From positions 290,618-354,617 of the forward strand of contig NZ_LMSS01000002.1 of assembly GCF_001429605.1 (NCBI RefSeq): 64,000 nucleotides of DNA, in the 5' to 3' direction. The stretch comes from Phycicoccus sp. Soil802 (lineage in GTDB: Bacteria; Actinomycetota; Actinomycetes; Actinomycetales; Dermatophilaceae). Every line of letters starts with the position of its first letter. The first letter of the stretch is position 1. Positions 1-64,000 of this stretch are shown in pieces. Below the pieces are notes generated by a model. The model searched no databases, was not told the DNA's origin, and saw only the letters and a list, made by a program, of their open reading frames with translations. The translations under genes were made by a program, and so were the position numbers.

Positions 1-51
1 GACGAGGAGTATCGGCGCTTTGAGGACGTAATCAACAAGCAACAGGTCTAG
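1..51 (+). CDS. C-terminal end of an unidentified protein (partial)
   Basis: The first 51 bases read in frame 1 as sixteen residues, DEEYRRFEDVINKQQV, followed by TAG. The gene starts upstream of the window. The fragment is too short to assign. In related elements a GntR-type repressor often sits here, but nothing in these residues proves that. Confidence 0.45.
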   Translation, partial: DEEYRRFEDVINKQQV

Positions 52-160
52 GTTCGGCGCGCGCGGTTTTGGCCTGCTGCGCCTCGAACGCTGCGCTCGT
101 GTCAGGCCTCGTTGGGGTGCGCTTCGGCCAGCCTCGGGCATAGATTTGTAGGCTGGATGC

Positions 161-724
161 ATGACGACGCAGCTGCGAGCGGCGATCACCGCTCAATCTG
201 TCCTCGGACGTACCGAGCCGCGATGGGCCCACGTCCAAGCGGTTGCAGCCACCGTCGCGAGGATCGTCAATCAGTCTCCGGGCGTGAGTGACGCGGTCGT
301 TGACGCCGCGTGGCTACATGACGTCGGCTACGGTCCGTCCGTCGCCCGCACCGGGTTTCACGCCCTGGACGGTGCACGTTTTCTCGCCGCGGAGGCATGG
401 TCTCCCGAGATCGTCAGCCTCGTAGCGTTCCACACGGGGGCCGAGTTTGAGGCTGAGGAGCGTGGCCTGGCCGAGGAACTTAGGGCGTTTGCATGGCCAG
501 AGCCTGCCGACCTCGATGCCCTGATCTTGGCCGACCTCTCCGTGTCGCCTACTGGCCTCCGAGTACATCCGCGCGATCGGATATCCGAGATCCTCACGCG
601 GTATGAGTCGAGCGACCCGGTCCATCGGGCAGTGTCTCGCTCGCAGGGGTATCTCTTGGCGTGTGCTTCACGGGCTGCAGTAGCCACGGGCTCACCCCAC
701 GAATGGGGATTCGCGGTCGCTTAG
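161..724 (+). CDS. HD-domain protein (putative metal-dependent phosphohydrolase)
   Basis: A 187-residue soluble protein with an HD-superfamily pattern: an early His (RWAH, about residue 23), the HD pair in AAWLHDVGYG (about 53-54), later His residues (GFHALDG, VAFHTG) and a terminal Asp in LILADLS. These are the residues that bind the divalent metals in the family. The substrate cannot be inferred. The 3' end overlaps the convergent Nudix gene by about 33 bp. No strong ribosome binding site precedes the ATG. It is probably cargo or a regulatory gene of the AICE. Confidence 0.75.
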   Translation: MTTQLRAAITAQSVLGRTEPRWAHVQAVAATVARIVNQSPGVSDAVVDAAWLHDVGYGPSVARTGFHALDGARFLAAEAWSPEIVSLVAFHTGAEFEAEERGLAEELRAFAWPEPADLDALILADLSVSPTGLRVHPRDRISEILTRYESSDPVHRAVSRSQGYLLACASRAAVATGSPHEWGFAVA

Positions 725-1162
725 TGCGTGCTTGATGCGCAGCCTCATCGAAGGGTGAATGTCGAGGTCGGCGAGTTCCATGGGCGGCACCCACCGGACC
801 TGCTTGCTTTCACTGCTCGTTCTGGGCGAGCCGCCAATCAGCTTGGCACGGAAGGCAATTGAGAACTGCTGGCGAACCTCCCCGTCGTCGTAGGCCATCA
901 GGTGGTGCGGGTTCGTGTAGGTGCCGCTGATACCGACGACCTCGACGTCATAGCCGGTCTCCTCCTTCACCTCTCGCACGACGGTTTCTGCAATCGACTC
1001 ACCGATCTCGTGGCCCCCACCCGGGAGGGCCCATTTGTCGTTGTCACTCTTGTGGATCATTAAGACTCGGCCATCGTCGTCGCGGACGATAGCCACGACG
1101 GAGGGCACAACGCTGTTCGCCTGGGGGGCGTCCGGGTCGTCGATGTAGTCGATGCGAGCCAC
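692..1162 (-). CDS. Nudix hydrolase, Pif-like
   Basis: A 156-residue Nudix protein. The Nudix box (G-x5-E-x7-REUxEExGU) is intact as GGHEIGE...REVKEETGYD near residues 49-71. It starts with GTG ten bases after the stop of the upstream HTH regulator, so the two genes form an operon. In pSAM2 the immunity gene pif, which blocks redundant transfer between element-bearing cells, encodes a Nudix-type protein. Position in the element supports the same role here, but this is inference; a housekeeping nucleotide pyrophosphatase cannot be excluded. Confidence 0.8.
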   Translation of the reverse strand: MARIDYIDDPDAPQANSVVPSVVAIVRDDDGRVLMIHKSDNDKWALPGGGHEIGESIAETVVREVKEETGYDVEVVGISGTYTNPHHLMAYDDGEVRQQFSIAFRAKLIGGSPRTSSESKQVRWVPPMELADLDIHPSMRLRIKHALSDRESPFVG

Positions 1163-1171
1163 GCTTCGAGA

Positions 1172-1930
1172 CTAGGCGACCCAGGCTTCGTCAGCGATGC
1201 GGGCGCTGTCCCACACCTTCTCGAAGGCTGTGATCTGGTGGTCAAACATCCGCCCGCCTGCGATGCGGTGAAGGTGCACAACAGGCGAGTGGTTCGCCGG
1301 TGCGCCGTAGGCATGGTGGTTCGCGAACAACTGGTCGTCGAACCGGAAGATCGAGCTGTAGAGCGTTCGGTCGTGTGCCCGAGCCTCGACTCCTGGATGC
1401 CCGAGGAGGGGCTTGAGGTATCTCCAGGTCATGCGGCACCGGGCCGCGAGAGAGTCTGCGATCCCCTCCTCCTCGCCGCGTAGGGCCACGGCAGTCGAGT
1501 CAGGGTCGCCGAAGAGCAGGCGAATTCTCGTGCCCGCTTGAGCCCGCTGGGCAATCAAGTCGTCGAAGTCGGGAATGGTGTCGTGAAGGAACGTGGCTGC
1601 GAAGGCCAACATGTCGATGCTCTCGGTGGCCTCGCGGAGGAGTGCTTGCCAGGTGCCCGGCGGCACGCTCCCGCGATTGGGGTGTACCGCGACGACCTCC
1701 GCCGCACTGGCTGCCTCAGCTCGGGCATCGGAGAGGGCCGCCGGCCAGAGGTAGTGCTCGTCCTTGCCCAGTGCCACCCCGGCAGCCTGACGATGGCGGC
1801 GGTGTGGCGTTCTACCGGTTGAGATCCATCGCTCGATGGTCTTGGGATCCACCCCCAGCCTTTCGCCGAGCCCTTCGCTGGTCAGCGCCGCATCCGTGAT
1901 GGCTGCTCGAAGTCGCTCGTTGGTCTCCAT
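1172..1930 (-). CDS. HTH transcriptional regulator with C-terminal effector-like domain (DUF5919 type)
   Basis: 252 residues. The N-terminus has an XRE/MerR-like helix-turn-helix (GLGERLGVDPKTIERWI, residues about 20-36). The C-terminal two thirds resemble the DUF5919 domain found behind such HTHs in AICE and secondary-metabolite regulators. The ATG at 1930 is chosen because GGAGG lies 8 bases upstream; longer in-frame extensions run into the promoter of the divergent pra-like gene. It is co-transcribed with the Nudix gene and is likely to regulate the divergent transfer and replication genes. Confidence 0.72.
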   Translation of the reverse strand: METNERLRAAITDAALTSEGLGERLGVDPKTIERWISTGRTPHRRHRQAAGVALGKDEHYLWPAALSDARAEAASAAEVVAVHPNRGSVPPGTWQALLREATESIDMLAFAATFLHDTIPDFDDLIAQRAQAGTRIRLLFGDPDSTAVALRGEEEGIADSLAARCRMTWRYLKPLLGHPGVEARAHDRTLYSSIFRFDDQLFANHHAYGAPANHSPVVHLHRIAGGRMFDHQITAFEKVWDSARIADEAWVA

Positions 1931-2065
1931 CGCCCACCCCTCCTTTTGGGACGTTTTGTTCACAGTACGACGTCCTCGGGTGTCCCGCAGCGCGGTTACC
2001 CCGTGGCTGTGGACAGCGGTGGCATGGACATGGGTCAACACGGGCCCACAACGAAAGGCGTTGCA

Positions 2066-2521
2066 ATGGCTATTGCTCGGAAGCTCAAGCTCTCGCACGA
2101 CGACGTGTTCCCCAACGGGGCGTTCATCGTCTCCGAGGTCAATCCTGTCTTCGACTTCGAGAGGTCAACGCGGGACAACAAGGTCCAGCAGGTCGACCCA
2201 GACACCGGTCTGCTCCTGTGGCAGATCGACGTCCTGGACGCGGACCCTGAGGCGACGAAGAAGAACCGCACGGTGACCATCAAGCTGCTGGCGAAGGTGC
2301 AGCCCGTCCCGCCGGCCCCCGAGGGAGCCGAGACATTCGCCCGGGTTGTATTCGAGGACCTCGTGGCAACACCGTGGATCGACTCATCCCGGTGCAAGCC
2401 TCCGGAGTCGAACAAGTCCCACCGATGCGGCGCCCAGGCTGCGTGGTCCTTCAAGGCCAGGGGGATGGCGGCACCGGGCAAGCCGTCGGCATCCCCAAGT
2501 GTCCCCACCAAGGCGGCGTGA
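2066..2521 (+). CDS. pra: Pra-like activator of replication, integration and excision
   Basis: A 151-residue protein with the features of the AICE family annotated as plasmid replication, integration and excision activator: an N-terminal VFPNGAFIVSEVNPVFDFE segment, then KVQQVD, a WQIDVLDADPEA block and a C-terminal ATPWI segment. In pSAM2 Pra turns on the rep-xis-int operon. The ATG at 2066 has a weak GAAAGG upstream. It is the first gene of a rightward block reaching int, and lies divergent from the HTH/Nudix operon, so the 1931-2065 gap holds both promoters. Confidence 0.75.
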   Translation: MAIARKLKLSHDDVFPNGAFIVSEVNPVFDFERSTRDNKVQQVDPDTGLLLWQIDVLDADPEATKKNRTVTIKLLAKVQPVPPAPEGAETFARVVFEDLVATPWIDSSRCKPPESNKSHRCGAQAAWSFKARGMAAPGKPSASPSVPTKAA

Positions 2522-2522
2522 C

Positions 2523-2774
2523 ATGACGGTTCTCAAGGTCGATGAACGCAAGGCCGCCCTTGGCGACATCCTCCATGCGCTGAACCACTTCACCTGGGAC
2601 CTCGAGCGTGATGGTTGGGAGCGTGAGGCGGCGAGCGTCGACTCGGCCATCTGCGTGCTCCAGAGCCTGAGTGTGGCGATCCATCACGTTCAGCTCGCCA
2701 TCGACGCCCCTGCGGAGGCAGAGCGCCGATACGGGATCGGGACGACGTTGGTGGTGGGCAATGCGCCCCGGTGA
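2523..2774 (+). CDS. small hypothetical AICE protein
   Basis: 83 residues, starting ATG two bases after the pra-like stop. It is largely helical, with a central ALNHFTWDLERDGWEREAAS stretch. I do not recognise the family. It shares its operon position with the small spd/tra accessory genes of AICEs, so a role in transfer or its regulation is possible but unproven. Confidence 0.6.
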   Translation: MTVLKVDERKAALGDILHALNHFTWDLERDGWEREAASVDSAICVLQSLSVAIHHVQLAIDAPAEAERRYGIGTTLVVGNAPR

Positions 2775-3009
2775 CGTCGCGGCGTGGAGCGAAGCCCTCG
2801 GTGTGGGCGCGAGGGAACTGCCGTGGGCGATCGCAGCGCGCGTACGAACGATCGAGGACCTGCACGACGAGATCACGCGGCTCCGGACAGGACTCTCTGA
2901 GGCGCCCGACGAGGAAATGCTCACGTCGATCAGCTCTGCCAGCCGCGCCTTGAGCGTCGCCGGTGATCGTCTGAACGATGCCTTGGTCGAAGTGAGGAGG
3001 GATCGCTGA
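2761..3009 (+). CDS. small hypothetical AICE protein
   Basis: 82 residues, overlapping the preceding gene by 14 bp. It is mostly helical with a heptad-like middle (RVRTIEDLHDEITRLRTGL), so it may form a short coiled coil. No known family is recognised. The downstream small genes, including the one starting at 3056, show the same size and helical character, so these may be paralogous structural or regulatory pieces of the transfer module. Confidence 0.55.
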   Translation: MRPGDVAAWSEALGVGARELPWAIAARVRTIEDLHDEITRLRTGLSEAPDEEMLTSISSASRALSVAGDRLNDALVEVRRDR

Positions 3010-3059
3010 TGTGGCAGGGGACGGTCCAGATCATCCGTCGGGGGAGGTGGGGTGAGTGA
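3009..3059 (+). CDS. possible 16-residue leader peptide
   Basis: ATG overlaps the TGA of the previous gene (TGATG) and the frame reads MWQGTVQIIRRGRWGE before TGA. The frame contains the GGAGG that serves the next gene, whose GTG overlaps this stop region. It may simply couple translation across the junction. Coding status is unproven. Confidence 0.25.
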   Translation: MWQGTVQIIRRGRWGE

Positions 3060-3313
3060 GCATGCGTCCTTCAGAGCGGACTGGATGGTGCGAATCACTC
3101 GGAGTTGCGAACACCGAACTGCACGCAGAGCTCCGTGGGCTGTGGCGTGCCCAAGAGGAGTTGTATGCCGCACAGATGCGGATCCGGGACCGGCTCCATG
3201 CCGCTCCCGACCAAGACCTCGACGAGGCTCTGCGCCAGGCCGAACGTCACCTCGCGAGGGTTTCCGTGATTCTCGGCGGAGCCGTTGCGGAGTTGGCCAG
3301 GGAGGCCGGGTAA
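3056..3313 (+). CDS. small helical hypothetical protein
   Basis: 85 residues from GTG at 3056, which has GGAGG at 8 bases; ATG at 3062 is the alternative but is 14 bases from the same site. The protein is almost entirely helical with repeated Glu/Arg/Ala heptads (residues about 20-75). Its stop overlaps the start of the TraB gene (TAATG). It is unidentified, possibly an accessory transfer protein. Confidence 0.55.
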   Translation: MSMRPSERTGWCESLGVANTELHAELRGLWRAQEELYAAQMRIRDRLHAAPDQDLDEALRQAERHLARVSVILGGAVAELAREAG

Positions 3314-4719
3314 TGGGTGCCGGCGGCACGACCCAGCCGATGTTCGGATCCGACGACCCGCTCGCCGTCGCGCTGGAAGCGGTGGTCAGGGTCGTGTGGT
3401 TGGCCGCAGTGCTGGCTTGGTCCGTCGCTGTCTTCGCCGTCAGGAATCCACTGATGTTCGTCGGGATTGGCGCTCCTATCGCGCTATCCATCTGGGGTGG
3501 TCCCTGGCATGCTCTCCTGCTCGTAGCGGGCATGGTCGTTGCTCTCACCCTCTGGCGAATCCTCGCGGCCGCCTCGTTCATGCGCCGTGTTCGGCCACGG
3601 TTGGCGACTGGTTGGCGTGGGCCGTTCTACCGGCTGATCTGGCCCCGCCTTGCCCGACGGCATCGCCTGATCGCCTACGAGGCTCGAGGCGGACGCGGCG
3701 ACGGGGAGGTGCCCAAGCTCTGCAGGGTTCGCATCACGTCCTCTGGCATCGAGAGACTTCTACTCCGGCTCCCGGCCGGTCTGACACCGGATGATGTTGC
3801 CGGTGCGTGTGATGGCCTTGCCCACGCCTTCAGGTGTGTGGACGCCCGTGTAGCGCCTGCAAGCCCTGGCCGAGTGTGGCTCGAGCTCCATCGCAGGGAC
3901 AGCCTTGCCGCAGTCGTCACACCGATTCTCCAGCCCGGATCTGTTGACCTTGGCCGCCTCCCCGTGGGACGGCACGAAGACGGCAAGGAATGGTCGATGC
4001 GGTTGTCGGGGACGCACGTGCTCATCGCCGGCGCGACGGGATCGGGGAAGGGCTCGATCCTGTGGTCCCTGTTCAGGGCCCTGGCGCCGGCCATCGAGTC
4101 AGGGCATGTGGCTATGTGGGTTGTGGACCCGAAGGGCGGAATGGAACTGCGTCCCGGGATTGCGCTTTTCGCACGTTTCGAAGACGGCACGACCGACTCG
4201 ATGTGTGAGCTGCTGGAAGAGTTGGTGCAGCTGAAGGACGAGCGGGCCAGGGAGCTGGCGTCGGAGGCACGCCGCGTCCACGAGCCGACGCCGGCATCTC
4301 CCCACATCGTGCTGGTGATCGACGAACTTGCCACACTCACGGCCTTTGCCGAGCGGTCGATAGTGCGTCGCATCGATCAAGCACTAGGACTCTTGCTCAC
4401 ACAAGGTCGGGCTTGCGGCATCACGGTCGTGGCCGCTGTGCAGGATCCGGGCAAGGACGTCGTTGGGTGGCGTGACCTGTTCCCAACCCGTGTAGCGATG
4501 CGGTTAGACAATCCGATCCAGGTCGACATGGTCCTGGGCGAGGGCGCCCGCGACAGAGGAGCCCGCTCTGACCAGATCAGCGAGCTGACCCCCGGGGTCG
4601 CCTTTGTGAGGGTCGAGGGAACCCGAGAGTTGCGTCGGGTTCGCGCGTCATACCTGGACGACCAAGCCATCGAGCGACTCGCGTGTTCCGTCACTCCGCC
4701 GGTTGGGGAGGCGGCATGA
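3313..4719 (+). CDS. traB: FtsK/SpoIIIE-type DNA translocase, TraB/TraSA-like
   Basis: 468 residues. Hydrophobic segments at about 22-43 and 47-85 anchor the N-terminus in the membrane. The motor domain follows, with Walker A GATGSGKG (240-247) and Walker B IVLVIDELA (about 332-340), then a VVAAVQDP segment. Size and architecture fit the single-protein double-stranded DNA translocases that drive AICE conjugation in mycelial or coccoid actinobacteria. It starts in a TAATG overlap and ends in an ATGA overlap with the WhiB-like gene, so it is translated as part of the operon. Confidence 0.9.
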   Translation: MGAGGTTQPMFGSDDPLAVALEAVVRVVWLAAVLAWSVAVFAVRNPLMFVGIGAPIALSIWGGPWHALLLVAGMVVALTLWRILAAASFMRRVRPRLATGWRGPFYRLIWPRLARRHRLIAYEARGGRGDGEVPKLCRVRITSSGIERLLLRLPAGLTPDDVAGACDGLAHAFRCVDARVAPASPGRVWLELHRRDSLAAVVTPILQPGSVDLGRLPVGRHEDGKEWSMRLSGTHVLIAGATGSGKGSILWSLFRALAPAIESGHVAMWVVDPKGGMELRPGIALFARFEDGTTDSMCELLEELVQLKDERARELASEARRVHEPTPASPHIVLVIDELATLTAFAERSIVRRIDQALGLLLTQGRACGITVVAAVQDPGKDVVGWRDLFPTRVAMRLDNPIQVDMVLGEGARDRGARSDQISELTPGVAFVRVEGTRELRRVRASYLDDQAIERLACSVTPPVGEAA

Positions 4720-5096
4720 GCCGGGTAATGAGATACGGCGATCCCGGTGTCCCTCGCCAGTGGATCATTGCCTCGGGTCGGTTCTCGGCGGGACAGCTCG
4801 CCTCCGTCCCGTGGCAGCGACGCGGGCTGTGCGTCGGTCGGGACCCGCGCCCGTGGTTTGCTCGCTGGGACGCGCCTTCCGCGAAGAGTGCCCAGGCGAT
4901 CTGCTCGAACTGTCCCGTGAAAGCTCAGTGTCTGGCTTGGGCTCTCCTGTGCGGTGATGAGTACGGCATCTGGGGAGGGCTCAATCCCCTTGAGCGGCTC
5001 GGATTGGAAGGGCAGCTCGCGGCCGGTGCGCCGCTTGGTGATGTGGTTCGAGCGGCGACCCGTTCGGAGCCGTCATCGGTCCGAGGTGCGGCATGA
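4716..5096 (+). CDS. WhiB-like Fe-S protein encoded within the transfer/replication operon
   Basis: 126 residues with the WhiB signature: one early Cys (GLCVG), a C-x2-C-x5-C cluster (CSNCPVKAQC) and the G-[IV]-W-G-G turn (GIWGG) before a basic C-terminal part. The four Cys would bind a 4Fe-4S cluster. WhiB proteins act as redox-sensitive transcription factors, usually partnered with the primary sigma factor. Here the gene is locked between traB and repSA by ATGA overlaps at both ends, so it is an element gene, not a neighbour. Confidence 0.85.
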   Translation: MSRVMRYGDPGVPRQWIIASGRFSAGQLASVPWQRRGLCVGRDPRPWFARWDAPSAKSAQAICSNCPVKAQCLAWALLCGDEYGIWGGLNPLERLGLEGQLAAGAPLGDVVRAATRSEPSSVRGAA

Positions 5097-6616
5097 CGAC
5101 TCCCCGGATCAGCAACGAGATGATCCGCGAACTGGCGGTCAAAGAGGCTGTTTGTGTCCGGCCCGTCATGCGCGTGGTGACCGACCGGCTCACAAAGCAC
5201 GAGACCATCGTTCCCATCCCTTGTGGTTCAACGCGGGAGTCGGTCTGCCCTTCCTGCGCGACGAAGGCTCGCTGGCTCCGGATGACGCAGTGTGCCGAGG
5301 GATGGCACCTCGAGTCGGAACCCGAGGATCTCGATCGTGCGCCCGCAGCAGAGGCGGGGCAGGGGCAACTGAACGACGAGTCTGACCAGGACGATCCTTC
5401 GCGTCTAGTGAGGTCAACCAGACGTCGCTCGGATGTGGTGGACCTTCCCACCCGGCCCACGGAACCGCGCACCATCGGCCAGACATTCTCGGCACCGAAT
5501 GGTCGCACCTATCGGCCCTCGATGTTCATCACCCTCACTCTTCCCTCATACGGCAAGGTGCTGCCAGGGGTGGGTACGCCGGTGAAATCCGGGACGTACA
5601 ACTATCGCCGTGCTGCGCTCGACGCCTTGCACTTTCCGAGGCTGCTCGATCGTTGGATGCAGAACCTCCGCCGGTGCGCCGGCTTCCGAGTGCAGTACTT
5701 CGGGGCTGTGGAGGCCCAACGCCGACTTGCTCCGCACTTTCACGTAGCGATCCGTGGGGCTGTGCCGCGGGCGACCATCAAGACAGTCACCCGGGCGACG
5801 TACTTACAGCTGTGGTGGCCACAGATGAGTCAACCCGTCTACGTCGAGCGGGTCCCTGTTTGGGACGGCGATGACTACCGGGATCCCGACACCGGGTTCG
5901 CACTCCCAACATGGGAGAAGGCGGTGGGGGAACTGGCAGACGATCCTGACGGTCGGCCTGCGCATGTCATGCGGTTCGGCGCGCAGACCGACGTCAAGGG
6001 CATCCTGAGCGGGACGCCTGATGCCGATCGGGCAGTTCGGTATCTCACCAAGTACCTGACCAAGTCCGTGGCCGAAACGTACGCGGACCCACATGACGCC
6101 GTCGCGGCATACGAGCGCCATATCGACCGGCTCTGGGAAGAGGTGCGTTGGCTTCCCTGCTCGCCGGAATGCGCCAACTGGTTGCGGTTCGGGACCCAAC
6201 CCCGATTGGCCGGCCCGGGTCTGACACCCGGCCAGTGCCCGAGCAAGGCACACGACCGCGAACATCTCGGTGTCGGTGGCCGCCGAGTCCAGGTCTCACG
6301 GCACTGGTCCGGCAAGACCCTGTCCGAGCACAAGGCCGACCGGGCTGCTGTAGTTCGCGCGGTTCTTGAGGAGGCAGGTATCGAAGCCCCGGACGCCCGT
6401 CGGATGTCGACGGAGGTGCTCGACGACACCGGCAGTCCGCGTTTCGTGTGGGACGAACTTCCCGTCAATGCTCACGACTACGCGCGGGTGGTCATGCGCA
6501 GTGTGACTGAACGACGCCGTCGACGAGCTGAGTACGAACGGGCAAGGCAACTGGTCGGGTCGGCAGGTCCGCCTGTGGAAAACAATTCGGCAACCTGTCG
6601 TGATGTCGGAGAGTGA
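5093..6616 (+). CDS. repSA: RepSA-type replication initiator
   Basis: 507 residues. It carries the rolling-circle initiator features of the RepSA family: a HUH-type metal site in PHFHVAIRG (about residue 215) and the Tyr motif YLTKYLTKS (about 320). N-terminal Cys pairs (VCPSCATKARW) are also typical of the family. In pSAM2 RepSA nicks the element origin for replication after excision. It overlaps the upstream WhiB-like gene by 4 bp and the xis start by a few bases. Confidence 0.88.
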   Translation: MTTPRISNEMIRELAVKEAVCVRPVMRVVTDRLTKHETIVPIPCGSTRESVCPSCATKARWLRMTQCAEGWHLESEPEDLDRAPAAEAGQGQLNDESDQDDPSRLVRSTRRRSDVVDLPTRPTEPRTIGQTFSAPNGRTYRPSMFITLTLPSYGKVLPGVGTPVKSGTYNYRRAALDALHFPRLLDRWMQNLRRCAGFRVQYFGAVEAQRRLAPHFHVAIRGAVPRATIKTVTRATYLQLWWPQMSQPVYVERVPVWDGDDYRDPDTGFALPTWEKAVGELADDPDGRPAHVMRFGAQTDVKGILSGTPDADRAVRYLTKYLTKSVAETYADPHDAVAAYERHIDRLWEEVRWLPCSPECANWLRFGTQPRLAGPGLTPGQCPSKAHDREHLGVGGRRVQVSRHWSGKTLSEHKADRAAVVRAVLEEAGIEAPDARRMSTEVLDDTGSPRFVWDELPVNAHDYARVVMRSVTERRRRRAEYERARQLVGSAGPPVENNSATCRDVGE

Positions 6617-6825
6617 TGGCGATGGAGAAGCTGCTGACCCTTGAGGAGGCCGCGGAGGTCTTGGGCACGTCACCGCGATTCCCGCGCAGGTTGGTCGCAG
6701 AGCGACGAATCAGGTTCGTCAAAGTTGGTCGATTCGTGCGCATACCTGAGACGGCGATCGAGGAGTTCGTCCAGTGCGGGACCGTCGATGTCGTGATGCG
6801 GCCGACAGGGCGGTGGGCATCATGA
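6616..6825 (+). CDS. xis: excisionase, HTH_17/MerR-like
   Basis: A 69-residue DNA-binding protein with the excisionase helix-turn-helix (LLTLEEAAEVLGTSPRFPRRLVAERRIRFVKVGR is the whole domain, residues about 5-40) and the wing ending in RIPETAIEEF. Possible starts are GTG 6613, ATG 6616 and ATG 6622; the ATGA overlap with repSA favours 6616. It directs the integrase toward excision and overlaps int by 4 bp. Confidence 0.85.
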   Translation: MAMEKLLTLEEAAEVLGTSPRFPRRLVAERRIRFVKVGRFVRIPETAIEEFVQCGTVDVVMRPTGRWAS

Positions 6826-7934
6826 GCCCAGGCCGACGACGTGAGTTCGGTGCCATCCGCCGGCGCGCGTCGGGACGATACGCGGCCAGCTATATCGGGC
6901 CCGACGGGCTGAGGCGCCATGCCGGCAAGACCTTCACGACCAAGTCGGATGCCCAGGCATGGCTCGCCGCCCGTCAGACCGAACTTCATCGGGGCACGTG
7001 GAGTGACCCCGCCCTGGGCAGACTCCGTCTGGGGGAGTTCGGGCAACGTTGGATCGCTGAACACAGGCTGAGCCCTCGTACTCGAGATCTGTACGAGAGC
7101 CTCTTCAGGCTCCACGTCGAGCCGTACTTGGGCGCTCGCCCTCTAGATCAACTCACACCCGAGTCGATCCGCGGATGGCGCGCCGGCCTCCACGACGAGG
7201 GTCGCTCGGAATCAACGGTGGCGAAGGCGTACAGACTCTTGCGAGCCATTCTCAATACAGCTGTTGACGATGGGCGGATCTCGCGGAATCCATGTCGTAT
7301 CAAAGGAGCTGATCGCGAGAATCCAGCTGAGCGCCCAGTGGCAACGGTGGGCGAGGTCTTCGTGCTTGCCGACCAGGTGGGCGCAACCTACCGGGCATTC
7401 GTGCTCACGGCCGCTCTTGCCAGCCTGCGCTGGGGTGAACTCGTCGCACTGCGACGGCGAGACATCGACCTGGTCGCCGGTCTGATCTTCGTGCGCCGCA
7501 GCATGGTCGAGCGGGGCGGAAGTCTCGAGATTTCCCTTCCGAAGAACAATCGAAGCCGCACTGTCGCCCTCCCAGCCGTGCTGGTCGAGGAGCTGGAGTC
7601 GCATCTTCGAAAGGTCGATGCCGATCCCGATGCCCCGGTCTTCACTGGCGAGCGTGGCGGTGTCCCCCGGCGTGGCAACTGGCGCGCCAACGTCCAGTGG
7701 AAGGAGGCGGTCAAGGTCGCCGGCCTACCGGAAGGATTCCGCTTCCACGACCTCCGGCACACAGGCAACCACCTGGCTGCGCAAACGGGAGCGTCGACGA
7801 GGGAGCTGATGCAGCGGATGGGGCACTCGACCGTCCGGGCGGCACTCATCTACCAGCACGCCACTGACTCCCGATCGCGGCTACTGGCAGACCGCCTGGA
7901 CACGCTTGTTCGTGCGCAGCTGGATGGATCATGA
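6822..7934 (+). CDS. int: tyrosine integrase of the AICE
   Basis: 370 residues. An N-terminal arm-binding AP2-like segment is followed by a SAM-like core-binding domain (TRDLYESLFRLHVEPYLG) and a catalytic domain with Arg in SLRWGELVALR, H-x-x-R in FHDLRHTG, a His in MGHST and the nucleophile Tyr in IYQH. All catalytic residues are present, so the enzyme looks active. ATG 6822 overlaps the xis stop. The gene ends 112 bp before the 3' end of tRNA-Gly, as expected for site-specific insertion there. Confidence 0.93.
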   Translation: MSPGRRREFGAIRRRASGRYAASYIGPDGLRRHAGKTFTTKSDAQAWLAARQTELHRGTWSDPALGRLRLGEFGQRWIAEHRLSPRTRDLYESLFRLHVEPYLGARPLDQLTPESIRGWRAGLHDEGRSESTVAKAYRLLRAILNTAVDDGRISRNPCRIKGADRENPAERPVATVGEVFVLADQVGATYRAFVLTAALASLRWGELVALRRRDIDLVAGLIFVRRSMVERGGSLEISLPKNNRSRTVALPAVLVEELESHLRKVDADPDAPVFTGERGGVPRRGNWRANVQWKEAVKVAGLPEGFRFHDLRHTGNHLAAQTGASTRELMQRMGHSTVRAALIYQHATDSRSRLLADRLDTLVRAQLDGS

Positions 7935-7951
7935 CGACGTCTGGCGCCGGG

Positions 7952-7973
7952 AGATGTGGTCCAGATGTGGTCC
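7952..7973 (+). repeat. tandem 11-bp direct repeat next to int, putative arm-type integrase sites
   Basis: AGATGTGGTCC occurs twice without spacing between the int stop and the tRNA. Two identical in-phase copies next to the attachment site fit integrase or Xis arm-type binding sites. Confidence 0.5.
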
Positions 7974-8045
7974 ACACGACCATTCGGATTCTGCAAGTGT
8001 CAGCGTCCGAGCCGAATACACACGCGCTGACCTGCGGTGATTCTG

Positions 8046-8119
8046 TGGAGCCGGTGACGAGAATCGAACTCGCGTGTCCAGCTTGGGAAGCTGGCGCTCT
8101 ACCATTGAGCTACACCGGC
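8046..8119 (-). tRNA. tRNA-Gly(CCC)
   Basis: The minus strand folds into a full cloverleaf: acceptor GCCGGTG/CACCGGC, D-arm, anticodon stem CCAGC/GCTGG with loop TTCCCAA (anticodon CCC), T-arm GCGAG/CTCGT, discriminator T, and an encoded CCA at 8046-8048. Its 3' end faces the integrase, so this is the attachment target of the AICE. The intact 3' half is regenerated by the element or native. Confidence 0.96.
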
Positions 8120-8235
8120 GCACCCCACCTGAGGCGGAGCGAACACCGCCCACCGGGCGGTGCGGCAGGAAGTCTAACCGAACGCGCGCGCGAGACTGAC
8201 GGCCCCCGGCATACCCCTCGCGTTAGTCTCTCACC

Positions 8236-8811
8236 GTGCTGCTGAGCGACCGTGACATCAAGGCCGAGATCGACAACGGACGGGTCATCCTCGACCCCTG
8301 GGACCCGGAGATGGTCCAGCCGTCGAGCATCGACGTGCGCCTCGACCGTTACTTCCGGTTGTTCGACAACCACAAGTACCCCTTCATCGACCCGGCCGAG
8401 GACCAGCCCGACCTGACCCGCCTGGTCGAGGTCGACAAGGGCGAGCCGTTCATCCTGCACCCCGGCGAGTTCGTCCTCGGCTCCATCTTCGAGACGGTCA
8501 CGCTCCCCGATGACGTCGCCGCCCGCGTCGAGGGCAAGTCGAGCCTTGGCCGCCTCGGCCTGCTCACCCACGCGACGGCCGGCTTCGTCGACCCCGGGTT
8601 CACCGGCCATGTCACCCTCGAGCTCAGCAATGTCGCCACCCTCCCGATCAAGCTGTGGCCGGGCATGAAGATCGGCCAGCTCTGCTTCTTCCGCCTCAGC
8701 TCGCCCGTCGAGAACCCCTACGGTTCGGCGAAGTACGGCTCGCACTACCAGGGCCAGCGCGGTCCCACCGCGAGCCGTTCGTTCAAGAACTTCCACACCA
8801 CCGACGTCTGA
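8236..8811 (+). CDS. dcd: dCTP deaminase (possibly bifunctional dCTP deaminase/dUTPase)
   Basis: 191 residues, GTG start. It has the trimeric dUTPase fold with the deaminase active-site signature [26 protein letters not shown]; the block at about 103-128 contains the catalytic Glu. Size and sequence match actinobacterial Dcd, which in Mycobacterium tuberculosis converts dCTP directly to dUMP. Which reaction is made here cannot be told from sequence alone. It supplies dUMP for thymidylate synthesis and lies directly downstream of tRNA-Gly, an arrangement also seen in mycobacteria. Confidence 0.95.
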
Positions 8812-8861
8812 CCGACGCCCGGGTATGCCGCGTGCTCACCTCGAGCGCGCCCCGAGCCTTC

Positions 8862-8920
8862 CCGAGATCCCACCTTTCGGGCCTCAAGGCCTCCGGCAGC
8901 CCCGAGATCCCAGCTCTCGG
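8862..8920 (+). terminator. two copies of a short hairpin after dcd
   Basis: CCGAGATCCCACCTTTCGG at 8862-8880 and CCGAGATCCCAGCTCTCGG at 8902-8920 each fold on a CCGAGA/TCTCGG-type stem. They lie 40 bp apart in the gap between dcd and the next gene. The second copy is a perfect 6-bp stem and the first has a G-U pair. Tandem terminators are the simplest reading. Confidence 0.5.
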
Positions 8921-9021
8921 TCCCGGGGACGTCCCCTCGACAACTCCTGGTGACCGCGGCATCCAACCAGGGCTCCGCGACGAACGACTGCCACAGGTCC
9001 CACCGACCCGAAGGAGGCCCC

Positions 9022-9669
9022 GTGTCCGCTCCCCGACTGCTCTGGCCGGCGGAGGTCGACCAGCCGCGTGCCGTCGTGCTCGTCCTGCACGGTGGCAAGT
9101 CGCGCAGCCGCCGCCCCGTGCGGCCGTGGCACGGTGCCGTGCTGCGCATGGCGCCGTTCGCGAAGGTCATCGCGGAGGCCGGCGCCGGCTCCATCGCCGT
9201 GGCGTCACTGCGGTATGCCGTGCGCGGCTGGAACGGCGCCGAGCAGAGCCCCCTCGCCGACACCCGGCTGGCCCTCGAGCAGATCGCGGCGAAGCACCCC
9301 GGCATGCCGATCGGGCTGCTCGGCCACTCGATGGGCGGCCGCGTGGCGCTCCACCTCGCCGCCGACGAGCGGATCACCGCCATCGCCGCGCTCGCCCCCT
9401 GGGTCGAGCCGCGGGACCAGCCCCGCTCCCACCCGGGCCTGCACGTCCTCTTCATGCACGGCAACCTCGACCGGATGACCTCTCCGCGCGCCTCGCGGGC
9501 GATGGCCACCGCGATGGCCGGCCTCGGGGCCCAGGTGAGCTACGAGTCCGTCACGGGCGAGAGCCACGCCATGCTCCGCGAGGCCTCCCGCTGGCACCGT
9601 GAAGCCGCTGCCTTCCTCGTCGGCCACCTGCTCGACCAGCCCTCCCGGACGCGGGTCCCGGGGAGCTGA
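9022..9669 (+). CDS. alpha/beta-hydrolase family protein
   Basis: 215 residues from GTG 9022, chosen because AAGGAGG lies 4-5 bases upstream. It has the HGG oxyanion turn (VLVLHGGKS), the nucleophile elbow GHSMGG (Ser about 108), Asp in MHGNLDRM and His in GESHAML. All three catalytic positions are present. The substrate is unknown; the short lid suggests a small dienelactone-hydrolase-like esterase. Confidence 0.85.
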   Translation: MSAPRLLWPAEVDQPRAVVLVLHGGKSRSRRPVRPWHGAVLRMAPFAKVIAEAGAGSIAVASLRYAVRGWNGAEQSPLADTRLALEQIAAKHPGMPIGLLGHSMGGRVALHLAADERITAIAALAPWVEPRDQPRSHPGLHVLFMHGNLDRMTSPRASRAMATAMAGLGAQVSYESVTGESHAMLREASRWHREAAAFLVGHLLDQPSRTRVPGS

Positions 9670-9685
9670 CGGCGCTGGGAGACGG

Positions 9686-11143
9686 CTAGCGCTCCTCGGG
9701 CGTCGACACGGCATACCGCTCGACGATGTGCTCGGCGAGCATCAGCTCGGGTGACAGGTCGCGGTCCTCGATGCCCGCGGGCAGCGCCGCGCACCGCCCG
9801 AACGCCTCGCCCAGCTCGCCCAGCGGCACGACGCCACGCATCCGCAGCGCCCGCACGGTGCACACCAGCTCGACGGCGAGCATCCGTCGGTAGGCGGCGG
9901 TCGCCTCACCGAGCCGCAGCGCCGCCTGGCCCGCGAACGACGCGTCGTCCTCGATGCCCGCCGACACCCCGGCCGTCTGCACGCTCGACGGCGTCGACGC
10001 CACGCCCCGGATCGTCGACAGGGCCGAGGCGGCGACGTACTCCGCGATGAGGACTCCTGACGACCCCATCGTGGAGTCCGACAGGAAGAGCGGCAGCCCA
10101 CTGTCGGAGTCGGTGAGGGTGTGGCTGATCCGCGACTGCACGGCCTGCGCCGAACGCGTCAGGGCCAGCAACGTCGTGTCCACCGCCAGCACCAGGTATG
10201 CCGCGTGGAACCCACCGTGGTGCGTCACCTCCGGCGCGCCGTCGGTGCCGGTGAAGAGCGGGTTCTCCGAGGCGGTGTTGGCCGCGGTCTCGACGACGGT
10301 CTTGAGGTCACGGACCGTGTCGAGGACGGGACCGTGCACCTGCGGCCAGGTGCGCAGCCCGAAGAAGTCCTGGAGGTGGGCAGGCTCGCCGGGCTGGCCG
10401 TCGAGCAGCTCGCGCAGCACCCGGATCACCTCCTGGGCGCCGCGGAACGGCGTCGCAGCGGCAGCCGTCTCGCTCACCGCCTCGGGATTACCTTGCAGCG
10501 CAACGAAACTCAGCGCGGCAACCGTGTCGGCGGCCCGTGCCAGCTCGTGCAGCGACGCGGCATGGAGCGCGGTCTCCGCGATCGCGAACGCGTTGGACGA
10601 CATGAGGGGGAGGGCGTCGGCCGAGGTGAGCTGCACGTCGGAGCGCCTGGCGCCACCGGACCGCTCACGCTCCCCGATCAGCGCCAGGCCGACCTCGGCG
10701 AGCGCGGTCAGGTCACCGGTGCCGAGCGACCCGTAGCGATGCACCACGGGCAGGTCGTCCTCCGGCGCACCGACCAGGTCGGCGAGCGCCTGCGCGAGGG
10801 CGGGGGTGGCGCCCGACCCGCCGGCGAGGATCTGGTTGGCGCGCACCGCCAGGGCGGCCCGCACGACGGACGGCGACATCACCTCACCCCACCCCGCGGC
10901 GTGCGAGCGCAGCAGCCGCAGGCCGTGGTCCACCTTGGAGTCGGTGCTCTCGTCGCGGGCCGCCCCGACACCGGTCGTGCGGCCGTAGACCGGTCGGATC
11001 CGGCTGACCTCAGCGGCATTGCGGTGCGAGGTCTCGGCCGCCGCCAGGGCAACCGGGTCGATCGTCGCAGGCGCTCCGCGGGCCGCCCGCTCGAGGGCGT
11101 CGAGGTCGAGGCTGTGGCCGTCGAGGTGCACCGGTTGCGTCAC
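9686..11143 (-). CDS. aromatic amino acid / histidine ammonia-lyase family protein with altered MIO site
   Basis: About 485 residues if started at GTG 11143; ATG 11203 is an alternative that would overlap the divergent ABC gene. Family landmarks are present: VYGRTTGVG near residue 52 (the catalytic-Tyr loop), DFFGLRTWPQVHGP, and helical bundle segments. The tripeptide normally cyclising to the electrophilic MIO cofactor, Ala-Ser-Gly in GSVGASGDLAPLA, is replaced: the sequence is GSLGTGDLTALA (residues 138-149), one residue shorter. It therefore either lacks classical ammonia-lyase chemistry or forms an MIO from a different triad. Annotating it as HutH would be unsafe. Confidence 0.75.
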   Translation of the reverse strand: MTQPVHLDGHSLDLDALERAARGAPATIDPVALAAAETSHRNAAEVSRIRPVYGRTTGVGAARDESTDSKVDHGLRLLRSHAAGWGEVMSPSVVRAALAVRANQILAGGSGATPALAQALADLVGAPEDDLPVVHRYGSLGTGDLTALAEVGLALIGERERSGGARRSDVQLTSADALPLMSSNAFAIAETALHAASLHELARAADTVAALSFVALQGNPEAVSETAAAATPFRGAQEVIRVLRELLDGQPGEPAHLQDFFGLRTWPQVHGPVLDTVRDLKTVVETAANTASENPLFTGTDGAPEVTHHGGFHAAYLVLAVDTTLLALTRSAQAVQSRISHTLTDSDSGLPLFLSDSTMGSSGVLIAEYVAASALSTIRGVASTPSSVQTAGVSAGIEDDASFAGQAALRLGEATAAYRRMLAVELVCTVRALRMRGVVPLGELGEAFGRCAALPAGIEDRDLSPELMLAEHIVERYAVSTPEER

Positions 11144-11201
11144 GTCGCCAAGTATCGCCTGCCGGTGTCGCTTGTCGGTGTGCTGGGTTAGGTTGATCGC
11201 C

Positions 11202-12320
11202 ATGATCGCCTTCGACGGTGTCACGAAGAAGTATCCGGACGGAACCGTGGCCGTGGACAACCTCAGCCTGGAGGCTCCCAGCGGCAAGATCACGGTGCTG
11301 GTGGGTCCGTCAGGCTGTGGCAAGACGACCTCCCTGCGCATGATCAACCGGATGATCCAGCCGTCGTCGGGCACCATCACGCTCGACGGCAGGGACACCG
11401 GGCGGATGAAGGAGTCCGAGCTGCGCCGCGGCATCGGCTACGTCATCCAGCACGCCGGTCTCTTCCCCCACCGCACGGTCCTCGACAACGTCTCGACCGT
11501 CCCGCGCCTGCTGGGCATGGACAAGACCGAGACCCGCAAGCGCTCGATGGAGCTGCTCGAGCGGGTCGGGCTCGACCCGGCGTTCGCCAAGCGCTACCCG
11601 GCGCAGCTCTCCGGTGGCCAGCAGCAGCGCGTCGGGGTGGCCCGTGCCCTCGCGGCCGACCCGCCGGTGATGCTGATGGACGAGCCGTTCAGCGCCGTCG
11701 ACCCCGTGGTGCGCGAGCAGCTCCAGGACGAGTTCCTGCGCCTGCAGGGCGATCTCGGCAAGACGATCATCTTCGTCACCCACGACATCGACGAGGCCAT
11801 CAAGCTGGGCGACCAGGTGGCGGTGCTCAAGGTGGGCGGCCACCTCGCGCAGATCGCCGCGCCGGCCTACCTGCTCTCCCACCCGGTCGACGACTTCGTG
11901 GCCGACTTCGTCGGGCGCGACCGCGGCTACCGTGCGCTGTCGTTCCAGCCGACCCCACGGCTGCCGCTCGCGTCCGAGCGCACCGTCTCCATGGGCGAGC
12001 GGATCGGCGGCATCGACGCCGACTGGGTGCTCGTGGTCGACGACGACAACCACCCGCTCGGGTGGGTCGAGCCGGCCCGACTGAAGGGTGAGGTGCGCAG
12101 CGAGACCCTCCACCGGGGCGGCACGGTCGCGCGGGCGAGCGGACCGCTGCGCGCCGCCCTCGACGCCGCGCTGTCGAGCCCGAGCCGGCGCGGGGTCATC
12201 GTCGACGACACCGGGGCGCTCGTGGGCACGGTCAAGGCCCACGAGGTGCTCACCGCCATCGAGGAGACCAGCCGTCCCGAGCTGGCCAACCCCGACAACC
12301 CCGGGGCGCCGGCGGCATGA
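11202..12320 (+). CDS. osmoprotectant-type ABC importer, ATP-binding subunit
   Basis: 372 residues. Walker A GPSGCGKT (about 33-40), Q-loop, signature LSGGQQQR, Walker B VMLMDEPF and the H-loop His are all intact. A degenerate CBS-like tail follows residue ~260, ending VIVDDTGALVGTVKAHEVL. This fits ProV/OpuCA. It is the first of four genes joined by 4-bp overlaps or a 20-bp gap. The family imports glycine betaine, choline, carnitine or ergothioneine; which one applies is not visible. Confidence 0.9.
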   Translation: MIAFDGVTKKYPDGTVAVDNLSLEAPSGKITVLVGPSGCGKTTSLRMINRMIQPSSGTITLDGRDTGRMKESELRRGIGYVIQHAGLFPHRTVLDNVSTVPRLLGMDKTETRKRSMELLERVGLDPAFAKRYPAQLSGGQQQRVGVARALAADPPVMLMDEPFSAVDPVVREQLQDEFLRLQGDLGKTIIFVTHDIDEAIKLGDQVAVLKVGGHLAQIAAPAYLLSHPVDDFVADFVGRDRGYRALSFQPTPRLPLASERTVSMGERIGGIDADWVLVVDDDNHPLGWVEPARLKGEVRSETLHRGGTVARASGPLRAALDAALSSPSRRGVIVDDTGALVGTVKAHEVLTAIEETSRPELANPDNPGAPAA

Positions 12321-12964
12321 CCTGGTTCCTCGACCACATCCCCGAGGTCCTGCGACTGGCGTGGACGCACGCCTACCTCGCGGGCATCCCGTTGGTGGTC
12401 GGGCTCGCCCTCGCGCTGCCGCTCGGCTGGCTGGCGCGTCGCTACTCGTGGCTCTACGCGCCGTTCACCGCCGGCTTCGGCCTGCTCTACACGATCCCCA
12501 GCCTCGCCCTGTTCGTCATGCTCCCGCTCTTCACCGGCTACGGCATCCTCAGCCCGGTCAACGTCGTGATCGCGTTGTCCCTCTACACCCTCGCCCTCCT
12601 GGTGCGCACCGTCGCCGACGGCCTGGGCGCCGTCCCCGACCACGTGCAGAACGCCGCGACCGCGATGGGCTACACGCGGGGCAAGCGGTTCTTCGCGATC
12701 GAGCTCCCGCTCGCCGTCCCGGTGATCGCCGCGGGGCTTCGGGTGGCGGCGGTCAGCAACGTCAGCATCGTCAGTGTCGGCACCATCATCGGGGTCCAGC
12801 AGCTCGGGCTGCTGTTCAGCGACGGGTTCAACCGCGACTTCTACGACCCGCTGGTCGTCGGCATCATCGGCTGCGTCGTGCTCGCCCTGCTCTTCGACGG
12901 CATCATCATCCTCCTGGCGCGACTGCTCACGCCGTGGCAGCGGGCGACGGGAGGCCGCGCATGA
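12317..12964 (+). CDS. osmoprotectant-type ABC importer, permease 1
   Basis: 215 residues with about six membrane segments and the inner-membrane EAA-like loop (AATAMGYTRGKRFFAIELPLA). It overlaps the ATPase gene by 4 bp and the second permease by 4 bp. It is OpuCB-like, and a heterodimer with the next permease is expected. Confidence 0.88.
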   Translation: MTWFLDHIPEVLRLAWTHAYLAGIPLVVGLALALPLGWLARRYSWLYAPFTAGFGLLYTIPSLALFVMLPLFTGYGILSPVNVVIALSLYTLALLVRTVADGLGAVPDHVQNAATAMGYTRGKRFFAIELPLAVPVIAAGLRVAAVSNVSIVSVGTIIGVQQLGLLFSDGFNRDFYDPLVVGIIGCVVLALLFDGIIILLARLLTPWQRATGGRA

Positions 12965-13752
12965 ACGGCGTCATCACCTGGCTCACCGACCCGCTCAACT
13001 GGTCGGGCTCCGACGGCATCCCGGGCCAGACCCTGACCCACCTCTGGTACTCCGCGATCTCGCTGTTCGTCGCCTGCCTCATCGCCATCCCGCTGGGGCT
13101 GGCCATCGGCCACACCGGTCGCGGCCGGTTCTTCGTCGTCAACCTCGCCGGCGCCGCCCGCGCGATCCCGAGCCTGGGCCTGCTCTACCTCATGGTGCTG
13201 TGGCTCTTCCCCAAGCTCAAGGGCGACTCGGCGTTCCTCGTGCCCAGCCTCATCGTCCTCATCGTGCTGGCGATCCCGCCGCTCATGGCCGGGGCCTACG
13301 CCGGGGTCGAGGGTGTCGACCCCGCCGCGCGCGATGCGGCCAAGGGCATGGGCATGACCGGCATGCAGGTCCTCGGCAAGGTCGAGGTCCCCAACGCGCT
13401 GCCGCTGATCCTCTCCGGGTTCCGCTCGGCGACCCTCCAGGTGATCGCCACCGCCACGCTGGCCGCCGTGGCCGGCACCGGCGGGCTCGGGCGGTTCCTC
13501 ATCGACGGGCAGAAGATCCGCGACTACCCCCAGATGGCCGGCGGTGCGTTGCTCGTCGCCGTGCTGGCCCTCGTGGTCGACCTGCTCCTCGCCGTGGTGC
13601 AGCGCTACGTCGTCTCGCCGGGGCTCACCGGCCGCGGCGCCGGACCCGCTCGCGGGTCCCGCAGGCGGTCACCGAACCGTAACCTAGGTAATACCCCCCT
13701 TGATGTAGACATTCCGTCGACGACACGTACGGTTGATCCTCAAACCCCCTGA
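12961..13752 (+). CDS. osmoprotectant-type ABC importer, permease 2
   Basis: 263 residues, about six membrane segments, EAA loop at DAAKGMGMTGMQVLGKVEVPNALP, and a charged C-terminal extension of ~40 residues after the last helix. It is OpuCD-like. It precedes the binding-protein gene by 20 bp. Confidence 0.88.
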   Translation: MNGVITWLTDPLNWSGSDGIPGQTLTHLWYSAISLFVACLIAIPLGLAIGHTGRGRFFVVNLAGAARAIPSLGLLYLMVLWLFPKLKGDSAFLVPSLIVLIVLAIPPLMAGAYAGVEGVDPAARDAAKGMGMTGMQVLGKVEVPNALPLILSGFRSATLQVIATATLAAVAGTGGLGRFLIDGQKIRDYPQMAGGALLVAVLALVVDLLLAVVQRYVVSPGLTGRGAGPARGSRRRSPNRNLGNTPLDVDIPSTTRTVDPQTP

Positions 13753-13772
13753 TCAACAGTAGGAGCGGGACC

Positions 13773-14702
13773 GTGAAGCTCACCAAGATCACCCTGACCA
13801 TCGCCACGGCGGCGGCCCTCATGGCCACCGCTGCGTGCGGCAACTCCGGTGGCGACCCGCTTGCCACCACCTCCAGCTCGAGCTCGGGCGGGGCTGCCAG
13901 CAGCACCATCAAGGTCGGCTCGGCCGACTTCCCCGAGAGCGCGCTGCTCGCCGAGATCTACGCCGGGGCCCTCGAGGCCAAGGGCGTCAAGGTCGAGAAG
14001 AAGCTCAACATCGGCGCCCGCGAGGCCTACATCCCGGCGCTCCAGGACGGGTCGATCGACCTCATCCCCGAGTACACCGGCGTGCTGCGCGACTACTTCA
14101 AGAAGGGCCAGACCGGCACCGATGCCGAGGCCGTCTACACCGAGCTCAAGGCCTCCGTCCCGGCCACGCTGACCGTGCTCGACAAGTCGGCGGCCGAGGA
14201 CAAGGACGCCCTCGTGATGAAGAAGTCGCGCGCTGACGAGCTGGGTGTGAAGTCGATCGCCGACCTCGCCGGCAAGGCCGACAAGCTCACCGTCGGTGGA
14301 CCGCCGGAGTGGAAGACCCGCGACACCGGCATCCCCGGGTTCAAGAAGATCTACGGCCTGGAGTTCAAGGCGTTCCGCCCGCTCGACGCCGGTGGCCCGC
14401 TCACGCTCGCTGCCCTGAAGAACGGCCAGATCGACGCCGGTGACCTGTTCACCACCGACCCGAGCATCGCGGCGAACGACCTCGTCGCGCTCGAGGACCC
14501 GAAGAGCATGTACGCCGCGCAGAACGTCGTGCCGCTGATCACCAAGAGCAAGAGCAACCCGACCATCGAGGGTGCCCTCAACGCGGTCTCGGCCAAGCTC
14601 GACACGGCCACGCTGTCCGACCTGCTCACGCAGGTCGTCGTCGACAAGAAGGACGCCGACACGGTCGCCAAGGAGTTCCTGACCAAGGCCGGCCTCGCCT
14701 GA
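13773..14702 (+). CDS. osmoprotectant-type ABC importer, substrate-binding lipoprotein
   Basis: 309 residues, GTG start preceded by AGGAG. A lipoprotein signal peptide ends at TAAC (Cys about 22), followed by a Ser-rich linker. The mature part is ProX/OpuCC-like, with segments KVGSADFPESALLAEIYAGA and LIPEYTGVL. It delivers substrate to the two permeases. The OpuC-type order (ATPase, permease, permease, binding protein) is complete. Confidence 0.9.
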   Translation: MKLTKITLTIATAAALMATAACGNSGGDPLATTSSSSSGGAASSTIKVGSADFPESALLAEIYAGALEAKGVKVEKKLNIGAREAYIPALQDGSIDLIPEYTGVLRDYFKKGQTGTDAEAVYTELKASVPATLTVLDKSAAEDKDALVMKKSRADELGVKSIADLAGKADKLTVGGPPEWKTRDTGIPGFKKIYGLEFKAFRPLDAGGPLTLAALKNGQIDAGDLFTTDPSIAANDLVALEDPKSMYAAQNVVPLITKSKSNPTIEGALNAVSAKLDTATLSDLLTQVVVDKKDADTVAKEFLTKAGLA

Positions 14703-14749
14703 CCAGCAGCCCCTGACCGACCGATCCCGATCCTCCCCGGAGACGGATG

Positions 14750-14791
14750 AAGGCCGGGTGTGGTGTCCCCCCGGACCCACACCCGGCCTTT
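14750..14791 (+). terminator. intrinsic terminator of the importer operon
   Basis: A 14-bp perfect stem (AAGGCCGGGTGTGG with its complement at 14777-14790) and a 13-base loop, ending in a short T run. Confidence 0.85.
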
Positions 14792-14918
14792 CGGCATGAC
14801 CCCCCGGTCTGCCAATCCCAGTTCCGCCATCTCGGGAAGCGCCCCTCCGCGCCTCACGTGACCTCGGATCCCGCGATCTCCGTTGCCACAAGAGTGGCGG
14901 AGGAGGGCCTGGGCAGGC

Positions 14919-14936
14919 ATCGGTGAAACCACCGAT
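14919..14936 (+). promoter_or_regulatory. inverted repeat upstream of the LuxR-type gene
   Basis: ATCGGTG and CACCGAT separated by four bases, 33 bp before the GTG of the regulator. It could be an autoregulatory operator or a leader hairpin. Confidence 0.35.
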
Positions 14937-14968
14937 ATTCCCCCTGACGGACGGGATAACCTGTCGGG

Positions 14969-17401
14969 GTGCTGACTCCGTGCGTGGGTCGTGACGACGT
15001 CCTCGAACGCCTTCGGCTCCTGCTCAGCAGCAACCGGTGGGTGACGCTGACCGGCGCCCCGGGATGCGGGAAGACGCTCGTCGCCCGGCACACCGCCAGC
15101 GGTGAGGGTGCGGTCGCCTGGGTCACCGGGTACCAGCAGGCGGACGTCGACTCCCTCGTGACCGCCTGCCTCGACGCCCTCGATGCCGAGGTGGCTCCCG
15201 GTGACTCGCCGACGCTGGCCCTCAAGCGGGCGCTCGACGGTCGCCAGACCCTGCTCGTGCTCGACGGTGTGGACGCCATCGAAGGCCTGGGCGAGCTGCT
15301 CAACGACCTCGTCGAGGACGCCGAGGACTGGCGCCTCCTGTGCACCGCGACCACGGTCTCGGGGCGACCGCACGAGCGGGTGCTCCGGGTGCCCCCACTC
15401 CCGGTGCCGACGGCGCGGCAACCCCTGGAAGGGCCGGCCATCGAGCTGCTGCTCGCCCGGGTCGCGGCCGCCGGAGGGCACTCGGTCGACCTCGACCAGC
15501 ACGACAGCATCCTGCGCGGACTGTTGCGCGCCAGTGGTGGGCTGCCCTCACTGATCGAGCAGCTGGCGGTCCAGATCGCCCTCGTCGGGGTCAGCGACGT
15601 CTCCCCGACCAACACCCTTGCCGACGCCGTCCGCACCTCCTACGACCTGCTCGACCCGGCGCAGCAGGAGTGCTTCCGCCGGCTGGCCGTCATCGGTCGC
15701 CCGGTGGGCCTCGACGTCCTGGCCGACGTGTGTGGCGTGGGGCGCCCGCAGGCAGTCCAGCTCGCGGCCGCCCTGGCTCGGCGCAGCCTGGTCGAGGTGC
15801 AGCCGGACGGACGGTTCGACCTGCTGCCCCCGATGCGCGAGGCCGGACGTCTCCTGGCCCGCGAGTCCGACGACGCGGCGAAGGCCCTCGAAGGACTCCT
15901 CACCTGGGCCGACCGTGTGGTGCCCAAGGCAGTGAACGCGGGGTCGGCCGACGAACCGTTCCTCAGCCAGCTCGCCCTCGTCGACTCCACGGTGCGCCAG
16001 GCCTGCGCCGTCGAGGCGACCCGACCGCGTGGCTACGCCATCGCCAACCGGGCCTTCCCCTCGCTGTCCGCCGCGATGCGGGCCCGTGAGGCGCTCGACA
16101 TGATGGACGCCGCGCTCGCCAGCGGTGACGGCCCGCCGATCATCGGTTCGCAGCTCGCCCGCCGGGCCGGCATCTGCGCCTCCGAGGTGCGTGGCACCTA
16201 CGAAGGGCTGCGGCTCCTCGATCGCGCGGAGGAGCACGCCTCCGCGCTCGACACCGCGACCCGTGACCTCGAGCTGGCCCGGAACGCCGCGATCCGCGCC
16301 GAGATGCACCTCGACGCGGGCGACCTCCTGTCAGCTCGCCGCGATGCCGAACGCACGCTCGACCTCGGGGGCGGCGACCCCTACGTCATCCGCCAGGTGC
16401 GGCGCACCCTGATGGACGTCTGCGTCTCGGCCGGCGACTTCGCCGAGGCCGAGGAGCTCGCCACCCTGATTGTCGACTCGCCTCCGGAGGACGAGCTCTG
16501 GATCGCGCTGTCGGCCCGCACCCTCCAGGCCAAGATCGCCTGGGAGCAGGGCCGGCTCGTCGAAGCCGCCTCGCTGGCGACCTTCGCCCGCTCGCAGGCC
16601 GAGGAGATCCGCGAGGATCGCATCGCGCTGCTCGCCGACACGGTGCACCGCATGGTCGCCGGTGGACCGGGGCTCAAGGTCGACACCGAGGCGCTGCCGT
16701 GGGCGGTGCGTCTCGTCGTGCAGCTCCAGGACGCGCGCCAGCTGCTCGCGGAGGGCGATGCCACCCGCGCCGCCGGTCGCGCCGCCGACATCGTCGTGCT
16801 CGCCGACAGCAGCAAGCTCGGCCGCGACGCCGTCGAGGCCAGGCTGCTCGTGGCTGACGCCCTGATGGCCCTCGGCGAACCCGCCCAGGCCCGACCGTCC
16901 TACCTGTCGGTGCTGCGCCGGGCCGTCGAGGTGCCCCTCCCGTTGCGTGCGGCCGACGCCCTCGACGGGTTGGCGGCGATCGCCGCGGAGTCGGGCACGG
17001 CGGCATACCGGTCCATCGCCGGGGCGGCCGAGGCACTGCGCGCCAGTCGCCGCGCGGTCGGGCGCGAGCGCCCGGGCGTGCCGTATGCCGCGGGCTCGCC
17101 GAAGGACTGCCCCGCGGGTTGGGTGTCGGCCGGCCAGCTGACCGCCGCCGGGGTGGCCGCGGTGACCGGCCTGCTCGGCAGCCAGGACTCGGTGGAGCAG
17201 GCGCCGACCCCGTTGCGGGTGCTGACCCGGGCCGAACGCGCCGTCGCCGAGCTGGTCGCCGAGGGGCTGACCAGCCGCCAGATCGCCGAGCAGCTGTTCG
17301 TGTCACCGCGCACGGTCGACGCCCACCTCAGCCACATCTTCCGCAAGCTCGAGATCGCGTCGCGTGCCAAGCTCGCCGCGTTGATGGTCGAGATCGCCTG
17401 A
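14969..17401 (+). CDS. large LuxR-family regulator with NTPase (LAL/STAND-like) domain
   Basis: 810 residues. The N-terminal P-loop NTPase has Walker A TGAPGCGKT (about residues 28-36) and Walker B-like LLVLDGVD. A long helical TPR-like middle follows, and the C-terminal LuxR helix-turn-helix (LTSRQIAEQLFVSPRTVDAHL, about 770-790). The plan is that of LAL or STAND regulators that bind a signal and ATP before activating transcription. The target is unknown; the neighbours give no clear candidate. Confidence 0.85.
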   Translation: MLTPCVGRDDVLERLRLLLSSNRWVTLTGAPGCGKTLVARHTASGEGAVAWVTGYQQADVDSLVTACLDALDAEVAPGDSPTLALKRALDGRQTLLVLDGVDAIEGLGELLNDLVEDAEDWRLLCTATTVSGRPHERVLRVPPLPVPTARQPLEGPAIELLLARVAAAGGHSVDLDQHDSILRGLLRASGGLPSLIEQLAVQIALVGVSDVSPTNTLADAVRTSYDLLDPAQQECFRRLAVIGRPVGLDVLADVCGVGRPQAVQLAAALARRSLVEVQPDGRFDLLPPMREAGRLLARESDDAAKALEGLLTWADRVVPKAVNAGSADEPFLSQLALVDSTVRQACAVEATRPRGYAIANRAFPSLSAAMRAREALDMMDAALASGDGPPIIGSQLARRAGICASEVRGTYEGLRLLDRAEEHASALDTATRDLELARNAAIRAEMHLDAGDLLSARRDAERTLDLGGGDPYVIRQVRRTLMDVCVSAGDFAEAEELATLIVDSPPEDELWIALSARTLQAKIAWEQGRLVEAASLATFARSQAEEIREDRIALLADTVHRMVAGGPGLKVDTEALPWAVRLVVQLQDARQLLAEGDATRAAGRAADIVVLADSSKLGRDAVEARLLVADALMALGEPAQARPSYLSVLRRAVEVPLPLRAADALDGLAAIAAESGTAAYRSIAGAAEALRASRRAVGRERPGVPYAAGSPKDCPAGWVSAGQLTAAGVAAVTGLLGSQDSVEQAPTPLRVLTRAERAVAELVAEGLTSRQIAEQLFVSPRTVDAHLSHIFRKLEIASRAKLAALMVEIA

Positions 17402-17429
17402 GCGACAACCAGTGGGCGCGCGACCACGA

Positions 17430-18200
17430 ATGACAACCGTGCCCGACTTCACCTACCGCGTCGTCATCCGGCTGTGCCGCGCCCTGTTCCGGGCGCTGGG
17501 GCTGCGCATCCGGGTGTCCGGCATCGAGCACCTGCCCGCAGCCGGTGCTGTGGTCGTCGCGGCCAACCACAGCAGCTTCCTCGACTTCATGTTCGTCGGG
17601 CTGGCGGCGGTGCAGCGCGGGCGGCTGGTGCGGTTCATGGCCAAGGAGTCGGTGTTCCGGTCGCGCCTGTCGGGACCGCTGATGCGCGGCATGGCCCACA
17701 TCCCCGTCGACCGGGTGCACGGTGAGCTGGCCGCCAGGCAGGGACTGCGCGCGTTGCGGTCCGGCCAGGTGGTGGGGGTCTACCCCGAGGCGACCATCGG
17801 ACGGGCCTTCGTCGTGAAGGACGCCGTGGACCTGCGCCGAGGCGCGGCCTACCTGGCGTTGGCGACCGGCGCGCCGCTGGTCCCGGTCGCGCACTGGGGC
17901 ATCCACCGGATCCTCACCGTCGACGGCCGCTACTCGCTGCGGCGTGGCAAGGCCGTCGAGGTGGTCGTCGGGGCGCCCCTCGTCCCGCTGTCCGGCGAGG
18001 ATGCCGAAGCCCTCACCGCCCGACTGCACGACCGACTGAGCGCGATGGTCGACGAACTGGTCGCGCGCTACCCGCAGCCACCGGCCGACCCGGCCCACGC
18101 GTGGTGGTGGCCGGCCGCCCTGGGCGGCGCGGCGCCGACCCGCGCCGACGCCCGCGTGCTCGACGACGCAGCCGTCAGCCGCGCCGACACCCCGCGCTGA
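17430..18200 (+). CDS. 1-acyl-glycerol-phosphate acyltransferase family protein (PlsC-like)
   Basis: 256 residues from ATG 17430 (GTG 17412 is possible). It has the acyltransferase NHxxxxD motif as NHSSFLD (about 52-58) and the second block as VYPEATIG in place of the commoner PEGTR. It is a peripheral membrane enzyme probably acylating lysophosphatidate or a related lipid. The C-terminal ~40 residues are Ala/Pro rich and disordered. Confidence 0.85.
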   Translation: MTTVPDFTYRVVIRLCRALFRALGLRIRVSGIEHLPAAGAVVVAANHSSFLDFMFVGLAAVQRGRLVRFMAKESVFRSRLSGPLMRGMAHIPVDRVHGELAARQGLRALRSGQVVGVYPEATIGRAFVVKDAVDLRRGAAYLALATGAPLVPVAHWGIHRILTVDGRYSLRRGKAVEVVVGAPLVPLSGEDAEALTARLHDRLSAMVDELVARYPQPPADPAHAWWWPAALGGAAPTRADARVLDDAAVSRADTPR

Positions 18201-18239
18201 CCCCCACAGCCAGCCCCGCGGCATACCCCCTGTCGCGAC

Positions 18240-18325
18240 GAACCTTTGCTAGCAAGGGTTCCTTGAACGCGGACAGGTTGCAGGGTGTCCGGGAACGAGC
18301 AACGTTTGCTAGCAAAGGTTGCTCG
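18240..18325. terminator. pair of loop-less palindromes between convergent genes
   Basis: Two palindromes, 18240-18261 (22 bp) and 18296-18325 (30 bp), share the core AAC-S-TTTGCTAGCAA-R-GGTT and are each self-complementary except for one mismatched pair. They sit between the convergent PlsC and Fe-S reductase genes, so bidirectional termination is likely. The identical core suggests a repeat family. Confidence 0.6.
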
Positions 18326-18333
18326 AAGGGGAG

Positions 18334-20682
18334 CTAGGCGACGGGCTGCGGCTCGCGCGGCTCGGGGTCGGGAGTGGGCTCGGTCGGCTCGGGCTCGGTG
18401 GGCTGGCCGTCGTCGCGGCGCTTGACCGCGGCGAGCAGCATCTGGGCGACGTCGACGACCTCGACGTCCGCGCCCTTGCCCTCGGACTGGGCGGCGGTCA
18501 GGCCGTCGGACATCATCACCCGGCAGAAGGGGCAGCCGATCGCGATCCGCTCGGCGCCGGTGCCGATGGCTTCCTCGGTGCGGTTGGTGTTGATCCGGGT
18601 GCCCAGCTTCTCCTCCATCCACATCCGCGCCCCGCCGGCACCGCAGCAGAACGACTTCTCCTTGGTGCGCTCCATCTCGCGCAGCTCGACCCCGGGCAGG
18701 GCGCCGATCAGCTCGCGCGGCGGGGCGTAGACACCGTTGTGCCGGCCGAGGTAGCAGGGGTCGTGGTAGGTCACCGTCTCGGCGGTGGAGGCGACGTCCT
18801 TGTTCGAGGACTTGCCGGGCACGTCGGCGGGACGGGCGACCGGGACGAGCTTCTTCTCGCGGACCAGCCGGTTGAGCAGCTGGGTGTGGTGGACCACCTC
18901 GTACTTGCCGCCGAGCTGCGGGTACTCGTTCTTGATGGTGTTGAAGCAGTGCGCGCAGGTGACGACGATCTTGGTGGCGCCGACCTCGTTGAGGGTCTCG
19001 ACGTTCTGGGCGGCGAGCATCTGGAAGAGGAACTCGTTACCGGCCCGTCGCGCGGAGTCACCGGTGCAGGACTCACCGTCGCCGAGGATCGCGAACGACA
19101 CCCCGGCCTGGTCGAGCAGCTCCGCGACGGCGCGGGTGGTCTTCTTGGCGCGGTCCTCGTAGGCGCCGGCGCAGCCGACCCAGAACAGGTAGTCGACGTC
19201 GTCGGCGGACTCGACGTCCTGGCCGAGGATCTTCACCGGGAACGGCAGGTCCTTGGCCCAGTCGAGGCGGGCGCGGGCGGCCATGCCCCACGGGTTGCCC
19301 TTGTTCTCGAGGTTCTTGAACAGGCCGTTCAGCTCGTTCGGGAACGCCGACTCGATGAGGTTCTGGTAGCGGCGCATGTCGACGATCGCGTCGACGTGCT
19401 CGATGTCGACCGGGCACTGCTCGACGCAGGCGCCACAGGTGGTGCAGGACCACAGCACGTCCTGGTCGATCACGGCGTCGGGTCCGTGCGGGTTGTAGGC
19501 CGCCAGCGGGTTGGTGATGTCGTAGCCGGTGTCGCCGATCAGCGGCACCTCGGCCAGCGCAGCAGCGCCCTCGCCGAGACCCGAGCGGTCACCCTCGGTG
19601 GCGAGCAGCCACGGCGCCTTGGCGTGCGCGTGGTCGCGCAGCGCCATCACGAGCAGCTTGGGCGACAGCGGCTTGTCGGTGTTCCACGCGGGGCACTGGG
19701 ACTGGCAGCGGCCGCACTCGGTGCAGGTGGTGAAGTCGAGCAGGCCCTTCCAGGTGAAGTCCTCGACCTTGCCGACCCCGAGCGCGGCGTCCTCGTCGAG
19801 GTCCTCGATGTTCTCGAAGTCGACCGGCTCGCCCTTGACCATGAGCGGCTGGAGCTCGCCGAGCGAGGTGCGGCCGTCGGCGTGCCGCTTGAGGAAGATG
19901 TTGAAGAAGGCCAGGAAGCGGTGCCACGCGACCCCCATCGTCGGCTGCAGCGAGATGGTGATCATCCACGCGAACGAGATGAGGATCTTCACCGCGGCGA
20001 CGACCACGATGACGTCCTCGAGGCGCGACACCGACCAGCCCTTGACCATCGCGCCGAGCCAGCCGGTCAGCGGGTAGTGCAGCGCGTCGGCGTGACCGAC
20101 GCCGGAGAAGCCCTGGGTGCCGCCGTTGAAGTCGAGCGCGTACTCCAGCGCCCGCAGGGTGATGATGCAGATCGTGACGCCGAGGATGGTCAGCTCCACG
20201 TAGTAGGCCTGCCAGAAGGTCGACCCGAAGAACCGCGACCGCCGACCACCCTCGCCGGCGGCCGAGCGCGGATGGTTCTTCTGCCGGATCACCATCAGCG
20301 CGACGATGCCCACCAGGCCGGTCCACGCGAAGAACTCGGTGACCCACTCGTAGAGGAAGAAGTGCCCGATCACCGGCAGCGTGAAGTCCGCCTTGACCAG
20401 CTGTCCGAACGCATTCAGCAGGGTGAAGAACAGCACCCCGAAGCTGATCATCGTGAACCAGTGCGCCACCGCGACGACCGGCAGCCGCGACATCCGCGTG
20501 TGGCCGAGGAACTCGCGCAGCAGCGTCACGGTGCGGGTGCCCTTGTCGCCGGTGCGGGTGGCATCGGGCTGGCCGAGGCGGAAGACGGCGAGGAACTCAC
20601 CGATCACCCGCGCGAACAAGGCGATACCCGTGAGGGCGACGGCGAGGCACACGACGAGCGCGACGATCTGGAGCGCAGACAT
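18334..20682 (-). CDS. membrane-bound iron-sulfur reductase, Rv0338c/HdrD-like
   Basis: 782 residues from ATG 20682. The N-terminus has about five membrane helices (1-30, 70-92, 105-135, 160-182, 222-245). Two 4Fe-4S ferredoxin motifs follow, Cys 320/323/326/330 and 413/416/419/423, then two CCG-type heterodisulfide-reductase domains (FWVGCAGAYE; FCCGAGGARMW). The plan matches the actinobacterial Fe-S reductase family of M. tuberculosis Rv0338c. Electron donor and acceptor are not known. The tail is Pro/Glu/Thr-rich. A longer open frame continues upstream but runs antisense to cysK and is not coding. Confidence 0.88.
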   Translation of the reverse strand: MSALQIVALVVCLAVALTGIALFARVIGEFLAVFRLGQPDATRTGDKGTRTVTLLREFLGHTRMSRLPVVAVAHWFTMISFGVLFFTLLNAFGQLVKADFTLPVIGHFFLYEWVTEFFAWTGLVGIVALMVIRQKNHPRSAAGEGGRRSRFFGSTFWQAYYVELTILGVTICIITLRALEYALDFNGGTQGFSGVGHADALHYPLTGWLGAMVKGWSVSRLEDVIVVVAAVKILISFAWMITISLQPTMGVAWHRFLAFFNIFLKRHADGRTSLGELQPLMVKGEPVDFENIEDLDEDAALGVGKVEDFTWKGLLDFTTCTECGRCQSQCPAWNTDKPLSPKLLVMALRDHAHAKAPWLLATEGDRSGLGEGAAALAEVPLIGDTGYDITNPLAAYNPHGPDAVIDQDVLWSCTTCGACVEQCPVDIEHVDAIVDMRRYQNLIESAFPNELNGLFKNLENKGNPWGMAARARLDWAKDLPFPVKILGQDVESADDVDYLFWVGCAGAYEDRAKKTTRAVAELLDQAGVSFAILGDGESCTGDSARRAGNEFLFQMLAAQNVETLNEVGATKIVVTCAHCFNTIKNEYPQLGGKYEVVHHTQLLNRLVREKKLVPVARPADVPGKSSNKDVASTAETVTYHDPCYLGRHNGVYAPPRELIGALPGVELREMERTKEKSFCCGAGGARMWMEEKLGTRINTNRTEEAIGTGAERIAIGCPFCRVMMSDGLTAAQSEGKGADVEVVDVAQMLLAAVKRRDDGQPTEPEPTEPTPDPEPREPQPVA

Positions 20683-20693
20683 GATCGTCACTC

Positions 20694-20718
20694 TACTGGC
20701 CAGTAAGCGCCTGCTTAC
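20694..20718. promoter_or_regulatory. overlapping palindromes upstream of the Fe-S reductase gene, putative operator
   Basis: TACTGGCCAGTA (20694-20705) is a perfect 12-bp palindrome and is immediately followed by GTAAGC-4-GCTTAC (20703-20718). They lie 12-36 bp upstream of the ATG at 20682, where a TetR-type repressor would occlude the promoter. Confidence 0.5.
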
Positions 20719-20874
20719 CGTCTGTGTGAGGAGCATCAAAGGTGAGTCGCGGCCCCCCTGCCAGGCCGGGGTATGCCGCGTGGCTGCCTCCCAGGACCCC
20801 GCGGCGTCCACCGGGTGCCCGCCTGCCGGGCGTTCGTTGCCAAGGTGCATAACGATCTGTTGGAATATGCATAA

Positions 20875-20897
20875 CGTCGGGTTCGCTGAACCCGACG
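20875..20897 (+). promoter_or_regulatory. leader hairpin upstream of cysK
   Basis: A perfect 10-bp stem (CGTCGGGTTC / GAACCCGACG) with a 3-base loop, 58 bp before the cysK ATG. Two TGCATAACG direct repeats (at about 20846 and 20868) lie just upstream. No T run follows, so an operator or mRNA structure is more likely than a terminator. Confidence 0.4.
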
Positions 20898-20955
20898 ACA
20901 GCCCACGACCTCGCGCCACGGCTCGCCCGCGGCATACCGACGCAAGGAAGCTCGC

Positions 20956-21882
20956 ATGCCCATCTATGACGATGTCACCAAGCTCATCGGCAACACCCCG
21001 CTGGTGCGGATCAACCGGCTGATCGACAGCGACGCGATCGTCGCCGGGAAGCTCGAGTTCTACAACCCGGCCTCCTCGGTCAAGGACCGCATCGGCGTCT
21101 CGATCATCGACGCCGCCGAGGCGGCCGGGGCGCTCAAGCCCGGTGGCACCATCGTCGAGGCGACGTCCGGCAACACCGGGATCGCGCTGGCCATGGTCGG
21201 CGCCGCCCGCGGCTACAACGTCGTCCTCACCATGCCGGAGACCATGTCGAAGGAGCGGCGTGCGCTGCTCCGCGCCTACGGCGCCGAGCTGATCCTGACC
21301 GAGGGCGCCCTGGGCATGAAGGGTGCGGTGGCCAAGTCGGAGGAGGTCGCGGCCGAGCGCGGCGGCATCCTCGCCAAGCAGTTCGCCAACGAGGCGAACC
21401 CCGAGATCCACCGCAAGACCACCGCGGAGGAGATCTGGAAGGACACCGACGGCCAGGTCGACATCGTCATCGCGGGGATCGGCACCGGCGGCACCATCAC
21501 CGGCGTCGGTCAGGTCCTGAAGTCGCGCAAGCCCGGGGTGCAGATCATCGCGGTGGAGCCCGAGGAGTCGCCGATCCTCAACGGCGGACAGCCCGGCCCG
21601 CACAAGATCCAGGGCATCGGCGCGAACTTCGTCCCCGAGATCCTCGACCGCGACATCTACGACGAGGTCATCGACATCAACGCCGAGACGGCAGTCGAGT
21701 GGGCCAAGCGGGCCGCCAAGGAGGAGGGCCTGCTGGTGGGCATCTCGTCGGGCGCCGCGCTCGCGGCGGCCAACCAGGTCGCGACCCGCCCCGAGAACGC
21801 CGGCAAGACCATCGTCGTCATCATCCCGTCGTTCGGTGAGCGCTACCTGTCGACGATCCTCTTCTCCGACCTGCTCGACTGA
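20956..21882 (+). CDS. cysK: O-acetylserine sulfhydrylase (cysteine synthase A)
   Basis: 308 residues. The PLP lysine lies in SSVKDRIG (about residue 42); the substrate loop TSGNTG and the phosphate-binding GTGGT are intact. It makes cysteine from O-acetylserine and sulfide. cysE, which supplies O-acetylserine, follows 64 bp downstream on the same strand, so the two make a short pathway operon. Confidence 0.96.
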
Positions 21883-21946
21883 CCTCGACTGACCATGGCC
21901 GAGCGCACCTGACCCCGCCACAACCCTTCTGCCGCAACGGAACCCG

Positions 21947-22546
21947 ATGACCCTCGCTCTCTACGCCAGGCGCGCACGCAATCGCATCGTCGACGACCTC
22001 GACGCCGCGATCGCGCGCGACCCGGCCGCGACCTCGCGGGTCGACGTGGCGCTGAACGCCCCTGGGCTGCACGCCATCTGGGCGTACCGGTTCGCCCACC
22101 GGCTGTGGCCGCGCGGCGGGTGGACCAAGCCGGTGGCGAGGGTCGTCATGACCTTCGTGCGCTCGGTGACCGGCGTCGAGATCCACCCCGGCGCGGTGAT
22201 CGGTCACCGGTTCTTCATCGACCACGGCATGGGCGTCGTGATCGGCGAGACCGCCGAGGTCGGTGACGACGTGATGCTCTACCACGGCGTCACCCTCGGC
22301 GGCCGGTCGATGCAGAGGGTCAAGCGACACCCCACGGTGGGCTCCCGCGTCACCATCGGCGCGGGCGCCCGCATCCTCGGGCCGGTCCACATCGGCGACG
22401 ACGTGCAGATCGGCGCGAACTCGGTCGTGGTCAAGGACATCCCGGCCGGGGCGGTCGCCACCGGGATCCCCGCGACAGTCCGGTTCCCGCACGGGACCGA
22501 GGACCCCTACGAGGCGATGTTCAAGGACCCGGCCCTCTGGATCTGA
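21947..22546 (+). CDS. cysE: serine O-acetyltransferase
   Basis: 199 residues with the left-handed beta-helix hexapeptide repeats ([18 protein letters not shown] and following) and the catalytic His in [15 protein letters not shown]. Length is that of the short actinobacterial CysE. It acetylates serine for CysK. The last ~40 bp overlap the 3' end of the convergent TPR-CHAT gene. Confidence 0.95.
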
Positions 22547-25077
22547 GAGGGGTCGGGTCGCCAGTCGGTGCCGAAGAGGCAGAAGGCCCCCGCGGCCGGG
22601 TGCTCTGCGAGGGTTGCGGCCAGGGCCTCGGAGGCGGTCCGACCTGACGCGAGCTGCTGGTGGTAGGCCACCATCGCCTGCTCCGCCACGACATCTGACA
22701 CCGGCGCGACCGGGGCGACGACGCTGCGCACCCCGAGCGCCAGCAGGGCGGCGGTGAGACCGAGCGGTTCGTCGCCCGGTCGGGGGTCGAGCCGGCCGAC
22801 GTCGCAGGCCGAGAGCACGACGTGCGGCGCGGTGGCCGGTCGCGGGAGCTCGTGGGCGAAGACCGGACCGTCGGCCATGTGCAGCGAGGAGAACCACGGG
22901 CTCTGCGGCTCGTGGGCGCCATGCGCGGCGATGTGCACCACGCCACCACTGACCAGGGCGTCCCGCACCGACTGGGCCGTCGCGGCCGAGTGTCCCTCGG
23001 TGTCCGCGCCGACCGACCGCCAGGTCTGGGCGACGGCGGCGGCCTCGGCCCCCGCTCGGAGCAGCCGGGGGCCGGTCAGGGTCGTGACGGCGAGCGCACC
23101 GTCGATCCTCGGGCCGGGGGAGAGCAGGGGGGTGGCCCATCGGGTCACCGACGGGGCCACCGTGACGGGGCGACCCGCGAGGCTGGGCAGCATGCCCCAC
23201 GGCACCGCCATCAGGGTGCGGCCCGGGACGACCACGACCGGCCCGTCGCCGAGGCGGAGGTCGGAGAGCAGCCGCTGGTCGAGCGCTGCGACGGAGCCGG
23301 CGACCGCGCGTCCCACGGCGGCCTCCATCGTCGGGTTGGTGCTGGCGAAGGCGTGCGCCCGCAGGTCGCGGGTGAGCCGGTCGGCCAGGGCGGCGACCTC
23401 CGCGGCCGGGCCAATGTGGTGCAGCCGGCTGCCCTGCTCGCCGACGACCAGGACGTACTCCTCGCCTTCCTGAGCCACCCACACGAGGGCCTGTTCGCCG
23501 CGGGCCCGGAGCAGGTCGCGGGTGGTGCCGTGCCCGAGCGGAGCGCCCGCCGCCGCGACGTCGTCCTGCTCCACGCGCGTCCAGTCGAGTCGGCTGACCT
23601 CCCACTCGAGGCGTGCCGCGCGGGCGCGCTGCCGGGCACCCTCCTGGCCGGTGGTCACGCCCTCGCGGCGGGCCTGGCGCAGCTCGGCCAGCAGCTCCGC
23701 CGACCGCTGGTCCTGCGGTGCGGAGAGCAGCGGGAGGCGGTGGGACACCGCCCGCCAGCGCTCGACCGCGTCGAAGACCCGGGGCGCCGACCCGCTCGCC
23801 AGCGCGTCGTTGACGTCGAAGTCGGCGAGCCGCCGACCGTGCAGGGCCAGGGCGGACCGGATCTCGACGCTCTGGCTCGGCGCCTGCCGCTCCGTCAACC
23901 GGTTCATCGCGGCACGTACCGCGCGCCGCGACTTGACGGTGTTGCCCTGTGCCGCAGCGACTTTCGCGACAAGGAGCCGGTCGTGCATGTCGGCGGCGAA
24001 GCCCTGGCGCACCCGGCCGCTGAGTCTCTGCACGGCATACCCGGCGTCGTCGACCTGCCCCCTCAACAACAGGGCTTCGACGTGGACCCGCGCCGCGAGG
24101 CGTTCGTCGGGCGTGACCGGCCGGGCGACGTCGAGCCACGGCGCGAGCGTGCGGCCGAGGCCACGCGGCACGACTCCCTCGGCGAGGGAGACCGAGGCGC
24201 GCAGCAGGGCGGCACTGCGCTGGCGCTCGGTGGCTCCGCGGGCGCGGAAGGCCGCCACCGCGGCGTCGAGGTGCTCACGCGCGGTCGAGAGGTCGTCGCG
24301 CAGCATCGCCGTCGTGGCGAGGTCGAGCCGGAGGTCGGCCTCCTCGAGGCGGTGGCCGTCACGCCGCGTCTCGTCGAGGGCGCGGCTGAGGGTCTCGCGG
24401 GCCTGGTCGAGCAGCCCGACCTCCAGCAGCACCAGGGCCAGGTCGTGCTGCGCCCGGACCCGACCGACCGGCACCGACATCTCGTCGGCCTCGCGCATCA
24501 GCTCGATCGCCTGGGGGAGCCGGCCCGCGTAGTACTCCAGGCACCCGAGGTTGTGGCGGACCTTGAACTCCTGCTCGGCCAGCCCGTGCTCGACGCAGAC
24601 TCGCAGGGCGGTCTCCAGGTCGGCTCGCGCCGGGCCGAGCTCGAGCAGCGACAGGTGGGCCAGCCCGCCGTTGATGCGGGACGCCACCTCCTCGCCAGGA
24701 GTCAGGAGGGAGTGTCCGTCACCCACCTTGTCGAGGGCGGCCAGGGCCGAGCGCCAGTCCTGGCAGGAGACGTGCACCACCGCCTCCTGGATCCAGCTCA
24801 GCGCCCGGAGCCGGGGCGAGTCGTGCTGGGCCCGCGACTCCTGCAGCATCTCGAGGGCCTGGTCGAGCCCGTGCAAGGCCAGGGTCGGCCAGGCCAGGGT
24901 GATGAGCAGCCGGGCGCGGGTCGGCACCCGGTCGGGCTCGTCGAGGTCGTCGGACAGCGTCAGGGCGCGACGGAGCGAGCGCTCGGCGTCGCGGAACCTG
25001 CCGATCTCGTTGAGGTTCCGCGCTCGGGCCAAGAGCTCGGCGACCTGGCGGTCAGCAACCTCGATGTCGTACCTCAG
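22507..25077 (-). CDS. TPR-CHAT protein (caspase-like protease)
   Basis: About 856 residues, last gene of a four-gene operon. Residues ~1-500 are helical TPR-like repeats ([40 protein letters not shown]). The C-terminus is a CHAT domain with the catalytic dyad intact: His in HIAAHG (about 719) and Cys in VVLSACDVG (about 758). CHAT proteases include TPR-CHAT/Csx29 of type III-E CRISPR. No ATG or GTG occurs near the obvious N-terminus: candidates are CTG 25077, overlapping the upstream stop as CTGA, TTG 25032, or a distant ATG 25257 inside the upstream gene. I give the coupled CTG; the start is uncertain. Confidence 0.85.
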
Positions 25078-25574
25078 ATCTCGATGGCTGGCGTGATGAC
25101 GGGGCGGCTCTGCGGGTCGTCGAGCCGGCGCATGACGAGGTGGACGAGCCCGCGTTGCACCGAGGTGAACGTGAACCGACCCGCGTCGTCCGTCGTGGTC
25201 TCCTGGGTGCGCGAGCGCTCCCGCAGCTCGATGTGCGTCGGTCCGGTGGTCACCCACCCGCTCAGCCGGGCGTTGGTCCCCTCGACCAGCTCGATCGTGA
25301 TCATCGCGCTGAGCTGCTCGCTGGAGAAGGTGATCGTGCCGGCCCGGTCGTAGTCGGTCGAGCGGACCCCGGCCAGCTCGGGCGTGGTCGTGGTGATCTC
25401 AGCGATCTCGGCCTCCAGCGCGGCGACCGACATCGCGAACTTGGCGCGCTCGGCGAGGTCGCTCGGCACCGGGTCGCTCGCCTGCAGGATGGACCGGAGG
25501 GTCGCCAGGGCCCGCAGGTCCTGCTCGTCGATGGGCTCTGCCGCGAGGGCGTCCAGGTCGTGTTCGGCGGTCAT
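25074..25574 (-). CDS. small soluble protein between sigma factor and TPR-CHAT, candidate anti-sigma factor or protease substrate
   Basis: 166 residues, ATG overlapping the sigma stop (ATGA). Residues ~1-65 are acidic and helical (DLDALAAEPIDEQDLRALAT; AMSVAALEAEIAEI). Residues ~75-166 look like a beta-sandwich of carboxypeptidase-regulatory type, with a GRFTFTSVQRG strand pair. No membrane segment and no zinc HxxxCxxC motif, so it is not a classical ZAS anti-sigma. Its position directly after the ECF sigma gene and before the protease suggests it binds one or both. I do not recognise a named family. Confidence 0.65.
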   Translation of the reverse strand: MTAEHDLDALAAEPIDEQDLRALATLRSILQASDPVPSDLAERAKFAMSVAALEAEIAEITTTTPELAGVRSTDYDRAGTITFSSEQLSAMITIELVEGTNARLSGWVTTGPTHIELRERSRTQETTTDDAGRFTFTSVQRGLVHLVMRRLDDPQSRPVITPAIEI

Positions 25575-26164
25575 GACGTCGCCCACCCGGGGTCGCCGAG
25601 CAGGGCCAGCTTGAGCTTGGCGAGGCACCGACCCCGGGTCGGTCCGATGCTGCCGACCGGCATGCCCAGCGCATCGGCGACCTGGACGTAGTCGGGCCGT
25701 TCGGCGAGGGCGATGACCCGGAGCAGCTGCTGGCAGCGCTCGGGCAGGTCCTTGAAGTGGCGCCAGAGCAGACCCTGCTCCTGGCTGCGGACCACGGCGT
25801 CGGCGGGCTCGTCGCCCGTCGTCGGGACCTCGGGCATCGCATCGCCGATGTCCTCGCGCACGTCCTCGCGCCGGGACTTCTTCGACACCGCCCACGCCTC
25901 GCGGCGGGTGGTCGTGAGCAGCCACTTCAGGACGCCCCGGGGGTCGGTGATTCCCGATGCGTGCTGCACGAGTGACAGCCAGGTGTTCTGGACGACGTCC
26001 TCGGCCTGCGCGGCCGAGAGCCCCTGGGCGCGGGCGGTGTGCCACAGCAGCGAGGTCGTGCTGTCGACCAGCTCGGACATCCCCTCGGGACGGCCGTCGC
26101 GGTAGTCGCTGAACGCGTTGGCGGCCAGCTCGGCGAGGCTGCGGGTGCCTCCTTCTGCGTGCAT
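25571..26164 (-). CDS. ECF-type RNA polymerase sigma factor
   Basis: 197 residues. The sigma-2 region (LLWHTARAQGLSAAQAEDVVQNTWL, about 40-66, then LKWLLTTTRREAW) and the sigma-4 region (LPERCQQLLRVIAL...VADALGMPVGSIGPTRGRCLAKLK) are both present and no other domain is. ATG 26164 overlaps the subtilisin stop by one base; GTG 26167 is an equally placed alternative. It should transcribe genes set free when its inhibitor is lost. The three partner genes are co-translated with it. Confidence 0.88.
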   Translation of the reverse strand: MHAEGGTRSLAELAANAFSDYRDGRPEGMSELVDSTTSLLWHTARAQGLSAAQAEDVVQNTWLSLVQHASGITDPRGVLKWLLTTTRREAWAVSKKSRREDVREDIGDAMPEVPTTGDEPADAVVRSQEQGLLWRHFKDLPERCQQLLRVIALAERPDYVQVADALGMPVGSIGPTRGRCLAKLKLALLGDPGWATS

Positions 26165-27789
26165 CACCGCTCTCCCTCCTTGGCGGCCCGGCGCCCCTTG
26201 AGCGAGGTGCGCTCCGCGATCGCGGCGCGGACCCGGCCGAGCAGGTCGAGCCTGGTCTTCACGTCAGCGTCGTCGGAGCACTCGTGCTCCACCATGGTCG
26301 CCGCGACGTCCCCGGCGTAGGCCGGCGCCGCGAACGACGTGCCGCTCCACAGCCCGAACCCGCTCGAGTAGTCGTCAGGGTCGCACGAGCCCCGGGCCGG
26401 GTCGTGTCCCGCTGGCTGGGCGATCACCGGCCGCAGGCTGCCGTCGAAGGTCGTCGGCATGGTGCTGACCACGGCCGTGCCGCAGCGGTAGGCCGTCACC
26501 CAGGACCCGGTGTTGGAGTAGATCGACACCGTGTGGCCGTCGGGGTTGTGCGACCCGACGCTGGTGATCGGGTGGTCGTAGCCGCCCGCAACGGCGAACG
26601 CCGCGGGGTAGAACTCCCGGTTGGTGCCGCCGTTCCCTGCCGCGGCGACCACCGCCACCCCGGTGCTGGCGAGCGCCCGCAGCACGCTGGAGAAGGCCGG
26701 CTCGTCGTCGAAGGCGCCCGGGGTCTCGTGGTAGTAGCCCAGCGAGAGCGACAGCACGTCGACGGCCGGCCCCTTGCCCCTGCCGGAGTGGGCCAGCAGC
26801 TGGCGCACGTAGAGCAGGCTCAGCGTCTCCACGAGGAACGCCTCGTCGGTGACGCCGTCACCGTGCATCACCGGGACGATCATCAGGACGGCATCGGGGC
26901 AGTGCTGGCGCACCACGCCCGCGATGAAGGTGCCGTGCCCGGCCAGCGGGTCGAGCACGCCGTTGACGCGGTCGAGGGTGCACCCGGTCAGCTCGGGGTC
27001 GTCGGCGGGGGTGAACCGCAGACCGATCGGCAACCCGTCGACCTCCACGTCACGGATGACGCGGTCGGCGAACCACGGGTGCTGGCCCAGCCCGGTGTCG
27101 AGCAGGGCCACGACGGGCCCCGACTTCTGGGTGGGCGCGGGCGCCGGCGCGGCCCAGACCACGGGCAGGCGCGGCGACGGTCCACCGCCGGGCATCGCGA
27201 CCTCGTCGTCACCGACTCCGGAGCCGTAGCCGACCCCGGACCCGTAACCCACGCCCGAGCCGTAGCCGACTCCTGAGCCGTAACCCACCCCTGAGCCGTA
27301 ACCCACGCCCGAGCCGTAGCCGGCCGCGGTGACGATGTGGCTGAGGCTGACGGCCTTGGCCGACTCCGGGTCCTCGGCGCGCAAGGTCTGGAGGATCAGC
27401 CAGGCGTCGGGAGCGACGACCGGCCGGTTCGGGAGCGGCCGGAACTCGACCATCGTCGAGACCGCCTGGTCGACCTGCGCGCCGAGCTCGTACTGCTCCA
27501 CCAACGCCTCGAACCGCTCGTCGCGGCGCGTCTCGACCGAGTAGCCCAGCCGCTCGGCGATCGCGGACAACGAGCTGATCGGACCCTGCGCCGAACGGGT
27601 GGCGAGGCCACGCACGAGCAGTCGGTTGCCGGCATACAAGGTCGGCTCCAGGGCGTCGTCACCGTCGAGGCGCACCGCCTTCGCGGGGTCGAGCACGCGC
27701 ACGTCGAGGCGCCGGGCCGCCGAGCGCGGGATCGCGACCGAGGGCGTGGGCCCCGGCCCTGACGGCGGCGGGGGAGTCGATGCGGCCAT
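26164..27789 (-). CDS. S8 subtilisin-like peptidase, apparently cytoplasmic, with (GYGSGV)6 linker
   Basis: 541 residues from ATG 27789 (AGGAG five bases upstream). There is no signal peptide or membrane segment. Residues ~1-155 form an N-terminal domain, residues 157-192 are six perfect GYGSGV repeats, and the peptidase follows with Asp231 (LLDTGLG), His285 (GHGTFIAG), the oxyanion Asn386 (AAGNGG) and Ser485 (GTSFAAPA). All catalytic residues are present. First gene of the operon with the ECF sigma factor, small protein and TPR-CHAT, so it may be a second protease of the same signalling module. Confidence 0.9.
   Translation of the reverse strand: MAASTPPPPSGPGPTPSVAIPRSAARRLDVRVLDPAKAVRLDGDDALEPTLYAGNRLLVRGLATRSAQGPISSLSAIAERLGYSVETRRDERFEALVEQYELGAQVDQAVSTMVEFRPLPNRPVVAPDAWLILQTLRAEDPESAKAVSLSHIVTAAGYGSGVGYGSGVGYGSGVGYGSGVGYGSGVGYGSGVGDDEVAMPGGGPSPRLPVVWAAPAPAPTQKSGPVVALLDTGLGQHPWFADRVIRDVEVDGLPIGLRFTPADDPELTGCTLDRVNGVLDPLAGHGTFIAGVVRQHCPDAVLMIVPVMHGDGVTDEAFLVETLSLLYVRQLLAHSGRGKGPAVDVLSLSLGYYHETPGAFDDEPAFSSVLRALASTGVAVVAAAGNGGTNREFYPAAFAVAGGYDHPITSVGSHNPDGHTVSIYSNTGSWVTAYRCGTAVVSTMPTTFDGSLRPVIAQPAGHDPARGSCDPDDYSSGFGLWSGTSFAAPAYAGDVAATMVEHECSDDADVKTRLDLLGRVRAAIAERTSLKGRRAAKEGER
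27214..27321 (-). repeat. in-frame 18-bp tandem repeat (six copies) in the subtilisin gene
   Basis: Six 18-bp units, each encoding GYGSGV, differ only at synonymous or near-synonymous bases. Copy number could change by slippage without breaking the frame, altering the spacing between the N-terminal and peptidase domains. Confidence 0.9.
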
Positions 27790-28017
27790 TGATTCTCCTG
27801 AGGTGGTGCCGACCACGAAGTGCAGTGTTCAGCGTAGTGAGGGATCGCTTCATCTGACAGGAGAAGCCGACGGGTCGGGTGATACCGGACAGCCCCGAGA
27901 TTCTGGTCCGGAAAAAACTTTCGGCGGGGATGTATCAGGGTCCGGCGCCCCCGCTCTTGTCCACTGTCAGACCTGGTCGGGGGACAAGGTGGGCACAACG
28001 AAAGGAAGCCTCGTGTC

Positions 28018-28149
28018 ATGCAGGATCCGTCGCAGGGGGCGACGGGTCAGGCAGATGGAGGGCCGCTGGGCACAGGGGTGCCAGCGGACCGGACGGCAGG
28101 TCGTGGGGGCGTGCTGCCGTCCCGCCCCTCGGGGCGCGTCGCCGAGTAG
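28018..28149 (+). CDS. possible small Gly-rich protein
   Basis: A 43-residue frame (ATG, GGAAG nine bases upstream) rich in Gly, Arg and Pro, ending TAG. A strong hairpin with a T-rich tail follows at 28241-28272, which would suit the end of a plus-strand transcript. No homology is recognised. It may instead be a leader or noncoding transcript upstream of the palindromic repeats. Confidence 0.3.
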   Translation: MQDPSQGATGQADGGPLGTGVPADRTAGRGGVLPSRPSGRVAE

Positions 28150-28240
28150 GTCAGGTCGAGGAAGGTGCTGGTCAGGGGTTCCCAGCACGCGCCAGGCCCG
28201 ACCTTCTCGGCGACGCCGTTGAGCCCAGCAACACAGGAAC

Positions 28241-28272
28241 GGCACGGCATACAAGACCTCGTATGCCGTGCC
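28241..28272 (+). terminator. 12-bp perfect hairpin built from the GTATGCCG motif
   Basis: GGCACGGCATAC and its exact complement flank an 8-base loop. The stem contains the window-wide GTATGCCG word on both arms and is followed by GTTTCGT. Confidence 0.65.
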
Positions 28273-28295
28273 GTTTCGTGCTGCGCGCCCGTCCC

Positions 28296-28384
28296 ACCTT
28301 TATCGGGTCTAGGGAGAAGTGTCCGCTTCACCCGGGAAAGGTTTCCGGGTGAAGCCGCCCTTTGTCCCAGGACCCGATAAAGCT
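28296..28384. repeat. 89-bp nested palindrome, copy 1
   Basis: The outer arms CTTTATCGGGTC / GACCCGATAAAG enclose an unrelated inner hairpin with an 11-bp stem (28325-28335 with 28345-28355). Both share one symmetry axis at 28340. See copy 2 at 28822: same outer arms and same total length, but a different inner sequence. Confidence 0.8.
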
Positions 28385-28396
28385 GAGGTCTCGTGG

Positions 28397-28729
28397 TCAG
28401 GGGAGCTTGCCGGGGCCCGGGCCGAACCCGGTCGTGTCGGCGTGCAGCCGACCGTCGGTCCCCCGGTGCAGGGTCTCGGGGAGATCCTCACCGGTGAAGC
28501 GCTCGCGGGCGCTGGCACCCGCGGTCTTCGCCGCGTCGCCGAGCTTGGCCGCGACGACGGGCGCCTGCTCCTTGACCGCCTGCTTCACGGTGTCGACCCG
28601 CGCCTGCACGGGCTCGCTGCCCCAGACGCGGTCGGCCTGGGCCTTGATCTGCTGGTAGCGCTTCTGACCGGCCTTCGCCCCGAGCACGTAGCCCGCAGCG
28701 AGACCGGCGAGGAACGAGAGCTTTGCCAT
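28397..28729 (-). CDS. YtxH-like small membrane-associated protein
   Basis: 110 residues from ATG 28729 (AAGGA 9 bases upstream). A short N-terminal hydrophobic segment (LSFLAGLAAGYVLGAKAG, about 4-21) is followed by an amphipathic helical region and a Gly/Pro-rich tail. This fits the YtxH/general-stress type of small proteins; the function is unknown. It is flanked by the two 89-bp palindromes. Confidence 0.65.
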   Translation of the reverse strand: MAKLSFLAGLAAGYVLGAKAGQKRYQQIKAQADRVWGSEPVQARVDTVKQAVKEQAPVVAAKLGDAAKTAGASARERFTGEDLPETLHRGTDGRLHADTTGFGPGPGKLP

Positions 28730-28821
28730 GGTTCGCATCCTTCGGTCGGGGCTTCGACCCTAACCCATGATTCGCACAAACCCGCTGGTCAGCGACCCGC
28801 CCGAGCTTTCGCCCCATCCCC

Positions 28822-28910
28822 AGCTTTATCGGGTCTAGCACCAAGGTTGACCCTCGCTCGGGTGATGAAGTCGAGCGAGGGTCAACGTTCCGGCATGACC
28901 CGATAAAGCT
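28822..28910. repeat. 89-bp nested palindrome, copy 2
   Basis: A perfect 14-bp outer inverted repeat AGCTTTATCGGGTC with its complement at 28897-28910, and an inner 15-bp perfect stem (28846-28860 with 28872-28886), all centred on 28866. Only the outer arms match copy 1. Confidence 0.85.
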
Positions 28911-28921
28911 GGGACTCTGGG

Positions 28922-29006
28922 CGGCGGGTGTGGGATTTGAACCCACGAGAGGTTGCCCTCTGGTCGCTTTCAAGGCGACTGCACTAGGCCACTATGCGAA
29001 CCCGCC
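28922..29006 (-). tRNA. tRNA-Ser(UGA)
   Basis: The minus strand gives acceptor GGCGGGT/ACCCGCC, D-arm, anticodon stem GTCGC/GCGAC with loop CTTGAAA (anticodon TGA), a long class II variable arm (AGAGGGCAACCTCT) and T-arm. CCA is not encoded. Length 85. Confidence 0.95.
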
Positions 29007-29264
29007 CGGCGTGCGCGCCAACTATTCCAGACCTTCCCATCCCGCCGGGAGCGAGTACCGTGGAGGGAGGGCGACGACACGCCACGAAGCAGGTGGTCGC
29101 AAAATCGATTGCGGTCCGAAATGTGTTGAATCGCAGCATAGTTCGGGCCGCGACCCAACCAATTCGACGCCACTCATACGCGAATTGAAGGATCCTGAAG
29201 TCACGGCCTCGCGACTAGCGTTCGCGGTGGGGGGAAATGAGACGTCCGCTTTCGGGCGGCGGGC
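29007..29264. other. intergenic region upstream of tRNA-Ser, no gene seen
   Basis: Between tRNA-Ser and the MocR-gene terminator. The base composition is noticeably more AT-rich than elsewhere. GGAATAGT on the minus strand, just before the tRNA, resembles a -10 element. No plausible coding frame with a start site was found. Confidence 0.4.
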
Positions 29265-29297
29265 CGAAGGCCGGGCAACCCTGCAGCCCGGCCTTCG
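29265..29297 (-). terminator. terminator of the MocR gene
   Basis: A perfect 12-bp stem (CGAAGGCCGGGC and complement) with a 9-base loop, 28 bp beyond the stop of the MocR-type gene. Confidence 0.8.
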
Positions 29298-29324
29298 CGC
29301 CGTCCCGGCTCCGGACCTGGCAGC

Positions 29325-30686
29325 TCAGCGTGCGCGGCCCTGCCGGCCCCCGGCCAGCGCCGCGTCGGCCAGCGCGTCCGCGACCGCGTCGAGGTCCCCG
29401 GTCGCGGCCCCCACCGTGACCCGCACGTGCCCGCCGGTGCCCCCGACCTCGGCAGCGCCAAGCCGGAAGGGCGCCCCAGCCGCCACCCCGATCCCCCTGC
29501 TGGCGAGCCGGACGACCGCGGCGGTCTCGTCGTGCACCGGCACCCAGATGTTGATCCCCTCGGTCCCGGGCACCACGACACCACGCGCGGCCAGGGCGTC
29601 GACCACGTGCGCCCGCCGCGCGGCATACGTGACGGAGGCCCGGGCCACCTCGGTGCGGGCGGTCTCGCTGGTGAGCAGCCCGAGGAGCACCTGCTGCAGC
29701 AGCCGGCTCGACCAGCCCTGCCCCAGCTCGCGGCGGGCGGTCAGCGCCCGGTGCAGCGCCGCCGGAGCACTGAGCGCCGCGAGCCGCAGGTCCGGTCCGT
29801 GCGACTTCGAGAACGACCGGATGTATGCCGTGTGCTCGGGTCGCCAGCGACCCAGGCTCACGAGCGCCTCCGAGGACAGCCCGGCGGCCGAGTCGTCCTC
29901 CACCACCAGGGTGTCGGTGCCGTCGAGCAGGGCTGCGATGGCCTCGGCCCGTGCGGTGGTCATGGTGACGCCGACCGGGTTCTGGGCGCGGGGCTGGAGG
30001 AAGACGGCGGCCACCGGCTCGCGCAGGGCGTCCTCGAGCGCGCTGAGCTCGAGTCCCTCGTCGTCGAGCGGCACGCCGACGAGCTGCACACCGACGGACT
30101 CGAGGAGGTCGACCAGCGGCGGGAACCCAGGGTCCTCCACCACGACGCGGTCACCGAACCGCAGCGTCGTCCGCACGATGAGGTCCATCGCGTCCATCGC
30201 CCCGTCGACGACGGCCAGGTTGGCTGCGGCATACGGCCAGTCCTCGCGAAGGGTGTCCGCGAGGGCCGGCAGCACCGGGTCGTCGAGGTAGCTGCCGGTC
30301 GTCGGGGCCGAGGTGAGCTGCGCGAGCACCGCGCCGAGCGACGGCAGCAGCGCGGGATCGGGCACCCCCGTGGACAGGTCGAGGGTGAAGGCCGCCTCGT
30401 GGCGAAGGGCCTGGCGGTAGCGCCCTCCCGTGGCCCCGCCCTGGTCGAGGATGGTGGTGCCCCGCCGCCCGTCGGCGTGGACGGCGCCCGACCGCGCGAG
30501 CAGCGACCAGGCCGCGCTCACCGTGGTTGGCGACAGCGCCAGCTGCGCCGCGACCGTCCGGATCGGGGGCAGCCGGTCGCCCGCCACCAGCTCGCCGTCC
30601 CGGATCGCCGCCGAGACGGCATGCGCGAGGCCCTTCGCGGTGGGGTGGTCGAGGCGGTGCTCGAGGGCGGAGAGGACAGCGGTCAT
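29325..30686 (-). CDS. MocR/GntR-type regulator with aminotransferase domain
   Basis: 453 residues from ATG 30686 (ATG 30698 possible; no clear RBS, possibly leaderless). The N-terminal GntR winged helix (PPIRTVAAQLALSPTTVSAAWSLLARSG) is joined to a fold-type I aminotransferase-like domain. The usual PLP lysine should lie in the SFSKSHGPDLR segment (about residue 292), and NPVGVT resembles the aspartate-aminotransferase signature. MocR proteins sense PLP or amino-substrate adducts. It is divergent from mmsA and the catabolic genes, so it is probably their regulator. Confidence 0.88.
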   Translation of the reverse strand: MTAVLSALEHRLDHPTAKGLAHAVSAAIRDGELVAGDRLPPIRTVAAQLALSPTTVSAAWSLLARSGAVHADGRRGTTILDQGGATGGRYRQALRHEAAFTLDLSTGVPDPALLPSLGAVLAQLTSAPTTGSYLDDPVLPALADTLREDWPYAAANLAVVDGAMDAMDLIVRTTLRFGDRVVVEDPGFPPLVDLLESVGVQLVGVPLDDEGLELSALEDALREPVAAVFLQPRAQNPVGVTMTTARAEAIAALLDGTDTLVVEDDSAAGLSSEALVSLGRWRPEHTAYIRSFSKSHGPDLRLAALSAPAALHRALTARRELGQGWSSRLLQQVLLGLLTSETARTEVARASVTYAARRAHVVDALAARGVVVPGTEGINIWVPVHDETAAVVRLASRGIGVAAGAPFRLGAAEVGGTGGHVRVTVGAATGDLDAVADALADAALAGGRQGRAR

Positions 30687-30687
30687 G

Positions 30688-30722
30688 TTTTGTACCATAG
30701 CAATAGTGAGATTGTGTTACCA
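30688..30722. promoter_or_regulatory. direct repeats in the MocR-mmsA divergent promoter
   Basis: TTTTGTACCA (30688-30697) and TTGTGTTACCA (30712-30722) share TACCA ends 25 bp apart in the 60-bp gap. MocR regulators typically bind direct repeats, so this is the likely operator. Confidence 0.45.
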
Positions 30723-30746
30723 ATCGGTGGTGCGTATGGTTGGGGC

Positions 30747-32237
30747 ATGACGACGCGCATCTCCCACTGGATCGACGGCCGCCTCCACGAGGGCGGCTCC
30801 GGACGCTCGGCGCCGGTGTACAACCCCGCCACCGGGGAGGTCACCGCCGAGGTCGACCTGGCCTCCGTCGAGGAGCTCGACGCCGCGGTCCAGACCGCGG
30901 TCGTGGCGGCCCGCGAGTGGCGGCACACCTCGCTTTCGCGGCGCGCTGCCGTCCTCTTCGCGTTCCGCGAGCTCCTGCACCAGCGCACCCCGGAGCTCGC
31001 CGCCATCATCACGGCCGAGCACGGCAAGGTGCTCTCCGACGCCGCGGGCGAGATCGCGCGTGGTCTCGAGAACGTCGAGTTCGCGACCGGCGTGCCGAAC
31101 CTCCTCAAGGGCGGGTTCAGCGAGCAGGCCGCGACCGGGGTCGACGTCTACAACATCCGGCAGCCGCTCGGCGTCGTCGCCGGCATCACGCCGTTCAACT
31201 TCCCCGCCATGGTGCCGCTGTGGATGTGCGCCAACGCGATCGCCTGCGGCAACGCCTTCATCCTCAAGCCCAGCGAGAAGGACCCGTCCGCCGCGCTCTT
31301 CCTCGCCCAGCTGTGGAAGGAGGCCGGCCTGCCCGACGGCGTCTTCACCGTCGTCCACGGTGACAAGGTCGCCGTCGACGCGATCCTCGACCACCCCGCC
31401 GTCGCGGCGGTCAGCTTCGTCGGCTCCACGCCGATCGCCAGGTACATCTACGAGCGCGGCACCGCGAACGGCAAGCGCGTCCAGGCCCTCGGTGGCGCCA
31501 AGAACCACGCCCTCGTCCTGCCGGACGCCGACATCGAAATGGCTGCCGACGCGGTCGTCTCCGCCGCCTACGGCTCAGCCGGCGAGCGGTGCATGGCGCT
31601 GTCGGTGGCCGTCGCGGTCGGTGACGTCGCCCAGCCGCTGGTCGACGCGATCGCCGCACGCCTGCCCAAGCTCACCGTCGGCGCCGGGACCGACCCCGAC
31701 TCCGACATGGGTCCCCTGATCACCGCGGAGCACCGCGACAAGGTTGCCGGCTACGTCGACGCCGGCGAGTCCGCCGGTGCCGCGGTCGTCGTCGACGGGC
31801 GGACCGGCGACCACCCCGAGCAGGGCTTCTTCCTCGGGACGACGCTGCTCGACCACGTCACCCCCGAGATGACCGTCTACACCGACGAGATCTTCGGTCC
31901 GGTGCTGTCGGTCGTCCGCGTCGACACCTACGAGGCCGGGCTCGACCTCATCAACTCGAACCAGTACGCGAACGGCACGGCGATCTTCACCCGCGACGGT
32001 GGGGCCGCCCGCCAGTTCCAGTACGACGTCGAGGTCGGCATGGTCGGCATCAACGTGCCCATCCCCGTGCCGGTGGCCTACTACTCCTTCGGTGGCTGGA
32101 AGGACTCCCTCTTCGGCGACACCCACATGTACGGCCCCGAGGGCATCAACTTCTACACCCGGGGCAAGGTCGTCACGCAGCGCTGGCCCGACCCGGCGAC
32201 GTCCAGCGTCGACCTCGGTTTCCCGCGCACCCGCTGA
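30747..32237 (+). CDS. mmsA: methylmalonate-semialdehyde dehydrogenase (CoA-acylating)
   Basis: 496 residues, ALDH fold: GSTPIARYIYERG NAD-binding turn, LGGAKNH, and the catalytic Cys in SAGERCMA (about 283). The residues fit the CoA-acylating MMSDH branch (PFNFPAMVPLWM; IPVPVAYYSFGG). The enzyme oxidises methylmalonate or malonate semialdehyde to propionyl- or acetyl-CoA. Together with the following aminotransferase it suggests beta-alanine or related omega-amino-acid breakdown. Confidence 0.93.
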   Translation: MTTRISHWIDGRLHEGGSGRSAPVYNPATGEVTAEVDLASVEELDAAVQTAVVAAREWRHTSLSRRAAVLFAFRELLHQRTPELAAIITAEHGKVLSDAAGEIARGLENVEFATGVPNLLKGGFSEQAATGVDVYNIRQPLGVVAGITPFNFPAMVPLWMCANAIACGNAFILKPSEKDPSAALFLAQLWKEAGLPDGVFTVVHGDKVAVDAILDHPAVAAVSFVGSTPIARYIYERGTANGKRVQALGGAKNHALVLPDADIEMAADAVVSAAYGSAGERCMALSVAVAVGDVAQPLVDAIAARLPKLTVGAGTDPDSDMGPLITAEHRDKVAGYVDAGESAGAAVVVDGRTGDHPEQGFFLGTTLLDHVTPEMTVYTDEIFGPVLSVVRVDTYEAGLDLINSNQYANGTAIFTRDGGAARQFQYDVEVGMVGINVPIPVPVAYYSFGGWKDSLFGDTHMYGPEGINFYTRGKVVTQRWPDPATSSVDLGFPRTR

Positions 32238-32285
32238 CGCAAGCCGCCAGACTGTCCGGAACACCCGGCATACCAAGGACTCTCG

Positions 32286-33686
32286 ATGACTGACACGCTC
32301 CCAGCCGCCACCACGACCACCGCCACTGCCTTCACGACCAACACCGAGGAGCAGGTGCGCCGTGACGACCGGGCCCACGTCTTCCACTCCTGGTCGGCGC
32401 AGGGGCTGATCGACCCGCTGCCGATCGCTGACGCGTTCGGTTCCCACTTCACCGACTACTCGGGCAAGCGCTACCTCGACTTCTCGAGCCAGCTGGTCAA
32501 CGTCAACATCGGCTACCAGCACCCCAAGCTGGTCGCGGCCATCCAGGAGCAGGCAGGGCGGCTGACCACGATCAGCCCGGCCTTTGCCAACGACGCGCGC
32601 TCCGAGGCGGCCCGGCTCATCAGTGAGCTCGCCCCGGGCGACCTCAACCGGGTCTTCTTCACCAACGGTGGGGCCGAGGCGACCGAGAACGCCCTGCGCA
32701 TGGCGCGGCTGCACACCGGGCGCCACAAGGTGATGGCGGCCTACCGCAGCTACCACGGTGCGACCGCGGGAGCCATTGCCCTGACTGGCGATCCGCGTCG
32801 GTGGCCTTCGGAGCCGGGTATGCCGGGCATCGTGCGTTACTGGGGGCCGTACCCCTACCGCTCGGCCTTCCACGCGCAGGACGAGCAGGAGGAAGGGGTC
32901 CGCGCGCTGCAGCACCTGCGGGACCTCATCACCGTCGAGGGTCCGCAGACCATCGCGGCGATCATCCTCGAGACCGTGGTCGGTACCAACGGCATCCTGG
33001 TGCCGCCGCCGGGCTACCTCCAGGGTGTCCGCGACCTGTGTGACGAGTTCGGGATCGTCATGATCGCCGACGAGGTGATGGCCGGGTTCGCCCGCTGTGG
33101 TGAGTGGTTCGCGGTCGACCACTGGGGTGTCGCCCCCGACCTGATCACCTTCGCCAAGGGGGTCAACAGCGGCTACGTGCCCCTCGGCGGCGTCATCATC
33201 TCCGACCGGATCGCGCAGACCTTCGACCAGCGGCCGTTCCCGGGTGGGCTCACCTACTCGGGTCACCCGCTCGCCTGCGCCTCGGCGGTGGCCTCCATCA
33301 ACATCTTCAAGGAAGAAGGCATCGTCGAGCACGCCCGCTCGCTCGGCACCGACGTCATCGGTCCCGGTCTGCGCGACCTGGCCGAGCGCCACCCGAGTGT
33401 GGGCGAGGTCCGTGGCCTCGGTGCCTTCTGGGCGCTGGAGCTGGTCCGCGACCGGGCCACCCGCGAACCCCTCGTGCCGTTCAACGCCGGCGGTGCGGAT
33501 GCCAAGCCGATGAACGACTTCGGCGCCGCGTGCAAGGAGCGCGGGCTGTGGCCGTTCATCCACTTCAACCGCACCCACGTCGTGCCGCCGTGCACCACGA
33601 CCGCCGACGAGGTGCGTGAGGGACTGGCCATCCTCGACGAGGCGCTCACCGTCGCCGATGCCTTCTACACCGGCGCGGACGCCTGA
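32286..33686 (+). CDS. class III omega-aminotransferase
   Basis: 466 residues. The class III PLP signature includes the DEV in VMIADEVMAGF and the PLP lysine in FAKGVNSGYVPLGG (about residue 290). The fold and length match beta-alanine/pyruvate, taurine or GABA-type transaminases. It lies 48 bp behind mmsA and would make the semialdehyde MmsA oxidises. Confidence 0.9.
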   Translation: MTDTLPAATTTTATAFTTNTEEQVRRDDRAHVFHSWSAQGLIDPLPIADAFGSHFTDYSGKRYLDFSSQLVNVNIGYQHPKLVAAIQEQAGRLTTISPAFANDARSEAARLISELAPGDLNRVFFTNGGAEATENALRMARLHTGRHKVMAAYRSYHGATAGAIALTGDPRRWPSEPGMPGIVRYWGPYPYRSAFHAQDEQEEGVRALQHLRDLITVEGPQTIAAIILETVVGTNGILVPPPGYLQGVRDLCDEFGIVMIADEVMAGFARCGEWFAVDHWGVAPDLITFAKGVNSGYVPLGGVIISDRIAQTFDQRPFPGGLTYSGHPLACASAVASINIFKEEGIVEHARSLGTDVIGPGLRDLAERHPSVGEVRGLGAFWALELVRDRATREPLVPFNAGGADAKPMNDFGAACKERGLWPFIHFNRTHVVPPCTTTADEVREGLAILDEALTVADAFYTGADA

Positions 33687-33691
33687 CGCCG

Positions 33692-35074
33692 GTGGGTCAT
33701 CCCGCGCTGGCCGAGGCCGCGCCGGCCGTCTACTGGCTCGACCAGCCCGACCGACCAGCGCGCCGCCCGGGTCTCGGGGGTGTCTCGTCCGCCGACCTGA
33801 AGGCGGACCTCGTCGTGGTCGGTGCAGGGTACTCCGGTCTCTGGACTGCCTTGCTGGCCAAGGAGACCGACCCGTCGCTCGACGTCCTCGTCCTCGAGGC
33901 CGGATCGGTGGGGTGGGCGGCCTCCGGCCGCAACGGTGGCTTCTGCTCCTCGAGCCTGACGCACGGCGAGGCCAACGGCCGCACCCGATGGCCGCAGGAG
34001 TATGCCGCGTTGCACCGTCTGGGGCTGGAGAACCTCGACGGCATCGAGGCGACCGTGCGCAGGTACGGGATCGAGTGCGACTTCCGGCGCACCGGTGAGC
34101 TGACCGTGGCGACGGAGCCGCACCAGGTGCAGTGGCTGGCCGAGGAGTCCGAGGGTGAGCTGCTCGACCGCGAGGCGGTGCGAGCCCACCTCGACTCGCC
34201 GACCTACCTCGCCGGCCTCTACCAGTCCGGCGAGACGGCGATCGTCGACCCGGCCCGCCTGGCGTGGGGGCTCGCGCGAGCAGCCGAGTCGCTGGGAGTC
34301 CGCATCGCCGAGGGCGTGCGGGTGACGGGTCTGTCGACCGCCGGGTCGGGTGTCGACGTCACCACGGCCGAGGGCAGGGTCGTCCATGCGCCACGAGTTG
34401 CATTGGGCACCAACGCTTTCCCCTCCTTGGTCCGACGCACCCGGCTACACACCGTGCCCGTCTACGACTACGCCCTCATGACCGAGCCGCTGTCGGACGC
34501 CCAGCTCGACTCGCTGGGCTGGGCCAGCCGGGCCGGCGTCGGGGACATGGCCAACCAGTTCCATTACTACCGCCTCTCCGCCGACAACCGGATCCTCTGG
34601 GGCGGCTACGACGCGATCTACCACTACGGGCGTCGTCTCGAGCCCAGCCTGGACCAGCGGCCCGCGACGTTCGACCGGCTGGCCACCCACTTCTTCGAGA
34701 CGTTCCCGCAGCTCGAGGGCCTGCGCTTCAGCCACCAGTGGGGCGGGGCCATCGACACCTCCACCCGGTTCTGCGCGTTCTACGGCACCACCCACCGCGG
34801 TCGGGTCGCCTATGCGACAGGGTTCACCGGTCTGGGTGTGGGTGCGACCCGCTTCGGCGCCCAGGTCATGCTCGACCTGCTGAGCGGCGCGGAGACCGAG
34901 CGCACCCGGCTCGCGATGGTGCGCGAGAAGCCGCTGCCCTTCCCGCCGGAACCGTTGGCCTACACCGGGATGCAGCTCACGCGCTGGGCGCTCGCGAGTG
35001 CCGACCGGCACGAGGGCCGGCGCAACCTGTGGCTGCGGGCCCTCGACCGAGCTGGCCTCGGCTTCGACTCCTAG
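33692..35074 (+). CDS. FAD-dependent amine/amino-acid oxidoreductase (DAO family)
   Basis: 460 residues from GTG 33692, five bases after the aminotransferase stop. It has the Rossmann FAD motif LVVVGAGYSGLWTALLAKE (about 40-58) and the RNGGFCSS segment of PuuB/OrdL-like enzymes. It probably oxidises an amine or N-substituted amino acid feeding the same pathway. The substrate is not determinable. Confidence 0.87.
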   Translation: MGHPALAEAAPAVYWLDQPDRPARRPGLGGVSSADLKADLVVVGAGYSGLWTALLAKETDPSLDVLVLEAGSVGWAASGRNGGFCSSSLTHGEANGRTRWPQEYAALHRLGLENLDGIEATVRRYGIECDFRRTGELTVATEPHQVQWLAEESEGELLDREAVRAHLDSPTYLAGLYQSGETAIVDPARLAWGLARAAESLGVRIAEGVRVTGLSTAGSGVDVTTAEGRVVHAPRVALGTNAFPSLVRRTRLHTVPVYDYALMTEPLSDAQLDSLGWASRAGVGDMANQFHYYRLSADNRILWGGYDAIYHYGRRLEPSLDQRPATFDRLATHFFETFPQLEGLRFSHQWGGAIDTSTRFCAFYGTTHRGRVAYATGFTGLGVGATRFGAQVMLDLLSGAETERTRLAMVREKPLPFPPEPLAYTGMQLTRWALASADRHEGRRNLWLRALDRAGLGFDS

Positions 35075-35107
35075 GACGTGCGGGTCCTCGCGGCCCCGCC
35101 TGGAAAC

Positions 35108-35172
35108 CGGCCAATTGCCCGGTTCCCCGGCCCTCCACGCACCGGTGCGGCGGGAAACCGGGCAATTGGCCG
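35108..35172. terminator. long inverted repeat between convergent genes
   Basis: Arms of 17 bp (CGGCCAATTGCCCGGTT with its complement at 35156-35172) enclose about 31 bases. It serves the catabolic operon on the left and the membrane-protein gene on the right. Confidence 0.7.
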
Positions 35173-35194
35173 AATCCTTGGGAGCCTTCGCCGC

Positions 35195-35953
35195 CTAGAG
35201 CGACGAGTCCTGGGGCTGGGCCGTGTCGAGGTGAGTGCGCAGGATGTCCGCGGCGAGGTCGTCGCGGGTCCGGCCGGTGGCAGCGGCCCGCTCCGCCAGC
35301 GCGGCGGCCACATCCGGCGGCAGGTCCAGCGTCGTTGCGGAGGTCCGTTGGTCGTCGCTCGAGCCGGGTCCGAACTTCATCAGGGCCGCCCCGACCACCG
35401 TCCCGAGGACGTCGAGGATGGCGACGATCCCGACCGCGCGGTAGAAGCCGTCGCCGGGGTCGACGCCGAGCACGAGCAGGCTGGTCAGCACGGCCAGGAG
35501 GGCGGCCAGCCCGATGGTGCCGAGCAGCATCCGTCGGGCCACGACGTTGGCCTTCTCTCCGGGCGCGAGCAGCAGGCAGGTCTGGGCGAGCGTGGCTGCG
35601 ACGATGCCACCGACCGCGAACGTCTTGACGAGGGCTTCGTCGAGCCCACCACCCCCGTCGGCCCAGATCAGCAGCAAGCCGGTGACCAGGGGGACGAGGA
35701 CGACCACACCACCCGCGATCCCGACCGGCTGTGACCTGCGGCCCGCAGTCGTGAGGTAGCAGAGCACCGCGATGCTGACGACGCCGACCAGCAGGGTGGT
35801 GAGGAGGATCTGTCCCTCCGTCTCGCCGAAGTCGCCTCCGCCGAGGAGAGCGACGATGCCGAGGAGGGCGGCCAGGGAGAACGAGCCGATGGTGACGCGG
35901 ACGATCCAGCGTCGGATCGGTGCCGTGGTCGTGGTGGTGCGGGGGGTGGCCAT
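35195..35953 (-). CDS. polytopic membrane protein with C-terminal ribbon-helix-helix-like domain
   Basis: 252 residues. About six hydrophobic segments (15-40, 48-68, 75-97, 107-130, 143-165, 168-190) occupy the N-terminal three quarters. The last ~45 residues read TLDLPPDVAAALAERAAATG then RTRDDLAADILRTHL, the strand-helix-helix pattern of RHH antitoxin or CopG domains. A membrane-tethered RHH is unusual; DNA binding would need the tail on the cytoplasmic side. No partner gene is adjacent. Confidence 0.65.
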   Translation of the reverse strand: MATPRTTTTTAPIRRWIVRVTIGSFSLAALLGIVALLGGGDFGETEGQILLTTLLVGVVSIAVLCYLTTAGRRSQPVGIAGGVVVLVPLVTGLLLIWADGGGGLDEALVKTFAVGGIVAATLAQTCLLLAPGEKANVVARRMLLGTIGLAALLAVLTSLLVLGVDPGDGFYRAVGIVAILDVLGTVVGAALMKFGPGSSDDQRTSATTLDLPPDVAAALAERAAATGRTRDDLAADILRTHLDTAQPQDSSL

Positions 35954-36059
35954 GCCTCATGGTGGTGCATCGCGCTCGGTTCGCGCCTGAGTACCAAGCG
36001 CAGACGGCATGGCCCACACGGGTGGTCCTGTCCCCGGACCCGGGTGCGAGGATGGCTGG

Positions 36060-36977
36060 GTGAGCCTCCCCGAGCCGCGCCCCCTCGACCTGCCCCGGAC
36101 GCCACCCTTGCGCCTGCGTGGCCGGACCTTCGACGCGTCGAGCCCTGCGGTCATGGGGATCATCAACCGCACCAGCGACTCCTTCTTCGCCGGCAACCGG
36201 CACGCCGACCTCGAGTCGGCCAAGCGTGCCCTCGATCTTGCGGTGGCGGCCGGCGCCGACATCGTCGACGTCGGCGGGGTGCGCGCCGGGCAGGAGGGCG
36301 AGGTGGTAGGCCCCCAGGAGGAGATCGACCGCGTCGTGCCCTTCCTGGCCCACGCCCGCGAGACCTATCCAGAGCTCGTCCTCAGCCTCGACACGTGGCG
36401 GTCCGAGGTGGCGCAGGAGGCGGGCCGGCACGGCCTCGACCTCATCAACGACACGTGGGCCGGCCACGATCCCGAGCTCGTCCACGTCGCGGCGAAGATC
36501 GGCGCCGGGATGGTCTGCTCCCACACGGGTGGGCTCCCGCCGCGCACCGACCCGGTCCGGGTGACCTACGGGACCGACCCGCTCGACGTCGTCCGAGACG
36601 TGCTCCGCACGCTGGCCGACGGTGCAGCCGCGGCCCGGCAGGCCGGCATACCCCAGGACCGGATCCTCATCGACCCCACGCTCGACTTCGGCAAGACGAC
36701 CGTGCACTCCCTGGAGGTGCTCCGGCACACCGCAGTGGTGGCAGAGCTGGGCTTCCCGATCCTGCAGGCTTTGTCGCGCAAGGACTTCGTCGGTGAGTCG
36801 CTCGGGCTCGAGGCCGACGACCGGCTCGAGGGCACGCTGGCGGCGACCGCCGTCGCGGCCTGGCTGGGTGCCACGGTGTTCCGCGCCCACGACGTGCGCG
36901 CCACCCGTCGGGTGGTCGACATGGTGGCCGTCATCCGGGGCGACCGCGCGCCGGTCCGCGCCGTACGCGGCGTCTGA
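36060..36977 (+). CDS. dihydropteroate synthase-like protein (FolP2 type)
   Basis: 305 residues from GTG 36060. It has a TIM-barrel pterin-binding plan with VMGIINRTSDSFF in place of the FolP1 consensus (M-x-V-x-N-V-T-P-D-S-F-S), the VDVGGVR loop, INDTW and DPTLDFGKT. The Asn-Val-Thr-Pro changes to Asn-Arg-Thr-Ser. This is the FolP2 branch, whose M. leprae member lacks dihydropteroate synthase activity. The role here is therefore uncertain; true FolP1 is not in this window. Confidence 0.82.
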   Translation: MSLPEPRPLDLPRTPPLRLRGRTFDASSPAVMGIINRTSDSFFAGNRHADLESAKRALDLAVAAGADIVDVGGVRAGQEGEVVGPQEEIDRVVPFLAHARETYPELVLSLDTWRSEVAQEAGRHGLDLINDTWAGHDPELVHVAAKIGAGMVCSHTGGLPPRTDPVRVTYGTDPLDVVRDVLRTLADGAAAARQAGIPQDRILIDPTLDFGKTTVHSLEVLRHTAVVAELGFPILQALSRKDFVGESLGLEADDRLEGTLAATAVAAWLGATVFRAHDVRATRRVVDMVAVIRGDRAPVRAVRGV

Positions 36978-36996
36978 CGGGCAGTCCCCGCCCGTC

Positions 36997-37030
36997 CTCA
37001 TACCGCCTGGACGCTCATACCGCCTGGACG
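36997..37030 (+). repeat. 17-bp tandem direct repeat
   Basis: CTCATACCGCCTGGACG occurs twice in succession, just after the folP2-like stop and before a hairpin. It may reflect a slippage event. Confidence 0.85.
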
Positions 37031-37036
37031 CGACGA

Positions 37037-37065
37037 CGGCCGGAAGCCCCCTGGCATTCCGGCCG
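37037..37065. terminator. hairpin between convergent genes
   Basis: CGGCCGGAA pairs with TTCCGGCCG over an 11-base loop, between the FolP2-like and HYR-protein genes. Confidence 0.7.
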
Positions 37066-37080
37066 CCGCCAACCCTCAGC

Positions 37081-40044
37081 TCACCGCAGGGTGATGGTCA
37101 CCGTGTGTGGCACTCCATCCCCCAGGTCGATCCGCAGCTCGTACGTTCCGACCTGGAGCGGCTTGGTGTTGAGGTTGAACAGGTACTGCCCATCGGTGTA
37201 CCGGAACAGGTTGCCGGTGGTGGCCGCCGAGGTCGACACCGCCACAACCGTCTGACCCGCCGGCGTGGGGGAGACCTTGCGGACCCACAGCGTGGCCTGC
37301 AGGTTCGTCACGCCCGCCGAGGCGCCGGTCAGCGCGAACTTCACCGGGATGGTGCTGCCCTGCTTGTAGACGCCACCCTCCGTGACCGGTGCCAGCACGC
37401 CACTCCAGCCGACCGACACCGTGACCGTGAAGGACACCGAGGCGGTGTTTCCTGCGTGGTCAGTCGACGTGCAGGTCACGTTGGTGGTGCCGAGCGGGAA
37501 GGTGCTCCCGCTCGCCGGCGTGCAGGTCACCGCAGTGGCACCGTCGACCAGGTCGGTGGCCTGCGGCGTCGGGTAGGTCACGACCGCCCCGTTCGCCGAC
37601 GTCGCCGTCACGTTGCGGTTCGCGACGCCGCCGAAGGCCGGCGCGGTCGTGTCGACCACGGTCACCGTGAAGGCAGCCGTACCGGTGTTGCCGGTCAGGT
37701 CCGTCGCCGAGCAGGTGACGATGGTGTCGCCGAGAGGGAACGTCGAGCCTTGTGCCCGGTCGCACGTCACCGGCCGCGTCCCGTCGACGATGTCCGTCGC
37801 CGTCGGAACCACCCAGCTGTGTGCCGCACCCGCGGCCGACGTGGCCTCGATGGTCTGGCTCGCAACCGCCCCGACCACCGGGGCCGTGGTGTCGGCCACG
37901 TTGACCGTGAAGGTCTTGTCGACCGAGTTGCCCGACAGGTCCTTCGCCGTGCACGTCACCTGGGTTGCACCCAGGGCGAACTCCGACCCTGAGGCCGGGG
38001 AGCAGACGACTGCGGGGGACGGGTCGACCAGGTCGGTGGCCGTCGCGGCGAAGGACACCGGCGCCCCGGTCGGCCCGGTGGCCTCGGCGGTGGGGACGGA
38101 GATGTCGTTGAACACCGGAGCAGTCGTGTCCCGCACCTTCACGGTGAAGTGGCCTTCGCCCTCGTTGCCGTGGGCGTCAGTGGCCGTGCAGTTGACGGTC
38201 GTGCTGCCGAGGGCGAAGGTCGACCCGCTGGCCGGTGCGCAGATGACGCTGACGCCACCGTCGACCAGGTCCGACGCGAGACCGACCGAGTAGGCCACGC
38301 TGGCGCCGTCGGGTCCGGTCGCCTCCTCCGTGACGGGAGCGAGGTCGGGGAGCGCCGGCGCGGTGGTGTCCCGGACCTTCACGACGAAGGAACCGGTCGC
38401 CTCGTTGCCGTGGGCGTCAGCGGCGGAGCACTCCACCGTGGTGGGCAGGTCGAGGGTGAACTGCGTCCCCGATGCGGGTGTGCAGTGCACCGCGACGGTG
38501 CCATCGACGAGGTCGGTGGCCGAGGTGGACCAGCCGACCACAGCGCCTGCCGGGCTGGTGGCCTCGGCCGTGATGTCCTCCGGCACCGTGAGGCTCGGGG
38601 CTGTCGTGTCCAACACCGTGACCGTGAACGTGGCCGACCCCGTGTTGCCGTGGGTGTCGTCGGCGGTGCAGGTCACCGTGGTGTTGCCGACCGGGTAGGT
38701 CGCGCCGGACGGGTGGTCGCAGCTGACCGTGCGGGCGCCGTCGGTGTCGTCCAGGGCCGTGGCTGCGGGCCAGCTGACGACAGCACCGGAGGGTCCGGTG
38801 GCCTCAACCGCCGCCGGCTCGTGAGTGGTCACGACGGGGGCTGTCTTGTCCTGGACGGTCACGACGAACGAACCCGAGCCGGTGTTGCCGGCCGCGTCCT
38901 TGGCCGTGCAGGTGACGGTCGTCGAGCCGAAGGCGAACCCGCTGCCCGAGGCCGGGGTGCAGCTGACCGGCCGTGCGCCGTCGACATTGTCCGTGGCGCT
39001 CGCGAGGAAGGTGTGGGCCGCGCCCGCGGGACTGGTCGCGTTGATCGTCACGTCTTCGGGCACGGTGACGACGGGAGCCGTGTGGTCCGCCACCGAGACC
39101 GAGAAGGTGGTGTTCGAGGAGTGGCCGCTCAGGTCACTGGCCGAACAGGTGACGGTCGTGCTGCCGATCGGGAAGGTGGAGCCCGAGGCGGGCAGACAGG
39201 TGACTGGGCGGGTGCCATCGACTGCGTCGGTTGCGGTCGGAGCGGTGTAGGTGGCCGGAGCCCCCGCCGCATTGACCGCGTCCACTGCCACGTCGGAGAC
39301 CGATGAGAGCGACGGGCCCGTGGTGTCGACGATGGAGTAGGTCGCCGCCGCGGTGCCGAGCAGGCCACCGGCGTCGGTGTAGGAGCAGCTCACCGTTCGG
39401 CTCCCGAGCCCGGAGGCCGCGCGGGGTCCGCTGAGGGGTGAGACGGTGGGCGTGACGCTGCCCGAACCGTCGTGGTCGTCAGTCCACGAGCAGATCGGGG
39501 TCGGCGCGGAGCCGAACTCGTAGTTGGCACCTGCCGTGACGCCGGACAAGGTCATCACCGGTGCGGTGTTGCTCGTGCAGTTCCACGACACCGCGAAGGT
39601 GCCGGTGTCGCCGTCCGGGTAGCCAGCGGACGTGACCTTGACGGCTACCGTCGTGCTTCCAGTCGCTGCGCCCGATGAGATGGTCGTGCTGATCGGGAAC
39701 GTGAACGACTGCCTGGCGCCGTTCGCGGTGAACCCATCAGGAACGACGACCGCCCCGCCGACCAGGCTGGTCGTGACCTGGGTGCTGCTGTCGGTGATCG
39801 CGATGGACAGCGTCTCACCGGGGAGGTAGTGGTTGGTGTTCGCGCCACCCGTGCGCTTGACCTCGACCAGGCCAGACCTGGTGACCGGCAGCGTGCAGGA
39901 GGTGGCGACGAGATCGGTGGTGGCCGCGGCGACCGTGTCGCCGTCAGGATTGACCTGGTCGGCGAAGGCCGACCCGGCCGAGAAGAGCGTCATCGTGGCC
40001 ACGGCGAAGGCCGCGAGCAGACGTGACGGTGCGGACAGTGTCAT
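37081..40044 (-). CDS. secreted HYR-repeat protein with C-terminal PxKF-like domain
   Basis: 987 residues from ATG 40044. It has a signal peptide (about 1-29, ending SAFADQ), an N-terminal region, then eight Ig-like HYR modules of ~80-90 residues. Each module opens with D-x-T-x-P (DTTAP) and closes near VTCTATD. The C-terminus (GSTIPVKFAL, about 890) looks like a PxKF domain. No sortase motif or transmembrane helix ends the protein, so it is released or held by another route. Likely adhesion or surface structure; Thr/Val-rich repeats could vary by recombination. Confidence 0.85.
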   Translation of the reverse strand: MTLSAPSRLLAAFAVATMTLFSAGSAFADQVNPDGDTVAAATTDLVATSCTLPVTRSGLVEVKRTGGANTNHYLPGETLSIAITDSSTQVTTSLVGGAVVVPDGFTANGARQSFTFPISTTISSGAATGSTTVAVKVTSAGYPDGDTGTFAVSWNCTSNTAPVMTLSGVTAGANYEFGSAPTPICSWTDDHDGSGSVTPTVSPLSGPRAASGLGSRTVSCSYTDAGGLLGTAAATYSIVDTTGPSLSSVSDVAVDAVNAAGAPATYTAPTATDAVDGTRPVTCLPASGSTFPIGSTTVTCSASDLSGHSSNTTFSVSVADHTAPVVTVPEDVTINATSPAGAAHTFLASATDNVDGARPVSCTPASGSGFAFGSTTVTCTAKDAAGNTGSGSFVVTVQDKTAPVVTTHEPAAVEATGPSGAVVSWPAATALDDTDGARTVSCDHPSGATYPVGNTTVTCTADDTHGNTGSATFTVTVLDTTAPSLTVPEDITAEATSPAGAVVGWSTSATDLVDGTVAVHCTPASGTQFTLDLPTTVECSAADAHGNEATGSFVVKVRDTTAPALPDLAPVTEEATGPDGASVAYSVGLASDLVDGGVSVICAPASGSTFALGSTTVNCTATDAHGNEGEGHFTVKVRDTTAPVFNDISVPTAEATGPTGAPVSFAATATDLVDPSPAVVCSPASGSEFALGATQVTCTAKDLSGNSVDKTFTVNVADTTAPVVGAVASQTIEATSAAGAAHSWVVPTATDIVDGTRPVTCDRAQGSTFPLGDTIVTCSATDLTGNTGTAAFTVTVVDTTAPAFGGVANRNVTATSANGAVVTYPTPQATDLVDGATAVTCTPASGSTFPLGTTNVTCTSTDHAGNTASVSFTVTVSVGWSGVLAPVTEGGVYKQGSTIPVKFALTGASAGVTNLQATLWVRKVSPTPAGQTVVAVSTSAATTGNLFRYTDGQYLFNLNTKPLQVGTYELRIDLGDGVPHTVTITLR

Positions 40045-40496
40045 GGACGTCCCCCAAAGAATGAAGCAGTAGTGGTGAGCGAACGATGACAGCCCCGCTG
40101 ACCTGCGGAAATACCCCAGAGGAACAAAAAGTCCAAACGGCTGACACGTTCGTTGGGGTGGCTGTGCTAGGCCTTGATTTGGTTGCGTCTGGGGCTGGAA
40201 GGGGGCCAACGAGGGGTGAGTCTGCGAGGTAGCGTGAGTTGGTCGCCTGACCAGAATTTGACCTCGGAGGACCTCACGCGGTCGCCATGCTGCGTGCTAG
40301 CGTTTCTCACGGTTGCATCAAGCAGTTCCTCGCAAGGTCGACGAAGTGCCCGCCCTAGCACCATCAGAGCGGGCATTCGCCTTCTTAGGTGGCAGTTGGT
40401 CTGAGGGCGGGCATGTCTCGTCCGTGGGGGTGTGTACGGCAGCCTGGGTTCCGCGAAGTGCGGATTCCCAATGGCTACAAAAGAAAGAGTTACCCC
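40045..40496. other. intergenic region upstream of cspA with a 7-bp hairpin
   Basis: Between the HYR gene promoter and cspA. It holds a hairpin (TGCCCGC/GCGGGCA, 40347-40375) followed by TTCGCCTTCTT, which could be an attenuator. The following ~120 bases are probably the cold-shock 5' UTR. Long antisense frames exist but look like shadows; I see no supported gene. Confidence 0.45.
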
Positions 40497-40700
40497 ATGG
40501 CACAGGGAACCGTTAAGTGGTTCAACGCTGAGAAGGGCTTCGGCTTCATCGCCCAGGACGGCGGCGGCCCGGACGTGTTCGTCCACTACTCGGCGATCGA
40601 CTCCTCGGGCTACCGCTCGCTGGACGAGGCGCAGCGCGTGGAGTTCGAGGTCACCCAGGGACCCAAGGGTCCCCAGGCTGACGCCGTTCGCCCGATCTGA
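40497..40700 (+). CDS. cold-shock protein
   Basis: 67 residues, the small OB-fold cold-shock type. RNP1 is KGFGFI and RNP2 is VFVHY. It is preceded by GAAAGAG. It melts RNA secondary structure and is often among the most expressed actinobacterial genes. The long AT-richer leader above it is a common cold-shock regulatory feature. Confidence 0.95.
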
Positions 40701-40731
40701 TCCGAGGACTGCTCAACCAACAGTCTTCCGA

Positions 40732-40761
40732 CAAGGCCCCCACCACCTGGTGGGGGCCTTG
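40732..40761. terminator. strong terminator after cspA
   Basis: A perfect 12-bp stem (CAAGGCCCCCAC and complement) with a 6-base loop, ending near the stop of the convergent PBP gene. Confidence 0.85.
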
Positions 40762-40785
40762 TCGCGTCCCGGTATGCCGCGTCGC

Positions 40786-42708
40786 TCAGCGGGCGAGCGC
40801 GGTGAGGAAGTCCTTGGCCACCGGAGCGGCGACGCTGCCACCGCTGGCGCCCTTCTCGACGAGGACCGCGAACGCGACGTCGCCCTGGTAGCCGACGAAC
40901 CACGCGTGTGTCTCCGGCGGGTTCTTGGTGCCGAACTCCGCGGTCCCGGTCTTGCCGCGGACGGTGCCGCCGGGCGTCCCCCTGAGCACCGTGGCGGTGC
41001 CGCTGCTCACGACCTCACCCATCAGCGTCCGGAGCTGGCCGACGACCTTGGCGTCGAGCGGCTTGGGCGTCCGGTCGGCGCCGTCGACGGCCGGGTCGGT
41101 GACGAGCGCAGGGGCGATCGTCGAGCCGCGCGCGACGTTCGCGGCGAGGACCGCGAGGGCCAGCGGCGACGTGACGTTGCGACCCTGCCCGATGGCGGCC
41201 GAGGCCTTGTCGGTCTTGCCGTTGTTGGCGGGGACGCTCGCGTCGAAGGCGTTGGCGACACCGAGGGTCTTCGCCCACCCCGAGAGGCCGAGGGTGGCAG
41301 CGGCCTTGGCCAGGTCGCCGTTGCCCAGCTTGGTCGAGAGCTGCACGAAGGCGGTGTTGCACGAGTGGGCGAAGTCGGTGGTGAAGTCGGGGGTGCCGAG
41401 TGACTCGCCCTCGAAGTTCTTGTAGGGCCGGCCGTCGACCACGAACGTCTTGGGGCAGGTGACCGAGGTGTCCGGCGTGACCTTGCCCGAGCTCAGCAAC
41501 GCGTAGGTGGTGGCGATCTTGAACGCCGACCCGGGCGGGTAGTGACCGGTCATCGCCCGGTCGAAGCCGAGCGCCGGCGAGTTGGCCGAGGCCAGCACGT
41601 CACCGGTCTTCACGTCCACCGCGACGAGAGCCGAGGGGACGTCGCCGGTCGAGGCGATCGCGCGCTCGGCGGCGTCCTGCACCGTGGGGGAGAGGGTCGT
41701 CGAGACGTCCTTGCCGGGCACGGCGTCCTTGCTGAACAGCGGGTTGTCGGGATCCGTGCTCGAAACCACCTCCACACCCGCGGTCCCGCCGAGGACTGCG
41801 TCGTACTGCCCCTGGAGGCCACTGACCCCGGCGTAGTCGCCCGCGGCATACCGGCCCTTGGACTTGGCGATCAGCTCGGCACTCACGGCGCCGAACGAGC
41901 CGAGCAACGGCTGGCCGAAGGTGCGCGTCTTGGCCAGCGGCTGCTCCCGAGCAGGGTAGATGACGCCCTTGAGCGCATCGAGGGCGTCCTTGCGCTCGTC
42001 GAAGTCGGCCTGCCGGTAGGTGATGACGGGGATCGGCGCCTTGCTGCCCGCCTTCGTCGCGGCGGCCAGCTTGGCCACGAGCGACCCGGCCGGCTCGTCG
42101 ACGACCTTCTCGAGCTCGCGCACGGTGGCGGCGGTGGCCCGGGCGGGGTCGATCTGCACCGGGTAGACCTTGCCGATCGGGGTCAGGGCCTTCCCGTCAC
42201 GGTCGAGCAGGGTGCCGCGCTCGCCCCAGGTGCGGTTGGCCGTGAGGGTGGCGCCGACCTTGAGCTGTGGGTGCCACGGCGAGTGGTCCTTGGGGAGCGT
42301 GATGGCCCAGCGGTCTCCGCCGGTCTCGGCGCGCTCGGCCGTGACCGGCACGTCGTAGGACCACACGACTCCGCCGGCCAGGGTCCACGAGACGTGCGCA
42401 GTGGCCGTCGCGCGGTCGCCGGTGCGCCGCACACCGTCAGCGGTGACCTTGACCGGTCCGGTCCCCAGACCGCCGGTCGCCTTGGCGAACTCCGCCTGCA
42501 CGACGTCGCTGTTCGTGCCCGTGAACAGCATGCCCGGCGTCGAGAACGACCGCTTCGACCACGAGGCAGCGAACGACGTCACCTCGTCCCTGGCGAGCGT
42601 GTCGAGCTCCTTCTCCTGTTCGGAGTGCCGCCACCACAGACCAGCACCGGCCGCTGCCGCGACCAGGACGACGGCGGTGACTCCCCCCACTACTGCGCGT
42701 TGCCTCAT
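40786..42708 (-). CDS. class B penicillin-binding protein with NTF2-like (MecA_N) domain
   Basis: 640 residues from ATG 42708 (GTG 42753 would add 15 residues). It has an N-terminal anchor helix (about 4-24), a MecA_N/NTF2-like domain, a dimerisation region and a transpeptidase with SAFK (S-x-x-K), SCN (S-x-N) and KTG motifs all intact. It cross-links peptidoglycan outside the membrane. It is divergent from the LCP gene, so the 42709-42899 gap carries both promoters; both proteins are cell-wall enzymes. Confidence 0.9.
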   Translation of the reverse strand: MRQRAVVGGVTAVVLVAAAAGAGLWWRHSEQEKELDTLARDEVTSFAASWSKRSFSTPGMLFTGTNSDVVQAEFAKATGGLGTGPVKVTADGVRRTGDRATATAHVSWTLAGGVVWSYDVPVTAERAETGGDRWAITLPKDHSPWHPQLKVGATLTANRTWGERGTLLDRDGKALTPIGKVYPVQIDPARATAATVRELEKVVDEPAGSLVAKLAAATKAGSKAPIPVITYRQADFDERKDALDALKGVIYPAREQPLAKTRTFGQPLLGSFGAVSAELIAKSKGRYAAGDYAGVSGLQGQYDAVLGGTAGVEVVSSTDPDNPLFSKDAVPGKDVSTTLSPTVQDAAERAIASTGDVPSALVAVDVKTGDVLASANSPALGFDRAMTGHYPPGSAFKIATTYALLSSGKVTPDTSVTCPKTFVVDGRPYKNFEGESLGTPDFTTDFAHSCNTAFVQLSTKLGNGDLAKAAATLGLSGWAKTLGVANAFDASVPANNGKTDKASAAIGQGRNVTSPLALAVLAANVARGSTIAPALVTDPAVDGADRTPKPLDAKVVGQLRTLMGEVVSSGTATVLRGTPGGTVRGKTGTAEFGTKNPPETHAWFVGYQGDVAFAVLVEKGASGGSVAAPVAKDFLTALAR

Positions 42709-42899
42709 GCGTCCATCCAACCTCACCTGTTGCGGCTTCGTCCCATTTGTCACCCCGGGACAACCCAGCGGGGAGCTACGGCGTCTGGAGGACAGGGCGC
42801 AGGAGGCCGAGCACTCAGGAAGCGCCCGTACACTCGCGGAGGCGATTCGTCGCCGGCCACCTGCAGGGGTGGCGTTTTTCAGGAATCAGAGAGGTACAC

Positions 42900-44492
42900 G
42901 TGAGCGAGCCCACCAACGGCTCTGCGCCCGGCGACGACGTCAATGGCCAGAGCACGGGTGCCCCCGCAGACGGCACGCACAGCACCGAAGTCCCCCGGCG
43001 TCGGTCCGACCGCCACACGGCCAAGAAGCACCGCCACCCGTGGCTGCGTCGTGCTGCCTTCGGCGTGGCCGGCCTGCTCGTGGTGTCGCTCGTCCTCGGC
43101 GTCGCTGCGTACGTCAAGCTCAACGGCAACATCCAGCGCCTCGACATCACCGGCGCGCTCGGTGACCGCCCCACGCAGCAGGCCACGACGGACGCGCAGA
43201 CCAACCTGGCCCCGCTGAACATCTTCGTGATGGGTTCGGACAGCCGTGAGGGCACCAACCTCGGCAAGGGCCAGACGGAGTACGGCATGGCGGGCAGCCG
43301 CTCCGACACCAACCTGATCGTCCACCTCTCCGCCGACCGCAAGTCGGCGATCGTCGTGTCGATCCCGCGTGACTCGATGACGATGGCGCCGCGCGACTGC
43401 AAGAACAAGAACGACAAGGTCGACAACGGCGTCATCCGTCAGTGGAACCAGAACTTCACCCTGGGCGGGCCGGCCTGCACGATCCGCACCTTCGAGGGCC
43501 TCACGGGCGTCTTCATCGACCACTTCGTCGTGATCGACTTCCGCGGCTTCCAGAGCATGGTCGACGCCCTCGGCGGCGTGACGGTCTGCCTCCCCGAGGC
43601 GGTCAAGGACCGCCAGAGCTTCCTGGACCTGCCGGCGGGCAAGTCCAGGGTCAACGGCAAGAACGCGCTGGCCTACGTACGGCTGCGCCACAACATCGGT
43701 GACGGGTCGGACCTGGGTCGGATCGACCGTCAGCAGGCGTTCCTGTCGTCGGTGATCCAGGAGGCGACGAAGTCCTCCCTGCTGCTGCGGCCGGACAAGC
43801 TGTTCCGCTTCCTCAACGCCACCACCTCGGCGATGACGACCGACAAGGGCCTGAACGTCGGTGAGATGAAGGACATCGCGCAGAGCGTGCAGAAGATCGG
43901 CACCGACCAGATCCGCTTCGTGAAGCTCCCGACCGAGGCCTACGCCCCCGACCCGAACCGCGTCCAGTGGACCTCGAGCGCCGACACCATCTGGAAGGCG
44001 ATCCGCACGGACAAGCCGCTGCCCGGCACGAAGGTGCCCTCGAGCACCACCACGGCCACCGGGTCGCCCACCACGACCGGGCCTGCGCTGACCGTCTCCC
44101 CGGACCAGATCCAGGTGCGGGTCAGCAACGACTCGGGCATCGCGGGACTGGCCAAGCAGTCGGCCGCCGAGCTGCAGGTGCAGGGTTTCAACGTCTCGTC
44201 GTACATCACCGGCAACAAGAGCGCCGACGGTGTCGTGGTCCGCTACGGCCCGGGGCAGAAGGAGGCGGCGCGCACCGTCGCGGCCGTCTACCCGGGGGCG
44301 CAGCTGCGAGAGGACGACAGCCTGAGCACGACGATCGAGCTGAGCATGGGTGTCGGCTCGCCGAAGGCCGTCGAGATCCCCAACCGCCTCGGCACCCAAC
44401 CGCTCCCCAAACCGACGGTCTCCGCTACACCGAGCACCGGCCCGAGCGAGACCATCAAGGCGCGCACCGCGGCCCAGGACATCTGCACCTGA
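42900..44492 (+). CDS. LCP family (LytR-CpsA-Psr) cell-wall polymer ligase
   Basis: 530 residues, GTG 42900 with GAGAGG upstream. It has a cytoplasmic basic tail, one membrane helix (about 52-72), and the LCP domain with the SDS-R loop, the R-x-D-x-x motif and the AYVRLRH segment. A C-terminal LytR_C domain starts after a Thr/Pro linker (about 400). It transfers undecaprenyl-linked glycopolymers such as teichoic acid or arabinogalactan to peptidoglycan. Confidence 0.92.
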   Translation: MSEPTNGSAPGDDVNGQSTGAPADGTHSTEVPRRRSDRHTAKKHRHPWLRRAAFGVAGLLVVSLVLGVAAYVKLNGNIQRLDITGALGDRPTQQATTDAQTNLAPLNIFVMGSDSREGTNLGKGQTEYGMAGSRSDTNLIVHLSADRKSAIVVSIPRDSMTMAPRDCKNKNDKVDNGVIRQWNQNFTLGGPACTIRTFEGLTGVFIDHFVVIDFRGFQSMVDALGGVTVCLPEAVKDRQSFLDLPAGKSRVNGKNALAYVRLRHNIGDGSDLGRIDRQQAFLSSVIQEATKSSLLLRPDKLFRFLNATTSAMTTDKGLNVGEMKDIAQSVQKIGTDQIRFVKLPTEAYAPDPNRVQWTSSADTIWKAIRTDKPLPGTKVPSSTTTATGSPTTTGPALTVSPDQIQVRVSNDSGIAGLAKQSAAELQVQGFNVSSYITGNKSADGVVVRYGPGQKEAARTVAAVYPGAQLREDDSLSTTIELSMGVGSPKAVEIPNRLGTQPLPKPTVSATPSTGPSETIKARTAAQDICT

Positions 44493-44595
44493 CCCGCCCA
44501 CGGCACCCCTCGTGCTGTCCGCACAGGGTCGCTTTGCTCCCGTCGAGGGGGTGCAGATACCCTGTGCGGGCTCGGTTGCTCCATCGACCGGGTGA

Positions 44596-44688
44596 GGAGA
44601 CGTCGCCTAGTCCGGTCTATGGCGCCGCACTGCTAATGCGGTTTGGGTTTATCGCCCATCGAGGGTTCAAATCCCTCCGTCTCCGCCA
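44596..44688 (+). tRNA. tRNA-Ser(GCU)
   Basis: Acceptor GGAGACG/CGTCTCC, anticodon stem CCGCA/TGCGG with loop CTGCTAA (anticodon GCT), a long variable arm, T-arm and an encoded CCA. Length 93. Confidence 0.96.
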
Positions 44689-44693
44689 CACCC

Positions 44694-44728
44694 AGCAAGG
44701 CCCGACACGCTCGTCGTCGGGCCTTGCT
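44694..44728 (+). terminator. terminator of tRNA-Ser
   Basis: A perfect 13-bp stem (AGCAAGGCCCGAC and complement) with a 9-base loop, six bases after the encoded CCA. Confidence 0.85.
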
Positions 44729-44827
44729 TCGTCCAGTCGAACGCGGCATCCGGATCCGTTTGGCTCGATCCGGAGACGGGATCCGGCCCGCTCGGGCATC
44801 CTGTGGGCGACCAAGTCAAGGAGCGTC

Positions 44828-45364
44828 ATGTCGTACCCGTCCAACCCGTTCGGCCCGCCCGGGCACCAGCCCCAGCCCCAGTCCCAGCCGGCGTACCCAC
44901 AGCAGCCCCACCCGCAGAACCCCCAGGCGTGGGCGCCAGTCCAGCAGACCGGGTATGCCGCGCAGCCGCCTGCGTCCGCGCCGTACCAGCCGTTCTCGCC
45001 GGCTCCCAAGGGTGGCAACGGCCTGGCCGTCACGGCGATCGTGCTGAGTGGGCTCGCCCTCTTGGGCGTCGTGGCGATGGCCGCGTTCTTCTTCGTCGGG
45101 CCGATCATGGCCGGGGGCGGCTACGCCCTCACGGGCGAGGTGACGGTCGTCGACAAGGGTGCGAGCTACTCGGACCTGCAGGACGCGCTGGTCGCCGCGA
45201 TCGAGGACGACGGCGGCTCGGTCGACGAGATCGTGTGCCCCGAGCGCTCCCAGGTCGGTCAGGGACTGGTCACGGTCTGCCACGGCTCGGTGGACGGCTT
45301 CGACTGGACCGGGATCGTCGTGTTCGAGGACGACGAGGGCTCGTTCATCCTCACGGAGTACTGA
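44828..45364 (+). CDS. small membrane-anchored protein with C-terminal DUF4333-like domain
   Basis: 178 residues, AAGGAG upstream. It has a long Pro/Gln-rich cytoplasmic part (about 1-62), a membrane helix (about 65-95) and an exported domain with Cys pair (IVCPERSQVG, VTVCHGSVDG) resembling DUF4333. The Pro/Gln-rich tail plus single helix is frequent in actinobacterial cell-envelope proteins. Function unknown. Its 3' end overlaps the convergent GT2 gene by about 106 bp. Confidence 0.65.
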   Translation: MSYPSNPFGPPGHQPQPQSQPAYPQQPHPQNPQAWAPVQQTGYAAQPPASAPYQPFSPAPKGGNGLAVTAIVLSGLALLGVVAMAAFFFVGPIMAGGGYALTGEVTVVDKGASYSDLQDALVAAIEDDGGSVDEIVCPERSQVGQGLVTVCHGSVDGFDWTGIVVFEDDEGSFILTEY

Positions 45365-46551
45365 TCCAGGGCGGCCTGCTCGGTCGTGGTCAGCGGCCCC
45401 CCGCGGAAGATCCACGACCGCATGGCCACGAACCGCACGACCGTCGAGGCAGCCGTCGCAGCGCCGACGACGAAGGTCGCCACGACAGTCGACGGGGCAG
45501 CGACCACCGCGTGCAGGAGCGCCAACGCGCCCGCAGTCATCAGCCAGGTGATCCCGAAGACGGCCAGCCCCTGCACCTGTGACCGGAGCCGACCGACGCC
45601 CCGGATGCCGAAGGTCCAGCGCCGGTTGAGCCCCGTGTTGGCCAGGGTCGCCAGGAGCAGGGCGACGAGGTTGGCTGCCTGGGTCGAGGCCAGCGCCGAC
45701 GCGAGCGACGCGAACAGGCCGAGGTGGATGACCGTCGACACGACACCCACCGCGGCGAACCGGCTGACCTGCCGCCACGTCCCGGTGGACGGGGCGCGGC
45801 GGCCGATCCGTGCGGCGATGTCCGCGACGGGCAGCCGCCCGGAGGCCAGCCCACGGCGCAGCCTGACCACCCCGCGCAGGTCGTCGAGCGCCGTGGCGAG
45901 GACGTCGACCCGCGAGTCGGGGTCGTCGAACCAGTCCACAGGCACCTCGTGGATGCGCAGCCCCGAGCGTTGGGCGAGCACCAGCAGCTCCGTGTCGAAG
46001 AACCACGTGGGGTCCTCGACCAGCGGCAGCAGCTCGGCCGCCACGTCGGCCCGGATCGCCTTGAACCCGCACTGGGCATCGGTGAACCCGGCCCCCAGCG
46101 CCCCCTTGAGGACGAGGTTGTAGCAGCGCGAGATCACCTCACGCCTGGCTCCCCGCACGACCCGTGAGCCCCGGGCGAGGCGTGACCCGATGGCCAGGTC
46201 GGAGTGCCCCGACATCAGTGGTGCCACCAGCGGCCACAGGGCATCGAGGTCCGTCGAGAGGTCCACGTCCATGTAGGCGAGGATCGGCGCATCGGAGGCG
46301 AGCCACACCTGCTTGAGCGCGCGCCCGCGTCCCTTCTGGGCCAACCGCGCCAGCGCCACCCCCGGCAGCTCCGCGGCCAGCACCGACGCGACGGCCACCG
46401 TCGCGTCGGTGCTGGCGTTGTCCGCCACCGTGATCCGGAACGGGTAGGGGAAGGTCTCGACCAGGTGGGCGTGCAGCCGTCGGACGCTGGCGGCGACCGT
46501 GTGCTGCTCGTTGTGGACGGGGATGACGACGTCGAGGACGGGGGCGGTCAT
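45259..46551 (-). CDS. GT2 glycosyltransferase fused to a GtrA-like membrane domain
   Basis: 430 residues, AGGAG upstream of the ATG. The N-terminal half is a GT2 (DPM-like) domain with nucleotide and metal motifs VVIPVHNEQ, DNASTD and MDVDLSTD. The C-terminal half carries about four membrane helices of GtrA type. It likely makes or flips polyprenyl-phosphate sugar, the donor for the adjacent GT39 protein 12 bp upstream in the same operon. Confidence 0.88.
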   Translation of the reverse strand: MTAPVLDVVIPVHNEQHTVAASVRRLHAHLVETFPYPFRITVADNASTDATVAVASVLAAELPGVALARLAQKGRGRALKQVWLASDAPILAYMDVDLSTDLDALWPLVAPLMSGHSDLAIGSRLARGSRVVRGARREVISRCYNLVLKGALGAGFTDAQCGFKAIRADVAAELLPLVEDPTWFFDTELLVLAQRSGLRIHEVPVDWFDDPDSRVDVLATALDDLRGVVRLRRGLASGRLPVADIAARIGRRAPSTGTWRQVSRFAAVGVVSTVIHLGLFASLASALASTQAANLVALLLATLANTGLNRRWTFGIRGVGRLRSQVQGLAVFGITWLMTAGALALLHAVVAAPSTVVATFVVGAATAASTVVRFVAMRSWIFRGGPLTTTEQAALDQYSVRMNEPSSSSNTTIPVQSKPSTEPWQTVTSP

Positions 46552-46562
46552 CGGAGGACTCC

Positions 46563-48665
46563 TCAGGTGGTCTGCGTGGTCGTGCCGGTGGCCGTCGACG
46601 CGCCGCTCCACGTCAACGGCTGGGTGAGGTCGTAGAAGGTCGAGCCGCCGATCGTGACCTGGGTGAAGTTGGCCGCCACCCACTCGGAGATCTCGGAGCC
46701 GGTGCCGGAGCCACCCATCCCGCCACCCGGGCCACCACCGGCCCCGCCACTCGCAGCGCTGTTGACACTCCCGCCTCCGGCAAAGAAGTGGATGTCGCCG
46801 TCCGCGACGTACTGCTGGAACTGCGCCAGGGTCGGGCTGGGGTCGCTGCCGTTGAAGCCACCGATCGCCATCACCGGCAGACCGGTCCCGAGCTGCAACC
46901 CGGCCGCGTTCTGCGAGCCGATCGCGGCGGCGACCCAGCGGTACGAGCTGGCGTCGGCTGACAGGGCCGAGACGACCTCGGTGTTCGGGGTGGAGGCGTC
47001 GAGCAGTCCGCCCATGCCACCCGCCCCGCGGGTGCCCTGGGTGCCGGTGGCCCCCTGCGGCCCGGCGAACGTGCCCTGCGGAGGTGCACCCGTGCCACCC
47101 GGGCCACCACCCGGCATACCTCCGCCTCGGCCGCCGGCCACAGCGGGGCCCGCGGTGACGATGGAGCCGGTGTGCGCCGTGCCGACGGTCTGGACGCTGT
47201 AGGCGGCCGGTCCGGCGAGCGCCGCGACGAGGGCGCCGGCGATGACCACGGGCACGAACCGGCGGTGCAGCTGCGTGATCGCGAGCAGCAGGAGGGCGCT
47301 GGCGAGGCCGAGCGCGAGGACGACGATCCGCAGCCAGCCCTGCCAGTCGGTCCGCGACAGCAGGATGAACGACCAGGTGGCGGCGGCAGCCGTGGCGGCG
47401 GCCAGGGTGATCGAGCCGACCGGGCTGTGCCGGCGCTCCCACGCCTCGGCCGCGCCCATGCCGACCAAGGCGGCGATGGCGGGGGCGAGGGCGACCGTGT
47501 AGTACTCGTGGAAGATGCCGGCCATCAGCGAGAACGTCACCATCGTGACGAGCAGCCAACCGCCCCAGACCACGTATGCCGCGCGGCGGGCGTCGGTGCG
47601 CGGGGCCCGGCCCCGCAGGTAGAGGCCGACGGCCAGGAGGAGCAGGGCCGACGGGATGAGCCACGAGATCTGGCCGCCGATGGACGAGCTGAACATCCGC
47701 CCGAGCCCGGTCGTGCCCCAGCCGTTGCCACCGCCGACCGAGCCGGTCTCGTTGCCGCTGATCCGGCCGAGGCCGTTGTATCCGAACGTGACCGACAGGA
47801 ACGAGTTGTCCTGCGAGCCGCCGATGTAGGGCCGCATGCTCGCCGGGACGAGCTCGACGATGGCCACCCACCAGGCCGCTGAGAGGACCATGACGGCCGC
47901 CCCGATCAGGGCACCGGTGATGCGACGGCGGAGCGTGGTGTCGGCGAACAGGACGTAGGCCAGGCCGAACGCCGGGACGACGAGGAGGACCTGGAGCGCC
48001 TTGGTGAGGAAGCCGAGGCCGATGAAGACGCCCACGATCGCGAACCACTTGGCCGAGCCCTGCTCGATCGACTTCATCGTCGCCCACGCGCCGAGCGCCA
48101 TGAGCAGGACCAGCAGCGCGTCGGGGTTGTTGAACCGGAACATCAGGACGGCCACCGGCGTCAGCGCCATGACCGCGCCACCGATCAGTCCGGCTGCGGC
48201 GCCGAAGTGGCGCTTCACCGTCGCGTGGACGACGCCGACCGCGGCCACCCCCATCAGCACCTCGGGCAGGAGGATGCTGAACGAGCTGAGCCCGAGCACC
48301 CGCACCGACAGAGCCATCACCCACAGCGAGGCGGGTGGCTTGTCGACGGTGATCGAGTTGCCCGCGTCGGAGGAGCCGAAGAAGAACGCCTTCCAGCTGT
48401 CGCTCCCGGCCTGCACGGCGGCGGAGTAGAACGAGTTGGCGTAGCCGTTGGCGGTGAGGTTGTAGAGGTAGAAGAGGGCCGTCGCGAGGAGCAGGCCGAG
48501 GAGTGCTGGGCGGGCCCACGCCGGGTCGCCGGCCGGACCGCGCCACAGGCGCTCGATCCGACTCGGCGTCGTCGGCGCGGCCGGACCTGCCGGCACGGGA
48601 GTGGTGGGGCGCGCGGGCAGCACGGGCTGGCTGGTGGCGTCGCGGTGGAGGGTCATCGTGTCCAT
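46563..48665 (-). CDS. ArnT/PMT-type (GT39-like) glycosyltransferase
   Basis: 700 residues. Multiple membrane helices from about 50 to 500, with the GT-C catalytic region in the first loop (about 71-110, including DKPPASLWV). A Gly/Ser/Thr-rich hydrophilic C-terminal domain (about 500-700) faces the outside. GT-C enzymes use polyprenyl-phosphate sugars, so the downstream GT2-GtrA protein is a natural partner. The start at 48665 sits 21 bp from the first phased CCTGTG repeat. Confidence 0.85.
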   Translation of the reverse strand: MDTMTLHRDATSQPVLPARPTTPVPAGPAAPTTPSRIERLWRGPAGDPAWARPALLGLLLATALFYLYNLTANGYANSFYSAAVQAGSDSWKAFFFGSSDAGNSITVDKPPASLWVMALSVRVLGLSSFSILLPEVLMGVAAVGVVHATVKRHFGAAAGLIGGAVMALTPVAVLMFRFNNPDALLVLLMALGAWATMKSIEQGSAKWFAIVGVFIGLGFLTKALQVLLVVPAFGLAYVLFADTTLRRRITGALIGAAVMVLSAAWWVAIVELVPASMRPYIGGSQDNSFLSVTFGYNGLGRISGNETGSVGGGNGWGTTGLGRMFSSSIGGQISWLIPSALLLLAVGLYLRGRAPRTDARRAAYVVWGGWLLVTMVTFSLMAGIFHEYYTVALAPAIAALVGMGAAEAWERRHSPVGSITLAAATAAAATWSFILLSRTDWQGWLRIVVLALGLASALLLLAITQLHRRFVPVVIAGALVAALAGPAAYSVQTVGTAHTGSIVTAGPAVAGGRGGGMPGGGPGGTGAPPQGTFAGPQGATGTQGTRGAGGMGGLLDASTPNTEVVSALSADASSYRWVAAAIGSQNAAGLQLGTGLPVMAIGGFNGSDPSPTLAQFQQYVADGDIHFFAGGGSVNSAASGGAGGGPGGGMGGSGTGSEISEWVAANFTQVTIGGSTFYDLTQPLTWSGASTATGTTTQTT

Positions 48666-48685
48666 GTCCCTACGGTCGAGCTCGG

Positions 48686-48714
48686 CCCTGTGCGATCCCT
48701 GTGCTGCCCCTGAG
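48686..48714 (+). promoter_or_regulatory. 11-bp-phased CCTGTG repeats before the GT39 gene
   Basis: CCCTGTG at 48686, CCCTGTG at 48697 and CCCTGAG at 48708, exactly 11 bp apart. The same arrangement appears in the promoters at 51.1-51.2 kb, which makes it a candidate response-regulator site. Confidence 0.65.
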
Positions 48715-48716
48715 CC

Positions 48717-48744
48717 CCGGTGATGAGCTCCGGTGATGAGCTCC
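48717..48744 (+). repeat. short tandem repeat (CGGTGATGAGCTC twice)
   Basis: A 13-bp unit repeated almost head to tail next to the phased regulatory boxes. Confidence 0.6.
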
Positions 48745-48763
48745 GACTGCGGTCCCGTGCTTT

Positions 48764-48879
48764 CGGCCAATTGGCCGACTTCCCGCGCGCAGAGGCGGGT
48801 TGGTGGCGTGGTCCCGGCCAATTGGCCGACTTCCCGCGCGCAGCGGCTGATTGGTGCCGTGTTTTCGGCCAATTGGCCG
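48764..48879. repeat. three copies of a palindrome at exact 51-bp spacing
   Basis: CGGCCAATTGGCCG, a perfect 14-bp palindrome, starts at 48764, 48815 and 48866. The 51-bp units share most of their other bases. It lies between the GT39 and histidine-kinase genes. A CRISPR array is unlikely: there are no variable spacers. Confidence 0.85.
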
Positions 48880-48895
48880 AGTTCTTCGCGGGCGC

Positions 48896-50359
48896 TCAGC
48901 CCCGCGGCAGGGCGACCGTGAAGGTCGTGTCGCCGGGACTGGAGGACAGCTCGACGTTGCCCCCATGTGACTTGGCGACCGCGTCGACGATCGAGAGCCC
49001 GAGGCCACTCGAGCCGGACGCCCGGTTGCGGGAGTCATCGCCGCGGGTGAAACGCTGGAAGACGTTGCGCTGCAACGACTCCGGCACGCCCGGACCATCG
49101 TCCGAGACGCTGAGCCTGACCCACTGACCGTCGGGCTTGACCGACATGACGACGCGGGTGCCCGCCGGGGTGTGGGTGCGGGCGTTCGCGAGGAGGTTCG
49201 CGACGACCTGGTGCAGCCGGGCGGAGTCGCCGGTCACCTCGACCGGCTGGTCGGGCAGGTCGAGCTCCCAGCGGTGGTCGGGGGAGGCGGCATGGGCGTC
49301 ACTGACCGCATCCATCGCGAGCAGCGACAGGTCGACGGGCTCGCGGTCCAGCGGCCGGCCGGCGTCGAGGCGGGCCAGCAGCAGGAGGTCCTCGACCAGG
49401 CCCTGCATGCGCAACGCCTCGGACTCGACGCGCGACAGCGCGTGGGTGACCGACGCCGGCACCGGCTCGCGCTCGCGACGGGACAGCTCGGCATACCCGC
49501 GGATGGAGGCGAGGGGAGTACGCAGCTCGTGCGACGCGTCGGCGACGAACTGGCGCACCCGCTGCTCGCTGTCGTGCCGTGACTGCAGGGCGCCCTCGAC
49601 GTTGTCGAGCATGTTGTTGAGCGCGAGGCCGACCTGGCCGACCTCGGTGCGCGGGTCGGTGTCGGCTGGGGGGATCCGCTCGGCGAGCGCAACCGCTCCG
49701 GAGTCGAGCTTGAGTGTGGAGACCTGGGTGGCCATGTGGGCGACCCGCTGCAGCGGCGCGAGGTTGCGACGCACCAGCCACAGGCCGCCCGCCGAGACGA
49801 TGACGAACCCGACGATCGTGCCGCCGACCACGAGGGTGATCATCGTGACGACGGTCTCGTTGATGCTCTCGACCGGCAGGCCGCTGATGACGGTGTCACC
49901 GTCCACCGCCCGCCCGGCCGCGACCCGGTAGTCGCCGAGACCTGGCACGTCGACGGTCTTGGGGGTCGACCCGATGCTGGCTGCGTTGAGGGCGTCGATC
50001 TGTGCGGCGGTCAGGGTGCCGGAGGTGCGGTCGTGCTCCACCCGGCTCTGCGTGGCGACGCCGTTGCTGAGCCGCAGGAAGAGCGACTCACCCGCGGCGC
50101 CGGGCGGGCCACTCGGACCGGTGCCGTCGCCGCCGGGTCGTCCCCGGTCGGGGCCGCCGGCCCGCACGAGGCTGGCGGTGACGCCCTCGTCGAGCTGGCG
50201 GACCAGGCTGTGGTGCAGCAGCAGGACGGTCAGCGCCCCTGACGCCAGCGTGACGACCAGGAAGAGCCCGACGACGGTGGCCACGAGCTTGCTGCTCAGC
50301 GACCACGCTGCGGGGTCGAGGCGCGAGCGGGCCGAGCCGACCGCTGGGGCAGGGCTCAT
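48896..50359 (-). CDS. two-component sensor histidine kinase
   Basis: 487 residues. Two membrane helices (about 26-48 and 185-208) frame an exported sensor region with no recognised domain. HAMP, the H-box HELRTPLASIRGYAEL (His about 285) and the ATPase N, G1 and G2 boxes (NLLANA, DDGPGVP, GLGLSIV) are all intact. ATG overlaps the response-regulator stop (ATGA), so the pair is coupled. Likely controls envelope glycosylation genes nearby. Confidence 0.92.
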   Translation of the reverse strand: MSPAPAVGSARSRLDPAAWSLSSKLVATVVGLFLVVTLASGALTVLLLHHSLVRQLDEGVTASLVRAGGPDRGRPGGDGTGPSGPPGAAGESLFLRLSNGVATQSRVEHDRTSGTLTAAQIDALNAASIGSTPKTVDVPGLGDYRVAAGRAVDGDTVISGLPVESINETVVTMITLVVGGTIVGFVIVSAGGLWLVRRNLAPLQRVAHMATQVSTLKLDSGAVALAERIPPADTDPRTEVGQVGLALNNMLDNVEGALQSRHDSEQRVRQFVADASHELRTPLASIRGYAELSRREREPVPASVTHALSRVESEALRMQGLVEDLLLLARLDAGRPLDREPVDLSLLAMDAVSDAHAASPDHRWELDLPDQPVEVTGDSARLHQVVANLLANARTHTPAGTRVVMSVKPDGQWVRLSVSDDGPGVPESLQRNVFQRFTRGDDSRNRASGSSGLGLSIVDAVAKSHGGNVELSSSPGDTTFTVALPRG

Positions 50360-51090
50360 GCCGCGGGCTTGAGGACGTACCCGACGCCACGCATGGTGTG
50401 GATCATCGGCTCGCGACCCGCGTCGATCTTCTTGCGCAGGTAGGAGATGTAGAGCTCCACGACGTTGGCCTGGCCACCGAAGTCGTAGTTCCACACGCGG
50501 TCGAGGATCTGCGCCTTGGAGAGCACGCGCCTGGGGTTGCGCATGAGGTAGCGGAGCAGCTCGAACTCGGTCGCGGTGAGGTTGATCGGCTCGCCGGCGC
50601 GGGTCACCTCGTGGCTGTCCTCGTCCATGCTGAGGTCACCCACCACCAGGACGGAGTCGGACTCGTCGGTCACCACGGCGGTGCGACGCATCAGGGCGCG
50701 CAGCCGGGCCACCACCTCCTCGAGGCTGAACGGCTTGGTGACGTAGTCGTCGCCGCCGGCGGTGAGGCCGGCCACCCGGTCCTCGACCGCGTCCTTGGCA
50801 GTCAGGAAGAGCACGGGGACGTTCGGGTTGTCGCCGCGCATCCGGCGCAGCACCTCGAGCCCGTCGAAGTCGGGGAGCATCATGTCGAGGGCGACGGCGT
50901 CGGGCTGGAACTCCCGGGCCGCGCGGACCGCTGCGACACCGGTGGCTGCGGTGCGGACCTCCCAGCCCTCGTAGCGCAGCGCCATCCCGAGCAGCTCGGT
51001 GAGGTTGTTCTCGTCGTCCACGACGAGGACTCGGACGGGCGAGCCGTCGAGGCGCTGGAGCTTGGCAGAGGCTGACTGCTGCGCGTTCAT
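50356..51090 (-). CDS. OmpR/PhoB-type response regulator
   Basis: 244 residues. The receiver has Asp in ALDMMLPDFDG (about 69) and Lys in VTKPFSLEE; a winged helix with EFELLRYLMRNPRRVLSKAQ and VELYISYLRKKI follows. It starts at 51090 and leads the RR-HK operon. Phased CTGTG repeats lie 43-71 bp upstream of its start. Confidence 0.93.
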   Translation of the reverse strand: MNAQQSASAKLQRLDGSPVRVLVVDDENNLTELLGMALRYEGWEVRTAATGVAAVRAAREFQPDAVALDMMLPDFDGLEVLRRMRGDNPNVPVLFLTAKDAVEDRVAGLTAGGDDYVTKPFSLEEVVARLRALMRRTAVVTDESDSVLVVGDLSMDEDSHEVTRAGEPINLTATEFELLRYLMRNPRRVLSKAQILDRVWNYDFGGQANVVELYISYLRKKIDAGREPMIHTMRGVGYVLKPAA

Positions 51091-51132
51091 GCCCTCAGGA
51101 AACACCGGAACCATGTGCGGCGCCCTCGTAAC

Positions 51133-51206
51133 TCCTGTGCGAATCCTGTGAGACCTCTGTGTCGGATGCTCAGTCGCCCGATACCCCTTCCACAGCCTCG
51201 CCACAG
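51133..51206. promoter_or_regulatory. two sets of 11-bp-phased CTGTG repeats in the divergent promoter
   Basis: Set 1 (plus-strand reading): TCCTGTG 51133, TCCTGTG 51144, CTCTGTG 51155. Set 2 (opposite orientation): CCACAG at 51190 and 51201. Set 1 faces the RR operon and set 2 the Gln/Gly-rich gene at 51260. OmpR-family regulators bind such direct repeats. Confidence 0.7.
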
Positions 51207-51259
51207 CGTCGGTGCCGAGAGTCGGACCCGACCACCTCCCCATCGACGTTGGAGAACCG

Positions 51260-51736
51260 ATGACGACCCCGCGCACCGACGACACCGTCCCCCACCTCGA
51301 GTGGGCCCAGACCCAGACCTTCCCGTATGCCGCGCCGGCCCCCACCCCGGCCCCCGCACCTTCGGGTGTGGCCGCGGACACCGCGCCGGACACCGCGCCG
51401 GCCCTCAACCCGCCCACCTGGAGCGGTCGCAAGACCGCGATCGCCGCGGCGCTCGCCATCGGCATCTCGTCGGTGGGCGCGGTGGGCGCGGCTGCTGCGA
51501 TCCCGGCGGGAAGCACCGCCGGTGGCGGCCAGGTGCAGCAGGGTGGCTTCGGCCCCGGAGGTCGTCAGCAGGGTGGGTTCATCCCGCCGGGGATGCAGCA
51601 GGGCTCCCAGCTGCCCGACGGCCCCGGGTCGGTGCAGCAGGCGCCCGGCGGCACGTCGCAGGCGCCCGGCGGCACGTCGCAGGCGCCCGGCGCCCGGCTC
51701 CAGCAGCCCGTCGCCCCGAACGCGAGCACGACATGA
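51260..51736 (+). CDS. membrane-anchored or secreted Gln/Gly/Pro-rich protein
   Basis: 158 residues. A Pro/Ala-rich N-terminal cytoplasmic part (about 1-56) leads to a hydrophobic helix (about 57-80). The outer part is low-complexity (GGFGPGGRQQGGFIPPGMQQ) with APGGTSQ repeats encoded by a 21-bp tandem repeat at about 51645-51690. No enzyme domain. It shares phased-repeat control with the two-component system and resembles the Gly-rich tail of the nearby GT39 enzyme, so it may be a glycosylated envelope protein. Confidence 0.6.
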   Translation: MTTPRTDDTVPHLEWAQTQTFPYAAPAPTPAPAPSGVAADTAPDTAPALNPPTWSGRKTAIAAALAIGISSVGAVGAAAAIPAGSTAGGGQVQQGGFGPGGRQQGGFIPPGMQQGSQLPDGPGSVQQAPGGTSQAPGGTSQAPGARLQQPVAPNASTT

Positions 51737-51915
51737 TCCACGTGGCCGTCCTGCCGCGCAGCGCCCGGGCGCGCTGGGCGCGGAGCCGGACCGCGACACC
51801 CGGGTCGGCGGCATACCCGAGCTCGGAAGCGTTGCCCAGCAAGGACTTCAGCATCGTGCCGGTCTGTGGGTCGGTGCGACCCTCGGCGTCGCAGCGGCGG
51901 CTGAGCCAGCCCTGA
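51733..51915 (+). CDS. doubtful 60-residue frame
   Basis: ATG overlaps the previous stop (ATGA) and the frame closes 3 bp from the convergent LacI gene. The sequence is Arg/Ser-rich without recognisable features. The opposite strand also reads open here. It may be non-coding or a relic. Confidence 0.2.
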   Translation: MIHVAVLPRSARARWARSRTATPGSAAYPSSEALPSKDFSIVPVCGSVRPSASQRRLSQP

Positions 51916-51917
51916 CC

Positions 51918-52910
51918 TCAGGGACGGATCTCGCCGGAGCCGCGCTCGACCAGCTCCGGTGCCAGCACCACGTGGCGCGGGGGTGAGGTGTCGCCGTCGA
52001 TGCGGGCGAAGAGACGCTGGGCCACCTCGGCCCCGATCGCGCCGACGTTCTGTCGGATGACGGTCAGTGGTGGGTCGACGATGTCGGCCAACGGGAAGTC
52101 GTCGAAGCCGACCAGCGCGATCTCACCGGCCTTGCCGAGCCGGTGCAGGGCACGAATCGTGCCGACTGCCAACGAGTTTCGCGCAGCGAAGATCGCGGTT
52201 GGGGGCTCGTCGCTGGCGAGGAGGCGGCGGACCGCGGCCTCCGCGTCCTCGGGCGAGCGCAGTGACGTGATGGTCATCGAGGGGTCGATGGGGAGGTGCC
52301 TGGCCCGCATCGCAGCCTCGAAGCCCTCGTGTCGGGTGCGTGCCGTCTGGATGGTCGGCAGGTCGCCGAGGAACGCGATCCGCCGGTGTCCGTGGGCGAC
52401 CAGGTGGTAGACCGCGAGCCGCGAGCCACGGGCGTTGTCGATCGTGACCGAGTCGGTGTCGATGCCGTTGGGGCTGCGGTCCACGAACACGATGGGCAGG
52501 CCGCTGCGCAGGTCGTCGGCGAGGTAGTCGTGGCGGTCGGTCGCGGGCATGAGGAGCAGGCCGTCGACCCGACGGCGGACCAGCCCCTCGACCAGCGCCC
52601 GCTCGCGCTCGGGCTCCTCGTCGAGGCTGGACGCCACGATGACGACGTCGCGGTCGCGGGCCTCGTCCTCCAGGCTGCGCAGGAGGCTGGACGAGAACGA
52701 GTTGCTGACGTCCTGCAGGAGGGCGCCGACCATGGCGGTCTTGCCGTGGCCGCGCCGCAGGTTGCTCGCCGCGAGGTTGTGCCGGTAGCCGAGCTGGGCG
52801 ACCGCCCGCTCCACCCGCGTCACGACGTCGGCGGAGACGCCGGACTCCCGGTTGACGACGCGCGACACCGTCTTGAGGCTGACGCCCGCGAGCGCCGCCA
52901 CCTCGCGCAT
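51918..52910 (-). CDS. LacI-family transcriptional repressor
   Basis: 330 residues from ATG 52910 (GTG 52955 is possible). The N-terminal LacI helix-turn-helix is TMREVAALAGVSLKTVSRVVN, about 1-20, with the hinge at about 45-60. The Peripla_BP-like effector domain follows. It is divergent from the sugar importer, and two TGACAAC-type palindromes lie in the gap, so it likely represses itself and the importer until sugar binds. The GTG start would put operator 1 inside the gene, which argues for the ATG. Confidence 0.9.
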   Translation of the reverse strand: MREVAALAGVSLKTVSRVVNRESGVSADVVTRVERAVAQLGYRHNLAASNLRRGHGKTAMVGALLQDVSNSFSSSLLRSLEDEARDRDVVIVASSLDEEPERERALVEGLVRRRVDGLLLMPATDRHDYLADDLRSGLPIVFVDRSPNGIDTDSVTIDNARGSRLAVYHLVAHGHRRIAFLGDLPTIQTARTRHEGFEAAMRARHLPIDPSMTITSLRSPEDAEAAVRRLLASDEPPTAIFAARNSLAVGTIRALHRLGKAGEIALVGFDDFPLADIVDPPLTVIRQNVGAIGAEVAQRLFARIDGDTSPPRHVVLAPELVERGSGEIRP

Positions 52911-52940
52911 GGTGGCGCGGGGGCGTCGAGGGTCACCCTT

Positions 52941-53032
52941 TGACAACGATGTCACGATCACGTCTGCAGTTGTACAGGAACCGTTGACAAAAGCACAACT
53001 GAAGACTACAAACTTCCTTGACAACGTTGTCA
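52941..53032. promoter_or_regulatory. LacI operators O1 and O2
   Basis: TGACAACGATGTCA (52941-52954, one mismatch) and TGACAACGTTGTCA (53019-53032, a perfect 14-bp palindrome with the central CG typical of LacI operators), 78 bp apart in the lacI-importer gap. Cooperative looping is possible. Confidence 0.85.
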
Positions 53033-53066
53033 CGCGGCACTGGTGCCGCACGAGATGGGAGACACC

Positions 53067-54173
53067 ATGCGTCACAGCACCCTGCAGACCCCCACCTTCC
53101 GCCGCACCATGGCGGTCACCCTCGCTGCCTCGACTGCGCTCGCCCTCGGCGCGTGCAACCGTGGCGGCGCCGACACCGGCGGAGGTGGCGGCGGTGAGGC
53201 CGCCGTCGGCGTCACCCTCATCACCAAGGACTCCACGAACCCCTTCTTCGTCGCCATGCAGAAGGGCGCGAAGGCGGACGCCGCCAAGAACAACGTCAAG
53301 CTGACGGTCGCCTCCGGCAAGCAGGAGGGTGACGACCAGGGCCAGATCACGGCGATCGAGGACGCCATCGCCCGCGGCGACAAGGGCATCCTCATCACAC
53401 CCATGAGCACCGGCGTCAACGCCGCCATGAAGAAGGCACGCGACGCCAAGCTCTTCGTCATCGCCCTCGACACCCCGCCCGACCCGCCGGACACGGTCGA
53501 CATCACCTTCGCGACCAACAACCGCAACGCCGGCAAGCTCGACGGCCAGTGGGCCGCGGCACAGCTCGACGGCAAGCCCGCGGTCATCGCGCTGCTCGAC
53601 CTGTTCGACGACAAGATCGTCTCGGTCGACTACAACCGTGACCAGGGCTTCCTCGAGGGCATGGGCATCGACGTGGCCGACGGCAAGAAGAACGGCGACG
53701 AGGCCAAGACCGGCAAGTACACCGGCGGCAAGGGCGGCGACTACACGATCGCCTGCAACGAGGCCGGACAGGGCGCCGAGGACGGTGGCCGCTCGGCCAT
53801 GGAGAAGTGCCTGGCCAAGAACCCGAACATCAACGTGGTCTACACGATCAACGAGCCGACCGCGGTCGGCGCCAACGCGGCCCTCAAGGCGGCCGGCAAG
53901 ACCGCGCTGATCGTCTCGGTCGACGGTGGTTGCGCCGGCGTCGGCAGCGTCAAGAGCGGCGTGATCGGTGCGACGGCCCAACAGTACCCGCTGAAGATGG
54001 CCACGCTGGGCATGGAGGCCATCGCCAAGATCGCCCGCGGTGGCGAGAAGCCGCAGGTCTCCCCCGGCCTCGACTTCTTCGACACCGGCGTCGCGCTCGT
54101 CACCGACAAGAAGGCTGACGGTGTCGACAGCATCACCTCCGACGAGGGCGCCAAGATCTGCTGGGGCAACTGA
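53067..54173 (+). CDS. sugar ABC importer, substrate-binding lipoprotein
   Basis: 368 residues from ATG 53067 (GGGAGA upstream). The lipobox is LGAC (Cys about 29), followed by a Gly-rich linker and a Peripla_BP_4-type domain (STNPFFVAMQKGAKADA; VYTINEPTAVGANAAL). It resembles the fructose/ribose FrcB class. Together with the next two genes it makes a complete importer behind the LacI operators. Confidence 0.9.
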   Translation: MRHSTLQTPTFRRTMAVTLAASTALALGACNRGGADTGGGGGGEAAVGVTLITKDSTNPFFVAMQKGAKADAAKNNVKLTVASGKQEGDDQGQITAIEDAIARGDKGILITPMSTGVNAAMKKARDAKLFVIALDTPPDPPDTVDITFATNNRNAGKLDGQWAAAQLDGKPAVIALLDLFDDKIVSVDYNRDQGFLEGMGIDVADGKKNGDEAKTGKYTGGKGGDYTIACNEAGQGAEDGGRSAMEKCLAKNPNINVVYTINEPTAVGANAALKAAGKTALIVSVDGGCAGVGSVKSGVIGATAQQYPLKMATLGMEAIAKIARGGEKPQVSPGLDFFDTGVALVTDKKADGVDSITSDEGAKICWGN

Positions 54174-54175
54174 CC

Positions 54176-55198
54176 ATGTCGACTCAGGTCACCTCTGCTG
54201 CCGCCGAGTTCGCTCGGCGGCAGCAGTCCCCCCTCCAGCGGGTGCAGCACCAGCTGCACGGGAAGCCGTGGCTGAGCCCGCTCTTCCTGCTGCTCGTGAC
54301 GTTCCTGGTGTTCTACATCGCGACGCCCACGTTCCTGACCGCCAACTCGATGGGCATCCTGCTCCAGCAGACAGCGGTGGTCGCAGCGCTCGCGGTGGGC
54401 CAGACGCTGGTCATCCTGACGGCCGGCATCGACCTCTCGGTCGGCGCGATCATGGTCCTCTCGATGATGGTGACGGCCACGCTCGCCAAGGACGGTGGCA
54501 TGCCGGCCGTCCTGGCCCTGGCGATCGGGGTCGTCCTCGCGACGGGAGCCGGCTTCCTCAACGGCCTGCTCGTCACGCGGATCAACCTCCCGCCGTTCAT
54601 CGTCACCCTCGGCACGCTGAGCATCTTCACGGCCGTTGCGCTGCTCTACTCCGGCGGTGAGAGCATCCAGGCCGACCACCTGCCACGGCTGCTCAACTTC
54701 CTGGGCGAGGGGTTCGCGATCGGCCAGTTCCGGCTCACCTGGGGCATCGTCGTGGTCATCCTCATCTACGCCGTGATGGGGTTCGTGCTCTCCCAGACCG
54801 CGTGGGGACGCTACGTCTACGCCGTCGGTGACGACGCCGAGTCGGCCCGTCTCTCGGGTGTGCCGAGCAAGCGGATCCTGCTCGCCGTCTACACGGTGGC
54901 CGGCCTGGTCTACGGCATCGCCGGCTGGATCCTCATCGGCCGGGCCGGAGCCGCCACCCCCAACGCGGCACCCGACGCCAACCTGGCCAGCATCACCGCG
55001 GTCGTCATCGGTGGCACCAGCCTCTTCGGTGGCCGGGGTCGCCTCATCGGCACCCTCATCGGTGCCCTCATCGTCCAGACGTTCGCCTTCGGTCTGTCCC
55101 AGATGGGCGTCAACCAGCAGTGGCGGGTCATGGCGACAGGCGTCCTCGTCATCGTGGCCGTCGGCATCGACCAGTGGATCAGGAAGGTGAAGGCATGA
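54176..55198 (+). CDS. sugar ABC importer, permease
   Basis: 340 residues with about ten membrane helices and the BPD_transp_2 motifs of the RbsC/FrcC family (LTAGIDLSVGAIMVLS; VVIGGTSLFGGRG). It starts two bases after the binding-protein stop. Confidence 0.92.
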   Translation: MSTQVTSAAAEFARRQQSPLQRVQHQLHGKPWLSPLFLLLVTFLVFYIATPTFLTANSMGILLQQTAVVAALAVGQTLVILTAGIDLSVGAIMVLSMMVTATLAKDGGMPAVLALAIGVVLATGAGFLNGLLVTRINLPPFIVTLGTLSIFTAVALLYSGGESIQADHLPRLLNFLGEGFAIGQFRLTWGIVVVILIYAVMGFVLSQTAWGRYVYAVGDDAESARLSGVPSKRILLAVYTVAGLVYGIAGWILIGRAGAATPNAAPDANLASITAVVIGGTSLFGGRGRLIGTLIGALIVQTFAFGLSQMGVNQQWRVMATGVLVIVAVGIDQWIRKVKA

Positions 55199-56028
55199 GC
55201 ACCAGCACGCTCGAGGTCGCCCATGGCGGCGTCCCGACCGGCAAGGAGGAGATCTACGGCAAGGAGCCGGTCCTCTCCGCCCGCAAGCTGGTCATCACCT
55301 TCGGTCGCGTCGTCGGCCTCGACGGCGTCGACCTCGACCTCTACCCCGGCGAGGTGCTGGCGGTCATCGGTGACAACGGCGCCGGCAAGTCCACGCTGAT
55401 CAAGTGCCTGACCGGGGCGTACGTCCCCGACTCGGGTGAGATCACGATGAACGGCCAGCCGGTGCACTTCCGCAAGCCGCAGGACGCCCGCGAGGCGGGG
55501 ATCGAGACGGTCTACCAGCAGCTGGCCGTCATCCCGGCGCTCGACATCGCCAGCAACCTCTACCTCGCTCGCGAGGAGCGCCGCAAGGGCCCGCTCGGGT
55601 CGGTACTGCGCATGCTCGACAAGAACGGCATGGAGAAGCGGGCCGGCAAGTCGGTGCAGGACCTCGGGATCCAGACCATCCAGAACATGAGCCAGGCGGT
55701 GGAGACCCTCTCGGGTGGCCAGCGCCAGGCCGTGGCGGTCGCCCGCGCGGCGGCGTTCGGAAGCAAGGTCGTCGTCCTCGACGAGCCGACGGCCGCCCTG
55801 GGTGTGAAGGAGTCGGGCATGGTGCTCGACATGGTCAAGCAGCTCCGCGACAAGGGCCTGTCGATCATCCTGATCAGCCACAACATGCCGCACGTCTGGG
55901 AGGTGGCCGACCGCATCCACATCCAGCGCCTCGGTGGCCGCGCCGGTGTCATCACGCCGCAGACGCACGACATGGGTGAGGGCGTGGCCATCATGACCGG
56001 TGCGAAGCGGCTGGAGGGCGCCTCGTGA
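55195..56028 (+). CDS. sugar ABC importer, ATP-binding subunit (single NBD)
   Basis: 277 residues. Walker A GDNGAGKS (about 59-66), signature LSGGQRQA, Walker B VVVLDEPT. It has one nucleotide-binding domain, not the doubled RbsA type, as in FrcA. It overlaps the permease gene by 4 bp and the UspA-like gene by 4 bp. Confidence 0.92.
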   Translation: MSTSTLEVAHGGVPTGKEEIYGKEPVLSARKLVITFGRVVGLDGVDLDLYPGEVLAVIGDNGAGKSTLIKCLTGAYVPDSGEITMNGQPVHFRKPQDAREAGIETVYQQLAVIPALDIASNLYLAREERRKGPLGSVLRMLDKNGMEKRAGKSVQDLGIQTIQNMSQAVETLSGGQRQAVAVARAAAFGSKVVVLDEPTAALGVKESGMVLDMVKQLRDKGLSIILISHNMPHVWEVADRIHIQRLGGRAGVITPQTHDMGEGVAIMTGAKRLEGAS

Positions 56029-56432
56029 GCGGCGTCGTCGTCGTCGGCTACATCCCGACGCCCGAGGGCATCGCCGCCTTCGAGCGAGCCAAGGACGAGG
56101 TCGTGATCGACGGCTCCACGCTCGTGGTGGTCAACACCGGCCAGAGTGGCAACTTCGCCGGGTCGACGTTCGCGAGCCCCGCGGACATCGACGCGATCGA
56201 CGTCGAGCTCAGCGGGGCGGGGATCGCCCACGAGGTGGTCCAGTCGACCGACGAGCTGGCGCCCGCCGAGGCGATCCTGCGGGTCGCCGAGGAGAAGGAC
56301 GCCCGGCTCATCGTGATCGGAGTGCGACGTCGGACGCCGGTCGGGAAGCTTTTCCTCGGCAGCACCTCGCAACAGGTCCTCCTCGACGCCCACTGCCCGG
56401 TGCTCGCCGTGAAGGCGGCGAAGACCGGCTGA
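56025..56432 (+). CDS. universal stress protein (UspA family)
   Basis: 135 residues, GTG start overlapping the ATPase stop. The ATP-binding tail signature G-x2-G-x9-G-S/T (GVRRRTPVGKLFLGSTSQQVL) is present. Co-transcription with a sugar importer suggests the Usp responds to the same nutrient state. No enzymatic role is assignable. Confidence 0.88.
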   Translation: MSGVVVVGYIPTPEGIAAFERAKDEVVIDGSTLVVVNTGQSGNFAGSTFASPADIDAIDVELSGAGIAHEVVQSTDELAPAEAILRVAEEKDARLIVIGVRRRTPVGKLFLGSTSQQVLLDAHCPVLAVKAAKTG

Positions 56433-56438
56433 CCGGCC

Positions 56439-56510
56439 CTGACCCGGATCCCCTGACCGGGTCAGCCCCCACGCGAGCGGCGTCCCTCCGACAAGGAGGG
56501 GCGCCGCTCG
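56439..56510. terminator. two hairpins after the importer operon
   Basis: CTGACCCGG/CCGGGTCAG (56439-56465) and CGAGCGGCG.../...CGCCGCTCG (56474-56510, with an inner CCCTCC/GGAGGG stem). They separate the convergent genes. Confidence 0.75.
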
Positions 56511-56528
56511 TCCGTCTCGGCGTCGAGG

Positions 56529-58013
56529 TCAGGTGCGGGCCGAGCCCAGGCCCAGGACGACGGCGATGCCGAGCGCGCTGCGCGGGTCGTATGCCGTGCG
56601 CCACAGCCCGCCGTGCACCGCGCCGGCTGCTTCCTCACGCCAGGGCGTCATGGGTGCGTGCGGTGCGGTGCGCAGGTCGTGGACGAGGAGGGCGGCCATC
56701 AGGGTGTTGCTCGTGGCCGGCTCGAAGACCTCGATCCCGAACCGGTGGGCGCCGGCATACGCGCTGGCGAGGGCGCGGTTCTTGACCACCGACCGGGTCC
56801 GGGTGGGTGGCGCCACGTTGAGTGACACGGTGCGACCATCGCGGCGGGCGACGGTGGCCCGCCAGCGTTGCAGCCGCTTGGCCAACGCGTAGTTCGGTCC
56901 CTGCTGCGGCACCAGGCTGTCGTTGAGGCCGGGGTCGGTGCCGGGCGCGTAGTTGCGCCGCAGCAGCCGGCCTCCGCTCACGGTCCGCAGCGCCGGTCGC
57001 ACCAGCCGCATCGGCGTCGACGGGCTGCGGTAGCTGCGCGTCGAGTGCTCGACCGCCTCACCCGGCACGGCGAAGACGTCGGTCGGGGTGGCCAGGAAGC
57101 CGAGCGCCACGTCGGGTCGCCGCCGCATCAGCTCGACGGTGAGGGCGTCCACGGCGGTGGAGACGCGCACGTTCGTGGCCCCATCGGCATACACGTAGTT
57201 GCCGAGGACGAGCGGTCCCTCGACCTCGGTCAGCCAGTCGGCGACGGCGGGAAGGCCGTGCAACAGGTCGGCGCCGGCGTGCGCGGCGAGGTCGCTCGCC
57301 GACCACGGTGCGTCCGCGGCCACCGGCATGTGCAGCGTCCCGGCGCTGGTGGCGGCTACATCGAGGACCCGCTTCCAGATGTCCGGCCGGGGTAGGTCGA
57401 CCCCGACGACGTGCCCACCCCACGACAGGATCGAGCGCAGCGGGCCCATCTCCGCGCCGGCGCCGAGCACGACGACCCGCTGGTCGCTGAGGTCGAGCCA
57501 GTCGGGGTTGGTCAGCACGGTGCGGACGGCCTCGGCGGCGGACGGCTCGATGATGCCGCGGGTGGTCCAGTCGTCGAGCTGCCTGCGGAGCGCGTCGCCG
57601 CGCAGGCGCTGCCCGTGCAGCGGGAGGCTGAGCTCGGTCGCCCGCTGGCCGGTGCCCCGCACGGTGGCGGTCCCGAGTGGCGTGCCGCCCCCTGCGGTGA
57701 AGGCGTCATCCAGCGCGACCTCGCCGTCGGCGGTCGTGGCGCGCATCCGCCCGTGGAGCGAGTCGAGACCCGCGCGCGCGACGTCGACCGCCGCCTCGCC
57801 GTCACGCAACAGGCCCGCCTCGACCATCCGCCGGAAGTGCGTCAGGTAGCCCTGCCGCCAGTTGGTCTCGCGCTCAGCGGCCTGCGCCCCCACCGGGTCG
57901 ACCGGCCGGAGCGCGTCCGCCACGACCGCGCGTCCGAGCGCTGAGGTGCTGCGCTTGCCGTCGACCTCGGGAAAGACCACGCCGTGCGGTTGGTGGGAGT
58001 CGCTCTGCGCCAT
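56529..58013 (-). CDS. conserved actinobacterial protein with Rossmann-like segment, function unknown
   Basis: 494 residues. The central segment (VVVLGAGAEMGPLRSILSWG) is a nucleotide-binding-like turn followed by VVGVDLPRPD, as in short NAD- or SAM-binding folds. N- and C-terminal regions are not recognised. No signal peptide or membrane helices. It lies next to a WYL regulator gene on the same strand (52 bp), which may control it. Confidence 0.6.
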   Translation of the reverse strand: MAQSDSHQPHGVVFPEVDGKRSTSALGRAVVADALRPVDPVGAQAAERETNWRQGYLTHFRRMVEAGLLRDGEAAVDVARAGLDSLHGRMRATTADGEVALDDAFTAGGGTPLGTATVRGTGQRATELSLPLHGQRLRGDALRRQLDDWTTRGIIEPSAAEAVRTVLTNPDWLDLSDQRVVVLGAGAEMGPLRSILSWGGHVVGVDLPRPDIWKRVLDVAATSAGTLHMPVAADAPWSASDLAAHAGADLLHGLPAVADWLTEVEGPLVLGNYVYADGATNVRVSTAVDALTVELMRRRPDVALGFLATPTDVFAVPGEAVEHSTRSYRSPSTPMRLVRPALRTVSGGRLLRRNYAPGTDPGLNDSLVPQQGPNYALAKRLQRWRATVARRDGRTVSLNVAPPTRTRSVVKNRALASAYAGAHRFGIEVFEPATSNTLMAALLVHDLRTAPHAPMTPWREEAAGAVHGGLWRTAYDPRSALGIAVVLGLGSART

Positions 58014-58064
58014 GCTTCGCGAGTATGCCGTGTGCCCCGGAGCGCGACGAGCCCGCCTCGTGCG

Positions 58065-59021
58065 TCACCTCGCCGCGTTCGACAGGCGTCGGGCGATCAG
58101 CGCCACAGCGGCGCGCAGCTCCGGACCGTCCACGATGCGGAAGGGGACGGGGAGGGCCGCCAGCTGCGCGGCATACCAGTCGGGGGCGCTCGTGCTGCCG
58201 ACCAACCGGGTGGTGCCCTCGGGGCCCTCCTCGAGCCGTCCCAGGCCGCGGGGCAGCATCCGCGTCGCCGCCTCGAGCGGGGCCTGCACGACGACGTCGG
58301 TGGCGTACTCCCACCCCGCCGACATGTGGGTCTCGAGCTCGGCCACGGGGTCGAGGTCCGCGGGTGGCTCGAACCGCTCGGCGAGCGAGTCGACCGCGGT
58401 GACCCGGTCGATGCGGAAGGCGCGCCGAGCGCTCGCCGCATGGCTCCAGCAGAGCAGGTACCACCGGCCGTGCCGCACCACGACGGCCCACGGGTCCACC
58501 TCCTGCGACCACTCGCGCCCTGCCTCGGTGCGGTAGCCGATGCGGACCCGCGAGCGGTCGATGGTGGCCTGGACGAGGGCGGTGGTGGTCTGGGGGTTCG
58601 GTCGGGCGGCGCCCCGGTCGGGGGCCGGTGCGGCGGCACGTCGGACGGCTTCGGCCTGCTCGGCCACGGGTTGGGGGAGCGCGCGGATGATCTTGCCGAG
58701 CGCGCTGCCGGCCGGGTCTGCGGCGTCCGCCGCTTCGTGGTGGCCGTCGAGGACCGCCATGACGAGGGCGAGCGCCTCGGACGCCTCGAACATCAGGGGC
58801 GGGAGCCGCAGCCCGCGCCCGACGCGGTAGCCGCCGTAGGGTCCCCGCTCGGACTCCAGCGGGATGCCGGCCTCGCGCAGGATCGCCACGTAGCGGCGGG
58901 CGGCCCGCTCGGTGACGCCGAGGCGGTCGGCCAGCCGGCCCGCGCTGATGCCGGGGCTGCCCTGGATGAGCTCGAGCGCGAGCAGCGCTCGAGCGGTCGG
59001 GCTGGTGTCGGTGGACGGCAT
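58065..59021 (-). CDS. WYL-domain transcriptional regulator
   Basis: 318 residues from ATG 59021 (ATG 59042 possible). The N-terminal winged helix (GRLADRLGVTERAARRYVAILREAG, about 30-55) is of HTH_11 type. The WYL domain has the hallmark segment VVRHGRWYLLCW (about 205-216) and the C-terminal WCX extension follows. WYL proteins sense nucleotides or nucleic-acid ligands. The divergent DinB gene may be a target. Confidence 0.88.
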   Translation of the reverse strand: MPSTDTSPTARALLALELIQGSPGISAGRLADRLGVTERAARRYVAILREAGIPLESERGPYGGYRVGRGLRLPPLMFEASEALALVMAVLDGHHEAADAADPAGSALGKIIRALPQPVAEQAEAVRRAAAPAPDRGAARPNPQTTTALVQATIDRSRVRIGYRTEAGREWSQEVDPWAVVVRHGRWYLLCWSHAASARRAFRIDRVTAVDSLAERFEPPADLDPVAELETHMSAGWEYATDVVVQAPLEAATRMLPRGLGRLEEGPEGTTRLVGSTSAPDWYAAQLAALPVPFRIVDGPELRAAVALIARRLSNAAR

Positions 59022-59082
59022 GACGACAGCGTAGGACGACATGCGGAAGCCAAACGTCCGGAACAGGACCTAGCGTGCAGGC

Positions 59083-59706
59083 ATGGCTACCACAGACAGC
59101 TCGAGCGACCCGGTCACCGACACCCCCTGGGAGCCCCCGCTGGCCGGCAACGAGACCGAGGCCGTGCTGGGCGCCCTCGAACGACTGCGCGCGACCTTCC
59201 GCTACAAGGCCGACGGTCTCGACCCGACCGGTCTGGCGACGCAGGTCGGTGCCTCGTCGCTGACCCTCGGCGGCCTGCTCAAGCACCTCGCGGTCGCGGA
59301 GGACTACAAGTTCACGGTCAAGCTGAGCGGCGCCCCGATGGACCCGGTGTGGGACGACAACGGGTGGGATGACGACGACGACTGGGAGTTCGCCTCCGCG
59401 GCGCAGGACTCGCCCGAGAGGCTCTACGCCCTCTACGACGGAGCGGTCCAGCGGTCGCGGACCAGGGTCACCGAAGCCCTGCGCGACGCGGGTCTGGCCG
59501 TCGGCCTCGACCACATGGTCGAGGCGAAGGACGAGCACGGCAACCACGCCAACCTGCGGCGGCTGTTGCTCGACATGGTCGAGGAGTACGGCCGCCACAC
59601 GGGGCACGCCGACCTCCTGCGTGAGGCGGTCGACGGCCGGGTCGGTGAGGACCCGCCGCCCGGGTGGCAGCCGGTGTCCGGCGCCTGGACGTGGGCCACC
59701 CGATGA
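59083..59706 (+). CDS. DinB-like (DUF664) protein
   Basis: 207 residues, four-helix-bundle DinB type. Metal-binding His candidates occur in LLKHLAVAEDYK and RHTGHADLLRE. This family covers thiol-dependent (mycothiol/bacillithiol) transferases and DNA-damage proteins; which one applies is not visible. It starts a two-gene unit with the next DinB protein. Confidence 0.8.
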   Translation: MATTDSSSDPVTDTPWEPPLAGNETEAVLGALERLRATFRYKADGLDPTGLATQVGASSLTLGGLLKHLAVAEDYKFTVKLSGAPMDPVWDDNGWDDDDDWEFASAAQDSPERLYALYDGAVQRSRTRVTEALRDAGLAVGLDHMVEAKDEHGNHANLRRLLLDMVEEYGRHTGHADLLREAVDGRVGEDPPPGWQPVSGAWTWATR

Positions 59707-60503
59707 CCGACCACGACGAGCACCCCGGGTTCGACGCCACCCACCGTGGCGAGACGTTCCGCCGGTTCGACTTCACCGACACCGTGTTCGACGACACCTA
59801 CCTGGTCGGCGCGCGGTTCAAGAACGTCGCCCTCAAGGGCGCGCGGATCACCGGTTCGCAGGTCGTCGACGTCGACATCTCCGGCGAGGTGGAGCGCCTC
59901 ACCGTCAACGGTGTCGACGTCACCGACTTCGTCGAGGCCGAGCTCGACCGACGGGAGCCGGACCGCGCCAGGATGCGGCCGCGCAAGCCGGCGGAGTTCC
60001 GGGAGGCGTGGGACATCCTCGAGCGGCGGTGGGCCGAGACGGTCGAGCGGGCCCGGCGCCTGGACCCGGAGCTGCTCCACGAACGGGTCGACGGTGAGTG
60101 GTCGTTCATCGAGACGCAGCGCCACCTGGTCTTCGCGACCGACGCGTGGATCCGCCGAGCCCTGCTGGGTGACCCCTCGCCGTGGAGCCCGCTCGACCTG
60201 CCGCACGACGACATGGCCGACATCCCGGAGGTGCCCCGCGACCAGTCGGTGCGTCCCCCGCTCGACGAGGTGCTGGAGCTGCGTCGTGACCGGATGGCCA
60301 CGATGCGCACCGTCGTCGACGGCCTGACCGACGACGCGGTCGAGAGCCGGACCACCCCGGTGACCGAGCCCGGCTACCCGGAGTCGCGTGACTTCCTGGT
60401 CGCCGACGTCGTCGGCTGCATCATCAACGAGGAGTGGTACCACCACCAGTACGCCATCCGGGACCTCGCCGTCCTCGAGTCGCGCGGGCGGCATACGGGC
60501 TAG
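59703..60503 (+). CDS. DinB-like protein with N-terminal pentapeptide-repeat segment
   Basis: 266 residues. The N-terminal part (about 18-60) has pentapeptide-like F-D-F-x-D / L-x-G-A-R-F units. The C-terminal part is a DinB fold with His in TQRHLVFATDAW and EWYHHQYAIRD. It overlaps the preceding gene by 4 bp (ATGA). Pairing of two DinB-type proteins implies a shared reaction or a duplication. Confidence 0.78.
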   Translation: MTDHDEHPGFDATHRGETFRRFDFTDTVFDDTYLVGARFKNVALKGARITGSQVVDVDISGEVERLTVNGVDVTDFVEAELDRREPDRARMRPRKPAEFREAWDILERRWAETVERARRLDPELLHERVDGEWSFIETQRHLVFATDAWIRRALLGDPSPWSPLDLPHDDMADIPEVPRDQSVRPPLDEVLELRRDRMATMRTVVDGLTDDAVESRTTPVTEPGYPESRDFLVADVVGCIINEEWYHHQYAIRDLAVLESRGRHTG

Positions 60504-60513
60504 CTCACCTCGG

Positions 60514-62349
60514 TCACTCGACGCCGAGGCGGGCCTTGAGGCCGTCGAGCTCGACCTGGAGCTGGGTCGGGAGGGTGTCGCCGAACTTGGCGAACCACTC
60601 CTCGATCTGGGGGATCTCGGCCTTCCACTCGTCGGCGTCGACGGCGAGGGCCTGCTCGAGCTCGGCGTCGCTCATGTCCAGGCCGGAGGTGTCGAGCGAC
60701 TCGGGGGTCGGGACGTGGCCGATCGGGGTCTCGACCGCGGCGGCCTTGCCCTCGATGCGCTCGATCGCCCACTTGAGGACGCGGCTGTTCTCGCCGAAGC
60801 CCGGCCACAGGAAGCCGCCGTCCTCGTCGCGACGGAACCAGTTGACGTAGAAGATCTTCGGGAGCTTGGACGCGTCGGCGTCCTTGCCGAGGTTGATCCA
60901 GTGCTGGAAGTAGTCGCCGGCGTTGTAGCCGATGAAGGGCAGCATCGCCATCGGGTCGCGGCGCACGACGCCGACGGCTCCGGTGGCGGCGGCGGTCGTC
61001 TCGGAGGAGAGCGTCGCGCCCATGAAGGTGCCGTGCACCCAGTCGCGCGACTCGGTCACCAAGGGGACGGTCGTCTTGCGGCGGCCGCCGAAGAAGATCG
61101 CCGAGATCGGCACACCCTTGGGGTCGTAGTACTCCGGGGCGAGGATGTCGCACTGCTCGATGGGGGTGCAGTAGCGGCTGTTCGCGTGGCTCGACAGCTC
61201 CTCGGAGTCCGGCGTCCAGTCCTGGCCCTTCCAGCTGGTGGCGTGGGCCGGGGTGTTCTCCAGGCCCTCCCACCAGATGTCCTGGTCGTCGGTGAGCGCC
61301 ACGTTGGTGAAGACCGAGTTGCCCTTGTTGATGGTCTTCATCGCGTTGGGGTTGGTGTGCTCGTTGGTGCCCGGGGCGACGCCGAAGAAGCCGAACTCGG
61401 GGTTCACGGCATACAGGCGACCGTCGTCGCCGAAGCGCATCCAGGCGATGTCGTCGCCGAGGGTCTCGACCTTCCAGCCCGGGATGGTCGGGGCGAGCAT
61501 GGCGAGGTTGGTCTTGCCGCACGCGCTCGGGAAGGCCGCGGCGATGTAGTAGACCTGCTGCTCGGGGGAGACCAGCTTGAGGATGAGCATGTGCTCGGCC
61601 AGCCAGCCCTCGTCGCGGGCCATCACGCTCGCGATGCGCAGCGAGTAGCACTTCTTGCCCAGCAGCGCGTTGCCGCCGTAGCCCGAGCCGTACGACCAGA
61701 TCATCCGCTCCTCGGGGAACTGGACGATGTACTTCTCGGGGTTGCACGGCCACTTCACGTCGGCCTGGCCGGGCTCGAGGGGGGCGCCGACGGAGTGCAG
61801 GGCGGGGACGTACTTGGCCTTGTCGCCGAGCTCCTCGATCCGGCGCAGCACGTTCACTCCGGTGCGGGCCATCACGCGCATGGAGACGACCACGTACTCG
61901 GAGTCGGTGATCTCGACCCCGAACATCGGGTTCTCGGCCTCGACGTGACCCATCACGAACGGGATGACGTACATCGTGCGCCCCTTCATGCAGCCGGCGT
62001 AGAGCCCGCGCATGAGGTCCTTCATCTCGTTCGGGTCCATCCAGTTGTTGGTGGGCCCGGCATCCTTCTCGTCCACGGAGCAGATGTAGGTGCGGTCCTC
62101 GACCCGGGCGACGTCGGTCGGGTCGGAGGCCGCGTAGAAGCTGTTCGGCTTCTTCTCCTCGTTGAGGCGCACGAAGGTGCCGGCCTCGACGAGCTTGTCG
62201 GTCAGTCGGGTCCACTCGGCTGCGGAGCCGGTGACCCACTCGATGTGGTCGGGGGTGGTCATCGCTGCCACCTCGTCGACCCATGCCTGCAGGCCGGCAT
62301 GCGTGGTGCCGCCTGCGCGCTGGTCGGTGTGCGTCGCCTCGGTCGTCAT
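60514..62349 (-). CDS. pckG: phosphoenolpyruvate carboxykinase (GTP)
   Basis: 611 residues. GTP-PEPCK features: the P-loop-like [10 protein letters not shown] (about 284-293; Cys is the reactive cysteine of this family), the PEP/metal residues near [10 protein letters not shown], and [13 protein letters not shown]. It converts oxaloacetate to PEP and is the key gluconeogenic step. Length and motifs match actinobacterial PckG. It has a long upstream region with two palindromes. Confidence 0.97.
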
Positions 62350-62564
62350 GTGATCGGCCGTCCCTTTCGTCCGGGGCGGTGCTCCCCCGGATCATGAGGT
62401 TGTGCGTCCACGCCGACACGGGTCATCCGACCGCGTGTCCACATGGTGAACGCTCCTGATCTGGCCAAGGTACGCCCCCCTACGCGCCAGTAGATACCGC
62501 GCACGGTCTAGACCGCTCGTGAAAAGCCTCACAACCGGGGAGTAGGAAACGATCCCGTGCAACG

Positions 62565-62585
62565 TTCTTGCAAGCACTGCAAGAA
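62565..62585. promoter_or_regulatory. TTCTTGCA-5-TGCAAGAA palindrome upstream of pckG
   Basis: Perfect 8-bp arms with a 5-bp spacer, about 215 bp upstream of the pckG start, the symmetry of a repressor dimer site. It may control pckG or an unannotated transcript. Confidence 0.5.
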
Positions 62586-62690
62586 GACGGCGGATTCCGT
62601 TGCGTTTCTTGCCGTTCGGCGTCGCGGGTCCGGAGCCGCCAGCCGTGGGGTGCGCCACCTCGGCCGCGTGCTCAGCCCGCCACGGCAGGA

Positions 62691-62727
62691 GGTATGCCGC
62701 GCGGCGGGCTCAGCGGCGCGGCATACC
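62691..62727. terminator. GTATGCCG hairpin before tRNA-Arg
   Basis: GGTATGCCGCGC and its exact complement flank a 13-base loop. It is the second hairpin in the window built from the recurring GTATGCCG word. Confidence 0.6.
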
Positions 62728-62810
62728 GATTTCGTCGGCGCGGGGTCGAGCCGGTAGTCTTTCCCGTCGTTGCTCTGGGCGATCCCACAAGGAATCTCAG
62801 GGCGACATTC

Positions 62811-62883
62811 GCGCCCGTAGCTCAACGGATAGAGCATCTGACTACGGATCAGAAGGTTAGGGGTTCGAATCCCTTCGGGCGCA
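62811..62883 (+). tRNA. tRNA-Arg(ACG)
   Basis: Acceptor GCGCCCG/CGGGCGC, anticodon stem TCTGA/TCAGA with loop CTACGGA (anticodon ACG), T-arm AGGGG/CCCTT, discriminator A. CCA is not encoded. An integrase gene follows, so the 3' end may be an attachment site. Confidence 0.96.
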
Positions 62884-62907
62884 CGCTGCGTTGAGACAGA
62901 CGACTGG

Positions 62908-62938
62908 GGCCCTGACCTGCGGCAACGCGGTCAGGGCC
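62908..62938 (+). terminator. terminator downstream of tRNA-Arg
   Basis: GGCCCTGACC and its exact complement flank an 11-base loop, followed by TTACTCGTT. Confidence 0.75.
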
Positions 62939-63045
62939 TTACTCGTTGCTGAGGGTGCGGACAGCCGCAGTCGTCCCTCATCCCTCGTGACATCCCTCCA
63001 ATGGGTTCTGCGAGCGGCCGAAACTGGCGCGGGCAGGCTGGGGCG

Positions 63046-64000
63046 ATGACCCAATCGCCGCCCGCTGCTGTTGGATCTCGCCGACGGGGGAGCGGCACGC
63101 AACGCCAGCGCCGGCCGGGGGTGTGGGAGGTCCGCGTCCCCACCGCCCCCGACCCCGTCACCGGGCGGCGCCGGCAGCTGTCGGTGACGGTGCACGGCAC
63201 CGAGGCCGACGCCGACGCCCGACGGGTCCTGCTACTCACCGCTGAGCGCGGGGCGCGGTCCGCCTCGTTGACTGTCGGCCGGCTGCTCGAGCTGTGGCTG
63301 GAGGCGGACCACCCGTGGAAGCCCGCCACGCTGGTCAGCCACCGCTCCGTGGCCCGCGCCCTGCGCGCCGACCCCATCGCGGAAGTGCCGCCCGCGCGGC
63401 TGACCCCGGCGCTGGTCCGCGCGGCGATCACCCGATGGACCGCCACCGGGGCCACCCTGTCGGTGGTCGGTGGTCGGTTCCGGGTGCTCCGCTCGGCGTT
63501 GTCCTGGGCCTGGGACGAGCGCATCCTGCCCGAGCACCCACTGCGCGGGATGCGCAGCCCCGGCCGCGTCCCGCCTCGACGCCCCCTGCCCGACCAGGCC
63601 GTCCGGGCCCTGATCGCCAGCGCCGAGACCCGGGTCCTGGAAGCCCACGCCAACCACCACCCCGGCGACACCGGCTCCGCGGGCCGGCTGCACCGCGCGG
63701 AGCAGGACCTGCTGCTGGTTCGGCTCGCTGCCGACACTGGCGCCCGTCGCGGCGAGCTGGCCGCCCTGCGCCTGACCGACCTGGACGGCCGCGTCCTGAC
63801 CATTGAACGCGCCCTGTCCGCCGGTCAGCTCACGACGCCCAAGTCGGGACGACCCCGCACGCTCACCGTCGGGTGCTCCACCGCCGAGCTGTGGCACCAC
63901 CTGGAACGGCAGTGGTCAGCAAGAGCCGGCGCACCGCTCGGGCCGTGGCTGTTCAGTCCCGACCTGGCTCACCAACACAGACTCGGCGCCGAGGTCCTGG
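63046..64000 (+). CDS. tyrosine recombinase/integrase (partial, runs off the window)
   Basis: An open frame from ATG 63046 to the window end, at least 318 residues. It has a basic N-terminus, a core-binding domain (about 75-165; LSVVGGRFRVLRSALSWAW), then the catalytic domain with the first Arg in DTGARRGELAALR (about 230). The remaining catalytic residues (H-x-x-R, Tyr) lie beyond the edge. Start support is weak (GGGGCG). Reads away from tRNA-Arg. Confidence 0.85.
   Translation, partial: MTQSPPAAVGSRRRGSGTQRQRRPGVWEVRVPTAPDPVTGRRRQLSVTVHGTEADADARRVLLLTAERGARSASLTVGRLLELWLEADHPWKPATLVSHRSVARALRADPIAEVPPARLTPALVRAAITRWTATGATLSVVGGRFRVLRSALSWAWDERILPEHPLRGMRSPGRVPPRRPLPDQAVRALIASAETRVLEAHANHHPGDTGSAGRLHRAEQDLLLVRLAADTGARRGELAALRLTDLDGRVLTIERALSAGQLTTPKSGRPRTLTVGCSTAELWHHLERQWSARAGAPLGPWLFSPDLAHQHRLGAEVL

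Follow-up and report, generated by a model that had tools for sequence, protein, structure and literature searches.

In type III CRISPR systems, the Lon protease CalpL, the anti-sigma factor CalpT and the sigma factor CalpS belong together, and the protease frees the sigma factor; CalpL is a Lon/SAVED enzyme with a cyclic-oligoadenylate sensor. CnrY is a short helical, membrane-linked anti-sigma factor. In type III-E Craspase, according to the available part of PMC10028731, the TPR-CHAT protease Csx29 cleaves Csx30, an inhibitor of an ECF sigma factor, and RseA/DegS and RsiW are named there as cases of regulated proteolysis. The available part of PMC8195603 describes EACC2-caspase conflict systems, which pair a caspase-clan protease, a TPR protein and an ECF sigma factor in one neighbourhood.

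Here we describe a chromosomal module of four genes encoding an S8 subtilase, an ECF sigma factor, a 166-aa protein and a TPR-CHAT protease, found in a 64-kb stretch of DNA (the window, by which we mean the whole stretch analysed). Our best explanation, which on balance we consider probable, is a protease-gated transcription switch with Craspase-like logic, CRISPR-free within the window. A protease-freed sigma factor would make it similar to CalpL-CalpT-CalpS, from which it differs in protease families (Lon/SAVED there). The parallel with Craspase, already drawn in an initial annotation of this DNA, is apt as logic: within what is available of PMC10028731, both encode a TPR-CHAT protein, an ECF sigma factor and a sigma partner together, and they would share sigma promoters at their own locus and proteolytic sigma release, which is a proposal for the module. 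Unlike Craspase, the module has no CRISPR array in the window, an added subtilisin zymogen and a structured RNA behind the promoter signature. Its TPR-CHAT protein scores 13.2 bits against the Csx29 model NF041237 (NCBIfam; cut-off 300), which places it outside the Csx29 family, and searches of Pfam, NCBIfam and PADLOC, which may hold no Csx30 model, matched the 166-aa protein to no Csx30 entry. Stepwise cutting of a sigma inhibitor by proteases would be a likeness to RseA/DegS and RsiW as presented in that source, but the RseA and RsiW inhibitors have a membrane segment and none is seen by eye in the 166-aa protein. The caspase-clan protease, TPR protein and ECF sigma factor are common to the module and the EACC2-caspase systems as far as the available text of PMC8195603 goes; Pfam matched the four module proteins to none of the associated domains given there, and the module differs in having CHAT fused to TPR, a subtilisin and a small sigma partner. 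A PADLOC scan of the four proteins gave only weak matches (subtilase, 3.4e-5; BovA, 0.01) and no defence-system match, and we found no description of the module in the open-licence PMC literature among the matches listed. The module suggests that Craspase logic, in which a TPR-CHAT protease releases an ECF sigma factor, is also found on ordinary actinobacterial chromosomes and independently of CRISPR, so that type III-E may have taken over a switch that was already there.

Results

Computation shows the module itself and that its parts co-occur, and likewise the promoter signature, the fold of the RNA, the subtilase pro-domain with the repeats, and the invariant arginine. By ORF coordinates and Pfam matches, the order on the minus strand is S8 subtilase, ECF sigma factor, 166-aa protein and TPR-CHAT. 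All four genes are present at 22507..27789 (-), on the single strand and in the order given by the initial annotation, although the module is larger than that extent and adds a divergent promoter pair (27856-27961, both strands) and an RNA (~27965-28268, plus strand). That annotation mentions neither the promoter signature nor the divergent RNA and further candidate targets, which are new here. Gene overlaps of 1-4 bp had also been proposed. Those between subtilase and sigma factor (GTGA) and between sigma factor and small protein (ATGA) are there, 4 bp each, but an overlap of small protein and CHAT is not established, because the junction has no in-frame ATG, GTG or TTG (a TTG at 45 nt inside the CHAT frame comes first) and relatives repeatedly have an ATC preceded by a GAGG- or GGGG-like site. 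The absence of CRISPR at the locus was borne out: a search of the 64-kb window for direct repeats of at least 22 nt within 150 nt gave no CRISPR-like array; all that emerged was the 18-bp repeat within the subtilase coding sequence and, at 48751, a 51-nt repeat in three copies.

The TPR-CHAT protease lies at about 22507..25065 (-), possibly starting at the ATC at 25063-25065. It matches CHAT (PF12770, E 4.6e-26; 92.4 bits against a cut-off of 24) and TPR_12 (6.9e-12), which by sequence places it among the clan CD CHAT proteases with a predicted catalytic His and Cys. These are H714 and C753 of alignment A12, residues 719 and 758 of the translated frame, and are invariant in 11 rows. The subtilisin triad is likewise intact, as had been claimed for both proteases: D231, H285, N386 and S485 of the subtilase are invariant in an alignment of 61 rows.

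The subtilase (26164..27789, -; 541 aa; Peptidase_S8, Pfam E 2.9e-15) is a zymogen made up of a pro-domain, disordered repeats and a catalytic domain, and its D-H-S triad and the pro-domain on the catalytic domain assign it to the S8 subtilases with an N-terminal pro-domain. No hydrophobic stretch is seen by eye at its N-terminus, in agreement with the reported lack of an export signal. The N-domain had been suggested as a novel sensor. However, residues ~47-155 (27325..27651, -) have the beta-alpha-beta-beta-alpha-beta elements of an ordinary pro-domain plus two extra helices and are spanned by alignments to pro-subtilisin and PCSK9, so this region gives no support to the idea of a novel sensor. 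We take this pro-domain to be I9, and the structure model keeps it in place on the catalytic domain. Between the two domains lie six exact GYGSGV repeats (27214..27321, -), in a region (residues 159-204) that is predicted to be disordered (pLDDT <50). The underlying 18-bp array is only 79% matching at the DNA level, its six units differing only synonymously. Across 84 of 111 S8 entries, exact protein repeats conceal 877 differing codons among 2445 compared pairs (the S8 sample has 99 distinct sequences among 110 stored entries), so we judge mere DNA slippage an unlikely origin of these aromatic repeats. They are absent from ten Promicromonospora S8 proteins.

The sigma factor (25571..26167, -; 198 aa) matches Sigma70_r2 (PF04542, 8.9e-7) and, over residues 30-189, TIGR02937 (2.1e-14; 53.5 bits against a cut-off of 42.9), and has the regions 2 and 4 of an ECF sigma factor. 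Region 2 of the homologue at locus L101 was modelled and matches ECF structures, while region 4 is assigned from the profile. The best solved match of the sigma alignment is CnrH (PDB 4cxf, E 9.7e-8), whose anti-sigma partner CnrY differs in being membrane-linked.

The 166-aa protein (25074..25574, -) has N-terminal helices, a linker and a C-terminal beta domain; its Pfam match to CarboxypepD_reg lies below the cut-off. From the genomic pairing and this architecture, we predict that it binds and inhibits the ECF sigma factor. Its gene is beside the sigma gene in 20 of 20 relatives and in 76 named loci, and in 19 of 20 distant loci, including most of those without a nearby CHAT gene, which is the pattern expected of a sigma partner. 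Some copies had no sigma gene detected beside them (one in L157, two in L158 and the sole copy in L165). In the linker, the Arg71 column (codon 25362..25364, -) is R in 120 of 120 entries, beside a stretch of variable length, and Arg71 is the candidate CHAT cut site. Arg71 is invariant also where no CHAT gene is nearby, so it may instead be structural. At L101, the sigma and small-protein genes are in one frame split by a TGA, which we read as W to co-fold both as one chain. The beta domain was confidently modelled and the helices of the small protein were of low confidence. With the good alignment A4, the co-model (pTM 0.34) had low confidence in sigma region 4 and the helices and gave no confident contact; its structure comparison covered sigma region 2 and the beta domain only. 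Alignments A5, A9 and A10 were discarded since their small-protein rows landed on the sigma half, as was A3, alike judging from identities.

All 20 relatives and 75 of the 76 named loci have the four genes side by side, in two gene orders; 11 of the 20 recur among the 76, and the counts include a genome that occurs in two collections (the 119 stored small-protein entries are 106 distinct sequences). Conservation of gene order, a check proposed in the initial annotation, thus turned out in its favour. Among 396 Actinomycetota genomes, 27 have the 166-aa family, 46 the TPR-CHAT family (E 1e-40, scoring the two best first-look candidates per genome) and 24 both (Fisher p 1e-22, ignoring kinship among loci; the loci are mutually related and all p-values are without correction for phylogeny). 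At this cut-off, the CHAT family is missing from three small-protein-bearing genomes (G322, G352 and G438). Seven of the 20 distant loci show the sigma factor and/or small protein but no CHAT. Of seven genomes without CHAT at the sigma/small-protein locus, six carry a CHAT gene elsewhere, and in 4 of these 6 an S8 homologue adjoins it. One of the 11 genomes of the genus, G005, is without the system, having no small protein, CHAT family, RNA or promoter match.

All four genes in the window lie downstream of a promoter signature with the window consensus GTATCA-N16-CTCYTGTC. One copy, GTATCA-N16-CTCCTGTC (27856..27885, -), reads into the operon; the other, GTATCA-N16-CTCTTGTC (27932..27961, +), reads divergently into the ~300-nt structured RNA. 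These are the only two matches to GTATCA-N15-18-CTCYT in the window, against 0.02 expected. GTATCA precedes 61 of 82 operons, compared with 1.7 in shuffles, and is the commonest of all upstream hexamers; it is absent within 320 nt at the other 21 loci (ten Promicromonospora, five Knoellia and six others). The spacing GTATCA-N17-TCYT is kept in the genus and at many other loci, in both gene orders; at Terrabacter- and Humibacillus-type loci the -10 position reads differently. The 11 genomes of the genus hold 38 strict matches, 19 at the locus and 19 away from it. Four of the latter gave no locus. Among the 15 readable ones, ten lie 31-53 nt ahead of a start codon that has a ribosome site, and nine of these fall in three orthologous groups of small or medium genes. 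A gene for a 61-aa AHHHPHV protein is among those with a candidate promoter of this kind. The remaining five (L179, L198, L201, L202 and L222), which include the only strict extra match of the window's own genome, have no such gene. A sigma regulon confined to its own locus was dropped as a reading when the extra matches proved orthologous. The sigma factor of the module probably reads this signature.

The divergent RNA (~27965-28268, +; conserved core 28056-28217) folds with an MFE of -177.7 and a z of -7.35 (0 of 100 shuffles), and 17 of 55 pairs in the consensus fold are compensatory. The reverse strand of the window also reaches a z of -6.99, though it is less stable, and the 240 nt right after the -10 element give only -3.0. 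A scan of 20000-31000 against Rfam, up to E 5, left 27965-28268 without a match. Of 27 genomes, the RNA model R1 finds the RNA in nine, each belonging to the genus, and because it was built from these nine only the 18 negatives are informative; it also matches the reverse strand at the same place, more weakly. A partial match occurs in G002 (locus L044; 24.8 bits, E 0.05). Folding of 24 divergent leaders is not uniform (z 0.1 to -5.7), and we do not claim that the RNA is common across genera. A coding gene was considered and rejected: most congeners keep a 62-70-aa ORF open, but in comparison with the three nearest sequences the first codon position is changed most (35, 20 and 19), and 13 codons differ synonymously against 51 non-synonymously.

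Discussion

In the switch that we infer, with its sigma inhibition, cleavage site, protease order, sigma-promoter pairing and trigger, the 166-aa protein would at rest hold the ECF sigma factor through its helices and beta domain. A trigger, sensed most likely via the TPR part, would activate the CHAT protease; no sensor was found for the switch, which is among the points against it, as are the weak PADLOC matches and the fixed chromosomal places of the module, often beside housekeeping genes. CHAT would then cut the exposed linker of the small protein, probably following Arg71, so that the inhibitor is weakened and frees the sigma factor. The pro-subtilisin, an inhibited zymogen, would be a second protease whose most likely part is to finish or boost the breakdown of the inhibitor, with the exact aromatic repeats serving as a recognition or cleavage element. 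The freed sigma factor would read GTATCA-N16/17-CTCYT at its own operon (positive feedback), at the divergent RNA and at a few small-protein genes. The model thus names its parts, predicts both the residue at which cleavage occurs and the promoter, and offers a few candidate targets (the structured RNA and tiny proteins), which makes a role of TPR-CHAT outside CRISPR directly testable.

The protease order could also be reversed, which we consider unlikely: TPR-CHAT would activate the subtilisin by cutting the hexapeptide repeats, freeing the catalytic domain from the pro-domain, and the subtilisin would destroy the inhibitor. The pro-domain modelled in place would fit this, and repeats that are disordered and exact as protein despite codon differences are what is expected of an accessible multi-site linker; the S8 homologues beside displaced CHAT genes (4 of 6 genomes) point the same way. 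However, pro-subtilisins normally self-process, the repeats are lacking in the ten Promicromonospora proteins and the invariant arginine sits in the small protein rather than in the repeats.

Proteolytic release would be dispensable if the small protein were a ligand-sensing or accessory sigma partner and both proteases, through their place in the autoregulated sigma operon, were themselves outputs of the sigma regulon. An invariant basic residue within an otherwise variable linker, the genome-level co-occurrence with the CHAT family and the protease-sigma precedent in the available part of PMC10028731 make this improbable, even though all four genes in the window are behind the signature, the beta domain could bind a ligand and 7 of 20 distant loci have the sigma factor and/or small protein but no CHAT. 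We give little credence to GTATCA belonging to a different regulator of the module, with the RNA and small proteins co-regulated rather than sigma targets. The divergent GTATCA/TGATAC pairs are readable as an operator, but the element is two-part and promoter-like, with a 23-nt start-to-start spacing, lies 31-53 nt from start codons at other genes, and is mostly in single copies away from the locus and in sigma-first loci.

For the RNA within the CHAT-gated switch that we favour, a long shot is that, made only when the sigma factor is free, it binds TPR-CHAT (or the pair of sigma factor and inhibitor) and thereby sets or resets the activity of the protease. If true, both a sigma factor and a caspase-like protease would be gated by an RNA, with no need of CRISPR, Cas7-11 or a guide.

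Results and discussion

All four genes lie on the reverse strand, led by the S8 subtilase (26164-27789) and followed by the ECF sigma factor (25571-26167), the 166-aa predicted sigma antagonist, here called SMALL (25074-25574), and the TPR-CHAT cysteine protease (22507 to about 25065). The initial annotation described all of them as coupled by overlaps of 1-4 bp. This holds for the S8/sigma and sigma/SMALL junctions, with a 4-base overlap each, but not for SMALL/CHAT, where the SMALL stop has no standard start codon nearby. There, by eye, CATCGAGG is preceded by a GAGG/GGGG-like site in the window and in 8 of 13 other loci compared (seven congeners and one further relative). Translation of TPR-CHAT may begin at the ATC codon at 25063-25065, behind this apparent ribosome site; if so, the unusual start codon would hint that translation is controlled.

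The proposed conservation of the four-gene set was borne out. SMALL was found in 25 of 58 genomes, the window's own included (28 matches). Of the 27 matches outside that genome, 20 were examined in wider stretches, and the four genes stand together in every one (20/20), 19 times in the order of the window and once as sigma-SMALL-S8-CHAT. Scanning named genomes with an alignment of SMALL and one peptide pattern gave 76 loci, of which 75 carry the complete module, counting partial genes at contig ends, and the remaining one stops at a contig end. Two gene orders occur among the 76: the S8 gene leads in 45 and the sigma gene in 31. The cysK/cysE genes adjoin the module in 14 of the 20 stretches. 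Among the seven sigma-first loci for which gene content was listed, the module lies between rplA and rplJ (recognised by eye) in five (L074, L084, L104, L105 and L115), with one or two extra genes ahead of it in L084 and L104, and not in the other two (L159, L160). Two congeneric loci, L043 (genome G009) and L044 (G002), hold a very different version at the same cysK/cysE site: CHAT identity to the window is 36-38%, versus 57-83% in seven other congeners, while cysK stays at 92%, which suggests allele replacement or fast divergence. Nine Promicromonospora loci (L105, L110-L114, L117, L118, L121) have two TPR-CHAT genes in tandem and an S8 that carries no repeats, and they lack GTATCA in the upstream 320 nt.

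Across 396 sampled Actinomycetota, SMALL is present in 27 and the TPR-CHAT family in 46 (E 1e-40), with 24 genomes holding both (Fisher p 1.1e-22, a statistic that ignores phylogeny). In 20 stretches drawn from the 27 SMALL-bearing genomes, a sigma gene of the module's family adjoins SMALL in 19 and CHAT lies inside the stretch in 13; the additional SMALL copies found in L157 and L158 lack a neighbouring sigma gene. For six of the seven CHAT-less stretches, one of which (L163) lies at a contig end, the CHAT family is found elsewhere in the genome (E 1e-80 or better), the exception being G438, and in four of these six an S8 homologue adjoins the distant CHAT on the opposite strand. Because of this unlinked CHAT and the S8 beside it, sigma-SMALL and CHAT-S8 appear to be two units, found together even when apart on the chromosome. 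The congener G005 lacks both SMALL and the CHAT family and has one partial S8 match.

The nearest precedent is Craspase, the type III-E CRISPR system in which, according to PMC10028731, the TPR-CHAT protease Csx29 cleaves Csx30, the inhibitor of an ECF sigma factor. Proteins for each of these three roles can be named here without CRISPR, and the module may function in the manner of a Craspase output module. It is not itself one, because the window holds no CRISPR array and the match to the Csx29 model falls below that model's cut-off. We lean towards CHAT-led release of the sigma factor, in which CHAT would free it from SMALL. That the subtilisin is instead the executing protease appears unlikely, and the remaining rivals less likely still. 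A mobile defence system is not favoured, since the module is fixed in location beside housekeeping genes and PADLOC returned only weak hits for its four proteins.

Upstream of the operon's first gene (320 nt), no hexamer is more frequent than GTATCA, which occurs in 61 of 82 loci (shuffles: mean 1.7, maximum 8); the 21 loci without it comprise ten Promicromonospora, five Knoellia, L066, L167 and L171-L174. TCYT follows 17 nt after GTATCA in the genus and at many loci beyond it, in both gene orders, and is replaced by ACTCA or TCTG in Terrabacter- and Humibacillus-type loci. The window contains two copies of the signature, GTATCA-N16-CTCYTGTC (27856-27885, reverse; 27932-27961, forward), which are its only matches to GTATCA-N15-18-CTCYT, versus 0.02 expected; in many S8-first loci, as here, the second copy is directed away from the operon. 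In 11 genus genomes, also searched with a one-mismatch version, the strict pattern gave 38 matches versus 4 for a reversed control, with 19 at the locus in 10 of the 11 and none in G005. From its position, its conservation and its absence in G005, we infer that the module's sigma factor reads this signature.

Nineteen strict matches lie off the locus, and 10 of the 15 readable ones end 31-53 nt upstream of a start codon with a ribosome site. The genes behind them, likely other targets of the sigma factor, encode a 62-aa AHHHPxV protein (G003, G004, G006, G009), a 77-108-aa protein that appears to have a membrane segment (G006, G007, G008), a 482/483-aa protein (G001, G009) and a 485-aa protein (G003). 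The other five have no such gene, among them L201, the own genome's sole strict extra match. The closest homologue of the 62-aa protein in the own genome, a 61-aa AHHHPHV protein outside the window (G000:C1:588587-588769), has GTATCA-N17-CTCCTTG 47 nt upstream of its start, and this form, with its spacer longer by one base, recurs at the small membrane protein of G010. Two further homologues in the own genome lack the signature, a good site is absent at most of the more distant 62-aa homologues checked, and the small membrane protein finds no more than a fragmentary match in the own genome.

Downstream of the window's divergent promoter, a crude gene finder detected no divergent gene ahead of a convergent one. 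The segment 27965-28268 is nevertheless strongly structured, with a folding energy of -177.7 kcal/mol (z -7.35; 0/100 shuffles as stable), compared with -160.9 kcal/mol (z -6.99) for its reverse strand, and the promoter's strand is the more stable in 9/9 congener sequences. Their consensus fold reaches -125.5 kcal/mol versus -91.8 (sd 4.7; 0/200 column shuffles as low). With the structure derived from the same alignment on which it was scored, 17 of 55 pairs change on both sides (reached in 0/500 shuffles), the count of further pair types is reached in 6/500, and 90.8% of cells pair versus at most 51.2% when slid. An RNA model matches at this locus in the nine genomes used to build it and in 0/18 others (G005, G002 and 16 of other genera), G002, with its divergent module, giving a partial match only; Rfam gave no match up to E 5. 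A coding gene was rejected, as the substitution pattern is not that of coding sequence.

A trypsin-like protease is the product of the divergent gene in five Knoellia loci, in Nocardioides gansuensis (L061) and in L155; in the loci read further an APH-family kinase follows it (by eye in L059, by Pfam in L061 and L155). L061 also has a HopA1-family protein and L059 a LanC-like protein. The protease tails are rich in Thr/Cys repeats (VTRPxxC-like). We take the HopA1 and APH pair to be reminiscent of class V lanthipeptide enzymes, and these divergent operons (L059:722-5471, L061:2334-5573, L155:12471-15151) may encode a lanthipeptide-type enzyme set that has the protease tail as its substrate. 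In Knoellia sinensis, alone among these loci, the trypsin-like protein (L059:3927-5471) shares a repeat, GWGDGI, with the subtilase (L059:5699-7411). A Cellulosimicrobium locus has a 107-aa gene after CHAT (L084:13142-13465) with LPTPYSTPL repeats, similar to the PYSTPL repeats that its relatives carry in their subtilases.

Elsewhere in the window, a 51-nt unit is repeated three times in tandem (48751-48903), each copy containing the palindrome CGGCCAATTGGCCG.
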